Positions 1 through 64,000 of a stretch of 64,000 nt of DNA are shown here, one piece after another. The translations under genes and the position numbers were made by a program. Below the pieces are notes generated by a model, which had not been told where the DNA came from, did not search any database, and was given only the letters and a program-made list of their open reading frames with translations. Numbering within the stretch: position 1 is the first letter of the stretch; every line of letters begins with the position of its first letter. Source of the DNA: Falciphora oryzae (Eukaryota; Ascomycota; Sordariomycetes; Magnaporthales; Magnaporthaceae); contig JNVV01000067.1 in the NCBI GenBank assembly GCA_000733355.1, positions 60,053 through 124,052 on the forward strand, in the 5' to 3' direction.

Positions 1-1424
1 CTGGGCTGGGCCTACGTCCTGAGTGCCGACCTCGCGGCGCGACAGGGACTCGCTATGGAATACAGCCAACCTCCTCGTGCGGCGCCTAGCGACCGCTCGG
101 CGGAGGCGATCAAGATCCGTCTCGACTACGCGGCGGCAGACGAGCTCGAATGATGGCGGACCATCACCTGCACCGGCGTGGGCTGGTCCATCCAAGGCGA
201 CCTGATCGCGCCCTGGGCGGCCCACACGACGGACGACAGCAACCTCGAGCTTGTGGGACCCGCCGCCGACGCCCGTGTCGACGTCGAGCCGGCCCAGCGG
301 CGCCGCCCTCCGTCCGCCGTTGCCGCCGCGCGCCACCCCCCCGCCGGCTTCCCGCTGCTCGGGCGGTACGTGGCTTTAAGCGCGTCCAGTGATATTTATT
401 CTCGGGGGCGGCCCTTTGGGGCCCGTTTTGCAAACCCGTCCGTGCCGTGCAACTACGCCGGCGCTTGGCAGAGCCCCATCCTTGCCGTCGCCGATGATGC
501 GAAGCGGCGAGACGGAGCTCCCGGTCCAAACCCATGGCCGTCATCTGCCCCAAAGTCGCCCCCGCTCTGGCTCGGGGTTGCCCTGTGCGGGGAGCCGGTC
601 TGGCAGAGGCCGAAGTCGCTCCCAACGACGTTGGCCAAGCCGTACTACCTGGACCGGATAAACCCTCCCCAACATGGATTCCACTGCCTGGACCGGCGCG
701 CTCCCCAAGTCCTTCGTGGACGTGAACCCTCCCGCCACCCCTCTGCGGAGCGTCACGGCTGCAGTGTCGAACAGGACGGCACGTGAGGCATTGTCGAAAA
801 CGGCAAGTCACGTGCTCAGCACGGGCCAATATAGGAAGGATTACCGGTTATTGGCTTCACAGTTTCGAGTTAGGCCTTGGCACAAGCGTTTTCTTCGGGC
901 GGCGCAAAGCGGACCATCTGGGACTTTCCCTTAGCTGTTGATCGAGGGAGGGGGCGGTGTTTTCGTAGTGTCTAGGCTCTAATCACTTGTCGGTTTCTAG
1001 TTTCACGATAGAGGAAAAAAAAAAAAAGGCGTTTGACCCTTTGTGCCATCCTCGGCTCAAGTGGCCCGAGCAATTGCGTGCGATTAGGCGCGCACCCCGA
1101 CGTTCGCAAGCGGCACGTACATCCCAGGTGCCATCCCGGGTGCCAAAATTACCAGCAACTTGTAGACGCCTAGGAGCTATACAATAAAGTTACCATCTAT
1201 CGAGGGGAAGGCGCCCGGCCGACAAGACGGCAATCGAGTGAGTGTATGCGGTTGGTCTGGCGACGGGCCGGTGTCCTGAGGCGACAGGGAGGGGCGGCAC
1301 CAACATCTGTCGCGGGGCGGCGCGAGGCGATCAGGGGCGACAGGGCAAGGGACTGATGGCACGCGAGTGGGTGGGCAAGCCGGAGCCTTTGCACCCTGGG
1401 TTGGCGGGGACCGCGGGCAGCTGG
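1..1424. other. Intergenic sequence, no gene seen
   Basis: GC-rich sequence open in several frames on both strands, which gives many meaningless open frames. I see no recognisable domain, no convincing start with splice sites, and no RNA gene here. Confidence 0.5.
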
Positions 1425-2450
1425 TCAGGAAGAAGACTGCAGGCTGTCCTTTGGCATCTGCGGTGGGGGCGGCGGTCGGAGTGGCAGTCGGTATTGTTTG
1501 TCGTCATCGTCATCGTCGTCGTCGTCGGGTGGGATAGGCTGGGCAGGGAGGTTGGCCGAAGCCCGACTGGCCGGAGACGGTTTTGGGGCCGCCGCCTGGT
1601 GAGCACCGGCCCCCGCGCGAGGCACCTTGTCTCTGGGCTGGCCCGAGGTTCCCGCGCCGGCTGCGCTCCACACTCGATTCTCCTCCCTCTGCTTCTTGGG
1701 GTCTGCTGCTGCTTCCGGCGCGGCCGGTCGGGTTGGTGGTGGTGGTGGTGGTGATGCTGATGGTGGTGATGCCGATGCTGCTGCTGCTGATGCTGCTGCT
1801 GCTGCTGCTGCGCGCGCGCCCGCGAGGCCTTCGGCTGCATCATGCTTGCCGACCGCGGCTGTGTCGACCACCCGGCCGCCATCGTGGTCCAAGGCCCGTA
1901 GCCATCGCCAGACCACCTCAGGGTCGAACCAGCGTATGCCCTCGCCGCTGTCTCTTGGGAGGCTGCGACCCCGGACTTGTTCGGCAGACCAGCGAAGAGA
2001 AGCCCGTCTCGGTTTGGCCGCGGCACTAGTCGAGAATAGACTTGGTGGGCGGCCTTGGACACATCGACAAGGATGTCGCCGTCCTTGGTGGTCCCGCGTC
2101 TCGCGGTTTCCGGCGGCTCGGGGCCGGGCCGGTTTTGCGGCCCAGCGGAAAGCGGCGGGGGTTCGGCGAGGCCGGCGTCTCATTCGCCGCCTGGCAGCCG
2201 GGTCCAAAACATGTAGACCCGGGGGTCGGAACAGGAAATGTGGTCCCGTCTCTCCAGCTCGGGGCGCATGTAGCCGAACGGCGGCCATCCAACCCCGGGG
2301 TCCATTGGCATGGGTTCGCGGCCAGGCTCGTGTTCGTCACGGCAGGCATGCCGTAGTCTCCAGATGTCGGCCCTGGCGATCCTGCCATCGGCCCACAGCG
2401 ATGGAAGGAGTCTGGTTTGTAAGATGTTCGAATTCCTAGGTCCGCTATGG
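1425..2450 (-). pseudogene. Possible degraded or mis-sequenced protein-coding gene of unknown function
   Basis: On the minus strand, one frame from about 2450 to 2160 reads like a real protein (it contains PMDPGVGWPPFGYMRPELE followed by SDPRVYMFWTRLPGGE) and then meets a TGA. The same frame continues in coding-like fashion (DGDILVDVSKAAHQVYSRL) to about 1980. After that a neighbouring frame takes over (RWFDPEVVWRWLRALD), passes a poly-Ala/poly-Pro stretch and ends with a run of nine Asp and a PLRPPPPPQMPKDSLQ tail. No GT donor lies between the TGA and the next coding-like stretch, so an intron does not easily remove the stop. Either this is a gene carrying a nonsense change and a frameshift, or it is chance openness of GC-rich DNA. 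I do not recognise the family. Confidence 0.3.
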
Positions 2451-2737
2451 CCGCATCCTGCCCTCCGCCTCCATGGTCGCTTGCCGCTGGGCTACGAGGC
2501 GCGTGTCTACCTCGCGAGAGAACAGCTCAACAAGGAAATACAAGTTGGCCAGCAGCCAAGTGCTGCGGTATGGAAGGCTTGCCAGATTCCCATTCATTTC
2601 ACAACAAAACTCCTTTCAAACGCCCTGGCGCCCATAGCAAACATCTCTGGCAAAGCACCAAAAAATCCCACACGTGTTTTCCTCTTTGCGTCTTTTTGTG
2701 TTCCCCCCTGCCCTCGTCGGTATCATGGATCGGCGGT

Positions 2738-3151
2738 TTACTCGCGGGAGGCCTTGCGGTTGATCATGTACTCCCAGGCGACGGGAGGCGCGTGTCTCCT
2801 TGCGCAATCACCTGTTGCAATCCGCTCAAGCACCCGGGGTGTTAGCAGACGAGTCCGGCAGCGCCTCCCCAACGCAAGGGCGAGCGGGGTACACGGCATT
2901 GGTTGAAAGACTCACTGCACAGAACCTCCCACAGGTAGTGGTTGGCCGTGATGTTCGGGGTGCACCTCAGTCGCGAGGTGATGTACTTCCTGCACCATTT
3001 CTCGGCCACGACCCTGTGGTGGCCGCACCGGTACTCGCGCTAGAGGGGAGGATAACAAGCGTTCCCAGGGCGGTGTTGAGCAGGGGGTCGTCTGGCGGAT
3101 TGCGGGGAGCAGAGACAGGGGGCCACGACCTACATCAATCCAATCGCACAT
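2738..3151 (-). CDS. Small Cys-rich conserved-type fungal protein, three exons
   Basis: Three exons, join complement(3151..3134, 3039..2916, 2811..2738), give 71 residues beginning MCDWIDREYRCGHHRVVAEK and ending VAWEYMINRKASRE. Donors are GTAGGT and GTGAGT; acceptors are CTCTAG and CAACAG; the phases agree at both junctions. The protein has six Cys and paired His (RCGHH, KWC, LRC, VLC, DC), so a small zinc-binding fold is plausible. There is no signal peptide or membrane segment. Short fungal proteins that start MC-[DE]-W and carry Y-x-C-G-H are familiar to me as conserved hypothetical proteins, but I know no function. The first exon is only 18 bases, so automatic annotation would probably miss the gene. 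The likely promoter lies in the open stretch above 3151. Confidence 0.62.
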
Positions 3152-4836
3152 TTTGATCTGCCTGGAGTGGTTTGGCCTAGCCGGCGGGACGGCTCTTGGT
3201 TGGGAACGGGGAAGCGAGAACCCCCTGGATGGCAAAGTGGGCTGGGAGGCTGTTGGATCGGGTGTTGGATCAGGCCAGACCCAACGTGAACAAGAACAGA
3301 GAGTGTGCCTGCAGATGGACTGATCTGCTCCAAAGGCTGCTGGCACAGGTGAGGGTTGTTGCTGGACGGGCTTCTGAGGCTGTTGGACAGGAGGGAGACC
3401 GGTGTGATGGTGGGGGAGGAAGAAAGAGAGATGGATGGGCCAGTCCAGCAGGTCCTCGGAGGGGAGGATATATAGGTGTGAACAAAACCATCGCCCAACA
3501 CAACTCGTTGAGGGTTGGAAGACGGGCGGCCACCCACGACGCACCTTCCTCGTCCGATCCCTGCGCGGCTGGCAGCTCAGACATGCATTCACCCAAGAGT
3601 CCTGCCAACAGCATTACGCCACTTAATTTCTCGTCTGCCGAGGGGGCTCCTTCTCGACACACATCGCCCGCATTCCAAATGGCTCACGGGGTCAAGCCAC
3701 CGGCGTCGCTCGGTTTCCAGAGGGCCTTTGGGGGACATGCTTGGGGCCTTGTCGCCTTCCTGTGCGGGAACGGGAAAAGGTCCGGTGGACGACCGGCCAA
3801 GAGACATGCTCGTTGCTTTTTTTTCTTGTCGGCGTCCCCAGGGCGCATAGAGTCGCAGTTTGTGTGTGTGTGTGTGTGTGTTAATGGGGGATGCATATTG
3901 GCAGGCGCACAGTAGTCGGGCGAGGGCCGTCCACTGGATGGTGGGTGGCAGATAAGGATGGACGACTCAGGATGAGCGTGTTTCAGTCGACGACAGCCAC
4001 ATTTGCTAATAGCTTCATAATACCGGGCAGCAACTGGTCGACCCGGTTCTCCCTTGCGTTCCGAGATGTGATCGATCGGGGCTGGCTGGGAGCGCTGCAA
4101 CCTGAGGGGCAGGGCTGCCTCCCTGAGGAGGCCTGGGCTCGATTCCGGGTCGCCGTCGTGTCGTCATCCAGACGAGCCAAGCATAGCTGGATGGGTATTA
4201 TGCGCCCACGATCTGCCTCTTCTGTTCTCCCTTGCAGACAGCCAAGTCTGGTCCTTTTGCCAACCTCCATCAGCCCCCGTGCCCCGTCGCCATTTGCTGC
4301 CCGGGGACGCGGGTGCAGGTGGATGGGATGCTGCTCACATGGGCCGTGCGCAGAAGCAAGTTCCAGGCGGCCGGGCCTCAGGATTGGCGGGCTTCAAGTG
4401 GGCCCCCGGCACTCTCCCCTCCTGGGCCCCCATGCCCAGGCCTCGCCTTTTCTTTCTTCTCGGCCCAGGATCTGGGCAGACCGGACATTCTTTCCCGATC
4501 GTTGGGTCGCTCGATGCCGTTGCTCCAGGGCCAGCCGAGCCAGCCCTTCCATCCCACGCTGATAATCCCCCCCGGGCCTTTTTGCGTGTCCGGCTCTGGT
4601 TTCCGACCCTTGCTCCCATGGACCCATGGACCGCACCGATATCACCCAATCTCCCACTCGCAGCCACCTACCAGGAGGTAGGAAATCCCACGAGCCCAAG
4701 GGGTTTGCGATCGCAGCGTCGCTCTGTGCCAGCGTGCGTGTCCGGGGGCGGATGAGAAGCCACACCGCTGAAAAGGGATACGAGGCTGAGCCGCTACTCA
4801 TCAACACAGCCCAGCCCGCGACGCCCATCCTCCCAG
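3152..4836. other. Intergenic region between a minus-strand small gene and Pol eta
   Basis: This is the divergent upstream region of both flanking genes. It holds a (TG)n microsatellite at about 3859-3880 and several CT-rich stretches typical of fungal promoters. No coding sequence is supported. Confidence 0.5.
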
Positions 4837-7499
4837 ATGCGGAGCCCGAAGCGTTTCTTTGCGAGCCCGTCGCCGCCGGAGCAGCCACGGTCCGAGACCG
4901 GTGAACACGCCCGCCTCGGCCTGGTCAGGTCGCGCTTCACGTACAGACACCTGTCCCAGCTCGCGTCCGCTAGCGTCACGTGCCCACTCCGGGTCATCGC
5001 TCATATCGACCTCGATGCTTTTTATGCTCAATGCGAAACCGTGCGTTTGGGGATCCCGGAGGACAAGCCACTTGCGGTCCAACAGTGGTACGTCGACTTG
5101 CTTTTTTTTCTTTCTTTTTTTCTTTTTTTTTTCTCCTTGTCTGCCCCTTTTCATTTTCTTCATTTTCTTCGTACCGTCTCACCGCCGTGCGCGTGACTGC
5201 GGGCCAAGTGTTGTCTCTCCTCCCTTAGGTAGTATTCTATTGATTTATCGTGATCCGAGGATCTATGCCGTCTCGGAACTGCCTGGTCGCTGAAACAATA
5301 ATAATAACAACAAAAAAAAAAAAAAAAAAAGGCAAGGGTTGATCGCGGTCAATTACCCAGCGAGAAAGTTCAACATCAATCGCCACTGCCCCATCGACGA
5401 GGCACGGAAGCTGTGCCCGGATCTGATTTGCCAGCGTAAGTTGGCTGTCCCAGACTGTTTCTTGACTGACCTGCGCTGACGCGGTTGTAGATGTTGCAAC
5501 TTGGCGCGAGGGCGACGACAAGTGGGCGTATCGCGACGATGCTGCCGCAAACATCGCCACAGACAAGGTGTCGCTGGATCCTTACCGGCTGCAGTCTCGC
5601 AAGATCTTGGCCTTGATCAAAGAGTGCCTACCACCAACGCAATGCAAAGTCGAAAAAGCGAGCGTCGATGAGGTGTTTATCGATCTTTCGGCCAACGTGC
5701 ACGCGATTCTCCTCGAGAGGTTCCCTGAGCTCTCGACGCCCACTCCGCGGCTTGATCCCGCTGAGAATCTGCCACCACCTTCAATAAGCGCCCTAGACTG
5801 GCAGGCCGACAATCTCGTCGACCTGGATGAGGCTGAGGCTGAGACTGACGACCCGGACTGGGACGACGTCGTTCTTCTTCTCGGCTCCGAGATCGTGCGG
5901 AACATCCGGCTGGCCGTCCGTGAACGCCTCGGCTACACATGTTCTGCTGGAGTCGCGAACAACAAGCTGCTCAGCAAGCTTGGCTCGGCCCATCGCAAGC
6001 CCAACCAACAGACAGTCATCCGCAACCGGGCGGTACATCGCTTCCTATCGGGTCTCAAATTCACAAAGATCCGCAATCTAGGTGGCAAGCTCGGCGAACA
6101 GGTCGTGGAGGCTTTTGGCACCGACTCGGTCTCGGACCTGCTTGCCGCTTCCCTCGAGCTGCTGAAGGCACGCCTCGGCGCCGAGAGCGGCACATGGGTC
6201 TACCAGACAATTCGGGGCGACGACGGTGGCGAGCCTGTCAACCCGCGCACGCAGATCAAGTCGATGCTATCGGCGAAATCCTTCCGCCCAAGCATCGGCA
6301 AGCCTGAACAGGCGACCAGCTGGCTGCGCATCTTTGCTGCCGACATATTTGCCCGTCTGGTAGAGGAGGGCGTGCTGGAGAACAGGCGCCGGCCGCGGAC
6401 CATGAATCTACATCACAGGCATGCGGCACAGACACGCTCACGCTCGTGTCAAATCCCGCAAGGCAAGGCCCTGGATGAGCAAGTGCTGTTTGATCTCGCA
6501 CAGGCTCTGCTACGCCAGGTCGTGGCCGAGGCCGGCAGTGAGAAGGTCTGGCCCTGCGACAACCTTAGCCTTCAGGTGGCAGGGTTCGAGGATGGCGTTA
6601 CGGGCAATATGGGGATCGGCGGCTTTCTGGTCAGGGGAGAGGAGGCTCAGGCACTTAGGTTCACAGGGCGTATTGGAAACGTTATCGCCAATGCATCAGC
6701 CAGAGCCCCAACCGATGGTGCCGCGGGCCAGACTTTGTCCGGAACCAAACGGCGGAGGGTCGGCGATGGCGGCATCCAGAGATTCTTCACCAAGGGAGGT
6801 GTGGCGAACGCCGGCGCCAACCCTCCAAGCGACGACAGAGGAAGTACTCCAGGCGCCTGGGGCCAGCAGCGACAGCGATCCTCACTCTCGTCTGGGACAT
6901 TTGCCGACGGGGACTCTGTCCTCGGGGCAGAGGCGCCCGAGGAAGTCGACGAAAACGAACGGGTCGATGACAATAAGGCCATACGCGAACCGTCTCCCAT
7001 GATAATACAGGAGGCGGGCCACCAACAACGCCCGGCAGACGGAGTGGCCTGTCGCACCTCGTCAGACCGGACAGCTACGGCCATTCAAGGGAACGTCGGG
7101 CAATGGTCTCATGATGACAACCTGTCGATGCCAACCATGGATGCTGCCGATGGGGGGCACAGCAGCTGCCCTCGCTGCGGCCTCTCGTTCAACGACGGCC
7201 GAACGGGTGGCCTTCTGCTGCAGGACCACCTCGATTATCACCTTGCCGAAGACCTCCAAGAGGAGGAGCAACGTGGCGCGTCCGCATTTGCTCGACAACA
7301 GCAGGCTGCGGTGCCTCGTGCGCCCGGTAGCAGCAGAGGTGGCCGGGCCGCCGGCCGCGCTGGTGGCCGCGCTGGTGTCTCCAGAGGGAGTACCAGGGGC
7401 AGGAGGGGCGGACGTGCGTCGTCTTCGGGTTCGTCTTCGTCGAGGAGGCCCAAGGCGGCGGCCCTGGATCCGGGTCAGAGCCGGCTGAACTTTGGGTGA
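4837..7499 (+). CDS. RAD30: DNA polymerase eta (Y-family translesion polymerase, RAD30)
   Basis: Exons 4837..5087, 5332..5435 and 5491..7499 give 787 residues. The protein inserts nucleotides opposite UV photoproducts in the nucleus. The Y-family start is clear: residues 60-70 hold VIAHIDLDAFYAQCE with the first metal-binding Asp, followed by PLAVQQW across intron 1 and QGLIAVNYPAR in exon 2. The second catalytic site, SVDEVFIDLS, is in exon 3. The little-finger region contains RRPRTMNLHHRH. Near the C-terminus CPRCGLSF...HLDYH is a UBZ-type ubiquitin-binding zinc finger, and GGIQRFFTKGG resembles a PCNA-interacting box. The tail is Gly/Arg/Ser-rich. I chose the ATG at 4837 because it gives the short N-terminal leader usual before FTYRHLSQLAS. 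Intron 1 is odd: it contains long poly-T and poly-A tracts, and its acceptor is A19-G. Confidence 0.95.
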
Positions 7500-9410
7500 A
7501 ATCGAATCGCAAGGTTGACCACTCGGAAACGGGAGCGTTGGGTATCGTGGGCGCTCCCCAAAAGCCCGATGCGTCGATCCCAAGAACTCTTGCACCCAAC
7601 CTGCCTGCCCGCGTCTCACTTGACGTGACGATGGGGTTTCCACAACACATGCTACGTTCCGTCCATCTTCCCCTCTAATAGGAGGAAAGCTTCGCATGTC
7701 TTGCGTGTCCCTCTTGGCAAAGGGCGAATATCATGCACTGTGATAACGGAAGGAGAGCAAGAAACAAGTCGGCAGACACAAGGTGCATCCGAGGAGGCCG
7801 GGCCTGCCACATGCACGCCGCCAAGGAGGACAACGAGGCCGTCGGACAGCCAACTTGGAACGGAAATGGCAACCCGACGCCGGCGAAGGAAGACACCAAC
7901 GGAAGCGAGCCCACCCCTGCTTGGTCCGTTGCTGGTGCCAGACGCCGCACCTAATCCTGTGTCCTCTTCCCCGTGTCTGCCGCCCAAGATGCACCGTTGC
8001 GTTCCCCGGCCCAATACCAGGAAGGGAGTGCGGTTGCTGATGCCAGTGTCCAAGGTGCTCGGTTCAGGTTTCCTCCTCCGAGTCCTTTCATCTCTCCAGA
8101 TATGGAAACGAGTCAGGCCACAGGCCAGATTGTGGTTCTATATTCTAGAACCGAGATCCCGCTGTCTCGGGGAGGGTTAGGCTGCCGAGGAAACAGCAGA
8201 AGAGGAAAGGAGCGTGGTCTCGTCAATGTCCCTCGTCCCTGTCAACCAAGGAGATGCTCCTTGTGGGGAAACAAAAGGGCCGGTTTGCCTCATCCTCCTC
8301 ACCTTTTTATTACCCATGACCCTCGTCCACGAATGGGGAACCCTGACCTCGGGATGGCCCGCAGCAGCCCAACGAAAGGAGGAGAGGAAAGTGAAGGATG
8401 TTGGGTTGGGTGGAGCTGGCACGCCAACATGATCCGTGTCACTGCGCTTGGAGGGTGGCCTTTTTTTCCGCTCCTGACCCAGCGTCAGGTGTCTTGGAAG
8501 GCGGCGAGGTCCCACGGTCCTGCTGCTCTGCTGCCCTGCCTCAGCGCCGGGCAGGGGAACTGAAAGTCGACCGGGGGAGGCTGGGTGGGACGCCTCCAAA
8601 TCGGTCTGCCGGGTAGTTGACGCCATCCAAGGGCCAGCGATTGCTCCCCCGGGATTGCTGTTTGCTTGTGCGACTCTGTTTCTGCCGCCCTGGCAGAGGC
8701 CCTCGTTTGATCTGCCTTGTCAAGTCAGGGCCAGGTCCGGCCGGTGGGCGCACAGGGCAATGTTGTACTCTGGGCTGCAGCATCTCTGCCGCATCGCCAG
8801 GGACGAGCCCCTTTTCACGCGTGCTATCAGATACACGACAATTGCCCCGGCAGGGGTTAGGTGACGTTTGATGCACGAGAGTCTGTCTGCTTACGTACAG
8901 CTATCTGCTGGCCTTGAGTCCACTGGCGCCTCCATCTCGATGCCTCCTCGTGTCGGAAGGTACGTACCTACCATGCCACCCACCTGTCGACCAAGTACTA
9001 CCCTCCTGCATGCAGCACCAATATTCTTTGCTGCAGAGGGTAGAGGGTGGTGTAGGATGGCTGGAGATGCCTTGTCCTTTTTCGCCCCTCGCGTGTGGTG
9101 CTGGCGCGGCCGTGTTGGGCTTGACTGCGTCGATGCCCAACCTGTCCCAGCCTCCGTCACAGCATCCATTCCCGTCGTGCTGTGCTGCGCGCGCTTTTCC
9201 GGCAGAGTCACACTGCCCAACCAGAGGCTCCTGCCCGCCAAAGCCGGCCGCCGCCTGAGGTGCCGTCGGGCCAGTAATGCCCCAGAGGTGCTGCTGCACG
9301 AGACCGTTCCGGGACATGGGAGAGTGCCGTCATGAAACCCCCAAACAAATGAAATGGGCGGACAGACGGAAGCAAGAGCAATCAGCAGGCAGGTGGCGAG
9401 ACAAGCCGTG

Positions 9411-9430
9411 TACCTAGGTAGGTACCTAGG
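9411..9430. repeat. TACCTAGG dispersed motif
   Basis: The sequence TACCTAGGTAGGTACCTAGG is a short, partly self-complementary array of the CCTAGGTA type often seen scattered through ascomycete intergenic DNA. A related TAGGTGGGTAGGTAG occurs at about 30,111-30,125. No function is implied. Confidence 0.5.
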
Positions 9431-11351
9431 TTCTCAGTTGGAGAGCACAAGCGCCGCGGCGGAATAAAACTATACCCCGGTCCTGCGAGGCAAGTGAGCA
9501 GCGGACACGTCACAGGTGCTGTGTGGCTCGACAGGCCCAAGAGAGCACAAGCGGAGCAGGCTGGCTGGTCGGCCTGCCCGCCAGCCATCACGCAGCAGGC
9601 GGGCAGGCTGGTGGGCAGGCTGGCTGACGGCGGGCAGGCAACACGACGAACGAAAATGCACGACGGAGATGAACAACTATCGGACCGCGATGAGGCAAAC
9701 AAATGCCCAATGCTCTGCCGAAGCTGACGGGCAGCAGGCGGCGGTGGACCGCTTGTCATCCCGGGCATCACTCGGAGCAATGGGTTGGCCGGGCTTGGGC
9801 TGCTGCCTGTCAAGAAAAGACGGTGGGGTGAAGCTGGCCAAACACAGGTTTGATTTTATGCCTGTGTTAGCCGTCGACTTGGGACGCGGCAGGGGCCTGG
9901 GCGGGAGACTTGGGCTCCACGCTAACACGAGCGGAGCCTTTGGGCTAGCTGTCCTTGATTTTGTGCAAGTGCTTGTGCACCCCAGCCTGTCGACGAATCA
10001 ATAGATCGACTTGCTTGCACACACAGCATAGCCGCCGAATCGGCTCACCGATGGGTCCTGCCTCCTGCCTCCTGCTCGCCCCGTCTGGGCTCGGTCGTCG
10101 CCTCGGGGATTTGCAAAGGCGGCTAGCGCAGTTTAGTCGGCAGCAGAGGATGAGCACAGCAGCGCCGAAGGGCCATCGAAGCGATAGGGTCCCTTGGCCA
10201 TGGTTGTGTGTCCCCGACTGAATCAGAGCGAAAAAAAAAAAAAAAAAAAAAATTCATCGCGCTGCCATCCCCTAATGGATGCCGTGTCCATTTATTTTGT
10301 CGGTGAATCTATTGCTGTGGGGCGTCTGGTCCATTTGGGCTGCCACGAGCAGCAACCCAACCGAGCCCAACAGGCGTCGTCGTCGTCGCTCACGACATTT
10401 GACTCTCCGACTTTTCCAAGCCAATGCCGGCCTGCTTGGGAAGCGTAGGCGGTGGGAAAGGGCGAGGGCGAGGGGCGCAGGCGCGGGCGCAGAGCGGGCG
10501 GATAGGCAGACAACAGCCAGCGGCCGACGTTGTATTCGCCCGGCATCGTTGCGCTCGTCCGGGTCTGGTCTTCCTGGGTGGCAAAGCACCGCAGCCAGGC
10601 ATGCACCCGAAAGAATGACTACTGCAGGACGGCAGGGCCGTGGTAGCCAACCACGGTGGTCCACGCAGCCGGACCTCCCTCCCTCGACTGTTATGTGTGT
10701 GCGCGTGTGGTGTGCGTGCGCGCGTGTGCGTGTGCGAGGGGCGGCCTCCTTTGTGTCTGCCTCGCTGGCGGTGCCTCGCCCTCCAACCAAACCGCCTTGG
10801 CCAGAAGCACTCGAGTGCAGAGTGCAGCAGCAAAAAAGTGGGCCAGGGGGGGGGGGGGGGGCGGCCTGAAGAATGCGGCCAATCGTCGCAGCTTTTCGTG
10901 CAATCAGCAGGCGGCGCGCTGTGTCGCCACTGGCCCTTGGGGTGGGGCCCGACCAGGGTGCAGCAGCAGCGCAGCAGGACACCAGACAAATGGAGGCCGG
11001 AGATCTCCTGAGCGTCGCGTCAGGCTGCAGCGACGAGCCAACGGTCTAAGCCTGATCCAGGGAAGCCCGACCCAAAAGCGCAGACTGTGCGCGTACGATG
11101 GTCGCGCAGCTCTGGCCTGCCGTTGGCCCAGGAGGATTGACTTTGATTTTTTTTTTTTTCCCGCCAGGTGGCCGCCACCAGCCCTCCTTCGCCCGCCGAG
11201 CCTAGACCAGACGCCAGGCCACAGACGCACGACCTAACCGACGCCTAACCACCCCTCCCCTCCTCCTCCCACGCGCCCCACTCTGGCCGCAGTCCAGCCC
11301 ACCTGCGGAGCGCAGGCCGCCGGGTTTTGCTGGCCTCTTGGAATCCAGCTG

Positions 11352-11386
11352 CCCACTGCCCATTGCCCATTGCCCATTGCCCACTG
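11352..11386. repeat. Heptamer tandem repeat in the leader of the RfeG-like gene
   Basis: Five copies of CCCAYTG in a row. A second short array, two copies of the nonamer CCATCTCAG, lies at about 11,689-11,710 just before the start codon. Both are in the probable 5' UTR. Confidence 0.6.
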
Positions 11387-11723
11387 CTGCCTTAGCCGGC
11401 CCGCCCGCCTACTTTTTCTCCCACCCGTCCGCCCGCCACTTCCCCCCTCCCCCTTACCTGTTCTTCTATTCTTCTCCTCTTCCGCTTTCCACCGCAATTG
11501 CCCACCACGCTGCCAGCATCCATCTCCCCATTTCCACCAAGTCGTCTCCAAAGCCGCCCGCCCTTTGGGACCGCCCTCAGTTGGCATCAAGCAGCTGCAT
11601 CATTTTTCCCTTGGCATTCGGCTTCGCTCGTCTTGCCAGATTTCGTCCCCTGCCAGCGACGCCCAGCATCGCTCGCTCTGAAACTCGGCCATCTCAGCCA
11701 TCTCAGCCATCATCACATCGACC

Positions 11724-13125
11724 ATGAACCGCAACGACAGGCAACGAGCTGCGCCTCCCAGCAGCGCCAGCGCTCCCCAACAACCCGCCCAGACCACTCG
11801 CAACAATGAGTACTTCCTGCCTCGAGATGGGATCGACCGCGAAGTCATCACTGCCGACATCTGCCGCTATCTGGGCAACGATGCCCTAGTACGACCCGGC
11901 CACCTCGAGGTTAGTCTCTTCGAAAATCCCGTCGCTGGACAGCAGTCCATCGCTTTTTCCGCCTCCAGCCTGGAGCTCGCCTTTTTGCTGACGATGTCGA
12001 TTTTCCTGGCTATAGAAGGGCGATCGTATCATCCAGGGTTACTACATCACCGCATACAGGAATCTGACTAGCGTGCGTATCCCTTGCAACTGACAGAGAC
12101 GACGACGCCGTGCCCTCTTGGCTGCTGCTCCATCATCCCTCGCGCGGGGTCATGAGCAGTAGTCGACGCACGGACAACGCGGCTAACCCGTCTTGCTCCA
12201 GGCCATGATTGAGTCTCTCAAGGAGGATTCCCAAAAATGGGTAGAAGAGAAGCGCAGGGCCCAGGGCGCCCAGGGCGCCCAAGGAGGTATACAGAATCCG
12301 GCTGCGTGTGGAGACGTCTGCTACTCGATGCCCGGTTCTAACTCCCCTCCAGCTCAGATGAAGTACATGGACTCGATGCTGCGCAACCCAGCAGGCGGAA
12401 CCCAGCACGTGCCCGGCCCCAGCCGTGACTTCCCACCCCCTCAGGCTCCGTACAACGACCCCTACGGTGCCCCGGGCCAGGGCGGCTTCGGCCAGTATCC
12501 TCCCAGGGACGCTGGCTACCCCGCACCCAGCGCCTTCCCCCCGCGAGAGCCGTATGATGACCGCCAGGATCCGTATGGACCCCCCAGAGGAAACCCTGCG
12601 CAGTACGCGCCCGCAGGATACCAGCCGCCAGAGGGACCGTACATGGCCACCGGGATGAACTTCGGCCAGGGCGCACAGCAGCAGTACATGGGCGACCACC
12701 AGAGGGCAGCCCAGGGCCAGTACCCTCCGACCACCCAGGCCGGCGGCTACGTGGCGCAGCCGGCTGGTTACTACATGGGCCACGCTGGCGCGCCACCTCC
12801 GCCAGCCGGCGCTGCCTACGATGCCTCGGGAGCCCAGTCCCGAGATGTTTTCCACGGCCGTGGTGCGTACCCAGCTGCCACCTCCCCTACGAACACGACC
12901 TCTGATTTTGTAGCGTCCCCAGCAGGCTCAACAGGTTTCAGCAACCCAGGCCTAGATCAACAGTATGAACATCCAGACCCCTCCCATTCCCGCGCCTCGG
13001 CGACCCCTACCGCAACCAGTGCACAAACTCAACAAGTCGCAAACAGTGGAACCCAGCCCCCTGCCCGCCGGGACCATCCCAGGGACCATAACCGTGGGGG
13101 TTACAGCAACACCACCCGCCGATGA
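11724..13125 (+). CDS. rfeG: RfeG-like transcriptional regulator
   Basis: Exons 11724..11909, 12016..12072, 12202..12286 and 12353..13125. The conserved block, residues 30-100, contains EYFLPRDGIDREVITADICR, YLGNDALVRPG, IIQGYYITAYRNLTS across two introns, and AMIESLKEDSQKW. I associate this block with fungal proteins annotated as transcription factor RfeG. The rest is a long low-complexity tail rich in Pro, Gly, Gln and Tyr, which looks intrinsically disordered. No signal peptide or membrane segment is present. Intron 3 (12287..12352, GTATAC to CCAG with a CTAAC branch site) is 66 bases. A possible further intron, 12862..12912 (GTGCGT to TTTGTAG), is 51 bases. Both are multiples of three, so retention would keep the frame. 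The DNA-binding mode is not evident from sequence and the family name is from memory. Confidence 0.72.
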
Positions 13126-16100
13126 GTCCCATCCGTGAGACGTTTTGCTCTGGTGCCGGCAGCCTCCGCCTTGGCTTCGCGATGAGACCACTGGTAGTCT
13201 CGTGTGAGTTCAGACCTTTGCTGAGTGCTTTTCGAAGCCCACCGCCCATCACGCCCCTCCCCGGCTCTCCCCGGGACTGTTGCGCTTGGCGCTTTGCTTG
13301 CCTTCATACTGGACACCGCCGCCTTCTTTTCGCGCCCTTGGAACGGACCCCGGGGATCAAAATCCCGTTTCCTCTCTTCCCGTTGGGACACCCAAAATCG
13401 AAATTAGACTACGCCAACCCGGGACCAGCCGCCAGAGCCCCTTCGGAGCTCCCGAAGGGACTGTTGCTTACCTTTTGCCCATGAGGATGCGACCCAGGAT
13501 CGAACTTCTTTTCACTGCACAGGTGCCATGCGGGACGCTGTCCTCGGCCATGGCACCATTAAGGCCAGCTTGGCTGCTTACACACGACTTTTTACATTGC
13601 TACTCCCCTGGATACCTACTGGCCACGAGGTTTTTTTTTTTTCTCTTTTTCCCTCGGCATTTCCCCAGTTGGGGGGCACCTTCTGCGAGAGTGCATACTC
13701 TGGATCGGCGCACAAGGACATATTCATGATTGGGTTTGGGTTTTCTTTTCACAGCTTCATGTGTTTGGGGGTTTGTCCCTTGTTGGGTTGCTTGCCTGTT
13801 TTTTCTTCTTCATGTTGCGGGATACCAGCGTTCTGTGCGGCGCCCTTCTTGTTGGATCTCTTAATATCTGGACCAGAGACCCGGGATGGGATGCGAAGGC
13901 GACACTTCACACCCCGTCCAGGTCTCCCGCGTTGGCTCCCGAGGTTCTCGACCCCTTGCTGTCCGGATCCCGGCCCACACTTGACCTGCAGACGACGAGC
14001 TGCTCGTCATCTGATCTCTCTGCTTGTTTCCCCCTTCCCACCAAAGATGCTCAAGGATCCGGCGTGACACCTGTCTTCTTTTGGGTTGGTTCCGGTACCT
14101 GCCAGGTAAGGCCGAGATCGCGGACAGCAAGGTGAGTGATACCCCCGACCTTGTATATAACAATTGACCATCTGCAAGGACTCCTATCTACCTGATTTAC
14201 CTGCCTACTCGGACACCTCCCACAACGGATTCTTTGCATTGCCTGACACCCCTCGCATACCCCTTTTGACTCGCTGACATTTCTAGCACTGGAAGCCTGG
14301 CCCCTCTCTACCATCTCCCGGACTCGACTTCGATTCTTCTGGATCTCTGGAGCCCTCGGACCCTTGGATCTTCCTCTCGGATGCTGCTCGTCTCATTCAT
14401 GGACAGGAGCCCTGTCTGGCCAGCATCTCAGTTCAGCTTGACCCAGGATTGATGCGCCCTTCCTGGGCCTGGAGGAACGATAGCTTATGGACCACATTCA
14501 CCACAAGCCTCTGTGCTTCCGGACAGGACAGGGTCTGGACTTGGTTGATCATTCCCTCGAGTGGCTACCACTCGCCATACCAGACCGACTCGTCTTGCGT
14601 GCGTGATTGCCGCTGGCCAAGTCTCAGTGGCTTGACTCCTGAAAGGGAGTATGACAGAAGCTTGAAAGGGTAAGCTCCAGCAAGGAAGCCAAGTCCATCT
14701 GCGCACTACTGGGCCCTTCAACAGGATTTCAGGGCATGGGCTGCCTTTTTTTGTCGACCTACCATGTTCTCATTGCTCCAACGCAGAACCCTGCGCACTT
14801 GGGATATCTTTTTTGATACGCAAGGCTCTGCCCAGAGTGGAAGCACTTGGCCCCACCATCAACATAGCAATGTCCGTCAGCCACTCTGGTGTACGCGACG
14901 CAGCTATCTGCGGCCATGCGTTCTGGATATCAACAATTCTTCTACTTCTTGGACCCCGCGGTGCATCAATCTACCGGGTGTCATTCCCCAGCATTGCCAA
15001 CACTCTTCGACATTGGCATCTCTCCTTGCTCCATCGAAGCTGTCCTGGACTCTTCACAGTGCCAACCCGTGGGATCTCTCAACTTGGGCCCTCGCCATGC
15101 CTCGGTCGTTCAGAAATGGCCTTTGTCCTACTCAGCCCCAAAGCCAACCTGATACGTTGTGCTGTCGACTTTCTCTAGGGTTCTTGTGTGGACTTGGACT
15201 CTCCTTCTGGAAGTAGCTTTCGCAGCGCGGTCGTCGACGCTTTCCGATATGTACACGTTAGTCCCCTGCTTTTTTTTTTTTTTTTTTTTTTTTGCACGTC
15301 CTGACTCCCAAAATACACCATTACACGAATGTGGTCTGGTATCATCCTCGATGCACGGGCTTAAAAGCCTGACCCTCGTCTGGGGCGGAGTTTGCTGATG
15401 ATAATTATAGCTTGGCACGTTGACACGAGATATTGGCGGCATGAGTCTGGCTGGTATATGGTTCAGTGTCTTTGGGTTCAGCGGGGTTCAGGCATTGCCT
15501 CTTCCACCTGTACACACGTTTGTATGTTCTTTTAGCATATCTCAGGAACGTTTGCGATAGTACATCTTTGGACGCCTCAATGGATCATCGCTGTGCATTT
15601 CCCTTCTTTTGTCGGCTTTCGTGTTTAGGTGGGATAGTTCATCCAGTGCAGGTTACCAAGCAAAGCGCAGGAAGCTCCGTGATCACGTGATGCATTCGCC
15701 GATTGTGTTGATTTGATAGCGGCCCTCCAACGCTTACGTGAGAGAAATGCTGGGTCATGCTGGCAATCGGGACGACCACTGGCCCTGCCGACGGTTTGTT
15801 TGTGTTATTTTTTTTTTTTTTACTCCTTTGGTCTGGCAACATCTACATCTTCTCTCCAGTGTCGTCATCTACCTATTTTTCCGCTCTTCAGGCCTAGAGA
15901 ACTTGCCCGCCATTTCGTGACAGACCGGTTTTTGCCGATCGCCCACTCCTATGCTAATTACCTCACGGCCTGGCGTCGCAGAGCTCTGTCCCGGGCCGTC
16001 CCAGGGGTTTGGCCTCTCAAGGAGGATGATGGGTGACACCAGATCGAGCAGGTGGTGAATGGCACGATGACTGTTTTTTTTTTTTTTTTTTTGGCTGCCA

Positions 16101-18024
16101 CGCATTGTCTGCAGGATGGATGGATAATTGATGGGAATTGGGGGCCATTGGTGCGCCCAAAGCCATGAGACTTGCATGTGGTCTAGGGCTTTCTAGGTTT
16201 GCCTTTGGCCTCTTAGCTCGCCTGTCAGATTTCCCCAAGCGGCGACTAAAAAAGACGCCATTGGTTTTTTTTCTGATGGCGGGGAGGGGCGCCAGCCAGC
16301 CATACACCACGTGCACTCACTCACTCACTCACACCGCGGAAGAAACGATCATTCCATCTCTATGGTTATTGGAAATGGGATGCATGGCATATAGAGAGGG
16401 CTGGGGGTCGATTTCCATCGAATTTTTTTTTTTTTTTTTTTCGTCTTTTTTATCATGGTCAAAACATTTTGCTGGCCCGTCTCTTCTTCGTCCCGCAAAA
16501 AAAGTTTCACCATCGTGAGACGGTCGAAATCTTCTCCCCAGATAAGCATCAGCGGCGCAGCGCCTTCGTGGGTGCCACAAATCCAGGGGTCCGAGTTGAG
16601 TTCCTGGAGCTGGCCAATCAGGCGGCGACAAAAGTTCCCCACCGGGCTCGTTGCTGATTCGGGGCCCCAGAAGGCGGGCACCGAGGTGTCGGTCTGACAA
16701 GCCCAGGTTGGTTTTTCTTTGGGAGAAAGAATGAAAAAAAAAAAAAAAAGAAGGGGGATCAGAAGCAGAAGAGCAAAAAAGGCTCTAAACGCATCTGCGT
16801 CAAAATTAAACTTGGGGGGTTGGTCTAGGGGCTGAACACGGGCTGGAATGGGAGCCAGAGCACATCCCAAAAAGTCAACTGCCACCCGAGGGCTGCGCGC
16901 TGGAAGCGGTCGGGCAGGGTCCAATTCAGTTTTCAGGAACAGCCATGCAAACTTTACCCCTCCTTTCTGCCGTCAGTGCAGTCGGCGCTGGGGAAGCGAG
17001 CATGCTGTGGCATGAGACAGGCATTTGAAAAAAAAAAAAAAAACATCCATGGCATCAAGCCACCCACCACCTATCAATTACACACTGCATTCAATCGCGT
17101 CCTTGACGGCGAGCACGCGAATTTCGGATTCTGCGAGTCCTATGTTAGAATCTGGATGCTGATTGCAGTATAATGTGCACTGCACACGGGTGCACGCTCT
17201 ACGCCGGTCTCCGTCATCATCCCTTGCATCCTGGTCGATTTCTGGTGGGGTCAAAGTCGGAGCCAACCGCCCGCCTGTGCAAAAAGGTGATGCGGGCAGA
17301 CTCGATAGCAATTCTCGACGTGATAGCTTGAGGTTAGAAGAGATGAATGAGTGGTCTTTCGATTGTGACAGAAAGCAAGGTAGTGGGAAAGAAGGACAAG
17401 TGAACAACAAAAAGTTGAGGAAACTCGTGGTTTCTGCATGGTGCCCCGCCATCTCGCTGCCCTGGCCTGGTGCTGCTTGCCTGCTCATGCCTGGCAGCTG
17501 CCGCGCCGCCATTCGACGTGCCTGCCCGCCCACACAACCCACAGGTTTGGCAGAGCAGTTGGGTTCCTGGTCAATGGCGCACAGCAGGAGGTCGCAATCA
17601 ACACCGCCCAAATTTTTACTCTATTTTTTTTTTTTTTTTTCCCTTCCTGGCGCCAGCAGCACACAGCAGCTCGCTAGGCTCGCCCGGGTCATCTCCTACC
17701 TCGCACCCCCAAAGTGTTCAAAATTCTGCCGCTGCCGCACACCACCACCAAGTGCGGGACCGCCTTTTTTCCAACCCTCCATCACCACAAGACGACCGTC
17801 AACCGCAACCGCAAGAGCAGACGCGGGCCAGCGCCTCCCAGCCGCCGCACGCCTTGTCTCCCCGTCTCGGTCTCTCGGCCTCGTCTTTCTCGACGCCCTT
17901 TTTTTTCCTTGCTTTTTTTTTTCTCTTTCATTGTTGTCTGAGGCGTTTGGGGCCTTTGCTCCCTGTCCTCCCGCCCCTCCCTTGCGCAGTCTCCCGCCCG
18001 CGGCCTCCTCCGCCTCGTCCAAAG
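13126..18024. other. Long intergenic region, no gene seen
   Basis: Almost 5 kb between two plus-strand genes. It is rich in poly-A and poly-T runs of 14-22 bases (near 13,630, 15,271, 16,075, 16,424, 16,735, 17,027 and 17,625) and contains an (ACTC)n stretch at about 16,314-16,332. The CT-rich stretch 17,700-18,000 is the likely leader of the importin gene. I find no conserved coding block. A noncoding transcript cannot be excluded. Confidence 0.45.
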
Positions 18025-21000
18025 ATGGACCCGGCCACGGTTCGGAACTGCGTCCTCGCGACGCTCGACCCCGTCGCCGACATAAGGAAGCGGGGCGAGC
18101 TCGAGCTGAAGCAGGTACGCATTGTTTGGCTGCGCTTTGTGCTCTCGCTTCGGGCCTTGCCGGACGCCTCCGCTTGTTTACTTTTCGTCGTGTTTGCAAC
18201 CCTGGCGGCCCACATCCGCCTGCCCCTCGTCGTCGTCGCTATCGCTAATCGCCCTTCGCTCCCGCCTTCTCGCTGCTAGGCCGAACAACAACCAGGTTTC
18301 ATCGACTGCCTCGTCAACATCCTCGAGACGGACCAGGCCCCGGACGTGCGCTTGGGAAGTACGGCCGCCCTTCCCTCCCCGCCCCGCACCTATCCCCCGA
18401 TGCGAGATTCTGCGCGAGAGGCCCGGGGGGAGCGCCAGAATGATGGATCGAGGGTGCTGACTGAAACCCGCTTTCCAACTTCTCTCTAGCTGTCATCTAC
18501 CTCAAGAACCGAGTCAATCGCGCGTGGTCCCCAGAGCAGAACATCACCAATGAGCCTACGATACTCGAAGACGAGAAGACACGGTTCAAGGACCGGCTGC
18601 TGCCGCTCCTGGCCGCGTCCCAGGGCACCATCCGCCAGAACCTCGTTCCCATCCTGCAGCGCATCCTGCACTGGGACTACCCCGAAAAGTGGCCGGCGTT
18701 TATGAACTACACGGTCGAGCTGCTCGGCACAAACGACAAGGACAAGGTCCTGGCCGGCCTGCAGTGCCTGCTTGCCATCTGCCGCGCCTATCGCTTCAAG
18801 CCCAACGATGTCGAGAACAAGGCGCGCCTGCGGGACATCGTCGAGGCCAGCTTCCCGCGCCTGCTTGAGATCTGCAGGGAGCTTGTTGTTCAAGAGAGCG
18901 ACGACGCAGGCGAGATGCTGCACATTGCCCTCAAGGCCTACAAGCACGCGACCTTCGTAAGTTGACCTCTGCCGCCTGTGCTGTCGAGACTTGACACCAT
19001 CATCGTTATTATCTACCCTTGGTGTCTCGTGTTCCGCTTGTTCTCCATGCGCTTGTTCTCCATGCGCTTGTGCTTTCTAACATGATGATATTGCGTCGCA
19101 TCAGCTCGACCTCCCTGGTAGCCTCATGAACCAGGATGTCAACATGTCCTGGTGCGACATCTTCTTGCGGACCGCCGCAAGGGCCGTTCCTGCCACGGCC
19201 ATGGTCGATGACGGCCCAGAGCGGGAGAAGCACCACTGGTGGAAGGCCAAGAAGTGGGCCTTGTACAACTTGAACCGTCTGTATCAAAGGTGAGCATCCA
19301 GCCCTTCGATCCCTCCACGTTCTGCCAGGCTCCCGGCGCGCCAGCGATGCCGCTAACACTAGGACTATGGATGATAGACACGGCAACCCCGAGGCCTTCA
19401 GCACAGAGGCCAAAAACGAGATCAAGTTCGCACAGGAATTCTCGGCTACGATTGCGCCGGCGATCCTCAAGCACTACCTTGCCGAGATCGAGAAGTGGGT
19501 TGCCAAGACGGCATGGCTGAGCAGGCCCTGCCTCTCGTACATAATCGTCTTCCTGGACGAGTGTGTCAAGCCCAAGGAGATGTGGGCGCACCTGAAGCCG
19601 GATCTGAACAACCTGATCCAGCACTTTATCTTCCCCGTCCTGTGTCTGTCCGAGGACGACATCCTCAACTTTGAGGACCAGCCTGAGGAGTACCTACACA
19701 GGAAGCTCAACTTCTACGAGGAGGTCTCGTCTCCGGACGTCTCTGCCACCAACTTCCTAGTCAACCTGACCAAGAACCGACGGAAACAAACGTTTGAGGT
19801 CCTTCAGTTTATCAACAATGTCGTCAACGAGTACGAGCAGGCGGCGGAGGGCAGCAAAAACCACATTGCCAAGGAGGGTGCCTTGCGCATGATTGGCACC
19901 CTGGCTCCCGTTCTCCTGAGCAAGAAGAGCCCCATTGCGGACCAGGTCGAGTACTTCATCGTTCGATACGTCTTCCCGGATTTCACCAGCACGGAAGGCT
20001 TCCTGCGCGCCCGCGCCTGCGACACCATCGAGAAGTTTGAGCAGCTCAACTTCAAGGACCAGAACAACCTCCTGACCATCTACCGACACATCCTCGAGTG
20101 CATGGCCGACCCAGCCCTGCCCGTCCGTGTGACGGCGGCCCTTGCCCTGCAGCCCCTCATCAGGCACGACATCATCCGCAGGAGTATGCAGACGAGCATC
20201 CCGACAATCATGCAGCAGCTCCTCAAGCTGGCCAACGAGGCCGACATTGATGCGCTCGCCAACGTCATGGAGGACTTTGTCGAGGTGTTCGCCAAGGAGC
20301 TGACGCCCTTCGCCGTCGCCCTCAGCCAGCAGCTCCGGGACACGTACCTCCGCATCGTGCGCGAGCTGCTGGAGAAGAACGGGGGACGCGATGACGCGGA
20401 CGACTACAACGACTTCCTCGACGACAAGAGCATCACAGCCCTCGGCGTCCTGCAGACCATCGGCACGCTGATACTCACCCTCGAGAGCACGCCCGAGGTT
20501 CTGCAGGCCATCGAGGCCATCCTCATGCCCGTTATTGAGATCACTCTGGAGAACAAGCTTTACGGTAAGAAATGCTCCCTTGTCTGCTGCTAGGCTCTGT
20601 CTGCTTCTGTCTACGCCACGTAGCGCGCGGGCAACCCGGAGACCCCTACTAACTCTCGCTGTCACGTCTTGCCCAGACCTGTATAACGAAGTGTTTGAGA
20701 TCATCGACAGTTGCACATTTGCCGCAAAGGCCATCTCTCCCATCATGTGGAAGGCCTTTGAGCACATCCACAGGACGTTCAAGTCGGGAGCCGAGCTTTA
20801 CCTCGAGGACATGCTGCCGGCGCTCGACAACTTTGTCCAGTACGGCGCGCCTCACCTGGTGCAGTCCCCGGAGTACACTCACGCGCTATTCGACATGGTC
20901 AAGGTCATGTTCGAAGACTCCAAGGTCGGCAATGTCGACAGAATTTGCGCGTGCAAGCTGGCCGAGGCCATGATGCTCAGCCTCCGCGACCACATCGACA

Positions 21001-22131
21001 ACTACATCGAGGGCTTTATCACCATGGCCATGAACATCATAACTACGCAGGATCTCAAGAACAAGTCGGTCAAGATCCACTTGATGGAAATGGTGATCAA
21101 CGCCATCTACTACCACCCGATCCTCGCGCTGCAGATCCTTGAGGCCAAGGGATGGACCAATAAGTTTTTCAGCCTGTGGTTCAGCAGCATGGAGCACTTC
21201 TCGCGCGTGCACGATAAGAAGCTCTGCATTGTTGCCATTGTGGCCCTTTTGGGCATCAACCCAGATCAGATACCCCCGAGCGTATCTATAGGCTGGCCTC
21301 GTCTCCTTCAGGTAAGCACAGTCGCCGGCCCGCGCTGCGATGAGCGACTCTCCTTTATTCTCGTTGCGTCGACTGAAGACATGATACTTACGAAACCTGC
21401 TCACAGGGCATCACCATCCTCTTCCGAACCCTTCCCACGGCCGAGAAGAGTAAGTCGTCTACAATGTCCACCGACCGCACTCATCCCTCGACTTTGAGTG
21501 GCTTGAACTGACAATGATCCTCTAGACCGCGCAGAGGCCCTGAAGGACGACTACACGCTCGACGCCGGCACGTACGACTACGAGGACGATGATGAGTGGG
21601 ATGAGGACGACGCAAACTGGAACGCCGACGAGACGGCCGAAGAGGAGCAGCCCGAAGTTAAGGACGAGAGCACTGCATACCTTCAGTTCCTGGACGAAGA
21701 AGTGGGTTCAGGCCGTGCCATGATAACATCTGCATTTTTCACTAACACCTCTGATTTGCAGGCACAGAAGTTTGGCAGCTTACGGGAAGTACACGAGTCC
21801 GACGACGAGCTGGGCGAGCATTCTCTCCTCTTGGAGACACCTCTGGAGAAGCTCGAGCCCTATCAGATTTTCAGGACGGCACTATTGAGTGAGTCTCGCG
21901 CCTGGACCAGACAAGGTTGGGTGTGCCATGGACAAGCGGCTAACCAGACATGTACCCACAGGACTGCAACAAGAGCAACCGCAGTTCTACTCGAGCTTGG
22001 CCGGACACCTCACGCCCGACGAGCAGAACTTGGTTCAGGGGGTGGTGAACCAGGCGGAGGCGTTGATTCTTGTCCAGCAGCAGCAGCAGCAAGCTTTGGC
22101 CCAGGGAGCCTCAAATGGTGGTGCCAGCTAG
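18025..22131 (+). CDS. Importin-beta family karyopherin (SXM1/NMD5, importin-7/8 type)
   Basis: Ten exons (18025..18114, 18280..18358, 18490..18956, 19105..19289, 19378..20564, 20677..21311, 21407..21449, 21526..21701, 21762..21888, 21962..22131) join in frame to 1,052 residues, the usual size of the family. The protein carries cargo such as histones and ribosomal or stress proteins through the nuclear pore under Ran control. The N-terminus (MDPATVRNCVLATLDP, then VIYLKNRVNRAW) is the importin-beta N-terminal domain. The middle is a continuous series of alpha-helical HEAT-type repeats, including HWDYPEKWP. An acidic loop (YDYEDDDEWDEDDANW) near residue 910 and the C-terminal LPTAEKN...YLQFLDEEAQKF part match fungal SXM1/NMD5 homologues. 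The C-terminus has a six-Gln run. I cannot separate SXM1 from NMD5 without alignment. Confidence 0.93.
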
Positions 22132-23838
22132 CAGCTAGTCCGCTGAGCGCTTTCTTGGTCTCTCCCTTTTGCTTTTCTCGCCTGCCTCTCTTTTTTCTTC
22201 TCTACTGGCCTTCGTTTTGCGCCGCGAGACAAGATGTCCCAACTTTACATCGATATCATGTCATCCTTATCGCCAAGCCCGGTTCTTGGTCGTGTTAGAC
22301 ACAAGTGGGCGGCATGTTCCATGATAAGCACGGATGAAGGTCTTCAAATGGTGAGGAAAAGAGGTCGGTGGCGTGGGCTTGGTCGAAGGAGAAATATTAT
22401 ACGGATGTCACGAAACAGTAGGTTCTAGCTTTGGGTTTTTGGCAATGGGATTGGCTTATCAATGATTCCCAGACGTAATTACGTTGCAGATGGAAATGAC
22501 TTTGCGGATGGAAGGCCTTCTGAGTTTGCAAAGTGATCGCTTCAGAAACTAATAGGTATAATAAGGGTTTTTTTTGTCGTGGGCACGGCGCCCGTGCCCC
22601 CCTCACCACCACCACCACCGCCAGCGCGTGCGGTCGAGGGCGCTAGCTCCCGGCCCTCAAGCCGTCGACGCCTGAAACGGGTCAGGTCGAAATGCGAGGA
22701 GCGAGCGGAAACTGACCTGGCCTTGTCTTCCCAGCTGGGCTTGTTAGCGGTGAGGCTCCAGGGATCAGGATCCCACAGCAGAGCAAAGGGCCACAAACCG
22801 CAAAAAGCAAACAGAAAAGCTTCACGGCAGGTTTCTGCAAAGGATCAGCTCGGGCTGACGCCCGACCCTGTGTTGGACCAGCACACGTCCGCTAGCGCGG
22901 GCCAGGCTGCAGGCGGCCCTGAGCCCTTGGCCTATCGGGAGGGCGACAATTGTCAGCCAGGAACCCCAAGCTTCCCAAGTCCGGTCGTGTGGCTCTGGGT
23001 GGGTGTTTTGACTGGACGCCCGACGGGCTGGTGCATGAGCTGGCAGGGTTTTTTTTTTCTTGTTTCTTTTTTTGCAGCGCCTCTCCAAATCCTTCTCAGC
23101 CCTCTTCCGGCTGCGCCAAGCCGGGCCCCCGATTATCGTTCACTCTAGCCAAGTACGTCCTAGAGCCATCCCGCGACGGAGCAGATCCTCGCCAACGCTC
23201 GCCGGCGACTCGTCGAAGGTTACAACTGCGGCGCCCGCCTGCATGGAAACTACCGAAACGTGCATATGGGTTGGTGGGGGGCGCTGACCCATTGTCACCG
23301 TGGCAGACCGGACTCCCGGCGACGAAGGCTGAGCACGCTGACTAGAGCCATATGGCACGACTTGGCCGCTCCGACCAGGCAGGCACCTTTCGGCCGTGTC
23401 ACCATCGCCTGGCGCTTTGGTCAGGCCCTCAGGAGCCGTGGCTGTGGCTCGTCTGATTTCCACGATCGCCGCCCGAGCTCAACGACAACCGTGCTGTCGG
23501 AACCTGGCCTATCGTTCACGGTCGCCCAGCATGGCCATCAGCAGTAACAGGGAAGGGGCAGGATGACCGCGTCCAGCACAAGCGATCCTGCGTGTTGTCG
23601 ACCACGTTATGTCCCCACGGACTCTCCGGCGGCGAACCTCCCTCGCGAACGACTATATATGCTGGCTATGCCGCAACCCAGCTGCTGGCTTTCGGACGGG
23701 GTCCAACCACGCATCCCGTCTCTTGGCATCCGTTCGCTTCGCGCCTCGATCCAACCCACTCTCACTTCGCCCGTCCCTTGTTTACACACCTTGCTTCGCT
23801 CCCGTCTTGGCAAAAAAAAAAACGCCCGTTCTGTCACC
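22132..23838. other. Intergenic region between importin and peroxidase genes
   Basis: 3' region of the importin gene followed by the promoter region of the peroxidase gene. No coding block is supported. Confidence 0.5.
23652..23661 (+). promoter_or_regulatory. TATA box and CT-rich leader of the peroxidase gene
   Basis: ACTATATATG lies about 180 bases before the start codon at 23,839. It is followed by a pyrimidine-rich stretch (about 23,750-23,812) and then an A10 run, a common fungal core-promoter layout. This is a positional inference. Confidence 0.45.
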
Positions 23839-25090
23839 ATGAGGCTCAGCATCGCCCTCGTTCTCCCCAGCCTCTTGGCGCTGGTCAACGCCATCCCCGA
23901 GCCCAAGGGCGGCGACGACGGCGGGCGGCCCGGCGTCCGCGATGATGATAACGGTGGTCGCGGCGGCGGCGGCGGTGGCGGCGACGGCAAGTGCCCTCCC
24001 GTCTGGACCGCCGTCAAGGCCGAGCTGAACCAAAAGTTCATGACGGGCACCGAGTGCAACGGCCTCGCCAGGGGCGCCATCCGCGCACTCTTCCACGACT
24101 GCGGCTCCTGGGACGTGTCCCAGGGGCTCAGCGGCGGCTGCGACGGCTCCCTCGTCACCGGCGTCTCGCCCGACGTCGAGCTCAACCGCCCCGAGAACAG
24201 GGGCCTGCAGGCCATCGCCGCGTACCTCAAGGACGCGGCGGGCCGCCACGGCACGTCGGTCGCCGACATGATTGTCTTTGCTGGCAGTAAGTGACTCTTT
24301 CGGGGCGTGTCTTTGTTTGCCTTGCAGGCCTGCGGACTAGGTGTCTTTGCCTTGCAGGCCTGCGAACTGGGTGTCTTTGCCTTGCAGGCCTGCGAACTAG
24401 ATGTCTTTGCCTTCTCAGACCAGCGAAACTAGGCTGACCAATGCGCCACCCCACACAACCGCAGACGCTGCGACTGTGCTCTGCCCGGGCGGTCCGAGGG
24501 TCAGGACCTTCATCGGCCGCACTGACAGCACCAACTCGGCCAAGCCGGGCGGCCTGCCTAACGTGTTCGACACCGCCGCCAACCTGGTCGACCTGTTTGC
24601 CAAGAAGGGCTACAGCCAGGCCGAGCTCGCCGCTCTGATGGGCGCCCACAGCACCTCGACGCAGAGGTTTGTCGACCCCTCGCAGGCTGGCAAGTCCCAG
24701 GACTCGACGTAAGTGCTTGTCTTCTGCCCTCGGTCCCTGAGAGGTGCAATCAAAGACTAACTCTATCACCAAACAGACCCGGCCAGTGGGACGTCACCTA
24801 CTACAAGGAGACCATCGACTACGCCAAGACCGGCAAGACGCCCAACAACGTCTTCGTCTTCCCCTCGGACGCCAAGCTGGCCACCTACCAGGACGTCGGC
24901 AAGAAGTTTGAGGGCTTCGTCAACAACCAGAACAAGTGGTCGGGCGCTTTCGGCAACGCGTAAGTTCTTGTATTCTGCCTCTCGGCCCAAGGGCTTCAGT
25001 TACTAACGGCTGCTCGACAGTATGGGGAAGATGGCCCTCTTCGGCAACGACAAGAGTAAGATGGTCGACTGCACCAGGGCGCTGGGCTAA
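23839..25090 (+). CDS. Secreted heme peroxidase (fungal class II-like)
   Basis: Exons 23839..24286, 24465..24708, 24777..24959 and 25021..25090 give 314 residues. The N-terminal 18 or so residues (MRLSIALVLPSLLALVNA) are a clear signal peptide, followed by a Gly/Asp-rich linker. The distal heme pocket is IRALFHDCGSW with the Arg and His five positions apart. The proximal His is in LMGAHSTSTQRFV. FAGNAATVLCPGGPRVRTFI spans the first splice junction and fits peroxidases of ascomycetes. At least six Cys (KCPP, TECNG, HDCGS, GGCDGS, VLCPG, VDCTRA) could form disulfides. The protein should oxidise small aromatic or phenolic substrates with hydrogen peroxide outside the cell. I do not see a full manganese site, so the substrate is unknown. 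It is shorter than classical lignin peroxidases. Confidence 0.88.
24307..24432 (+). repeat. Thirty-base minisatellite inside peroxidase intron 1
   Basis: Four tandem copies, at 24307-24340, 24341-24370, 24371-24400 and 24401-24432. The two central ones are almost identical 30-mers starting GTGTCTTTGCCTTGCAGGCC; the outer two are 34 and 32 bases. Three copies carry TTGCAG and the last CTCAG, so each unit contains a plausible 3' splice site upstream of the acceptor I used at 24,464. Confidence 0.85.
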
Positions 25091-25360
25091 AGGTCTGGGT
25101 ATGTGGGATGTAACGAGGGATGTTTAGATGATGGAAGGGTAGGCGTCTGGCTGCCGAAGTGCCGAAGTGAGGCTCCGGACTGCAATGCCTTCCCGGGGTA
25201 ACGATGTAATGGTTCCCATAATATGTTTAAATATTTAATCAAAACCGTATAGACTATTCTGATCGCTGTCTGCACAAGGGCTGACCGTCCCTCGGCAGCG
25301 GGTGGGGTCGAAAGAATAAAGGCAACGAACAACAGAATCGTCAGACAAAGCCCGGCCGAC

Positions 25361-27952
25361 TTACAAGCCCAGGCAGTAGCGCCGCAGGAAGCCGTGAAGC
25401 TCCTCGAGCGAGTCGTGCGCGACTCCCTGGAAGTACCCCGAGTCCTCGGCGGCGCCCGAGACCAGCACGCCGAGCATCTTCTTGGCCAGCCAGCACAGCT
25501 CGCCGCTGTGCCTGACCAGGCCGCGCCGGCTCAGCTCCTCGGGCGTGAAGCCCCTGGCGGCCAGGTCCCAGAGGGCCTGCCAGCGCGAGATGGCCCTCAC
25601 GATGACGGGCGCGCTGGTCGGCAGCAGGTTCGCGAACCTGGCGCTCCGGATCGTGCCGTGGATGGCGAACACGAGCACCTGCAGGTCGGGCAGCGCCAGG
25701 TGGCGCACGGGGAACTGCGCCGGGCCGGCCCAGCGGTCCGCCATCAGGGCCTCGACGGCGACGCGGATGGAGCAGCCGCGGCGCAGGCACGAGGGCCCGC
25801 CGTGCGCGGCGACGGCCTGCTCGAACTCGGCCGCGCTGGCCGCGTCCCACAGCTCGGCCAGGCAGGGCAGGTCGCCCGTCATCTCGAGCGTCGTCATGGA
25901 CTGCGGGCAGTGGAACATGCCGCTCTGCTGGCCGTCGGCGAGGAGGGTCCACGTCGCGATCCTGGAAGGGCTCATGTTTAGCGCGCGCTCCCGCACCCCA
26001 AGGGGCAAAGTGGTAAGCATCTTACCGGATGCGCATCTCGGTGTGCACAAACTCTGCCCACCGGGCCTCGGCGCTCTCGGCCCCAGACGCCCAGGGCCCG
26101 TGCCGGGTCCTTGCCAGGCCCAGGGTGCGGACGACTGAGACCAGGGCCGGCAGGCGCACGGTGCGGTTCCGCCGGCGGGCCGGCGCGCTGCTCATGGTGT
26201 TCTGCAGGCCGTGGATGATGAGCGCCGCCTGCAGGGTCTCGTGCAGCCTCGTCGTCGTCTTCATCATGCCATTATTATTATTATTATTATTATTGCCGCT
26301 TTTGACCCCGCCACCATCACCACTCGGGTCGGCCGCCGCCACCGAATCGACCTCCTTCTCCGCGGCGGCCAGCGCGGCAGCCAGGCGGCGGAACGCGAGC
26401 TCCTCGGCCAGGTGGAAGAGGCCCCGGCACGACAGCGCGCCGTCGGTCGGGGGCGAGTACAGCGACCCGCACAGCACGACGGCGAGCAGCAGCTCGGGCG
26501 CGGCCGCCTCGACGGCGAAGGAGGCGCGGTGCAGCAGCGGGAAGTCCTGGTGCGTGTTGCGGAAGTAGCTCGACACGAAGGCGCGCACGGCGGGGCGCGC
26601 CAGCGCCTGCGCCGCCGCCAGCTCGCGGCTGAAGGGCGCGCCGCCGTCGTCGTACGCCTGCCCGGACCGCGCGAACCAGTCGTGCGTCTCCTGCAGCGCG
26701 TCCACGACCGCCGCGACCGCCGCCTCCTGCGCCGCGGCGTCGGGCGGGAGCGGCGGCGGGTTGGAGGGGGCGTCGCCGTGGTTGTCTGTCGAGGATGCTG
26801 CTGCTGCTGCAGGGGTCGCGAAGCAGCCGAGGTCCGGGTCGTCGGGCTTCATGACGTAGAAGTCGTCCAGGTCCATGGACTGCGGGCCCACGCTCCAGGG
26901 GAAGAAGCCCGAGTTGGCAAACAGGCCCCCGTTGGCGGCCAGGTCGCCCAGGATGCCCGGCTGGCCGGACGGCGGGAGGAACAGGCCCAGTGCGTCGGCC
27001 TCGGCCATGCCGCCGCCGCCGCCGCCACCGATCCCGCTCATCACCGCCATGGGCATCAGCAGCTCCTCGTCCCGGCCGCACCGGGGCTCGTTGATGAGGG
27101 CGCGCACCATGGACTCGGCCTTGGGGTTGGTCAGGCTGAGCAGGAAGGACGCGGCCGCGATCTTCTCCTCGCCGTCCTTCTCTGCATCCCGCGTCGATGC
27201 CGCCGCCGTCGTGGCCGACGCCGTTCCATGCATCTCCTCGTCCTCAGGGCTCGGCGCCCTGCTTCTGCCTGCCGTGTCGGGGGACGGCAGCTGGTGCGGC
27301 GGTGTTGTGCTCGCTATCCCTATGCTGGTGCTGGTGCTGTTGCTACTTCCACCGCCGCCTGCGTAGATGCTGGCGGCGCTGCTGGCGAGGTCGGCCTTTG
27401 GTGACGACAGCAGTCTCTCGTAGCTGCACTCGACACCCCTGGCCTGGCAGCGGGAGCAGGGGTGGTCGTTGTCGCAGGCCAGGCGGCTCCTGAAGCAGCC
27501 ATCGCACGCGCGGGGCTTCTGGCCACGCTTGGCGAGCGGCGGGTCGGCCTGCGTGCCTTTGCTGGGGCACTGGAGGGAGTGCTTCCGGCAGACGTCCCTG
27601 GCGTAAATCTGTCAGCGACAGGGAGAGAGAGAGAGACGAGCGCTGAAGGCCAAAACGCCGGTCGATATCCGGCAGTGGACAAAAGGGGCAAAGGGCGGTT
27701 GTTCGTTTACCTGCGAGCAAACACTTTATGGCAGAACGGACAGTGAAATCCAGTGTCGCTCCCATCTGTTTGCGGCTCGTGTTAGTTCTCACTACATTCT
27801 GACGTGTGTGTGCGTGTCAAAGCAGCCGGGCAGCACCGATCCAAGGGCCACCACGTACGCGTCATCTCATGGCGCCGCAGATGGCTGCTCCGCTGGTAAA
27901 TCTTGCCGCACGTCGAGCACTCGTGGCCCGACTCCGAGGACCCGGCCAGCAT
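25361..27952 (-). CDS. C2H2 plus Zn2Cys6 fungal transcription factor
   Basis: Exons, complement of 27952..27859, 27765..27711, 27597..26026 and 25961..25361, join to 773 residues. The first finger is HECSTCGKIYQRSSHLRRHE and the second, across two introns, is FHCPFCHKVFARRDVCRKH followed by a Cys. A binuclear cluster follows at about residues 72-100: RACDGCFRSRLACDNDHPCS, then RCQARGVEC. The middle is low complexity, with an eight-Asn run encoded by the ATT repeat near 26,275-26,294. The C-terminal half resembles the fungal-specific transcription factor domain (YFRNTHQDFPLLHRASF; MRIRIATWTLLADGQ). It should bind DNA in the nucleus; targets are unknown. An in-frame extension upstream of 27952 lies behind a good acceptor (TTTCTCAG), so a short extra 5' exon is possible. 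Its stop lies about 270 bases from the convergently transcribed peroxidase gene. Confidence 0.88.
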
Positions 27953-28763
27953 GCTGACGCCTGGCCAAGTATGCGCAACCTCCTGAGAAAGGAAGATAGT
28001 CTTGTTCGCGGTGGAAAGTCTATTTTTTCTCGCAAGGGGCTGCCCGGCGCCATTCCTTGACCGCCTCGGCTGTGAAAAAAAGCGGAGAGATGTGCATCCA
28101 GGTCGCCTTTGATAAAACGAACAAGTCCGGCGTCATAACCGGCTGAATGGTGACCAGTTCATCACAGTTAGCATTCTTTTTTTTTTTTTTTCGATAAAAG
28201 TCGAAGAAAGGAACGAAAAAACACGGCGAAATCATCATCTCGTAAAGGGAAACATGACCTGGGAAGTAATATGCTGCCCGGAGCCTTGGGCTCTCGATCA
28301 GACCAGGGCACTTGGCTGAGTGATGTCACACACACACGCCCGGTGCTATAGGGTGTTTGCACGTCGTCTCATCACGTCTCGGAACGCGTTCGTTGTCATG
28401 TTGGCTAGCCTCCAAGTTATCGGCGCTTTTTGGTGCCGGCGGAACTGGCCCGTCTCACCGGCACCAGTGTGGCATGTTGGAACGGGACGGGGGCCCTCCT
28501 CCTCGTCTGATCTTTGCCGGCCAAAGAATGTGACGACTGCTCCCTCAACCAGTGGTCAGGGCGCCGCCCACCGCCAGAAGTTCGCATTCGGGCCAAAGCG
28601 CGAACCTTGTCGATGATCTCTTTGCCCGTGGGAAGTTTGCAGAGAATCGCATGTGACGGGGGAATCCAGGCGTGTTAGTCTATGGGAACGCTTGATGCTA
28701 ATATATAACAGGGAAGAGAAGTTTCTCCAATTCCAAACAGCCCGCTGCACACAATGTATATCC
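27953..28763. other. Intergenic region, 3' of GST and 5' of the transcription factor gene
   Basis: Contains a T14 run at about 28,178-28,191 and a short open frame at 28053-27862 (minus) that only shadows the first finger exon. No separate gene is supported. Confidence 0.5.
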
Positions 28764-29471
28764 TCACTTGGCGTTCTTCAGAGCCAACGCGAGAGCCTTG
28801 GAAACCGCCGGGCGGGACGTCATGTTGCCCATCCACTTCTTGACGTTGGGGAACGCGTCCGGGTCGTGGCTGACCTTGACCTCGGGGTCCAGCGGGATCA
28901 GGGGGAACATGTGCTGCCAGGGGACGAAGGAGAGGTCGGCGTAGGTGTAGCGGTCGCCGACCAGCCAGGGCCCGTCGCCGTCGGGGCCGGCGTCGGCGAC
29001 GTTGCCCTTCTGCCTGGCGAGGTGGCCCTCGAGCACGCCCGTGACGCGGTTGATCTCCTTGACGAAGCGCTCGACGGCGCTGGGCAGCTTCTCGGGGTGG
29101 TAGCGGGTGAAGAAGACGGCCTGGCCGTAGTAGGGGCCCTGGCCCGAGACCTGGAAGAAGAGCCACTGGCGGGCCAGGGCGGCCTCGTTGGAGCCGGCGG
29201 GGAAGCTGATCTTGTTGTCCTTGTCGTAGCGCTCGACCAGGTACTCGAGGATGGCGCCCGACTCCCAGACGGTCAGGTCGGTGTTGGGGTCCTGCAGGGC
29301 GGGCATGCGGCCGTTGGGGTTGAGGGCCAGGAACTCGGGCGTCTTGACCTGGTCGAAGCGCGTCTCCTCGGCCTCGTACGGGATGCCGAGCTCCTCGAGC
29401 GCCATGACGATCTTGGGCGGGTTGGGCCCGGAGACGCCGTAGGTCTTGAGGGGCTTGATCTGGGAGGCCAT
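28764..29471 (-). CDS. Glutathione S-transferase, Ure2p-like
   Basis: A single exon of 235 residues, the normal length for a cytosolic GST. The N-terminal thioredoxin-fold half has KTYGVSGPNPPKIVMALEEL, the LNPNGRMPALQDP loop before the cis-Pro strand, and TVWESGAILEYLVERY, where Glu-Ser bind the glutathione gamma-glutamyl group. The C-terminal helical half includes VGDRYTYADLSFVPW, the GST capping motif region. The enzyme conjugates or reduces with glutathione and probably serves in detoxification. Start chosen at MASQIKPLKTYG, the only Met before the domain. There is no targeting signal. Its promoter lies in 29,472-30,136, which includes TTTTATAA at about 29,617. Confidence 0.93.
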   Translation of the reverse strand: MASQIKPLKTYGVSGPNPPKIVMALEELGIPYEAEETRFDQVKTPEFLALNPNGRMPALQDPNTDLTVWESGAILEYLVERYDKDNKISFPAGSNEAALARQWLFFQVSGQGPYYGQAVFFTRYHPEKLPSAVERFVKEINRVTGVLEGHLARQKGNVADAGPDGDGPWLVGDRYTYADLSFVPWQHMFPLIPLDPEVKVSHDPDAFPNVKKWMGNMTSRPAVSKALALALKNAK

Positions 29472-30136
29472 TGTGGCGGGGCGGGGCGGGTTGGCTGGCT
29501 GCGGTGTGGTCTGGGGGAGATGTGTCAGAGGGCGGGGTTGGTTTTTTGTTTGGCGGGGTGATGGAGAGGGGAGAGAAGCGAGCGTGGGTTTGTCGTGGAG
29601 GGACTGCCCGGGGCATTTTATAACATGGTGAGCGAGTCGGTGCTCGGTGGGCTGCCGAGATCACGGCGTGTTTTGCCCGCAGTGGCCTTTGTGCCCTCGA
29701 TGCTAGCTAACCGGGCTGCCGACTGGGGTCGGCAGTTCAATGGAACCTCGACGGGCTGCTTGCTGCACGCCCTGTCTGGCAGCTGGCTAGGTGTCGGAAA
29801 CACCACTAGCGTGCAGCCCCTCAGGTACCTGCAGCACACTTCCTTGATTTCAAAGCATGCATGGCTGGGGCGTAACTTGCAGCCACCGTGTCTCCACTGC
29901 TGACCAATCCCGCAGGGTGATAGTGAGGCCGGCACCATCCGGAACATGGCAGGGCCGACCGGACCGGCGAGTCTGCAATGGCTCGCTCCGAGGGCCGATG
30001 GGGAAATGCGAGGCGGCGAATCAGAAATAATGGCCTGGAATGGAGGCAAGGCTGGGGATGGGAAATGGAGACGATGTGCTGTGCCGCAGCTGCGAGTGGG
30101 GTGCCAAGCTAGGTGGGTAGGTAGCTAATAAGCCTG
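29472..30136. other. Promoter region of the GST gene and 3' region of the membrane protein gene
   Basis: About 665 bases without coding sequence. A TTTTATAA box sits about 145 bases upstream of the GST start, on the minus strand. A TAGGTGGGTAGGTAGCTAATA motif lies at 30,111-30,131 next to the stop codon of the neighbour. Confidence 0.45.
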
Positions 30137-31166
30137 TCATCTCTCCTCGCGCGTCACACTCGGTGGCAGCTGCTGCATGCGAGTCCCGTCACCCTCCGGC
30201 GCCTTTCTCTGGCTTTTCGCGGCCTGGCGCTTGACAAAGAACTGGAACCTCCAGTCGACCACCAGCACGAGTAGCACGACCGCCGCGATGCTCCAATGCC
30301 TCCATGTCCGCGCCGTGGTGCACACCAGACCCAGCGTGCCGTAATAATTGTCGAATTTGCTGTCCTTGCGAGTGCCCCAGAGCGTCTTGACGTCCTTCAG
30401 CTGGCAGGCCCAGGACTCGAGAGCGAAACTCCCGTCCGTGTACCGGACCGCCTCCCAGGCGTACCTGGAAGGGATCTTGGCCAATGGCATCCCGCGCGCC
30501 AGCTCCCAGTCGAACGTGGACGATTCTGCCAGCTGCTTGGCGGCGTACGCTTGGGACGCCGCAGTGAGGCCGGCGCCCGCGGCGACGAGGGAGATTATTG
30601 CCAGGTGCATGAAGCCCGGGATCTAGGACGGGCTCCTGGTCAGCACAGATCCCATTTCCCACTCGGCACACGCAGGGACCATGGTGGAAATAGCTTACAT
30701 TCGAACCGACGCATCCTCGACGCGCCATGGCCTGCAGCAGCAAAATACTCGATGCTCCCACCGTCAGGACATTGGCACCAATGTGCAGATCCCCGTTGTC
30801 GTCCAGGACGTTCGCGGGCAGATACCACATCTCCAGCCTCTTGCTGCCGCCGGCCGGCCAGTTGTGCACCCGGCCGTATTCGTCCTGCTTGACCGCCGTC
30901 TCGGCCTCGAGCTCTCCGCTGCCTGAGCTCAATCGCGGGCTCTTTCCGGCCTCGACAGCCTCGAAGCGCGTCACGAGCGCCGCGACGGAGGTGACGCGGA
31001 AGCCGACCAGGACCGCCGTGAACGCCAGCCACAGGAGCCAGTGGCCGAGAGGGTAGCGGTACGGCGGCGGCTTCTGCTGGGCCTGGGGCTCATGGTAGTC
31101 GGGCGGCGCGTCGTCGTCTTCGTCGTATGCCGCTCGTCTCGAGACGGCGGCGGCTGGTGGCGGCAT
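30137..31166 (-). CDS. Predicted four-helix membrane protein of unknown function
   Basis: Two exons, complement of 31166..30699 and 30622..30137, give 317 residues. The intron has donor GTAAGC, a CTGAC-type branch site and acceptor CCTAG. The N-terminus is cytosolic-looking (MPPPAAAVSRRAAYDEDDDA, with a PPDYH motif). Four hydrophobic segments follow, near residues 45-68 (HWLLWLAFTAVLVGFRV), 137-150, 160-185 (FMHLAIISLVAAGAGLTAAS) and 267-287 (SIAAVVLLVLVVDWRF). A basic tail (KRQAAKSQRK) ends the protein. Two Trp-rich extracytosolic loops lie between the helices. The layout recalls small fungal plasma-membrane proteins, but I recognise no named family and assign no function. Confidence 0.8.
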
Positions 31167-31671
31167 GGCGACGACGACGGACGGGGGGCCACAGGAAGGG
31201 AAATGGCCGCGATGGTCGTCGGCTTGCCTGGTTCTCTGATTGCGCGACAACGAGAGGCCAGGATAGGATGCACCTGACAGCTACCATCTGGGCCATCATC
31301 CCATTTTGTAGAAGAGCCCGGTCCTAGGCCCCGTAGCGTCGGATCGCGGCGTGTGGGTGGCTTCGCACTTGCTCATTTCTCCATGCTGCCTCGCCAAGTC
31401 GCTTTTGGGCCTTTGCTAGGGCGCACGCGAGAAGCCAAGACGTCAACCGTAGCTTGAAGGATATTTGGTGGGGACAGCGGCCCATGTTGGACCAATTCAA
31501 CGCCCTCCAGCGTCGTGCCGCGGATGGGCTGCGAGCCCTGTAGGGACTTGTGTGAGCTTGGCAGCGTTGTTGGTTGTTCAAACATCGTCGGCCCCCTGTC
31601 TGCCTTTTCAGGCACGGGTGAGAAAGGGGCTAGAAACAGAGGCTTGAACCGGTTCACTTTGGCTCCACTCA
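31167..31671. other. Intergenic region at the edge of the repeat-rich half
   Basis: No coding sequence supported. This is the last unique-looking stretch before the inverted-repeat element. Confidence 0.45.
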
Positions 31672-32530
31672 CCTAAACCCGGCCTCACTCTTTTCCGGTA
31701 TACCTACCGGCCGACTGCTTTCTACCACCCGCTGCGCTTACAGCGTCCTGGCGTCCATTCGCCCAACCGCCGCGCTCGAGGGGGCATCGCCCAGGGGGGT
31801 AAGGGGTGAGGGGGATTTGCAACGAATGGTGTTGCAATGGGCGATAGTGGGTGCTGGTTGGTGCTGGTTGACGGTGGGTGCTGGTTGATTGTGTGGTGAG
31901 TGTGCTGGTGCAATGATGCAGATTGTGGTGGTGCAGATTGGAGTGGGCGTTGGTTGGTGCTGGTGTGCAGCAGGCAACAGCGACCGTGCAGCAGCCGACC
32001 GAATTGATAGCGCAGCAGCCGACCTGCAGGTTGACAGTGGGTGCAGATTGACAGACCGTGCAGCCGACCGTGCGGTGCAGCCACACGGTCGATTGACAGC
32101 ACGGACAGCGGTGCAGCCGATCGCAGCATTCGTCCAGATCCGAATTACAGCGGTGCAGCCTATGCGTGGCCATAATGCATTGGGCCCAACAAGTCCGATT
32201 GACACCGCCAAAGGAAGGCTGCACTGGTGAGAGAGAGAGTCTATTTAACGTCGGTGAATCGGGATCTACCAGTCCCTGCCTCCCAGGGGGCATACGACGT
32301 GCTAGCGCTACCTAAGCTTGACACTAGGCTACGTGTTGCTATCAAGGCGGCTAACAGAATCAAACCCGTAGGCACACGGAGTTCGGGCCGCATTCCGGCG
32401 CTCCTTATTGGTGAGCGGGCAATCGGCAAAAGGGCGAATAAACGCCGGGGCGCTGTAAGCGCTGCTGTTGGTGGTAGAGAAGAGCAGTCGGCCGGCAAAG
32501 TGCTGGAAAAAGAGTAAGGCCGGGTTTGGT
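31672..32530. mobile_element. Non-autonomous DNA transposon with ~100 bp terminal inverted repeats
   Basis: The left end (about 31,674-31,772, beginning AAACCCGGCCTCACTCTTTT) matches the reverse complement of the right end (about 32,431-32,529, reading AAACCCGGCCTTACTCTTTT inward). The matching parts include GGCCGACTGC, CTACCACC and GCGCTTACAGCG. Both ends are preceded by ACC on the outside; no clear target duplication was fixed. The interior (about 31,840-32,130) is simple sequence made of GGTGCTGGTTG and TGCAGCCGACC words and encodes no transposase, so the element is non-autonomous and MITE-like. Confidence 0.8.
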
Positions 32531-33226
32531 CGGGAAGGTACCGCAATGGTCCCCCCCTGGGCCCGGCTAAAAAAAGAAAAGTTCGGGGGCTGGAGGGCCT
32601 AATTCTAACCCTTTGTGCTCCTTGTGTATTTATTAATATCGGCATCGAAACGATAGGTTGCGCGGTTTGCCAGTTCGTAGGACGAACAAGTCGTGCACGA
32701 TACGGCTGGCAAATAAAACCGCGTCAGGATCTTATAAATTTTGCGCGTGCTTGCTTATGCAACAGGCCAAACTTGCGCCGTGCGTATCGTTAAAATGCGG
32801 TCGACCGAGGAGGAATCGCGTATGTTCGACTAAAAGGGTCGCGTGTGTGGCGGGGGACGGCGGCGGCCGGGCCGGCTATTCGTCCGATGTGTTTTAACTG
32901 CTTGCCGGCCTGCAGTTTTTTTGTGCATTTCGGAATCGTTTCGGCTCGGTGCGCGTGCGCGAAGCGAAAGCGAAAAGGAAGTCGAAGGGCGGTTTGGCTG
33001 ATGTACGCGGAGGTTGGAGCAATCCGATTGTCGAGGTTTAGCGCGCGCTTCGCGCGCGCCCTGGGTTGCGGGTGCAGGACCTTCCCAAGCTGGCAATAGG
33101 CACCCCGAAACCATTGCCAGCATTTTTTGCACCTTTGGCCCAGTTGCGTTGCCGTCGTCGTTGTTGAAAGGAGATGGAGAACGCGGTTTAAACAGAGCCA
33201 AATGGCCTGTTAGAACCTGTTGTGGT
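32531..33226. other. Spacer with no gene
   Basis: Sequence of mixed composition between the inverted-repeat element and a hairpin. Short open frames only; nothing recognisable. Confidence 0.4.
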
Positions 33227-33269
33227 GCCCGGCTCATTTTGGTGGCCCGCAACACCAAAATGGCCGGGC
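33227..33269. repeat. Strong hairpin (inverted repeat)
   Basis: GCCCGGCTCATTTTGGTG is followed, after an 8-base loop, by CACCAAAATGGCCGGGC. The arms pair over 17 bases with one extra T. It lies just before an assembly gap and near a transposase fragment, so it may be part of a transposon end. Confidence 0.75.
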
Positions 33270-33320
33270 TTCCCTAACGGCCACTAACAGTGGGTCCGAT
33301 GGGAAGAATTTTTCGGGGGA

Positions 33321-33541
33321 NNNNNNNNNNNNNNNNNNNNNNNNNNNNNNNNNNNNNNNNNNNNNNNNNNNNNNNNNNNNNNNNNNNNNNNNNNNNNNNN
33401 NNNNNNNNNNNNNNNNNNNNNNNNNNNNNNNNNNNNNNNNNNNNNNNNNNNNNNNNNNNNNNNNNNNNNNNNNNNNNNNNNNNNNNNNNNNNNNNNNNNN
33501 NNNNNNNNNNNNNNNNNNNNNNNNNNNNNNNNNNNNNNNNN
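33321..33541. other. Assembly gap
   Basis: Run of 221 undetermined bases inside repeat-rich sequence. Confidence 1.
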
Positions 33542-33578
33542 CCGTTGCCAGCGCCGTTGGCGGGCGTGGTTGTTGGTG

Positions 33579-33833
33579 TTAAGGTCGTTGATTGGCGGGT
33601 GTTAAAATGTATGCAATTTGGCAGTGTGCACTAACAGCACAATGCCAAGACTTGGTGAATTCGAGGACGGTGTTGCCGTATTTCGATACCATGCTATAGA
33701 TCGTATTAATCGAAACATCGTATTTCGCGTTTAACGCGGCCTTTTCAACTCCCGTAAGATATTCCGTAACAATTTTCGTCTTTTTATAAGGGGAATACTC
33801 GCTTAACGGGTTCTCCGGGCCTCGTTTAAGCAT
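33579..33833 (-). pseudogene. Tc1/mariner-like transposase fragment (N-terminal helix-turn-helix)
   Basis: The minus-strand frame beginning at 33833 contains EYSPYKKTKIVTEYLTGV followed by NAKYDVSINTIYSMVSKYGN. This is the paired-type helix-turn-helix layout of fungal Tc1/mariner transposases (SPY-[KR]-R..I then a recognition helix). The frame loses similarity after VLEFTKSW, and an assembly gap lies less than 100 bases further on. Only the DNA-binding N-terminus remains visible; no DDE catalytic part is seen. AT-rich codons contrast with the host genes. Confidence 0.55.
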
Positions 33834-33964
33834 ATTGTGCGTGTTTGAATTGATAGGGTTGATGAAAACGCGTTGCGAGAAAGCGGGGTAAAGAAAAAAT
33901 CTGTCGGTATTTTTGTCCCCCCACTGTACCCAAAAACCTGACGCCACACCTGTTTGTCTGCAAC

Positions 33965-36900
33965 TCAATTGCTGCTACTCCTGAAGTATGGAGTTAGTGC
34001 AAAAGTGCTCCAGAAAGCAGATAACAAGGTGGAAACAAGGGCAATTGGAACAAAAGGATTCTGTAGGTCCTCAGGCAAAATTGCCACCCGCCAGAAAAAA
34101 AAGGCCAAAGGCCCAGCAAAGATAAGGAAATGGTAGGCAAAGACGGAAGCCGCCGAAACAGCATACACTGGATGTAGGCCCCAAATTTCCCCAGTCTGGT
34201 CGCTTTCAAACTTGCTGGACCTTTTCGGAATGCTTTTGATTGCACCATTCCCATTGCCGACCCCCTCAGTGCAGTCATGTGGAAACAGCCAAGTACATGG
34301 GAAGGTACAGGAGTGGAAGAGATCTCTGAACAGCTTGGGCCGGATCGGGGGATTGGAGGCATTGGGGGCTCGGGGATTGTACTGGTAATCCTTATTTGTT
34401 GGGAGCCCACTGCGCTCGTGGTAGATGCGCTTAGCAGGCCATCGTGAGAACTTTTGCATACGTCAGCGCATTGAATATGACATAACAGAAGCTCAAGGCT
34501 TTATAATGCCAAAACATACCATGGCTACTTCGCAATTATCCAGGCACCAGACGGAGAACCAGTAGCTCAGTCGACGACGTTGGACCCGATAATAGCATTG
34601 CCTCAATTCTCGGAAAACACTGTAGTCGGTGCTGTTGTCGCTAACCGAAATTTCGGCTAGTACCGTACGCCCCCAAGTAGCTCGAATGCCAAAAAATATC
34701 CATCCCTGGTTTTGGGGGTCCGGGTGCGATTCTACCGCTTGTTTTCGCTGCCCCATGGTAGGGCTTTGTTGCACGGGGGGTCCAGAAGGCGCGTTGACTT
34801 GACGACCACCACCAGGTCGGGGTCCATATGTCGGAGGCGATGAAGATGGGGTCTGCGGCGGCGGCGTGTATCGTTGGGCTGCTGACGATCCTGGTACTGC
34901 CGGCACTGCAAGCATTCTCCGGAGCACGCCTCCCAATTTGGCCGGCGAGGCAAATCCGACGCGTTTCTTCCTGCACCAGTGCGGCAGCCGCGGTTTGTTA
35001 TCTGAAAGGTCGAATATCTTTGTCACAATCTCGTGCTGTTCGGCGGATATTTCCGACCACTCCAGTAACCCACAGGTCTGCCAAACGTAAGCGTCGTATC
35101 CACATAAGCATGCAGGAAACTTTTTACCTACACATCGCCAGAATACTCGAAATTCGCCATCTCGCAGCATCCGTTTTCGAGCCTCGAGAGGCCACCAGTT
35201 CCATCTGACCTGTGTGCTATCCTCCATCCACGTCTTCAGCCTGTTCGCCACGGAGAGATCCTGCTGCGATGACATCGAAATGTGCTCTTTGGGTATCGAC
35301 AGAAGCACATCCCTCAGCCCAGTCGGCAGGAACAGGAGCATGAAGTCCTTGAGAAGGGTTCGATATGATCTGGCTCCCAGAACGAAATCCTCAAGCCCGG
35401 AAATAAGGGGGAACTCGTCTCTTTCGGTGTCGTCGTCTCTCTCGGAGTCATCGTCTCTGTCGGAGTCATCGTCTCTCTCGGAGTCATCGTCAGAGCTCGA
35501 GATTCCAGGCCCGAATTTCTGTTCCGGAGCAGATATGCGATGATCCGCCGGTCTCTCTGAAATAGTTTGAAGCCAATTCTCGACACTGCGTGTCTCTTGC
35601 GGGGAGACCTGTGCCTTAACTGGCTTGCCCACCCAACCATCCTCCTGCTCTGGTTGTATATGGAAGGCAATCTGATTACTGATTCGCTGCCTTCCTTCCC
35701 GACTCCGTAGCAGTCTGGCCACAGCCTTTTTAGCATTCGTGTTGGCTTCCCTGAGGAGATTCTTGTGGAACGACCTCAGCAACCGCCGCAAGTTTTCCAC
35801 CAAACGTCGCCTTCCCATCTTGGATATAGCCTTGTCGCAAAGTTTCCTAAACTGAGGCTGGTTGGTCAGGAACACACTGATGAGCGCTTTGCCGGTCTTT
35901 TCTTGGATGGTCGTTTCACCAGATGCTTGGGAGCCGATATCATCGTCGTCAGATGTAAGGGGCCGGATTTCGTAGTTGTCGGGGTCGTCTAGGGAGTTTC
36001 TGAAAGTATGAGACACAGTTAGTGAAGCGAACACGACGGAGGCTAGATATGCCGGAACAGGCGGACATAAGGGCTTTTCATACTCGGTAGACATGAAACA
36101 GCCCTGAGCTCTCTCCTCAACTGGCGACTGGGAACCTTTTCCAAATCCATCGGCGACTGCCATGCTGACCTGGCAATGGCCTTCCGTGGCATTGGCTTGT
36201 GTTGACTCAAACCATCCTTGAATGAAAACCTGCTTGTCCGCCTGATCCGAAACTTGCTTGTATAGGTCGAAACGGTCCGCGGGTTGAGAGCCTATTATGG
36301 GATCAATCTCTCCCAGACGCTGGGCCTTCGGTTCGTCTCTGATATTTTGTATCATTATTACCGGATGTGTGTCAGGACTACTCTGGTCTTGCTTGGCCCG
36401 CGATCTTTGGGGAACGTCCACGATGGAGGACGGAGTGGACGGCGCAGGATTGACCGAAAGTCTTCTTAGCCGTGTGTGCGTATGTTGTCGGCCGATGGGT
36501 GCTGTGGTTTCCTTGTGGATAACGTTTTGCCTGCTGTGCGTCGTTTTGGAGAGGATGTTTTCCAGCACATAGGTTCTCGCCCATTCTTCCGGGGAGATGC
36601 CGTCTGATTCGGGTTCGAGATCGATGAGCTTGTGAAACTCGAGGCAGGCTTTTATAAGCTCGCTGTGATCGAGGTCGCTTGCTATCTTTTTATAAAGCCC
36701 TTCGAGGTAAGTGTTCAGACGCATCCTGCGGTGCCCTGGCTTTTGGAAGTAGTCCTGTATCTCCTTTTCCAAAGACCGTCCGAGATGAATTTCCATGAGA
36801 AGCTTCCCCAGGAGGAGGAGTTCTGGGTTATCCGGAAGCCTACCCTTGAACAGTTCCGCGCCATTTTGCGTGGGACCGTCGGGCGAGCAGGCGATGAACG

Positions 36901-38201
36901 GACCGGATGAGCGGGATACCTTGAATGGCGTGTCCTCGTGGACCCTGAAGAATATGTCTTTGGGACTCCATCCTTTGCCCGCCCACTTGGAAGCAAACAG
37001 GTGGGAGAAGGAGCGTGTAAGCGTAATGGCAAGCTCGCTCTTCTCGGTTCTGTTAAACCGTTCCGCTGGTGACGCGTCCACGTTGGATGGAAGAAATAAG
37101 CCGTTGGCCATCAGGTCGTGGAGCGACTGGGTTGGGTATTCGTCCCCATAGTTCCGGGTACTCCCGTCGCGTGGGGAGAGTATTTGTAAGGTTGAGCCAT
37201 CGACGTGTAGCTGTAAACCTTGCCCGTTGACTCGTCGACTCTCAATCGTCTTACAAAGACCAGAAGGGTCGAGATGAGAGACTCTGGTACAGCTTGGTGA
37301 AGGGAAGCAGGACAGGATGAAACGTATTATCAGCGGAGGTTAGGCATCAAATGGAGGCGGCTGGCATGGCTCCATACCTGGAGGGTGCGACTCTTGCCTC
37401 TTGCCAGCAGAAATGGTCGCCGCATAGCGAGATGAACAGGTCAAGTGACGCCTCCCTGATCTCCTCAGAGGGTTGTGCTGGTGGAAGGTGGAGGCGGACA
37501 GCGTGAGGGGCTTCCTCGCAGCCACTCAAGTGGCCGAAGAGGGCGTCGAATGTAGCTATGGCGTAGTGCCGGAAGGCTGCAAACGTTTCCCCCAGTTGCC
37601 TGGATGCAATGAAGTGGGTTTGGTCGCGAGGCACCTCGGTCAAGGCATCCAAAATGTCGTTGACTTTACGCAACGTCGCAGTGTCCTCTTGGATCGAATC
37701 GTGGGTGGGAAGGCAGAAAGCGCTCAGACTACGGCCTGCTTGGGAGCTAAGAGGGGCTTCCAGCTGATCTGCGAGGTCTAGAAGCGATCGCAGATTTGGG
37801 TAGAGCTTCTGTAGTCCCCTGTCGAAGACGCGGTTACGGGCTCTTTGAGGACCGCCTGCTTGCTTGTCGCCCGGCCCGATCAATGACTTGTTGACCAGGC
37901 GGTTGAGCAGCCGACAGAGGGCGGCCAGTCGCCGCTCGCAATTTTCGAAGTCCTCAGCCCGGGACACGACAAGGTCTTGCTCGAAAATGTTCCGGACGAA
38001 GACGGAAGCGAGATCGAATTGGAAGTCGCCGCCCTGGTTGGCCAGGGATATGGCGCCTGCGTTGGTGCTCGCTTTGGTGCTCGCTTCTGTGGCCCGATTG
38101 ATGTCGGCCGACGAGACCAGGGTGTGGTCGAGGGAGTCGTGGAGGGCACAAAGGACCTGCCACTCGAATATGTCCAGAAGACCAAACGACTCCTCCTCCA
38201 T
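33965..38201 (-). CDS. DUF7580-domain protein with C-terminal membrane helices, partner of the divergent NLR gene
   Basis: Exons, complement of 38201..37378, 37292..34520 and 34450..33965, join in frame to 1,360 residues. Residues 1-275 contain FATFDALFGHL-type, HAVRLHLPP and CGDHFCWQEARV blocks. After intron 1 come LCKTIESRRVNGQGLQLHVD, SLHDLM, WAGKGWSPKDIFF, the SGPFIACSPDGP loop and NPELLLLGKLLMEIHLG, all typical of fungal DUF7580 (kinase-like fold). The middle has S/T-E-R-D-D-D acidic repeats and an FWRC...CLCGYDAYV segment. The part across intron 2 carries FSRWPAKRIYHERSGLPTNK and SIPKRSSKFE, which recur in fungal proteins. It ends with two hydrophobic segments, near residues 1294-1321 and 1332-1350. 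Intron 2 (GTATGT to GCAAAAG) is needed; without it translation stops after CFGIIKP. The start MEEESFGLL is the first Met of the conserved frame. Function unknown; membrane anchoring and association with cell-death-type NLR genes are inferred. Confidence 0.85.
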
Positions 38202-38897
38202 GGGGAATATTGATCTGGCGCTCAGCCGGGCGGTTTGAGTGTTGGGAATTGGAAGCAAGGAGACGAGTCGTGTGCCTCGTGTTGGGTTGGCAGATGGAGA
38301 TCTGGCGGGGGAAAATCGGCAAAGGGACGACGGGACCCAGGGAATGATGGCGGAAGCGACCGTGTTGCCAGCCCGCGGACTGCCCAACCTGTAGCGCCGC
38401 CCAAAGCACCCGCAAGCCCATAGCATATGGGAAGCAAGTGCTATTGGGCACATTCAATTCCACCAATGCATGTGGGCGGGGGCGCAGCTGATGCAATTCC
38501 ATGGGAGAGTGTGGGGGATAAAAACGCGGATTGGCGACCGTACGCGACTGTTGGCTCCCCTAGGCCCCCCCAAAACCCCCTTCGTTCAACTCAGCTGTGT
38601 GCTCCATTCCATGCTCGACGCATCTTGCCGGGGAGGAAAGCGGGGTACTTGAGGCCTAACTAGGCACCTACTCCCAACCAGCCTCGCTCCTCCAACCCTC
38701 CCCGATCCCAGTCAGCACACTGCTCTCCCGGGCGATCCAACCTAGGTGTCAGATCCCACTGGCTGGCATCGACGTCTCGACAGGCGTCGTATTCGAAGCT
38801 TCCGCCTCACTCACCCTGATCCTTTAACCTCTTGCTGGCCAGGCTGGTTATGTGCTGCAGAATACCTAGAGCACTACCGCCACCTCCCTGCTAGGCA
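38202..38897. promoter_or_regulatory. Shared divergent promoter region of the DUF7580 and NLR genes
   Basis: The start codons at 38,201 (minus) and 38,898 (plus) face away from each other across 696 bases with no supported gene. Co-regulation of the pair is a reasonable inference. No specific operator was identified. TACTTGAGGCCTAACTAGGC at about 38,646 and CCTAGG-type words occur within it. Confidence 0.5.
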
Positions 38898-41800
38898 ATG
38901 GCGGACGACAGTCCCGCCCAGCAAGAGGGCGGAGACGAACCGCCGGGCTCAAAGCATGCGCCTCCGGAGTCCTCAATTGCCCCTGTCGCTAAGGTCTGCG
39001 CCGACTTGCTCAGCAGCCTGAGCGGCGGCGGCGACCCAGATGCCACGGCTGGGTTCAACGACCACCGCCTGCGGTTCCAGTCCTGGTTGAATCCCGCGGC
39101 CGTCTTCGCGACCGGCAGACTCTCGCTCGACCACCGGTTACGGCACAGTCCTGAAGTCAAGGGCCTCGTACTCCACCAACTCCATGCCCTGCGGAGAAAT
39201 CTATTGCTGTGTAAGCTAGACCCCAAAATCCCGTCTTGCCTTGATACGAACGCGAAGTCCCAGTCTAAACCTACATCTCCTCTCCGTCCAGGCCACGGGC
39301 TGCTTCGCGCGCCGCAGGGAGCAGGCAACCCTCCCACGCCTTCCTTGGGGCCGTCAGTGGAATCTCCCCTCGATAAACTCCAAGGCCGAGAGCGAGCTCT
39401 TCAAGCTGCACGCGACGGTGTCCATGGCTGCCTCGACCGTCTCCATCGGCTCGGCGTGGCCATCAGGCAGGCATCGTCCGGCCAGCTCATGCGGAGAGCT
39501 GGGCGGTTTGCCAAAGACGACCGTGTCGGCCCGTTCGAGCAGATGGCTCGTGCAGTTCTCCGCAGCCTCTACCAAGTAGCAAACCCTCAGTTGCTCGAGC
39601 AAATAGTGGTCTCGCTCTCCCAGAGGTACCAGCTCCTGCTGTACCGGAAAAGCCAGAGGCCCACTGGCGAGCAGCCGCGGAAGGTTGTATGGCCGATGCA
39701 AGAGCCTACTCGGCCAGGTTTAAGCCAGAGCAAAGGAACTACTCATACCCCACAGATGTCGGAGGCGACCCATCCTGCACTTCCACCAAAAACGAACCCG
39801 CTGGCACCACAGTCAACTGTCATATCCTCGAGATTCGACGAAAAGGCCTTCCAGAACCCAGAGCATCGACCGTTCAAACAGGAAGCTGTGAAGGCGCCAC
39901 CAACAACTGCCTTCAACGTCGGCGATGCAAACTTGCCGCCACATCCCAAGATCAAAGAGGGCACAACACACCGAGACTGCCCCTGGTGCCACGAGAACCA
40001 CCCTGTATCCTTGTTCAACACAGCTAGCGAGTGGAGGTAAGATCATCTAAGCCTTTAACAGATATTATCTTTGCACTCTGCCGCCTTGCCGGACATTTAG
40101 CCTGACTACCCGCAGACGACACCTGAATAAAGACTGGGAGCCATACGTCTGCATTTCAGACGAGTGCGCAAAGGCGGAAAAGATTCCCACGTTCGGAACC
40201 TACCGAGCCTGGCTAGACCATATGAACGGGACTCACACTGAACAGTGGGTCCGCCGGGCGTATAAGCAGCCGACCTGGCTCTGTGACGTCGAACACACCA
40301 AGCCTCAGAGGTTCGACAGCGATGCAAAGCTGAGTGAACACCTGTACAGTCACCCCGACTTGACACCCTACGAGCGACAGACCATCACCCGACAAAGCGT
40401 GGTTTTCCTCACCAGGGCGGAGGGCGTATGTCCTCTGTGCTGCTTCAACCACGTCGAACAAGACTCGAACGGCAAGAGATATCCGAAACAAGGCGGTTCA
40501 AGATCAGAAGTCGATGTCGACATCCCGAACTCTGGAGCTGGTGCTAACGTGGTGATGCTCAAGGCCCGCGTAGCTCGGCAGCGGCTAGCCAGAGAGGTCG
40601 CCCGGCATCTTCAGGCTGCTACTTTCATGATCATTCGGCTTTTGAATCCGTCCTTCGAAAGCGACAGCAGCGGCGGCGACGACGAAAACAAATCGTTCCT
40701 CACAGATAAAGTCTCTTCGGGCACCGGGACTTCGAACACGAGGCCCAGCTACCAGGCCTCACTCATGTCCAACTCGTTGGCAGCCACGGGGCCGACGTTG
40801 CCCCCAGTAGACTACGACCTAACAACAATCTTCCGCATCCAGAGGATCCCATATGACGTCAACCTCGAAGCGTTTGGGTCGCTCTTGGCAGCGGCCTCGC
40901 ACTTGTTTCTTGACGAGATTTGTGTCCGCTCGTTCTCCAGGGTTATTCCCAATTCGCAAACATCCACGATCACAGCGACTGTCACATTCTCCAAAAAGCC
41001 GTCTTTCTGGGACCGGAACGCCGATCCTACAACGAAGCAGCTGCGCCATGCCGTCGACCTGACGTTGTCAGATGGCCAGCCGTCACACATCGTCAGCGTA
41101 GACCAGCAGTTTTCTGGCTTTACATCGCTCACCCCCGTTGCCACACAGGCAAAGCCCAAAAGCCTGGCTTTCCGCGTCAATGACATCCCAATCGACCACG
41201 CCGATAAGTTGGAGCTTACCCTAAGGCTTATCGCTGAGCAGGACCCAGTCTTGCGGGGAGCCGCCGCAACTATAGTTTGTCGCTCTTTGGCACCGCGAGA
41301 CAACCAGTTCGGCTGCGCTACCGTCTCGATCACTACATCGCTCTCTGGAGACGAGCTGTCCGCACGGCTGCGTCTGGCTGGGAAGGGTTACCCATACAGC
41401 TACACCTGCAAATTCGACGGAATCACACCTCTGTACGAGGGCAAAAGCGGCGCCGATGTCGAGTAAGTGCCATCCTCCGCCCTTGCCCTTGCCCTTGCTG
41501 ACTCGCACTTTGCAGCGTCATTGCAGTGCCCGGCCTCGGAAGCCACGCACTCGGTTCCTGGAAATCCCCAAACAGCGACGACGTCTGGCTACGCGACTTC
41601 CTTCCTAAGGACGTGCCCAATATCCGGGTGCTACTTTACGGCTACGATACTACGCTGCCCGGCAGCCGCTCGAAACAGTCCATTAAGGATTTGGGCGCCA
41701 CTTTTTTGGAACAGGTCATTGCCTTTCGGGCGAGAGATGGGGTACGCGATTCTCGATATTGCACTATCTGGCTCAGGCTAACCCTCGTAGACCTCTCGTC

Positions 41801-44328
41801 GTCCCATCATCTTCATCGGCCACAGCCTCGGCGGCCTGCTGATCAAAGAGGTAAGATGCCCGCGCCGCCCGTGGCAAAGCAGCTGGCTGATTGCCGTAGG
41901 CGCTTGTTCGCGCTCGCAACCGAAGCAACGACGCGAACTCGGACTTGTCCTTAGCCTGTTTCGGAATGCTTTTCTTCGGCGTGCCAAACCTCGGCCTGCG
42001 AAACGGCCAGTTGATGACCCTTGTCCAGGGTCAGCCGAACGAATCCTTAATTCGCGACCTACTCGTCGACAACGACTCTGAACCATCAAACTTCCTGAAG
42101 AAACTTGCGGACGAATTTTCCAACAGCTGCAAGGGCCACTATCGAGTGGTTACCTTTTTCGAGCGCGTGCTCAGCCCAACCCTAGAGGTGAGATGCACCG
42201 TCGGAGATACGAGAGTTGACGCTGATCCTTGTCCCCATAGGCGCAACAAGGGAAATGGAGCAAAACGGGACCCGACTCTTTGTTGGTCACAGAGAAGTCT
42301 GCTACCAGTACAGGCTTGGTCGCCGCCCCCGATGAAGACAACATCCCCCTCAACCGAGATCATTCGGGGCTCGTTAAGTACGAATCTAAGAACCAGGGTG
42401 ATTATACTGTTGTGGGAGAACGAATTAAAAGACTCGTTCATAACGCGAAGCTGGAGGTAGCCAGACGATTCGCCGAGCATAGTACGTTGTTCCTAGCCTA
42501 TTGTGTAAGCATCAGCTAATTCCGTAGTCTAGACCTATACCAACCCCAGTCTAAAACAACACAAGCTTGCCTGAGATCGTTAGCCTTTCAGGACATGGAT
42601 GGCCGGCCCAATGACATTGCCAACGCTGCCGATGGCACCTGCGGATGGCTTCTTGAGCACAAGACCTTGAAGCAATGGACTCGCCAGCACCGAGGCCTGC
42701 TTTGGGTCAAAGGGAAGCCCGGATCTGGCAAATCAACTATAATGAAATACGCCCTGCGTGCACTTCCTCCCATTTACGGAACCGACACGCTTGCATTTTC
42801 CTTCTTTTTCCACGGCCGCGGCCACGAACTGCAGAAGACCCCGCTTGGCCTCTTCCGATCCCTTTTGCACCAGCTCCTCAAGAGTGTCACTGGCGCCCTA
42901 CCCGACCTGATCGCCTACTTTGAAGAAAAGCGGAAAACAGAGGGCGAGCCAGAAGAGAAATGGCAGTGGGACCTGCAGCCATTGCAGGGTTTTCTCAGGT
43001 CATCACTTCTAAGGATCCTGGAGAGATTTCCAGTCATATTCCTCATCGACGCGCTCGACGAATGCGGCGAAAAGTCTGCTCGCGAACTCATCTCACATCT
43101 CAAAATTCTGCTTTCGAGTCTTCCTCCAAATGGTTCTCAGTTCGGCATCTGCTTCTCTTGTCGTCAATACCCCATCCTGGAGCTCGACGGCGGATTGACG
43201 GTACTGCTCGATACCGAAGAAAAGCACACGCGGGACATCCGGAAGTTCGTTAAAGCCTACGTTGCGATGCATCATCTAGACGCCGATATCGGAGAGCTCA
43301 TAATCAAGGGTGCCCAGGGCGTTTTCATGTGGGCACGCCTTGTTCTTGAACAAGTGGCGAAGCGTAGCTGCGACGCGGAACCGAAAGGGAAGATCGAGGC
43401 CGCAATTCGGCAGACGCCCAAAGAATTGGACAACCTGTACCGCGAGCTTATTCAAAGCGTGGAAAATCGCTCAAGCACCCTGAGACTCATGCAATTGGTT
43501 TGCTTCTCCACGAGGCCGTTGACGACAGACGAGCTGCAATGGGCCATGGCAGTTGATCCCGACGGCACTCACAAGTCACTCAACGACTGCCAGCGGTCGG
43601 ATGACTTCGTCATTAACGACAAAATCGACAGAAGAATCAAGGCTCTGAGCTGCGGTCTCGTGGAGATCGTGCCGTCATACAATGGGCAGGTTGTCCAATT
43701 CATCCACCAATCCGTTAAGGATTTCGTCGAAAGAAGTCTGTCCGCTCTAGACAGCAGCTCAACGTCGACCGATGCGGCAATCGGAATGGCACACCACCAG
43801 CTGTCCAAAATCTGCATACGCTACTTGGCGATGAAGGAGATCGGTCAATCAACAGGCTACGGGCGTCGCGACTTTCCTTTCCTGCATTATGCCACGATTT
43901 CGTGGGTGGCGCACGCGAAACAAAGTGATGCTAGGAGTGTCCGTCAAAAGGATCTTTTGGAATGTTTTGCTTGGCCATCAAACGCTCTCGTGGATTTATG
44001 GGTGCGCGTTTACAGGATATTGGACGAATATTCCCGTGATTGTCCAGCAAAAGGGACCAGCCTGGTACACGTTGCGTCGAGGTATCAGGTGGTAGGGCTG
44101 TTAAGTGATATTTTGCAAAGGGCGGACCAGATTGGCACTGAAATCGATATTAGAGATCAGAAAGGTCGGACGCCGCTATTGTGGGCCGCGGAGAACGGGC
44201 ACGAGGCCGCCGTTAAGCTACTGCTCGATACGGGCAAGGTCGACGTCGACGCGAAAAATAGGTACGGCCAGACGCCGCTGTCGCGGGCTGCTCGATACGG
44301 GCAAGGTCGACGTCGACGCGAAAAATAG
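38898..44328 (+). CDS. NLR-type protein: acuF zinc fingers, alpha/beta-hydrolase, NACHT, ankyrin repeats
   Basis: Seven exons (38898..40036, 40116..41462, 41516..41741, 41791..41850, 41900..42187, 42241..42481, 42533..44328) join in frame to 1,698 residues. Residues 360-490 hold a multi-Cys/His region like the fungal acuF-type C2H2 domain (CPWCHENHPVSLF, WRRHLNKDWEPYVC, CPLCC). Residues 600-830 include a beta-rich stretch and the SGFTSLTP segment that usually precedes the lipase-like part of fungal STAND proteins. Residues 830-1020 are an alpha/beta-hydrolase with VPGLGSHALGSW and nucleophile elbow FIGHSLGGLLIKE. The NACHT ATPase follows, with Walker A GKPGSGKS (about 1161) and Walker B VIFLIDALDEC (about 1268). 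The C-terminus begins ankyrin repeats (GRTPLLWAAENGHEAAVKLL). Such proteins act as cytosolic sensors in heterokaryon incompatibility or xenorecognition. The ankyrin tail is cut by a frameshift at near-identical repeats. Confidence 0.88.
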
Positions 44329-44421
44329 GTACGGCCAGACGCCGCTGTCGCGGGCTGCTCGATACGGGCAAGGTCGACGTCGACGCGAAGGATAGGTCCG
44401 GTCAGACGTCGCTATCGTGGG
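44221..44421 (+). repeat. Tandem 67-base ankyrin-coding repeats with deleted segments
   Basis: CTGCTCGATACGGGCAAGG begins at 44221, 44288 and 44355. The first two units are identical over 67 bases and the third is diverged. A full ankyrin unit, judged from the one just upstream, is 102 bases; the repeated units lack about 35 bases corresponding to the GCCGCGGAGAACGGGCACGA segment. Confidence 0.85.
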
Positions 44422-44507
44422 CCGCGGGTAACGGGCACGAGCCCGTCGTCGAGCTGCTGCAGGCCGCGCGGACCGGGCACGCCGCCGTTGCGAAACTTTT
44501 AAAATGA
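44329..44507 (+). pseudogene. Out-of-frame ankyrin C-terminus of the NLR gene
   Basis: In another frame the sequence after the premature stop still encodes ankyrin residues (KDRSGQTSLSWAAGNGHEPV, then LLQAARTGHAAVAKLLK) and ends at a TGA at about 44,505. This is what remains of the original C-terminus and is not reached by the current frame. Confidence 0.7.
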
Positions 44508-44775
44508 CGACTTTACCACCTCCCCACCCACCACCTACTGCCTGCCCTTACTTATATACCTAAAACGTGGCAGGTAGAAGGCCTAAGAGTGTGTGTTGGA
44601 AGGGCAGCCAGAGGTCGCACGACGGGCAGAGGCATTAGCATAGGGAGTCCCCAATGACCAGGGACTCCAGGACTGAAAGGCCCCGCCTGTGACACGGAGG
44701 GTCCGGCACGGGGATCACCGGTTATGCACGGAGGCGGTACGAGTCACAAGTCAAAGCCCGGCACCGGGGTTTACC
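44508..44775. other. 3' flank of the NLR gene up to the gap
   Basis: No gene seen. The last bases are GC-rich and run into undetermined sequence. Confidence 0.4.
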
Positions 44776-45551
44776 NNNNNNNNNNNNNNNNNNNNNNNNN
44801 NNNNNNNNNNNNNNNNNNNNNNNNNNNNNNNNNNNNNNNNNNNNNNNNNNNNNNNNNNNNNNNNNNNNNNNNNNNNNNNNNNNNNNNNNNNNNNNNNNNN
44901 NNNNNNNNNNNNNNNNNNNNNNNNNNNNNNNNNNNNNNNNNNNNNNNNNNNNNNNNNNNNNNNNNNNNNNNNNNNNNNNNNNNNNNNNNNNNNNNNNNNN
45001 NNNNNNNNNNNNNNNNNNNNNNNNNNNNNNNNNNNNNNNNNNNNNNNNNNNNNNNNNNNNNNNNNNNNNNNNNNNNNNNNNNNNNNNNNNNNNNNNNNNN
45101 NNNNNNNNNNNNNNNNNNNNNNNNNNNNNNNNNNNNNNNNNNNNNNNNNNNNNNNNNNNNNNNNNNNNNNNNNNNNNNNNNNNNNNNNNNNNNNNNNNNN
45201 NNNNNNNNNNNNNNNNNNNNNNNNNNNNNNNNNNNNNNNNNNNNNNNNNNNNNNNNNNNNNNNNNNNNNNNNNNNNNNNNNNNNNNNNNNNNNNNNNNNN
45301 NNNNNNNNNNNNNNNNNNNNNNNNNNNNNNNNNNNNNNNNNNNNNNNNNNNNNNNNNNNNNNNNNNNNNNNNNNNNNNNNNNNNNNNNNNNNNNNNNNNN
45401 NNNNNNNNNNNNNNNNNNNNNNNNNNNNNNNNNNNNNNNNNNNNNNNNNNNNNNNNNNNNNNNNNNNNNNNNNNNNNNNNNNNNNNNNNNNNNNNNNNNN
45501 NNNNNNNNNNNNNNNNNNNNNNNNNNNNNNNNNNNNNNNNNNNNNNNNNNN
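44776..45551. other. Assembly gap
   Basis: Run of 776 undetermined bases, probably repetitive DNA. Confidence 1.
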
Positions 45552-46325
45552 TTCAACCCTCTATCCTACCTACGAGGCCCTTATACAAGCCATGAGCGCC
45601 TACCTCGATAGCGAGGGGATCCACGTAACAACCGTGCGATCGCAATCTGACCCCCAGGGCCTTAAAAAGCTCGAGGCCGGGTGCCTCTTCCGGCCACGAC
45701 CGCGGGCCTCGCGGGCCCTCCGTTTGCGCACAAGCACCTCCCAGATATCCAACTGCACCTACGGCTTTATTCTGCAACGCCTTGAGGCTAACGGAGGTCT
45801 TTGGAGCGCCAGAATGACGAGTTCTACCCACCAAGGCCACGGCCTCCTTTATCCCAACGCAGTAGGGCCCTCTGTTCGCCAACAGGCCTCGGCCCTTACA
45901 AACAGGCACTGGAGGTTCCTACGCCCTTTATTCGAGGACTCTACCGTCCGCACGCGATCGATACTCGACCTCTGCCGGGCCCGTTTAACGAGGCGCCGGC
46001 GGCAGGCCTCGCACCCGCGCCCGCACGGGTATACGGGCCAGCGCAAGGCGTGATTACTCTCAATACGAACTGGGTGCCTCCCTGGAGGCACGTGACGAGG
46101 CTGACGAGGCGGAAGGTCCGGTGCTTACCCTCGGCACTCCCCTACCCTCAACGCCGGCCGCCCTGCCTTTAAGGCTGGCCGGGAAGGCCTCCACGTTCTT
46201 TCCAGCGCCTGCGCCGGCCTCTGACGAGTTTTTTGATACCTTTGCGAGTCCCTAGGCCCCTTTGTAGCCCTAGATAGACGGCCTCAACGCCGTGCCCCTG
46301 CACTTTTCCTATGTAATTTGGCGGT
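45552..46325 (+). other. Probable transposon-derived coding debris
   Basis: The plus strand reads in a coding-like way just after the gap (YPTYEALIQAMSAYLDSEGI, then HVTTVRSQSDPQG). This recalls the DNA-binding start of FAR1/MULE-type transposases, but the frame soon degenerates, and other frames look coding-like further on (VLTLGTPLPSTPAALPLRLA). I cannot name the element; the gap removes whatever preceded it. Confidence 0.3.
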
Positions 46326-46565
46326 TCAACACCGCGTTTTTGATCGTTTTTTAATAAATTGCTCGTGGCGATAACTTCTATTTGCTTCCCTTTTGTTGAT
46401 TGAGTCCCTGCCTGCATTGAAGCCTATGTTCGTTTGTGTGGGTGCGCCATAGAAAAGTCCATGCGCACCGATATCGGGGTGGGGGTGCGTGTGGGAGCAA
46501 AAAGGGTGCGTGCCCGGGAAGAGCCTCGTCTTAATGGCGCTCTTGGGCCGGAGGATACGCGTCGC

Positions 46566-46865
46566 ACGCGTCATGTTGCCGTTGCGCCTCTTGTTGCACG
46601 GCTCCATGGTCGTGTACAGCGCCGTGTTCTGAGGCAAGACCTCGTGGATGCGCTCCTCGGGAAGATTGTACTTGTCGGCGATTTTAATAAAGCAGCACTG
46701 CTCGGCGTGCGTCGTGCCCGGGTCCCCCTTATAGTCTCGGGGGTATTCCAACGAGTAGCCGGTGGACAGCACCTGTCCCGCGTCCGCGTCCATGAGTACT
46801 GCCCCGACGCAGAACTTGTTCGCCGCGGGCGGAGATTTCCTGGCCTGCTCAACAGCGAGCCCCAT
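46566..46865 (-). pseudogene. Truncated cytidine/DRAP-deaminase-like gene
   Basis: The frame from 46865 downward has KFCVGAVLMDADAGQVLSTG, the metal-binding THAEQCC and TMEPCNKR with the expected second zinc Cys. These are the hallmarks of zinc-dependent deaminases of the fungal riboflavin/tRNA-deaminase group. In close relatives the second zinc site is P-C-x-x-x-x-S/N-G-N-x-x-C; here the second Cys is missing (NGNMTRATRIL). After RPKSAIKT similarity ends abruptly and the frame runs into repeat DNA at about 46,330. The missing Cys and absent C-terminus suggest a non-functional remnant. A TATATAA box (minus strand) lies about 75 bases upstream, in the end of the neighbouring inverted repeat. 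Confidence 0.6.
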
Positions 46866-47186
46866 GAAGGCCTGGTGGTCGTTGGGTTCGAATTTGGGGT
46901 AGGTGGATTCGGAGGGCCTGGCCCTGGTAGTGTTTATATAGGGGTCTGCCTATACAGCCCCAGCGTTTGGCTATTTGGCCCCAGAATCGCGGGGCCACAG
47001 TGCCAACACACACGGATTCGGTACCTCGGCCAAATCTGTACCAAAGCGCGAAGATTTTCAATGTACTTAATGTTAGCCCTGTGCACGGAGGAAAAGTAAA
47101 AAGGCTCAACACCAAAGAAAAAGCCCGTGATAATTTTTTGATGCTTACGATCAGCTTCTAATCGACTTTAACAACAATGCAATCTT

Positions 47187-47480
47187 AAGTCTCCTGGGCG
47201 CTCAGGAGGGCCTCCTGGACTGCCTCTGTGGCTACAAGGTCAAAATCACCCTCGTTTTCAACGGGAATCTCATCGTACTCGTCATCTAAGAGCGTCATCT
47301 GCGAAAAAGCGGCCTCGAGGACCTCGTCGTCGATCTCTTCAGCGAAGCGGGTAAAAATACGTGCTGAGCGCCGTGGTGCGGCCGTGCCTGGCTCGTAGAG
47401 ATCAAGTGGGTAGGAGAGGTCCGTTGACCCTGTAAAGGAGTCGGATCCGGCCCTGGCCCGGCCTAAAGTAGGGGCAAACG
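47187..47480 (-). pseudogene. Acidic coding fragment inside the inverted-repeat element
   Basis: A minus-strand frame reads GSTDLSYPLDLYEPGTAAPR, RRSARIFTRFAEEIDDEVLE and ends DFDLVATEAVQEALLSAQET before TAA. The PRRSARI segment resembles linkers in copia-type polyproteins, so it may be transposon-derived. No complete domain is visible. Confidence 0.35.
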
Positions 47481-47487
47481 AGGGGGG

Positions 47488-47505
47488 CCCCCTGCCGGCA
47501 GGGGG
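47488..47505. repeat. Perfect GC palindrome
   Basis: CCCCCTGCCGGCAGGGGG is an 18-base perfect palindrome inside the inverted-repeat element. Confidence 0.7.
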
Positions 47506-47917
47506 TCTGCCCCTTGTTGACCCCCGTCGGCGCCGGTATAGCGATCCTTTTGGGCGAGGTCGTAGCCTGCAGCGTGCGCCTGGGCCTTGAGGGCGGCCGT
47601 AGCCTCGTCAGCGGTCGCGTAGGTGGTAGGGGACTCCATGGCGTTGACGTTGATTGCGGGCGTAGGTGCGTGGGAATAGCTTCAAGTTTGTTGTTGTGCG
47701 GGCGTTGTTGGCCGGGCGTTGTTGTGCGGGAAATTTTAATTGGGTCAGTCGGTTACAAGGATCGTTGCACACGGCCGGTACATTCAAAGATTCGCGGCAG
47801 GGGTCAGTTTGGTAAGGAAATACATGAAAAGTTGAATGCGTTAGTGATCGCACCGTGGCTCCACTATCTTGGGGCCAAATAGCCAAACGCTGGGGCTGTA
47901 TAGGCAGACCCTTATAT

Positions 47918-48995
47918 AGGGGCCTCCATCGCCCTCCCTTTGTAAATAGCCTCCTTTACTCCCTATGTACATGCACAATACGAAGACCCTTTTACAGATA
48001 TAAAGGATCCCTGTTCATCACCTAGAGGAGTACTACTCCTACCAACGGTTTTCAATTTTTATTCCGCTAGCTCAAGGGTTAGTTTGTGATGAAAGTAATC
48101 GGGATTAAAGCCTGATTTGTTTCGCGCTGTCAACCGTTGACAATTGTTAATGATTGCCGCCGGGAGGTGCTGAGATCATTTCCAAAGCCCCCTGCAAGCA
48201 AGAAAGTCACTTTCACAACACATATTTAACTCAAAGCCCGACACGTGCCGAGTTTGCAGTTTTATGCATTTGCCTGCATATGCGTCCGCCTTTGGGCCTG
48301 GCTTTGGGCTTTTGTGGAAAGAAGAGCAGGTAATAAAAAAAGGCAAATAGAAAAGTGGGAAGTGGTTAGATTTTTATACGGCGGCCAACAGGGTCTAATA
48401 GGACTAGCGGAGGAGGCGTTTCTGCCCCCAGGGCTTTGGCAGAGAAATGCAAAGCTTAGCCCGAGGCTATGGTAGAGAAGATACTTCGAATTGTTTTTGT
48501 CAGTTAAAAACGATGCTTATTACAAGGATTGCGGTGATCCAATCAACTAGTCGATGTAACAGGCTCCGGCCCTCTGTAGTGGGTTACAGTGGTGTCAGGC
48601 CTGGAAAGGGGGGTTTTTCTCAGGGAGATCTCAGAGGTCCAGCAGTTCAACAGTCGTATTCGTTCAAAGCTCAACAAGTTTATGGTGATGGTAAAACAAA
48701 GACGATAGCTTGCCCTCCTGACTCCCTTCACAGGGGGTCCCTCGGGCCCTTCTTATGCCTGGCCCTCCGGCCGTCCTTCGGTCATCGCCGGCACGCCTCC
48801 TCCTCCGTGGCGTCCGTACGGGGCTTCATCCCCTTATCAGAGTTCGGAGTCTGGGTGCGCCTTGGCCGGGTTGAGTTTCGACACGGCACGCCCGCCGCAG
48901 ACCGACCACGCCCACCATCACCACCACCACCACCACTACCGCCACCTCAGCCCGTCGACGCCAAACACCCAGCCCGCCCAGCTCGTTTGCCCACC
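47918..48995. other. Repeat-derived spacer upstream of the bZIP gene
   Basis: No intact gene. GTGGGTTACAGTGGTGTCAGG at about 48,577-48,597 faintly resembles the end of an LTR followed by a tRNA-Met-type primer-binding site, but no second LTR is seen. A CCACCATCACC run at about 48,910-48,945 precedes the bZIP start. Confidence 0.3.
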
Positions 48996-50525
48996 ATGGA
49001 CTACTCACAAGCCGCCTATTTCCCGGGCTCCCAGCCCTACCGGTTCGTCGGCATGCCGCCCCTGACGCCGTCGCATTCCACGGGCCCGTCTGAAGATTTC
49101 AACACCACATCGCCTCCAGTACGCCCGTCCGTCTTCCGTCTTGTCTGGAACATCTGCTTACTCATGCAAACTCCCTCCTCCTCCAGGACGTCTACTCAGA
49201 GTACCCAAACGACCAGTACGCTGCAAATTTCGACGGCTACGCGTTCGGTTTCAGCCACGGCCTCACCACCAGCACTCGCAGCACCACCAGTCCACCCCGG
49301 ACGTCTTCCCCAGCCCGCCCACGCCGCCCAACAATAGCGCCCTCCACGCACACGCACACGCCCACGCCGCCCAGGTCCTGAACGGCGTAATTGCGCCGCC
49401 GCCGCCGCAACCACATCAGGGCGCCGGCGTGCTGCCCAAGGAGGAGCTCCCGGACGAGCAGCCGGGCTCCAGCAGCAGCCGCAGGGGAGGGTCGCAAGTC
49501 CGGCGAGGAGGGAGAGAAGCTGACCCCGACCCAGCACAAGCGCAAGGCCCAGAACCGAGCTGCGTACGTACTACCCACCTTGTTTTCCCCTTGTCCGACA
49601 CTCCCCGCCGCCTCCCTGCGTGTCCCTGGCCCCTCTCTCCCTATCGTTCATTATCGTTGCCACACCTGCGGCTCCCCACAGCCTTGTCCTACGCCATCCC
49701 GTGTCCCCCCTCCCCTTTTCCCGAGGGTTGGTGTCACGGGCCAATTTCCGATGCGGCATTAGCGCCACCACTCTGCATGCAGCTTCGGCGTCCGTCGCCA
49801 GTGCGAAGGACCTCGGGGCCACAGCACGGGATGAATCCCTCCCCTCCCTCCTATCTGGAATCGCTGCCCGCACGCGCGAGTTCCCGCTGTCCTCTGCACA
49901 CTGTGTTGGACGATACGGGAGGGGGAAGAAAACGTTGTGATGCCGGCCTCGACTAACCCATTTTACGATTTACGTTGGGTTGCGTAGCCAACGAGCGTTC
50001 CGCGAGCGTAAGGAGCGTCACGTTAGGGACCTCGAGGCCAAACTCGCGTCGCTCGAGGCGGCCCAGTAGCAGGCGACGTCGGAGAACGAGAGGCTGAAGA
50101 GGGATTTGCAGAAGATCAGCACCGAGAACGAGATACTGCGGGCGACCTCGTCGCTGTCCGGGGCCGGCAGCCCGAGCGGGAGCTCTGGGAGGGGGTGCTC
50201 GGCGGGCGCGCAGCTAACCGCGGGCCCTATAACGTATAACCCCACCGACTTTTATTCGGATCTGCTCGCGGGCCACGCCAACAAGTCGCTAAACCACCGT
50301 ATCGTGCTGAGTGACTTGGGCGAGCGGCTGTACGACGCGAGCGCGACCTGGGAGTACATCACCAACCACGACCTCTTCAAAAGCAATAGCCTCGACATCA
50401 CCGACATTAGCAACCGGCTTAAGGGCCGGGCCAAGTGCGACGGGCAGGGCCCCGTCTTTGAGGAGAGCGCCATACGCGAGGCCATTGACCAGAGCGTGGT
50501 CTTTGGCAGCGATTCGCTATTATGA
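48996..50525 (+). pseudogene. KapC-type AP-1-like bZIP transcription factor, disrupted
   Basis: Exons 48996..49118, 49187..49563 and 49988..50525 would encode about 345 residues. The N-terminus MDYSQAAYFPGS and GMPPLTPSHSTG, the basic region HKRKAQNRAAQRAFRERKER, the zipper SENERLKRDLQKISTENEIL and the C-terminal block YNPTDFYSDLLAGHANKS to CDGQGPVFEESAIREAID all match fungal KapC/AP-1-like factors. Three lesions are visible: a likely 1-base loss at about 49,265 (CTCACC where CTCCACC is expected), a likely 1-base gain in the G-run at about 49,484-49,487, and an in-frame TAG at 50067-50069 inside the zipper where homologues have Gln. The two indels cancel each other. Intron 2 is unusually long (424 bases). 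Everything after the TAG remains in frame. Confidence 0.82.
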
Positions 50526-51324
50526 GGGGGGGCCGGGCGGGCCAGCAGTAACTGAGTTGACCCGTGCCCTTGGGGCTGGCTGGGATTTCCCCGGGGCGGG
50601 GGACGGGGCTGCCCCAAGATTGGAAACCCCGCGCGGCGCTACACTTGTTCCCTTTGCGAACGGGCATGCATGCGCCTCTCTCGTCTGTTTTCCGCTAGCT
50701 TAGGTTACTGCTGCAACGAGAGCTCGACTCGTCGTTAACGATGGCCGGCATCGAACATTTCACGCGGGGTGGTCCCCGAACGGCCCCGCGGGTGGTCCGA
50801 GACGGTCGTGGTCAAGCCGAGGTCCATACAGACAGACGGCTCTGGAGCCTACACCTTTGCCCCGAGCAGCCCTGCCCCCAGAGAATCCAGGGGTGTTTCC
50901 GGTCTTGCGCTGTCTGGGCTTTTCTCTCTTGGACGGCCTATTATTCTAGCCGCCCCCGGCTTTGACGGGGGAACCGCAGCCCGCCCAAGGAGCGAGAATC
51001 GGAATCCGGAAGGAAATCGTGCAAAGGGCGTTCGGGGACATTACCCCTTGGGTAGGGTAGGGGCAACTGGGATCTTTGCTGACGACGGTTGATTTTTATT
51101 TTATTTTCTTGTGTAGGTTTTTTTTGAGGGTCCTCATTGAGCGGAGTTCTTTCTAGGTTCCGAGGTTAGCGTTTGCCCGGGGAGGCAAAGGAAAGTTGGC
51201 GCATTCTTTTTTGGGGGCGCGTTTCTTTTTTTTTTTTTTTCCTTATAGCGGAGCAAATTGAACGAGCTTGGTATTGTTTTCTTCGTCAAAAAAGGGGTAG
51301 GAAAAAAAAATACAATAGAGGGCA
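50526..51324. other. Spacer between the bZIP gene and the first PD-(D/E)XK gene
   Basis: 3' regions of two convergent genes. Contains a T14 run at about 51,228-51,241. No gene. Confidence 0.45.
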
Positions 51325-52860
51325 TCAGGAATCATCGCTTTCGCCTTGGTCGCCTTCACCTTGGCCGCCTTCACCTTCACCTTGGCCGCCTTCGCCTTGG
51401 TCGCCTTCGCCTTGGCCGCCCTCTTCTTCAAGGCCCAATGCGTTCCGCCTGTACCACGGCCAAAACTCGTCGCGTACCCAGGCGGTCAGCCTCTGCACAG
51501 CCCAGATCAGGCGGTACGCCGAAACGACAGTTTTAGTCGAGCCGACGGGGGAGGATGCTCAGAGGAGCGTCCGGGACCTGGAGCGATCGCGCGACGTGGC
51601 CGCGAAGCTCCAGTCGTGGCCGACCACCATCAGCGCGGGCAGGAACGTCAGTCCATCAAAAGAACCCTCGGCGCCCTCGACCAGCCTTTCCAGGAGTTCC
51701 CATTGGGCCGCCCGCCATATGCCCAGCTGCGCCATTGCGCCCTCGGGGTCGCCGTAATTGCGCTTCGTCTCGATGCTCAAGCCGATGGGGCATTTGAGCA
51801 GAGGTCTAAAGCCGGTGTGGTTGATGCTGCGTGAAGGGAGATCCCAGCTGACTTCTTCTATCGCGTCGGATGCCGCCTGGTCCAACGAAATGATGTGGCC
51901 GGTGGGGACAAGGTCGACGGCCAGAACAAAGTCTATCTTACGCGGTGAGGCGAATGAGCGGTGATGGAATTCGGGAAGGATGGTCGCCGTTGTGCTAAAT
52001 GAGCCATGGCCATGGCCGTTAGCGAGGGGAACAGCCAAAAAAAAAAAAAAAAAAAAAAAGGGGGGGTGGACGGAAGGGGGAGAGGGGGGAGGGGGACCAA
52101 GAAAGAGTGTGGGGATCAGAACCGGACGTTCGGTCAACAGCGCTTACCATGGTTCAACTTGCACAAGCCCGCCGCTGGACAGCGCGTCCCCGTGAACGGC
52201 CAACTGGAGCAGAGGCGCGTGGACGGAAACATTCCAGCCAGCCTCGCTCTGGTGGCGCGCCGAACACCGGGCAGCCTTTTTCACAAGGTTCAGGACATCC
52301 GCGAGCTTGACGGGCGGGCCCATCTTGTCCCGTTCTTCCGCGTCGGCGAATATACTGTCGGTGATCCCGCGCACGCCGGCCTTCCCGGAAAACTCCGCTT
52401 TCAGGGTCGTGGAAATGCAAGGGGCGCCTCCGAGGCAGACGGAGTCGAGATCTCGTAACAGGGCGTTCAGGGCAGGAGGGATTGTCGGGTCGTCGTCACC
52501 AAGTTCGATGTGGACGATCGGGTGCTCCCCTTGCGAGAGGTGATGTAGCGCCTTGGACGGAAACGAGGTCGACGCGGGTTGGGATAGGGAGATCGAGCCG
52601 GCAGAACTAAAGAGGCCACGACCCCGTCGGGCTTTGGGCACGAGGTCCTCTGCGTCCAAGAAGTTGCGGACAGTGCTTGTCTTCCGCCCCTTGGCCGGCG
52701 GGGGGGAAGCGGCGGCAGCATCATCGTCGTCCGCCATCGTCGCTCGGCCAACCTCGGCCTCTGGCGTCGGCAGGTTCCTGATGTTGTCGCCGCCGCCTCG
52801 GCCGCGTTTGCGGGAGGGCGGGATCGCGTCCAGCCAGGCAATAATGTCGCTGAAAGCCAT
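51325..52860 (-). pseudogene. PD-(D/E)XK nuclease-like fungal protein with one internal TGA
   Basis: Exons, complement of 52860..52148 and 51994..51325, join to 460 codons with a single TGA at 51561-51559. The N-terminus MAFSDIIAWLDAIPPSRKRG followed by NLPTPEAE, then GWNVSVHAPLLQLAV, the KIDFVLAVDL strand with the catalytic Asp, LLKCPIGLSIETKR with the E-x-K of the PD-(D/E)XK fold, QLGIWRAAQW and GHDWSF, are the standard order of the fungal PD-(D/E)XK nuclease-like family. After the TGA the same frame continues with GSTKTVVSAYRLIWAVQRL and WVRDEFWPWYRRNALGLE, exactly as intact relatives do. It ends in GEGGQ/GEGDQ acidic repeats. Relatives have Trp at or near the stop position. Function unknown; nuclease activity is inferred from the fold only. 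Confidence 0.75.
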
Positions 52861-53447
52861 GTGGGACTGTGATGCGGGCGGCGGCATAGTTGCTCGCTTT
52901 GGGAGGGGTTGGAGGGAGTTGTCTTCCGTTTGCACCTGCATCCGGCCAAACAAGGAGCCTGGCGCACGTCGAAGGGAGACATGAATGTATTGTCACGTGC
53001 TGCCGCGAATCGACAAGGCGGTCCATTCCAACCACCTTCGACGCCAGGCCCCAAAGGCCCAACGCCACAAGCATGTGACCGGGATGACGGCTTTTTTCGG
53101 GCATGGCCGACGGGAATGCCTTGGGGCTGGCTGGCTGGCTGCGTCTGGCACGGCGCGGCTTAGATCGCCGTGTCGACGCGCGGGCGCAGCCGAGCAGGTG
53201 CAGACAACGGACGAGAGTGATCATGTGATAGAAATGTCATCGCAGGGCTTGCACGACGAACAAAGAGCGCCGTCATGGCCGGCCAAAACCTGACCGGCGG
53301 CGGCACCGCCGTTTACCATCTCGCGGCAAGATAGCAAGATACGAAAATGGAAGCCATAATCGCTGGTAAAGCCCGGATGTCGGTAACAGTCATTCCCAGA
53401 GTAAAGTGGGTGCGGTTAAGTGCGAAGACAGAAGCCCCCCGGACCGG
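52861..53447. other. Spacer between the two PD-(D/E)XK genes
   Basis: Promoter side of the first gene and 3' side of the second. No coding sequence supported. Confidence 0.45.
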
Positions 53448-54638
53448 CTATTGAAACGGGACGGTCGGGTAAACCGACCCCGGCGCCCAATGGTGGGCAT
53501 GGAAAAGCGCGACAAACCACTCCCGTAGGTCGGTGTCCACCCATTCCGTCAACGTCCGGAGCACCGCAAGTAGCCTGTACACCCGGATCAGATCCGTCGT
53601 GCAGCCAATGCGCAGAGGCCCGACGAGCTCGAATGCGTGGCCACGGTCGCAAAAAAAGAACAAGTCCCAGTCGTGGCCGGTAACCGAAATGGACGGCCCC
53701 TGTGGGCGGAAGTTGAGAGGGTGGGTTTCTGGTTGCAGCACTCGACCCATTCGTGCATCCTCCGCAACCACGCCGCGGTCCAAAAGGCCAGTTGGAAACG
53801 GCCGTCGTCTCCCGAGGAGGACGCAGCCTTGGTTTCAATGCTGATGCCGAGCGGATCGAGGACTAGGTCGCAGTGGGTGCTGTGGTTGACTGAGGCCTGT
53901 GCCGTCCTGGCCGGGCCGGACGAAAACGAGAGCCTCGATCGCGGACTTGAGATACGCGTCCGCGGTGTTGAGGACGAAGGCGAAATCCACCATCTTCCAG
54001 CTTGTAGTGTCCGTGTTTTTGCTTTGGGTAGTTGTGCCTAGCGATGTGACCGATTCGTCGCCAGAGGATGATGCTGATGCCGAGGACCGTGCCGGATCCC
54101 GGTCCGAGGCTGGGTCCGGGACTGCGAACGAGTGGCGTAGGGGAGGGAGCCATTGGGGAGCAATATTTGCAGTCGTGATCAAGACGCGATCGACGTCAGG
54201 GCGCGCCGCGAGCTTGAGCAGGGGCCAATGAACATCCAGGTTCCATGCCGCCCCGGACTTGACAGCGCAAGCAGGAATGAGGATCGGGGCAGCCTTCATA
54301 CGCCATGATGAAAGCGGGTGAGAGGAGACTGGGAGCCTTAGCTTGGATTGAGGGAGTGCGTTGTCGTCGCCGGCGGCTTTGGCTGCCACATGACGTGCCT
54401 GGACCAGCTGTGCTTGGGGGCGGGGAAGCTGTTCTCGAGGATAATAATTTACGGGCCGTATTGCGGTGCAAAACCTTAACCCGACTCCTTGCATCCACCC
54501 ATATCGCAGTCCGAGTTTTGGCCGCGTGGCCCGTGAACTCGAAACCCAGCGGAAAAGTCGGTCGCAATCGCGCGAGACGTGGCTTGCCAACGTGGAGCCT
54601 GCCGTGGAAGCCTGCAGGGTGACATATGACGAGCTCAA
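53448..54638 (-). pseudogene. Second PD-(D/E)XK nuclease-like gene, frameshifted paralogue
   Basis: The family blocks appear in order but in three frames. GAAWNLDVHWPLLKLA, ITTANIAPQWLPP and WKMVDFAFVL, with the catalytic Asp, share one frame down to about 53,900. VNHSTHCDLVLDPLGISIET then KAA, with the E-x-K, is in a second frame to about 53,750. VTGHDWDLFFFCDRGHAFEL and IGCTTDLIRVYRLLAVLRTL are in a third, ending at TAG 53448. No GT-AG introns explain the switches, so at least two indels have occurred. The 5' end is unclear: frames above 54,300 are ambiguous and no convincing start was found. Same strand and orientation as its neighbour, consistent with a tandem duplication, although the two are well diverged. 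Confidence 0.68.
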
Positions 54639-55795
54639 GGCCTGACGACAAAATCACAACGCGCCCGATGCCCAAACACACCAGCCAGCGCGATCGGACT
54701 GGGCGGCACTCCGAGGAGAGGACCGTCGCAGGCTTCAAGTTCCGTGTTTAGAGCTACAAGTCAACGCCGAACCTCGGGCTCTCGTTCGCATCTATTTGTG
54801 ATAACGCAGCCACATTGATTTGTCCCACGGTAGCTTGAAGTTTAAAGAAAGTGCTAAAGTTAATGGTCGAGCCCGGCCGGCTTTGCTGCTCCCGCCATTC
54901 CACATCAAGGCACACCACCCGGCGCCGACGCAATACGCACGATCGCTGCGTGCTAAGGACAGGTTAGCGCCCGGGGTGGTGCTATCCCCTACGACCGGGT
55001 TTTGCGCTTCGGCCGTCCCCACGTGTTCGGCATCCGTTTGCGAAAACCTTGACGCGCTGAGGCCGCCCTCAACAGCCCCTACGCGAGGGCATTCCAATGG
55101 CGTTGAATCAATGCTGAAACCTATGGCCCGCATCTAGTGCAAAAAGGAACTACGTCGCACAAGCTTGTTTGTAACAAGAAGGGTGTTTCTTTTGGTTTCG
55201 GAGGAGCCTGGGGATTTTTCCGTCAACACCGAAGGGGCTTTGACCGGGCGCGTGGAGTGCGCTGCATCGTTTTCGTGCCCTGCGCACATCAAGTCAATGC
55301 CGGCCATCCAAGTGCCTGGATAAGACACCTTTCAAATTGTCGCACGGACGGAGTGACGGGATGCACTAGGAGGGTAATTCGATACTTTTGGTGGCAGTTG
55401 GTCTGCCAGGACATGTATTGCGACCCAACAATACCCTCCATAAGGATCACGGCGGTTATGGGGATTATCGGGATCAACAAGCCCGACGGCACCGAAGATT
55501 AAAGCGATGCCCTTGTATTACGAAGAAGGTGGATACCTCCGGGGACCGATCCCGGATGCTCGGTGACGTTCTAGCGCTTCCGACGACTCCGAAGGGGAAC
55601 CGGGAATTTGCTATCGCGCACTCGTATATATAAGGGCAGAGGATCCTCCTACCCTTTAAAGCACACTCTCTTGTTCCTCAAAGGCACAATGTCACGGGGT
55701 AAGCCGAAGGCCTGTACGAGGTGATCACGATAATGCTAAACGGTAATTAGGGGGTAGAAGTCCTATATTGCTATAGGGTAGATACGACAACTTCA
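54639..55795. other. Spacer, repeat-like, no gene
   Basis: No recognised coding sequence. GTATATATAAGG at 55,624-55,635 looks like a TATA box, with an ATG at 55,689 that opens only MSRGKPKACTR before a stop or a possible GTGATC donor. This could be a transposon promoter. Confidence 0.35.
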
Positions 55796-55833
55796 GCTTG
55801 GTTGTAGCAATCGTCGGATTGCCTCAACCAAGC
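55796..55833. repeat. Two-tier perfect hairpin
   Basis: GCTTGGTTG-TA-GCAATC-GTCG-GATTGC-CT-CAACCAAGC forms 9 and 6 base pairs separated by a 2-by-2 internal loop, with a GTCG tetraloop. Confidence 0.7.
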
Positions 55834-56550
55834 CGCCTAAGTAGCATGGCCCCTTGGGCCCCGTCACGTGCCTGGGTGTCTCAGGCCTCCACAGGGCGCA
55901 GCCCCACCAGGGAGGCTGAAACCCTCCTCTGTGGCGACCCTTTTTATCGCGACGGGCCTCCTTACACTATCCCCCCTTTAAAGCGCTAACGTTTCGGCAG
56001 CGCCTATTAGTAGGGATGTAGCGGTGCCTTTCCTAAACAGCTTCGATTTACTGTTTTAGGATTGGGTTATAGGTGGAAGTGGCAATTTGACCGGAGATAT
56101 CGAGTTTGGCGTAGCGTAAGTTTTAAATAGCCTTACTTTTGGGGCTGCAGCGAGTCCCTAGTAACTTCCGGTAGGGCTCGGGCAACGGCAGGTGCGGGGG
56201 TCCGGTGGGTCCCGGCCACGGCGGCGGTAGGTGCGGCTAGCCCGGTGGGTATCCAATTCCCTTCCGGCCCGGCGACCTTCCACCTTTTCCTTTCCTCAAC
56301 AATAACAACCTTTTAATTTGTTGTTATTTTACCTAGCCTGCCTTTTTTGCTTTGGTTCGCGCCTGGGCTTACGCGAACGTTTTAATTTGTTTGTTCGTTT
56401 GCGTTTGCCTTAGCGTTGTTTGCATTAGTCCTACGTTCGCGCTCCTCTTTTCCCTGCTTTTTAGCGCTCGCGCAGCTGAACGTCCACTCGATTCGTGCCT
56501 GCGACCTTATTCTTATCGTATGCGCCCTCGTCGTTAGCGCTCGTTATCAA
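55834..56550. other. Repeat-derived spacer with no visible gene
   Basis: CG/TA-rich alternating sequence typical of decayed repeats. No frame is convincingly coding. Confidence 0.35.
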
Positions 56551-57844
56551 CCGCACGCCCATTCGTATATTTTCGTCCCCTCCCCCAATACGCTCGTTTC
56601 GGGCGTGGGCTAACCTTTTTTAGGTTATATCTTATGATTACGAGGATAACGCCGCCGTCCGGCGTTAGCTTTTCGATTTCGCCGATAATAAGCAAACGGT
56701 GGTCCGGAACCTATTTACGGTTCCGAACGTACGCGCGCGCGTTTATTTCCAACCCGCCATTCCTTTTTTTAGGGTGGCTCCGGTTTGGCCTTATCCGACG
56801 TTTTAGTTGCCTATATATCCCGCTGGCCTTTTTCGAAGGTTGCGCGACTTTACGGATCTTTCCGACGATAAATAGCTGCTCGCTTTTCGGCTCCTTACCG
56901 AAAAGGACCGTCGTTAGGCGATAGTCGTGCCGATTGCCGGTCCGTTCGATTTTTACGATAACCGGCGTTTATTCCTTTGCGGGAATTGCTATATTACCGA
57001 CCTTTTCCGGGGCGGCGAGCATAACGAGCATAATTTAGTATGTGCCGTCGGTTTTTTCGAGGCGGGTCGCTGCTATTAGTGTGTTTGGCGCGGTTAGGTT
57101 TATCGTCCTTTGTAAGTTCCTTTTCCGGTCCGGTATTATCGTGCTTTTGGTTTATATAAACTTTTTAGGCCTCGCGTGTACCCGTTTAACGTGGACCGCA
57201 CCTTGTTAAAAACAGCCTAATGGGTGCGTGGCGGGCTGCCCTTTCCGGCTATTGGAGTTTTACGCTTCCGGGCCGTTTATAACCTGCTTTTATGGGAGAA
57301 TTTGTATGGATCTTCCGTTACTACCCACCCCGACGCTCGTTATAGTTTGCTGTTTTCGGCTATCGACGGGGGACGGATTTTTGCGAACGTGGCGGTTTTA
57401 ACCCCAGTGCATCCCGATTAGCTGGTATTTTTTTGGGAACTGACGCATTCGTTTTATTTCCTCCCAACTTTTCGCGATTTGCTGGTATCCATCCGGTATA
57501 AGGAGCGTATCGCCGGCGGTTATTGGAGTTTTGTCGAACGTCCGTATGTGCATATTTGGACCCCTTCTTTTCGCGAGCTCGGTTTGGTTAACGCGCGTCT
57601 GGCCGATTTAGGTTAGCCTGCTTTCCGGAATCGTGCTTCGGTGATGATTTACGTAAATTATGCCAATCGCTTTTTGCATTTTTTCGATTTCGAGCAAACC
57701 GGGGCCGCGTATCGGATCCGTCTTTTAAGCCCCGTAGGTTTTTGGGGGGAAGTTTCCGACGCCGGCTTCGTAAGCGATGGTACGACGGAGGAGGAAGTAA
57801 AGGATTGGTTTGAGCATGTCGCTTCGTTGCTCGATTTTACCGGG
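56551..57844 (-). other. Degraded open frame downstream of the gypsy pol, unidentified
   Basis: One minus-strand frame from 57,844 to about 56,550 reads protein-like for long stretches (ITAGDTLLIPDGYQQIAKSW; EPKSEQLFIVGKIRKVAQPS; HRLLIIGEIEKLTPDGGVIL) interrupted by about ten TAA/TAG stops. It could be a third frame of the gypsy element, another decayed element, or chance: the plus strand is also fairly open at 57,182-57,847. No family recognised. Confidence 0.3.
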
Positions 57845-57989
57845 TAAAGATAATGCAGGTGGAAGGCGGGCTTCTGGTTAGTAAAGGAGTCGCAAGTCCT
57901 GGTTGATACTGCTTTTTCCTTTTTTTTCGGGCTTATTTGGTTGGGTTTTTTGGTAATTTCCCCTTTTCCGGGCTTAGGATAGGGTTATC

Positions 57990-58180
57990 CCATTTGCGGT
58001 GCGTTTTGCGTTTTTTTTTTAAATAGGTATTAACCAGTTTACGTGCGTTTTTTAGATGTTCTTTTGGCTCCTACGTATTGTATTCCACTAGCTATCCTGC
58101 CCATTTAACCAGGAAGGATCGGGATCTTTTTTGCTCGCGTATATTAACGACGTTTTCCACTTCCCACTCCTCCGTTTCCT
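57990..58180 (-). pseudogene. Chromodomain at the end of gypsy pol
   Basis: WEVENVVNIREQKRSRSFLV, then KWAG, stop, LVEYNT, stop, EPKEHLKNA: this matches the chromodomain consensus with aromatic positions of the cage and the W of WEP replaced by TAG (58,094-58,092 and 58,073-58,071). It identifies the element as a chromovirus. Confidence 0.75.
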
Positions 58181-58445
58181 TTTCCAATTCCGGGAGAGCA
58201 AAGTTAGGAGGTTACGGACGGGAATCGTTTTAGGGTTTTAATAACGTTACGGAAAAAACGTTATGCAAACGGCTGTACTTTTCCGGCAGCTGTATTTCGT
58301 ATGCTGAACTGCCAACCCTTTTTACAATAGGTACCCGGATGTAAATAGGTGCCATTTTGCGGGTCCTTGTTTTGAACCGGAAGTTCTTTATGGACAAGCT
58401 AACGACTTGTCCCTTTTGGTACTTTTAAGGTTGTTTCCGTTGGTT

Positions 58446-59330
58446 TTAATACCGGCGTTGGGCTTCCATAGTACGGGTATAGTTGGTCCGCATATCGGTT
58501 CGGATTTTGCGGATATGGTGTAACCGTTCCAGCGCTTTTTGGACTTTGGTTTTTTTAGGGTTGATTACGATTTTACATATGCGAGGGTTAAACCTATACA
58601 GTGCTTTAAAGGGATTAACGCTAATGGTTTCGTACTTGGCGTTATTGTACGCAAATTCGGCCTTATATAACATTGTTACCCAACCGTACTTTTTTCGGTT
58701 AATGGACGTCCGTAAGTAATGCGTTAGTGTTTGGTGGGTGCGCTTTATTTGGCCATCGGTTTAAGGATGGAACGCCGTGGATAGCCGTCGGGCTGAGTGC
58801 AAAGCTTTTCGGTACTTCGCCCAGAAGTGGCTTGTTAGCAGCGAATTTTTGTCGCTAACGATACCTTCCGGGGTGCCGAACTGGCACTTAACGTGCTGCT
58901 ACAGCATTTGGGCTAGTACAGGCGCCGAAATGGTTTTGCGCATTGGGATGAATTTGGCGTATTTGGTGAAGCGGTTAATTACTACAAGCACGGCATTATA
59001 CGTTTGTCCTGTGGAAGTTGGGTATTCGGGTAGCCCTGTAATGAAGTCCAGGCTAATCTTTTGGAATGGATGCTCCGGTAATGGGAGCGGTTGCAGTTCG
59101 CTATAGGGTTTGTGTTTGGGCACTTTAGCTCCCTGGCATGCCTGGCACGATTTAACGTAAGCTACGATATCCTTATCTAGGTTTTCCCAGTGGAATTTGC
59201 GTTTAATAAGTTTTATTGTTTTGTGAACTCCGAAATGTCCGGCCCGGGGGTCGTTGTGGTGCTGAGCCATGATTTGGGCTTTTAACGCTTTTTAGGCAGG
59301 TACTATTAAGCGTTCCCGGAAGTACAGAAC
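58446..59330 (-). pseudogene. Gypsy integrase
   Basis: The HHCC-type zinc-binding part contains HHNDPRAGHFGVHKTIKLI and SCQACQGAK. The core starts LDFITGLPEYPTSTGQTYNA with the first catalytic Asp. The FHP-stop-TDGQIKRTHQTL segment is the familiar FHPQTDGQ motif with Gln changed to TAA. AEFAYNNAKYETISVNPFKA is the conserved end of the core. Stops and the offset from the repeat frame make it non-functional. Confidence 0.8.
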
Positions 59331-59384
59331 TCCGTCTTCGTTCATATGGTATCCTTTGTGGGTGGTTCGGCTTTTTTTAGCCTT

Positions 59385-59925
59385 ATCGCCTCCTTAAGCG
59401 GCATCGCTTCTTCCGGCGGCATCACGTCTGGGCGCGGTATCGCTTCCTTTAGCGGCATCGCTTTTAGCGGCATCGCTTTCCCTGGCGGCATCGCGGCTTT
59501 GCGCGGTATCGCCTCTTTCGGCGGCATCGCGTTTCCGCGCGGTATCGCTTTTAGCGGTATCGCTTTTTTCGGCGGTATTGCGTCTCCGCGCGGCATCGTT
59601 TCCAGCGGTATCGCGTCTTTACGCGGTATCGCCTTTTTCGGCGGCATCGCTTTTAGCGGCATCGCGTCTCTGCGCGGTATCGTATCTTTACACGGCATTA
59701 TATCTTTATATGGCATCGCTTTTTGCGGTATCGCGTTTTTGCGCGGCATCGTGTCTTTGTACGGCATTATGTCTTTATATGGCATCGCTTTTTGCGGTAT
59801 CGCGTCTTTGCGCGGCATCGTATCTTTGTACGGCATTATATCTTTGTATGGTATCGCTTCCAGCGGTATCGCTTTCTGCGGTATCGCGTTTTTGCGCGGT
59901 ATTGCCTCTTTGGGCGGCCACGTTT
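59385..59925 (-). repeat. Fifteen-base tandem repeat inside pol
   Basis: About 35 imperfect copies of a 15-mer of the form GGCATCGCKTTTNGC (plus strand). Read on the minus strand they give pentads such as MPYKD, TMPRK, DAIPQ and KAMPL; the frame continuous with RNase H instead gives pentads such as KRDTA and ESDTA. The block lies between the RNase H end and the integrase zinc-binding part. Confidence 0.85.
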
Positions 59926-60218
59926 GTCCTAGCGGGTTGATCTCTTTGGATCCCGGCGCTGTTTTTTACTAAGGCACGCAATGCGATAACTTTTTGGTTT
60001 TGCGTTTGTAACCGCTTGACCAATTGGTATGTTGCTTGGCTTGGTTTATCGGCCCTGGCCGTTTCGTCCTTTATTAGTTCGATAATGACAGGGCGAGGGA
60101 GCAGTTGGTTATGAATAACGCTCCCAGCTCCAAGCTCCTCTGCCAGCAGTTCTTTTTTTGCCCGGGGCTGAGCCGTTGCGGACCTTTTTGGGTTACCCTT
60201 TGGGCTAGGCTTTGCCTG

Positions 60219-62154
60219 CTACTTTCGTCTCTTGTTGCGAGTGAGGGTTGCGATAGGGATTTGTATGGCTATTTGCAGCCCAGGCCGTAGAGACTGGTTA
60301 CTTTCGGCGATTTCCGAACGTGCCCGTTTTAGGCGAGGCTTTGACGGCATTTGTTTTTCGTCCTTCCCTTTTATAGGGGCATCGATTCGGGTAAGATAGT
60401 TTAGAGGGTCGACGCTATGATTACTCCCTTTTAAGCGGGCGCGTTGCCTTTTCCTTGGGTCGCGAACCCGAGTCGGAATCTTTTTTGCAGCTTGCATATA
60501 TTGCTTTACGACATTTGGATAATTCTTTTGGATCGTTAGTGTAGCTATTTGTTGGGTCAATTTACTTGGCAGGTGCGGCAACAAGTTTAGCTTGGCCGCA
60601 AGGGACGGGACGACGTCCTCGTATGTGATCTCTCCCCCTATATAATTTGGCCTTTTGGATAGACCGTCGGCGGGGTTGGTTTTGCCTGCTTTATGTTCAA
60701 TGTTAAAGTCAAACTGCGATAGCTTGTACACCCAGCGTGCCAATTTCCCGCGGAGGTCTTTCGCGGGTGTTTGGATTATTCCTTTTAGGGCTTGGTGGTC
60801 CGTTAGTACTGTAAATACTTTGGAAGCTCCTTTTAAGTATTGGCGCTAGTGCTTTAACGATTCGATAATCGCTAGTAGCTTCTGCTGGCCCGTGGCCCAT
60901 TTCTGCTCCGCGTTGGTTAGCTTGCGGGAATAGAAAGCCACGGGGTGCTACCTGCTATCCGTCAGTTGCGATAGGATGCTAGAGATGGCTTTGGTAGAAG
61001 CGTTTGTTTCCATTCGTGTTTTTTTAGTTGGATCCCAATGCTTTAGGATGGTGGCGTTCCCGAAAGCCTTTTTAAGTTTTTCGAATGCCCTAGCTGCCGA
61101 TTGCGGCTAGTCGAATATCCCTTTTTTTTTGCCGTTTTGACTGCCTTTAAGCAGCTCGGTTATGGGTGCTACTACGCGCGAGTAGCCGGGAATGAATTTG
61201 CGGTAAAAGTTGGCGAAGCTTAGGAACATTTGGATGTCCTTGTAGGACTCGGGTGGTTGCTACTCCTGGATAGCTTTTGTGCGATCGGGGTTTATGGAAA
61301 TGCTTTCCCTGGAAACCCGGAAGCCTAGGAATTCGACGTGGTCCTGGAAAAACTCGCATTTGGATTGCTTTGCATATAGCTCGTGCAACCGGAGTCGTTC
61401 CAAAATTTGCTTTATATGCATTTCGTGCTTTTCTTCGGTTTGGGAAAACATAATGATGTCGTCGAGATACACCACGTAGATGTGGTTTATTAGCTTTGCT
61501 AGCGCTTTATGCATGTAGGTTTGGAACGTTGACGGGGCGTTGGTTAATCCGAAAGGTATAATAGTGTATTCGAACAGCCCGTATTTGGTGCGGAAGGCTG
61601 TTTTTTACTGGTTTTGCTTTTTGATCCGGATGCGATGGTATGCGTCCCTTAAATCCAGTTTGGAAAACCACCTCGCTCCTGCCAGCCTGTCCATCAAGTT
61701 AGAGATAAGCGGCAAGGGATATCGGTTTTTGCGAGTGATTCGGTTAAGGGCGCGGTAGTTAACGCATAAGCGTAACGTGCCGTCCTTTTTGGGGACGAAC
61801 AGTACGGGGGATCCTGCGTCGGCCTCGGAGGGGTTGACCTTTCCTAAAGCCAGGTTCTTTTAAAGGTATTCCTTTAACGCTGCTGTTTGTTTTTCCGAAG
61901 TTGGGTACAGGGCGCCCACTGGGGGTTTGGTCCCTTCTTCCAATTTGATAGCGTGTTCCGCTTTTTTTTAGCAGTGGAAGTGCTTTGGCCCGTCGGCTCG
62001 AAAACACGTTGGTATAGGTTTGGAGGCGCGGGTCGAGGGGTTCGGCCAGCTTTTCTTCGTCCTTATCATCAAATGAGGGGACCGTGGGCTTGTGTGCATT
62101 GAGCTGGTAATGCGTTGCCGTAATATGCCCGATAACGGCCTTCGTTAGTTGCAT
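60219..62154 (-). pseudogene. Gypsy reverse transcriptase and RNase H
   Basis: The palm motif VVYLDDIIMFS lies at about 61,445-61,478, followed by HVEFLGFRVS and the [10 protein letters not shown] connection. The RNase H part reads HPVAFYSRKLTNAEQKW, VFTVLTDHQALKGI and FNIEHKAGKTNPADGLSKRP. The catalytic YLDD is intact, but TAG or TAA stops occur at 61,262-61,260, 61,109-61,107, 60,950-60,948, 60,848-60,846 and at the W of the fingers motif near 61,605. Confidence 0.8.
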
Positions 62155-62229
62155 TTGGTATGCTAGCGAGCCCGAAGCAACGGCGGCCGCCCAATCATTT
62201 GGGTTAGGGACGCGTGTTGTCCTAAACTC

Positions 62230-62532
62230 CTAGGACTGGTCGGCGTTAAATAGGTTAATGCTTTTTTGGGCTATCGTGGGATGCCCAATAAGGATATCTA
62301 GTGCGTCCGCACTTTTGCGGATGGCGTAAAACAGCGCGGTGATGGTTCGCTTTTGGCCTTTCCGATTTTGGGCTTTTAAAGTAATGTAATAGGCCCCATA
62401 ACATTTAATGGGTGCGCTTTGGATTCCGATAAGTTCGGGGATCGGCTTGGAGGCCGCGGGAAGTTTGAATTTCCTAATGAACTTATGGCTTACTGTATTC
62501 GCTGCGGCGCTTGTGTTTAGGTTTATTAGCAC
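62230..62532 (-). pseudogene. Gypsy aspartic-protease-like segment, active site lost
   Basis: INLNTSAAANTVSHKFIRKF followed by ALDILIGHPTI follows the retropepsin layout (active-site loop, then the ILG-type flap-strand motif). The expected D-[ST]-G-A is N-T-S-A here: Asp to Asn and Gly to Ser, both single G-to-A changes on the coding strand. Confidence 0.6.
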
Positions 62533-62789
62533 TTTGATTTGTCGTTTTATCGTTTAGACGTTTATGCCCGTTCTAAAGGAACGGCTATGGCCCTTTATGT
62601 TGAGGATGTTAAAGCCGTGAGGGTAGGGGTCGTTTAGCGGCTGTTTTCGTTTCCCGATTTATCGTTATACTTTATTTGGGAACGATAACGGTCGTTTCGA
62701 GCTGGGGTATGTTCGTTTTCGCCGTTGCCGTTACTCCTACGGTCGTAATCGAGTTCGTCGTCTTTGGGGTATTGGGCGTCGATTGCTTT

Positions 62790-63776
62790 TACCTTTTTAG
62801 GTTTGGTAGGGCAGTTAGTGGCCTAGTGACCCGTTTTTTCACAATTGTGGCATGTCCCGGGCTTCGGTCCCGTGTGGTCTGCTCGTTTGGCTTTGCCGTC
62901 GTAGCTTGATGGCTTTTTTGTTTGGGGCGTGCTGGACTTGGGGAACCGATGGTTTCCCGACCTCTTTTTATAACGGCGGGAGTCCTGCCGTTTAGAGTCG
63001 AAACGGCGCGAGTTATTACGGCCGTTAGGCCGGCGGTCATTTTGCCGGTTAGGCCGTCCTTTTCGTCCGTCCCTTTTTTGGGAGTGGTATCCCGAGGGGC
63101 GCTGGTTCCTGTAAGGCTTTTGGGACTGGCGATGCTCGAACGTTTTGCCAGAAGGCTTGCCTTTTTTAATAGCCCATTTCCTTTTTGCTGCGTTGGCAAC
63201 GTCCTTGGGGGTGTCCCAGTTGGTTTGCGCGTCGGCTACCAGCTCATTTTGTAACTAATTTTGCAAATGGAAGGAAAACTTTTTCGATAGGCGAAATAGC
63301 TGCTAAGGGTCCGTTTACGAGGCTTTAAGTTCAATTTTTTATGCTGATATTTGCCATTTGGTGAGGAACGATACCGGGGATTTTTAATGACCCTGGTGTA
63401 GTTGTTTGTGGCTGATCCAGCTATGGTGGATTTGGATGGTCGGGTCGATTCGTCCCTTTTCGAGGTAGTCGACGAAATCCGTTTATAGCTATTGGTGGGA
63501 CTTAGTTGAGCCGTACAGCCCTTCGGCGTAAGTTTTCCAGTTGGCGGCTATTTCGTAGTGTAACGAGGGCATTGCCTAAGTTATTTGCACCTAGTCGGGG
63601 GCGCTATCGTATAGCGTATTCCCTTTTTTGATACCTTGGACCCAGTTCCTTACTTCCGAAGGGGTGGCGTTGGCTTTAAAAGTATTAACGCTATATTTCG
63701 GGGGTTTGTTGTAACGCGGTGCAGGGGCGTGGTTTCGGGATTTGGATGATAGGATTTTTTTAAAAAGTTCCATCAT
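62790..63776 (-). pseudogene. Gypsy gag region with CCHC zinc knuckle
   Basis: Reads KYSVNTFKANATPSEVRNWV, then LHYEIAANWKTYAEGLYGST and VDYLEKGRIDP with stops in between, a basic Asn/Arg/Lys-rich stretch, and the knuckle CHNCEKTGH followed by TAG and ATNCP at about 62,810-62,853. Nucleocapsid-type RNA binding was the original role. The stop in the knuckle sits where an aromatic residue, often Trp or Tyr, is usual. Confidence 0.65.
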
Positions 63777-64000
63777 TTGGGCCGTGTTTCCGTCGCGGTG
63801 TTCCCTTATAAGGCGGCGGTCGTCCGGTCCGGGGGATTCGGAGCGTCGAATTGGAGCGCGCGATTGGTTCGATTTTGTGCGGTACGTGTGATGAAAAGAT
63901 CGTGAGTTGCGGGAAGTGTCCCTGGATCCGTGGTTGGAAGGGCTACGGGATCGGGGTTCGTCGCGCTTTGGAGATCGGGCTTTTCGTATCGTTAATTCCT

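Follow-up and report, generated by a model that had tools for sequence, protein, structure and literature searches.

The window (i.e., the entire 64,000-nucleotide stretch of Falciphora oryzae DNA analyzed here) contains two large genes that diverge from one intergenic region. Open reading frames (ORFs), Pfam matches, and splice sites supported the presence of both a DUF7580 gene (positions 33965 to 38201, minus strand; 1,357 amino acids [aa]) and an acuF-type/hydrolase/NACHT/ankyrin gene (38898 to 44328, plus strand; 1,674 aa). The start positions (38201 on the minus strand and 38898 on the plus strand) agree with the head-to-head pair that an earlier reading of the letters (referred to here as the sequence-only reading) had described across 696 bases. 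This region (38202 to 38897, start codon to start codon) is likely a bidirectional promoter; the corresponding gaps in sibling pairs were 425 to 491 and 499 bases. An ORF flanking the pair (33579 to 33974) had no Pfam match.

The DUF7580 gene comprises three exons (38201 to 37378, 37283 to 34520, and 34450 to 33965) separated by GT-AG introns, with its start at 38201 and its stop codon at 33965 to 33967. Pfam detected DUF7580 (PF24476) in two exons (E = 1.1e-31 and 5.7e-12), and profile matches placed the first part of the domain (model positions 6 to 70) at 37377 to 37577 (C67:97429-97629 on the contig) and the main part (model positions 80 to 311) at 36545 to 37261, both on the minus strand. 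The C-terminal tail region (33968 to 35950, minus strand; homology search query taken from residue 720) ends in two hydrophobic, likely transmembrane segments (33995 to 34168, minus strand). The 19-residue windows with a hydropathy of >1.6 covered residues 1291 to 1322 and 1329 to 1348 at the C-terminal end, which bears out the two terminal hydrophobic segments reported earlier; a third such window was internal (residues 680 to 698). On this hydropathy, the tail may insert into membranes and act there. In other fungi, homologues of the tail region are fused to T5orf172/MUG113, HET, TPR, and NACHT/NB-ARC parts, and the region is present on PNP-NB-ARC-TPR and HET-TPR proteins. The membrane-tailed form was seen once among the DUF7580 loci of this genome. 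A second genomic copy of the tail region (on C9) is interrupted and uninformative on partners.

The gene on the plus strand was modeled from its start, splice sites, and ORFs as eight exons (38898-39210, 39292-40036, 40116-41462, 41516-41741, 41791-41850, 41900-42187, 42241-42485, and 42528-44328), the last splice donor (GTTGTT at 42486) being an unusual one picked to preserve the frame. Profile comparison located an acuF-type N-terminal region (38973 to 39674), common to the partner genes of other pairs, and a C2H2-type finger block after it (40116 to 40640). These are followed by an alpha/beta hydrolase (41520 to 41980; residues 804 to 924 of the modeled protein) with the nucleophile motif GHSLGG, an NPHP3_N/NACHT nucleotide-binding domain (42634 to 43164) in which GKPGSGKS and LIDALDE were identified by eye, and an ankyrin array (44130 to 44507; Pfam and repeat comparison), all on the plus strand. 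Of the parts named in the sequence-only reading, the NACHT switch was clearly recovered (NPHP3_N, E = 1.7e-30; NACHT, 6.2e-5, under its cutoff), and the lipase-like part corresponded to an Abhydrolase_6 match that lies just above the cutoff (E = 1.2e-5; 26.5 bits versus 26.3). The ankyrin end was matched as well (Ank_2, E = 7.1e-13), but on an array that runs out of frame. Because its 67-base repeat unit (copies, 100%, 100%, and 86%) is not a multiple of three, the open frame stops at 44328. The end given previously, 44507, requires that 44262 to 44395 (134 bases, i.e., two repeat units) be spliced as an intron. With regard to the features of fungal NLRs, the protein has a NACHT/P-loop domain and an N-terminal effector domain (Abhydrolase_6, with the acuF region before it).

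Pfam named no acuF domain on the window protein. The acuF zinc-finger model, which we take to be PF26082, is present in the precomputed annotation of P0024, a distant homologue of the acuF protein of the C17 pair (E = 3.6e-12). Against the PDB, a finger-block profile built from 11 sequences matched GLI/Zif268 fingers (best E = 1.8e-6), and an acuF N-terminus profile found no relative (two designed proteins at E = 0.63).

In this genome, pairing of the two families is far above chance. Profile searches, the counts of which are lower bounds, placed a DUF7580 locus within 8 kb of 19 of the 21 acuF-like loci, compared with a chance expectation of 0.96% per acuF locus, and 15 of these 19 pairs were divergent (13 with <2.7 kb between the matches; C32, 4.9 kb; C20, 5.7 kb). 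Homologues of the two proteins being no closer than random genes, the outcome that the sequence-only reading had set against its own proposal, was thus not what this genome showed. Conversely, 20 of the 29 DUF7580 loci had an acuF locus within 8 kb, and the other 9 had none within that distance. The binomial value was still 8e-18 when the compartment was taken to be ten times smaller. The two families have also codiversified (Mantel r = 0.40; 86 of 20,000 permutations), as measured on 13 pairs (13 of the 20 DUF7580 loci with an acuF neighbor; partial domains, with 99 to 304 residues for DUF7580) of which 3 had seeded the acuF profiles. A gasdermin match lies between the two members of the divergent pair on C7.

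Individual acuF matches were often weak (E up to 0.36 and up to 0.63 in two profile searches), and 7 of the 21 loci (C12, C20, C2:49k, C2:57k, C58:112k, C58:119k, and C37), 5 of them with E > 0.03, lacked full sequence. At all 14 acuF loci checked by sequence, three of which were profile seeds, both module profiles (acuF N-terminus and fingers) matched. End domains were assigned at 10 of these 14 loci (ankyrin, WD40, TPR, kinase, NACHT, or PNP) and at none of C27, C31, C32, and C52. Downstream of the C27 locus lies a HET frame, perhaps a separate gene.

The sequence-only reading had likened the locus to the fungal pairing of an NLR with an adjacent effector gene. The pair does recur and resembles a sensor beside an effector, but what recurs next to DUF7580 is the acuF-type N-terminus and not an NLR. 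Only 6 of 153 NACHT/NPHP3_N loci (the NPHP3_N matches listed, merged with 10 of 85 NACHT matches judged by eye not to overlap them) were within 8 kb of DUF7580, and we therefore rejected an NLR as its fixed partner. NACHT loci were within 8 kb of just 4 of the 21 acuF loci.

At sibling loci, DUF7580 is frequently followed by a protease. A subtilase (S8) was found after DUF7580 at 17 of 28 loci; most scans were limited to 1.5 kb on either side of the DUF7580 match, and an apparent absence of S8 may therefore be a miss (C41:206k was outside the 28 loci scanned). Of the 17 subtilase-bearing loci, 13 had a gasdermin match within 8 kb, versus 0 of the 11 others (Fisher's test, 6.7e-5), one C58 gasdermin locus being counted for two DUF7580 loci; at the remaining four subtilase-bearing loci, no gasdermin was found nearby. 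The identity of the gasdermin rests on a PDB sequence search (RCD-1-2 chain, E = 2e-8), Pfam did not recognize it, and the matches at 7 of 15 loci had E > 0.001 (weakest, 0.095). We also considered that a gasdermin or subtilase might be hidden at the window locus. A profile search gave no gasdermin match on contig C67, there was no S8 match in 28.0 to 38.6 kb, and Pfam found no CHAT or S8 domain in eight window ORFs. Ten other DUF7580 loci likewise had no subtilase in the sequence scanned.

DUF7580 itself may be related to pseudokinases. A profile of 14 paralogous domains had seven matches in the PDB, all of them to MLKL pseudokinases and all weak (E = 0.009 to 0.35). With the 14 aligned domains, DUF7580 was the sole match at E < 0.25; PK_Tyr_Ser-Thr matched one paralogue under its cutoff (8.1e-4), and the window exon alone had no PDB match. 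The predicted structure of a DUF7580 homologue, in which helices precede the kinase-like part, was given little weight because the model was poor (mean pLDDT, 42.1) and its Foldseek matches were weak (of 117 with E up to 10, none reached 0.001; the best, kinases, had E = 0.13).

We consider it probable that the locus is a member of a modular fungal cell death or non-self-response pair composed of an acuF sensor, a DUF7580 pseudokinase relay, and a swappable executioner. The acuF-type protein would be the sensor, with a common N-terminal platform and C2H2 fingers ahead of a recognition part that can be exchanged and that in the window copy would be hydrolase-NACHT-ankyrin. The DUF7580 protein would be the relay, its N-terminal region and MLKL-like pseudokinase coming before an exchangeable executioner. 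The two proteins would be in physical contact and the signal would run from sensor to executioner, ending in killing. At many sibling loci, the executioner would be the subtilase beside a gasdermin gene, so that sensing would give proteolysis and pore formation. The window protein bears its own putative membrane tail, and the pair would therefore act on membranes without a protease or gasdermin.

An alternative, which we regard as unlikely, is that the NLR-type acuF protein monitors DUF7580 as a guardee or decoy and kills through its own hydrolase, DUF7580 being a bait or an inhibitor. The intact nucleophile motif of that hydrolase fits such a role, as does a PNP match in the acuF protein of sibling C15 (E = 3.5e-5, slightly under the curated cutoff). 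In plants, NLRs are known to guard pseudokinase decoys, and DUF7580 forms with and without a recognized effector coexist. However, an enzyme domain was identified at only 3 of the 14 sequence-checked acuF loci (window hydrolase, C15 PNP, and C40 kinase), a count to be read with the 4 loci at which no end domain was identified, compared with the subtilase at 17 of 28 DUF7580 loci. A sensor-to-executioner order therefore fits better than a guard.

Somewhat less likely still, the window copy could be a decaying remnant, i.e., a cluster that has lost its protease and gasdermin and whose ankyrin array is broken. The out-of-frame repeats and the lack of gasdermin and subtilase matches in the regions searched are what decay would produce, but approximately 9 kb of coding sequence is open, the Walker motifs and GHSLGG appear intact by eye, and all splice sites except one donor are usual. 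Moreover, neither gene has RIP-like composition, the 134-base repeat intron is possible, and the window copy shares its lack of a subtilase match with the ten further loci. An ordinary coregulated two-gene unit with no immune role (e.g., a C2H2 regulator and its partner) would agree with the match of the finger profile to DNA-binding fingers, but is improbable in view of the fusions to NACHT, ankyrin, WD40, TPR, PNP, and kinase domains and the coupling to gasdermin genes, all typical of cell death systems. Chance adjacency within an accessory region, to which the local clustering of DUF7580 loci (five on C58) might point, was rejected for the family on the basis of the NACHT comparison (6/153 versus 19/21 for acuF), the binomial value, the orientation bias, and the codiversification, and is highly improbable for this locus.

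The scheme of sensor, relay, and executioner is best read as an extension of the known gasdermin-protease clusters. According to two papers (PMC10197012 and PMC12881547), approximately 80% of fungal gasdermin genes are clustered with protease genes, and some of these proteases also carry a fused domain predicted to be kinase-like (PMC12881547). The sibling loci resemble the gasdermin/HET-Q2-like clusters (het-Q1/het-Q2 type) in that a gasdermin lies beside an S8 protease. They differ in that an acuF-type gene is coupled, mostly head to head, to the DUF7580(-protease) gene, and the window copy differs further in that neither protease nor gasdermin was found. The terms "zinc finger" and "C2H2" are absent from both papers, a partner of acuF or C2H2 type was not described in the literature searched, and a search for the term DUF7580 found no paper. 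As in het-S/nwd2-type clusters, a sensor adjoins a supposed membrane-acting protein, but Pfam found no HeLo domain on the window DUF7580 exons, and the acuF platform is common to non-NLR partners. A possible likeness to MLKL lies in the PDB matches and, in the low-confidence model, in helices that may precede the kinase-like part; weak scores and the extra C-terminal part of the subtilase, PNP, and tail forms of DUF7580 set the two apart. The divergent arrangement with one NLR recalls head-to-head NLR pairs (plant sensor/helper pairs and 13 cases in Sordariales [PMC12258605]). In the window pair, however, only one gene is an NLR, Pfam having found no nucleotide-binding domain on the DUF7580 exons.

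Outside this genome, adjacency is represented by a single pair, the Gaeumannomyces tritici counterpart of the C17 pair (RB601_001806 and RB601_001807; 86% each), the two genes being on contigs of equal length. No orthologue of the window pair was found in searches with the window tail alone as the direct query and the C17 pair as the other queries.

More tentatively, and with somewhat less than even confidence, we propose that fungi encode as a unit an inflammasome-like pathway comprising an acuF sensor, an MLKL-related DUF7580 relay, and an exchangeable executioner, mostly a subtilase that would open the neighboring gasdermin. In the window, the membrane tail of the relay would have replaced protease and gasdermin, so that necroptosis- and pyroptosis-type parts would meet in one gene family. 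A 2025 review (PMC12881547) lists the regulation of gasdermin-activating proteases and the stimuli acting on the sensors as open questions. Many such proteases would have, in the genomically coupled acuF-type protein, a candidate for the sensor acting upstream of them, and the pairs found here form a direct list for testing. In addition, DUF7580, a domain whose function is unknown, would come to lie close to MLKL in fold, and the membrane-tail module of fungi would gain a possible role.

Both genes of the head-to-head pair proposed in the sequence-only reading are borne out at the window locus (contig C67 of a 50.2-Mb genome in 123 contigs), with starts 696 bases apart. The DUF7580 gene (38201 to 33965, minus strand) has three exons; its 1357-residue product contains a DUF7580 domain (Pfam), and hydropathy places two hydrophobic segments at its extreme C terminus and a further hydrophobic stretch at residues 680 to 698. 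The acuF-type NLR gene (38898 to 44328, plus strand) has eight exons and encodes 1674 residues comprising, in order, the acuF-type N terminus, C2H2-like fingers, an alpha/beta hydrolase (GHSLGG), NPHP3_N/NACHT, and ankyrin repeats. A 67-base unit repeated three times within the ankyrin array (44221 to 44422) shifts the frame. The open frame stops at 44328, and the NLR end originally placed at 44507 is reached only with 134 bases of repeat spliced out; two of the units are bordered by GT and AG, forming a candidate 134-base intron. Neither gene has RIP-like composition. The pair is bordered on either side by runs of N (33321 to 33541 and 44776 to 45551). An AID/APOBEC-like deaminase frame (46326 to 46949, minus strand; Inv-AAD, E 4.8e-35) lies about 1.8 kb past the NLR gene, and positions 56000 to 64000, where GC falls to 0.49 with a strong AT skew and a TpA/ApT of 1.15, are possibly a RIP-affected or repeat region.

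The sequence-only reading had proposed counting how often the two proteins are adjacent and divergent, and this count was run within this genome. At least 32 DUF7580 exon matches merged into 29 loci, and searches with the acuF-type N termini of a sibling on contig C17 (24 matches) and of the window protein (14 matches) merged into 21 acuF loci. A DUF7580 locus lay within 8 kb of 19 of the 21 (random expectation, 0.96% each); 15 of these 19 were divergent to a DUF7580 locus and 4 were not. The matches were less than 2.7 kb apart in 13 of the 15 divergent pairs, those on C20 and C32 being wider apart, and modelled start gaps were 425 to 491 bases for C17 and 499 bases for C15, against 696 in the window. 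In the C7 pair, a gasdermin match lies between the two. Seen from DUF7580, 20 of the 29 loci had an acuF locus within 8 kb. As a control, only 6 of 153 NACHT/NPHP3_N loci (among the matches listed) fell within 8 kb of DUF7580; the recurring partner is therefore acuF, and NACHT is optional. Two acuF loci had no DUF7580 neighbour. One (C37, 222 kb) has a match of E 0.23 that is perhaps not real; the other (C52) is adjoined by an S8 protease frame (Pfam, E 9.8e-11) and a gasdermin, and the DUF7580 profile had no significant match in the 3 kb scanned there. Contig C58 has an island (69 to 124 kb) in which five DUF7580 loci are grouped with four acuF loci and two gasdermins.

The name acuF, which comes from the sequence-only reading, is presumed here for the N-terminal region. 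The acuF exons scanned matched no Pfam model in a set lacking PF26082, and PF26082 is present in the precomputed annotation of a distant homologue (P0024, Massarina eburnea). Comparisons among the loci rest on mutual homology (direct search and profiles) and not on the name. Both the acuF-N and finger profiles were matched by all 14 acuF loci whose sequence was scanned, 11 of them independently of the three that seeded the profiles. The acuF and DUF7580 domain distances are correlated (Mantel r, 0.40; 13 pairs; 86 of 20,000 permutations reach it). Several closely related loci are concordant in the two domains. Between C55 and C32, identity is 48% for acuF and 47% for DUF7580; between C40 and one C15 pair (C15a), it is 56% and 28%, and here the cores match as a pair yet bear different ends (PNP and PNP-NPHP3_N in C15a; subtilase and protein kinase in C40). 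C17 is closest to the window for both acuF (34%) and DUF7580 (25%), a relation that is not reciprocal for acuF, where C98 and C58:69k (69 kb) are as close to the C17 acuF as the window is.

An end could be assigned at 10 of the 14 acuF loci scanned: NPHP3_N-ankyrin at C17, PNP-NPHP3_N at C15 (PNP slightly under the cut-off), and hydrolase-NPHP3_N-ankyrin in the window (all by Pfam); ankyrin at C98 and C7; WD40 at C55; TPR at C15:573k; protein kinase at C40 (slice L065, 3231 to 4523; Pkinase, E 8.1e-27); and, by eye, ankyrin at C58:98k and WD40 at C58:69k. No end domain was recognised in the sequence scanned at C27, C31, C32, and C52. Elsewhere, the acuF-type N terminus is fused to an Arf-type GTPase in P0022 (Podospora conica) and is joined by further domains, including a macro domain (by domain accession), in P0024. 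Of the 28 DUF7580 loci scanned, 17 encode a protein that bears a subtilase; in a Pfam check of ten of these loci, PF00082 was found in nine, and C17 matches as well. The C15:463k protein has a PNP end and the window copy a predicted membrane tail; at the remaining loci no C-terminal partner domain was recognised in the sequence scanned. On C9 (about 988 to 990 kb; slice L031, 949 to 3105), a DUF7580 frame is followed by a HET frame (E 5e-37), perhaps an effector fusion or a neighbour.

The gene adjoining the C17 DUF7580-subtilase gene matched gasdermin RCD-1-2 in PDB (E 2e-8) and no Pfam model. Used as a genome query, it found 15 loci (E of 0.001 or less in 8, up to 0.095 in the others), of which 12 have a DUF7580 neighbour no more than 8 kb away and a further one, on C52, adjoins an acuF locus. 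A gasdermin was nearby at 13 of the 17 subtilase-bearing DUF7580 loci (all except C31, C58:92k, C41:305k, and C9:335k) versus none of the 11 without subtilase (Fisher, 6.7e-5). The window locus falls in the class without either, as the gasdermin search of C67 gave no match and a subtilase match is absent from 28.0 to 38.6 kb.

A profile of 14 DUF7580 domains from this genome, compared with all PDB sequences, had seven hits (E limit, 10), each of them to MLKL (E 0.009 to 0.35). One paralogue matched a tyrosine/serine-threonine kinase model under the cut-off (8.1e-4). Foldseek with a poor structure model (mean pLDDT, 42.1) ranked kinases best, RIP3 first (E 0.13), and no match reached E 0.001. 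DUF7580 is probably a kinase-like fold near MLKL, short of proof, and may correspond to the "predicted kinase-like domains" fused to proteases in PMC12881547. A search with the window tail (residues 720 to 1349) found nine relatives with an E value of 0.001 or lower, and this genome has one interrupted second copy. Among the relatives are proteins that carry T5orf172/MUG113 (P0001 and P0003), a HET domain plus repeats (P0008), TPR parts (P0005 and P0006; by eye, PNP-NB-ARC-TPR upstream in P0005), or, in a distant case, NACHT (P0009); the region is therefore mobile, at times on NLR- or HET-type proteins.

Homologue searches with the C17 pair, each scoring the best ~7,990 candidates by shared words, had as top hits RB601_001806 (DUF7580) and RB601_001807 (acuF-NPHP3_N) of Gaeumannomyces tritici (86% identity), which have consecutive locus numbers and contigs of equal length (6,636,646). 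RB601_001806 covers 68% of the query, and its annotation lacks a subtilase domain. These two records represent a single orthologous pair from a close relative rather than a survey. Proteins that join DUF7580 to a subtilase also occur in Purpureocillium, Colletotrichum, Annulohypoxylon, Conoideocrella, Neonectria, and Mollisia. A search with the tail as its query found no orthologues of the two window genes as a pair.

PMC10197012 describes two-gene clusters of gasdermin and protease, and PMC12258605 reports that head-to-head NLR pairs are rare (13) and that C2H2 fingers occur in 34 Sordariales NLRs. "Zinc finger" and "C2H2" are absent from PMC10197012 and PMC12881547, as are zinc and C2H2 from PMC9815663. 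The literature search found neither the term DUF7580 nor a description of the acuF-DUF7580 pair; the primary gasdermin-protease paper may list these neighbours.

A guard model is the leading alternative; here the NLR would monitor the DUF7580 protein. In the relay that we propose, the acuF-type protein would sense through its repeats or NLR part and engage the DUF7580 protein by its N terminus or fingers, and the putative pseudokinase would pass activation on to the adjoining C-terminal part. Where that part is a subtilase, it would cleave the gasdermin next door; in the window protein the membrane tail would assemble or insert, possibly with help from the hydrolase that the NLR carries. The pair is real and is a member of a repeated, co-diversifying module, a proposed sensor and relay, tied to fungal gasdermin clusters, of which the window copy is an unusual member with a putative function.
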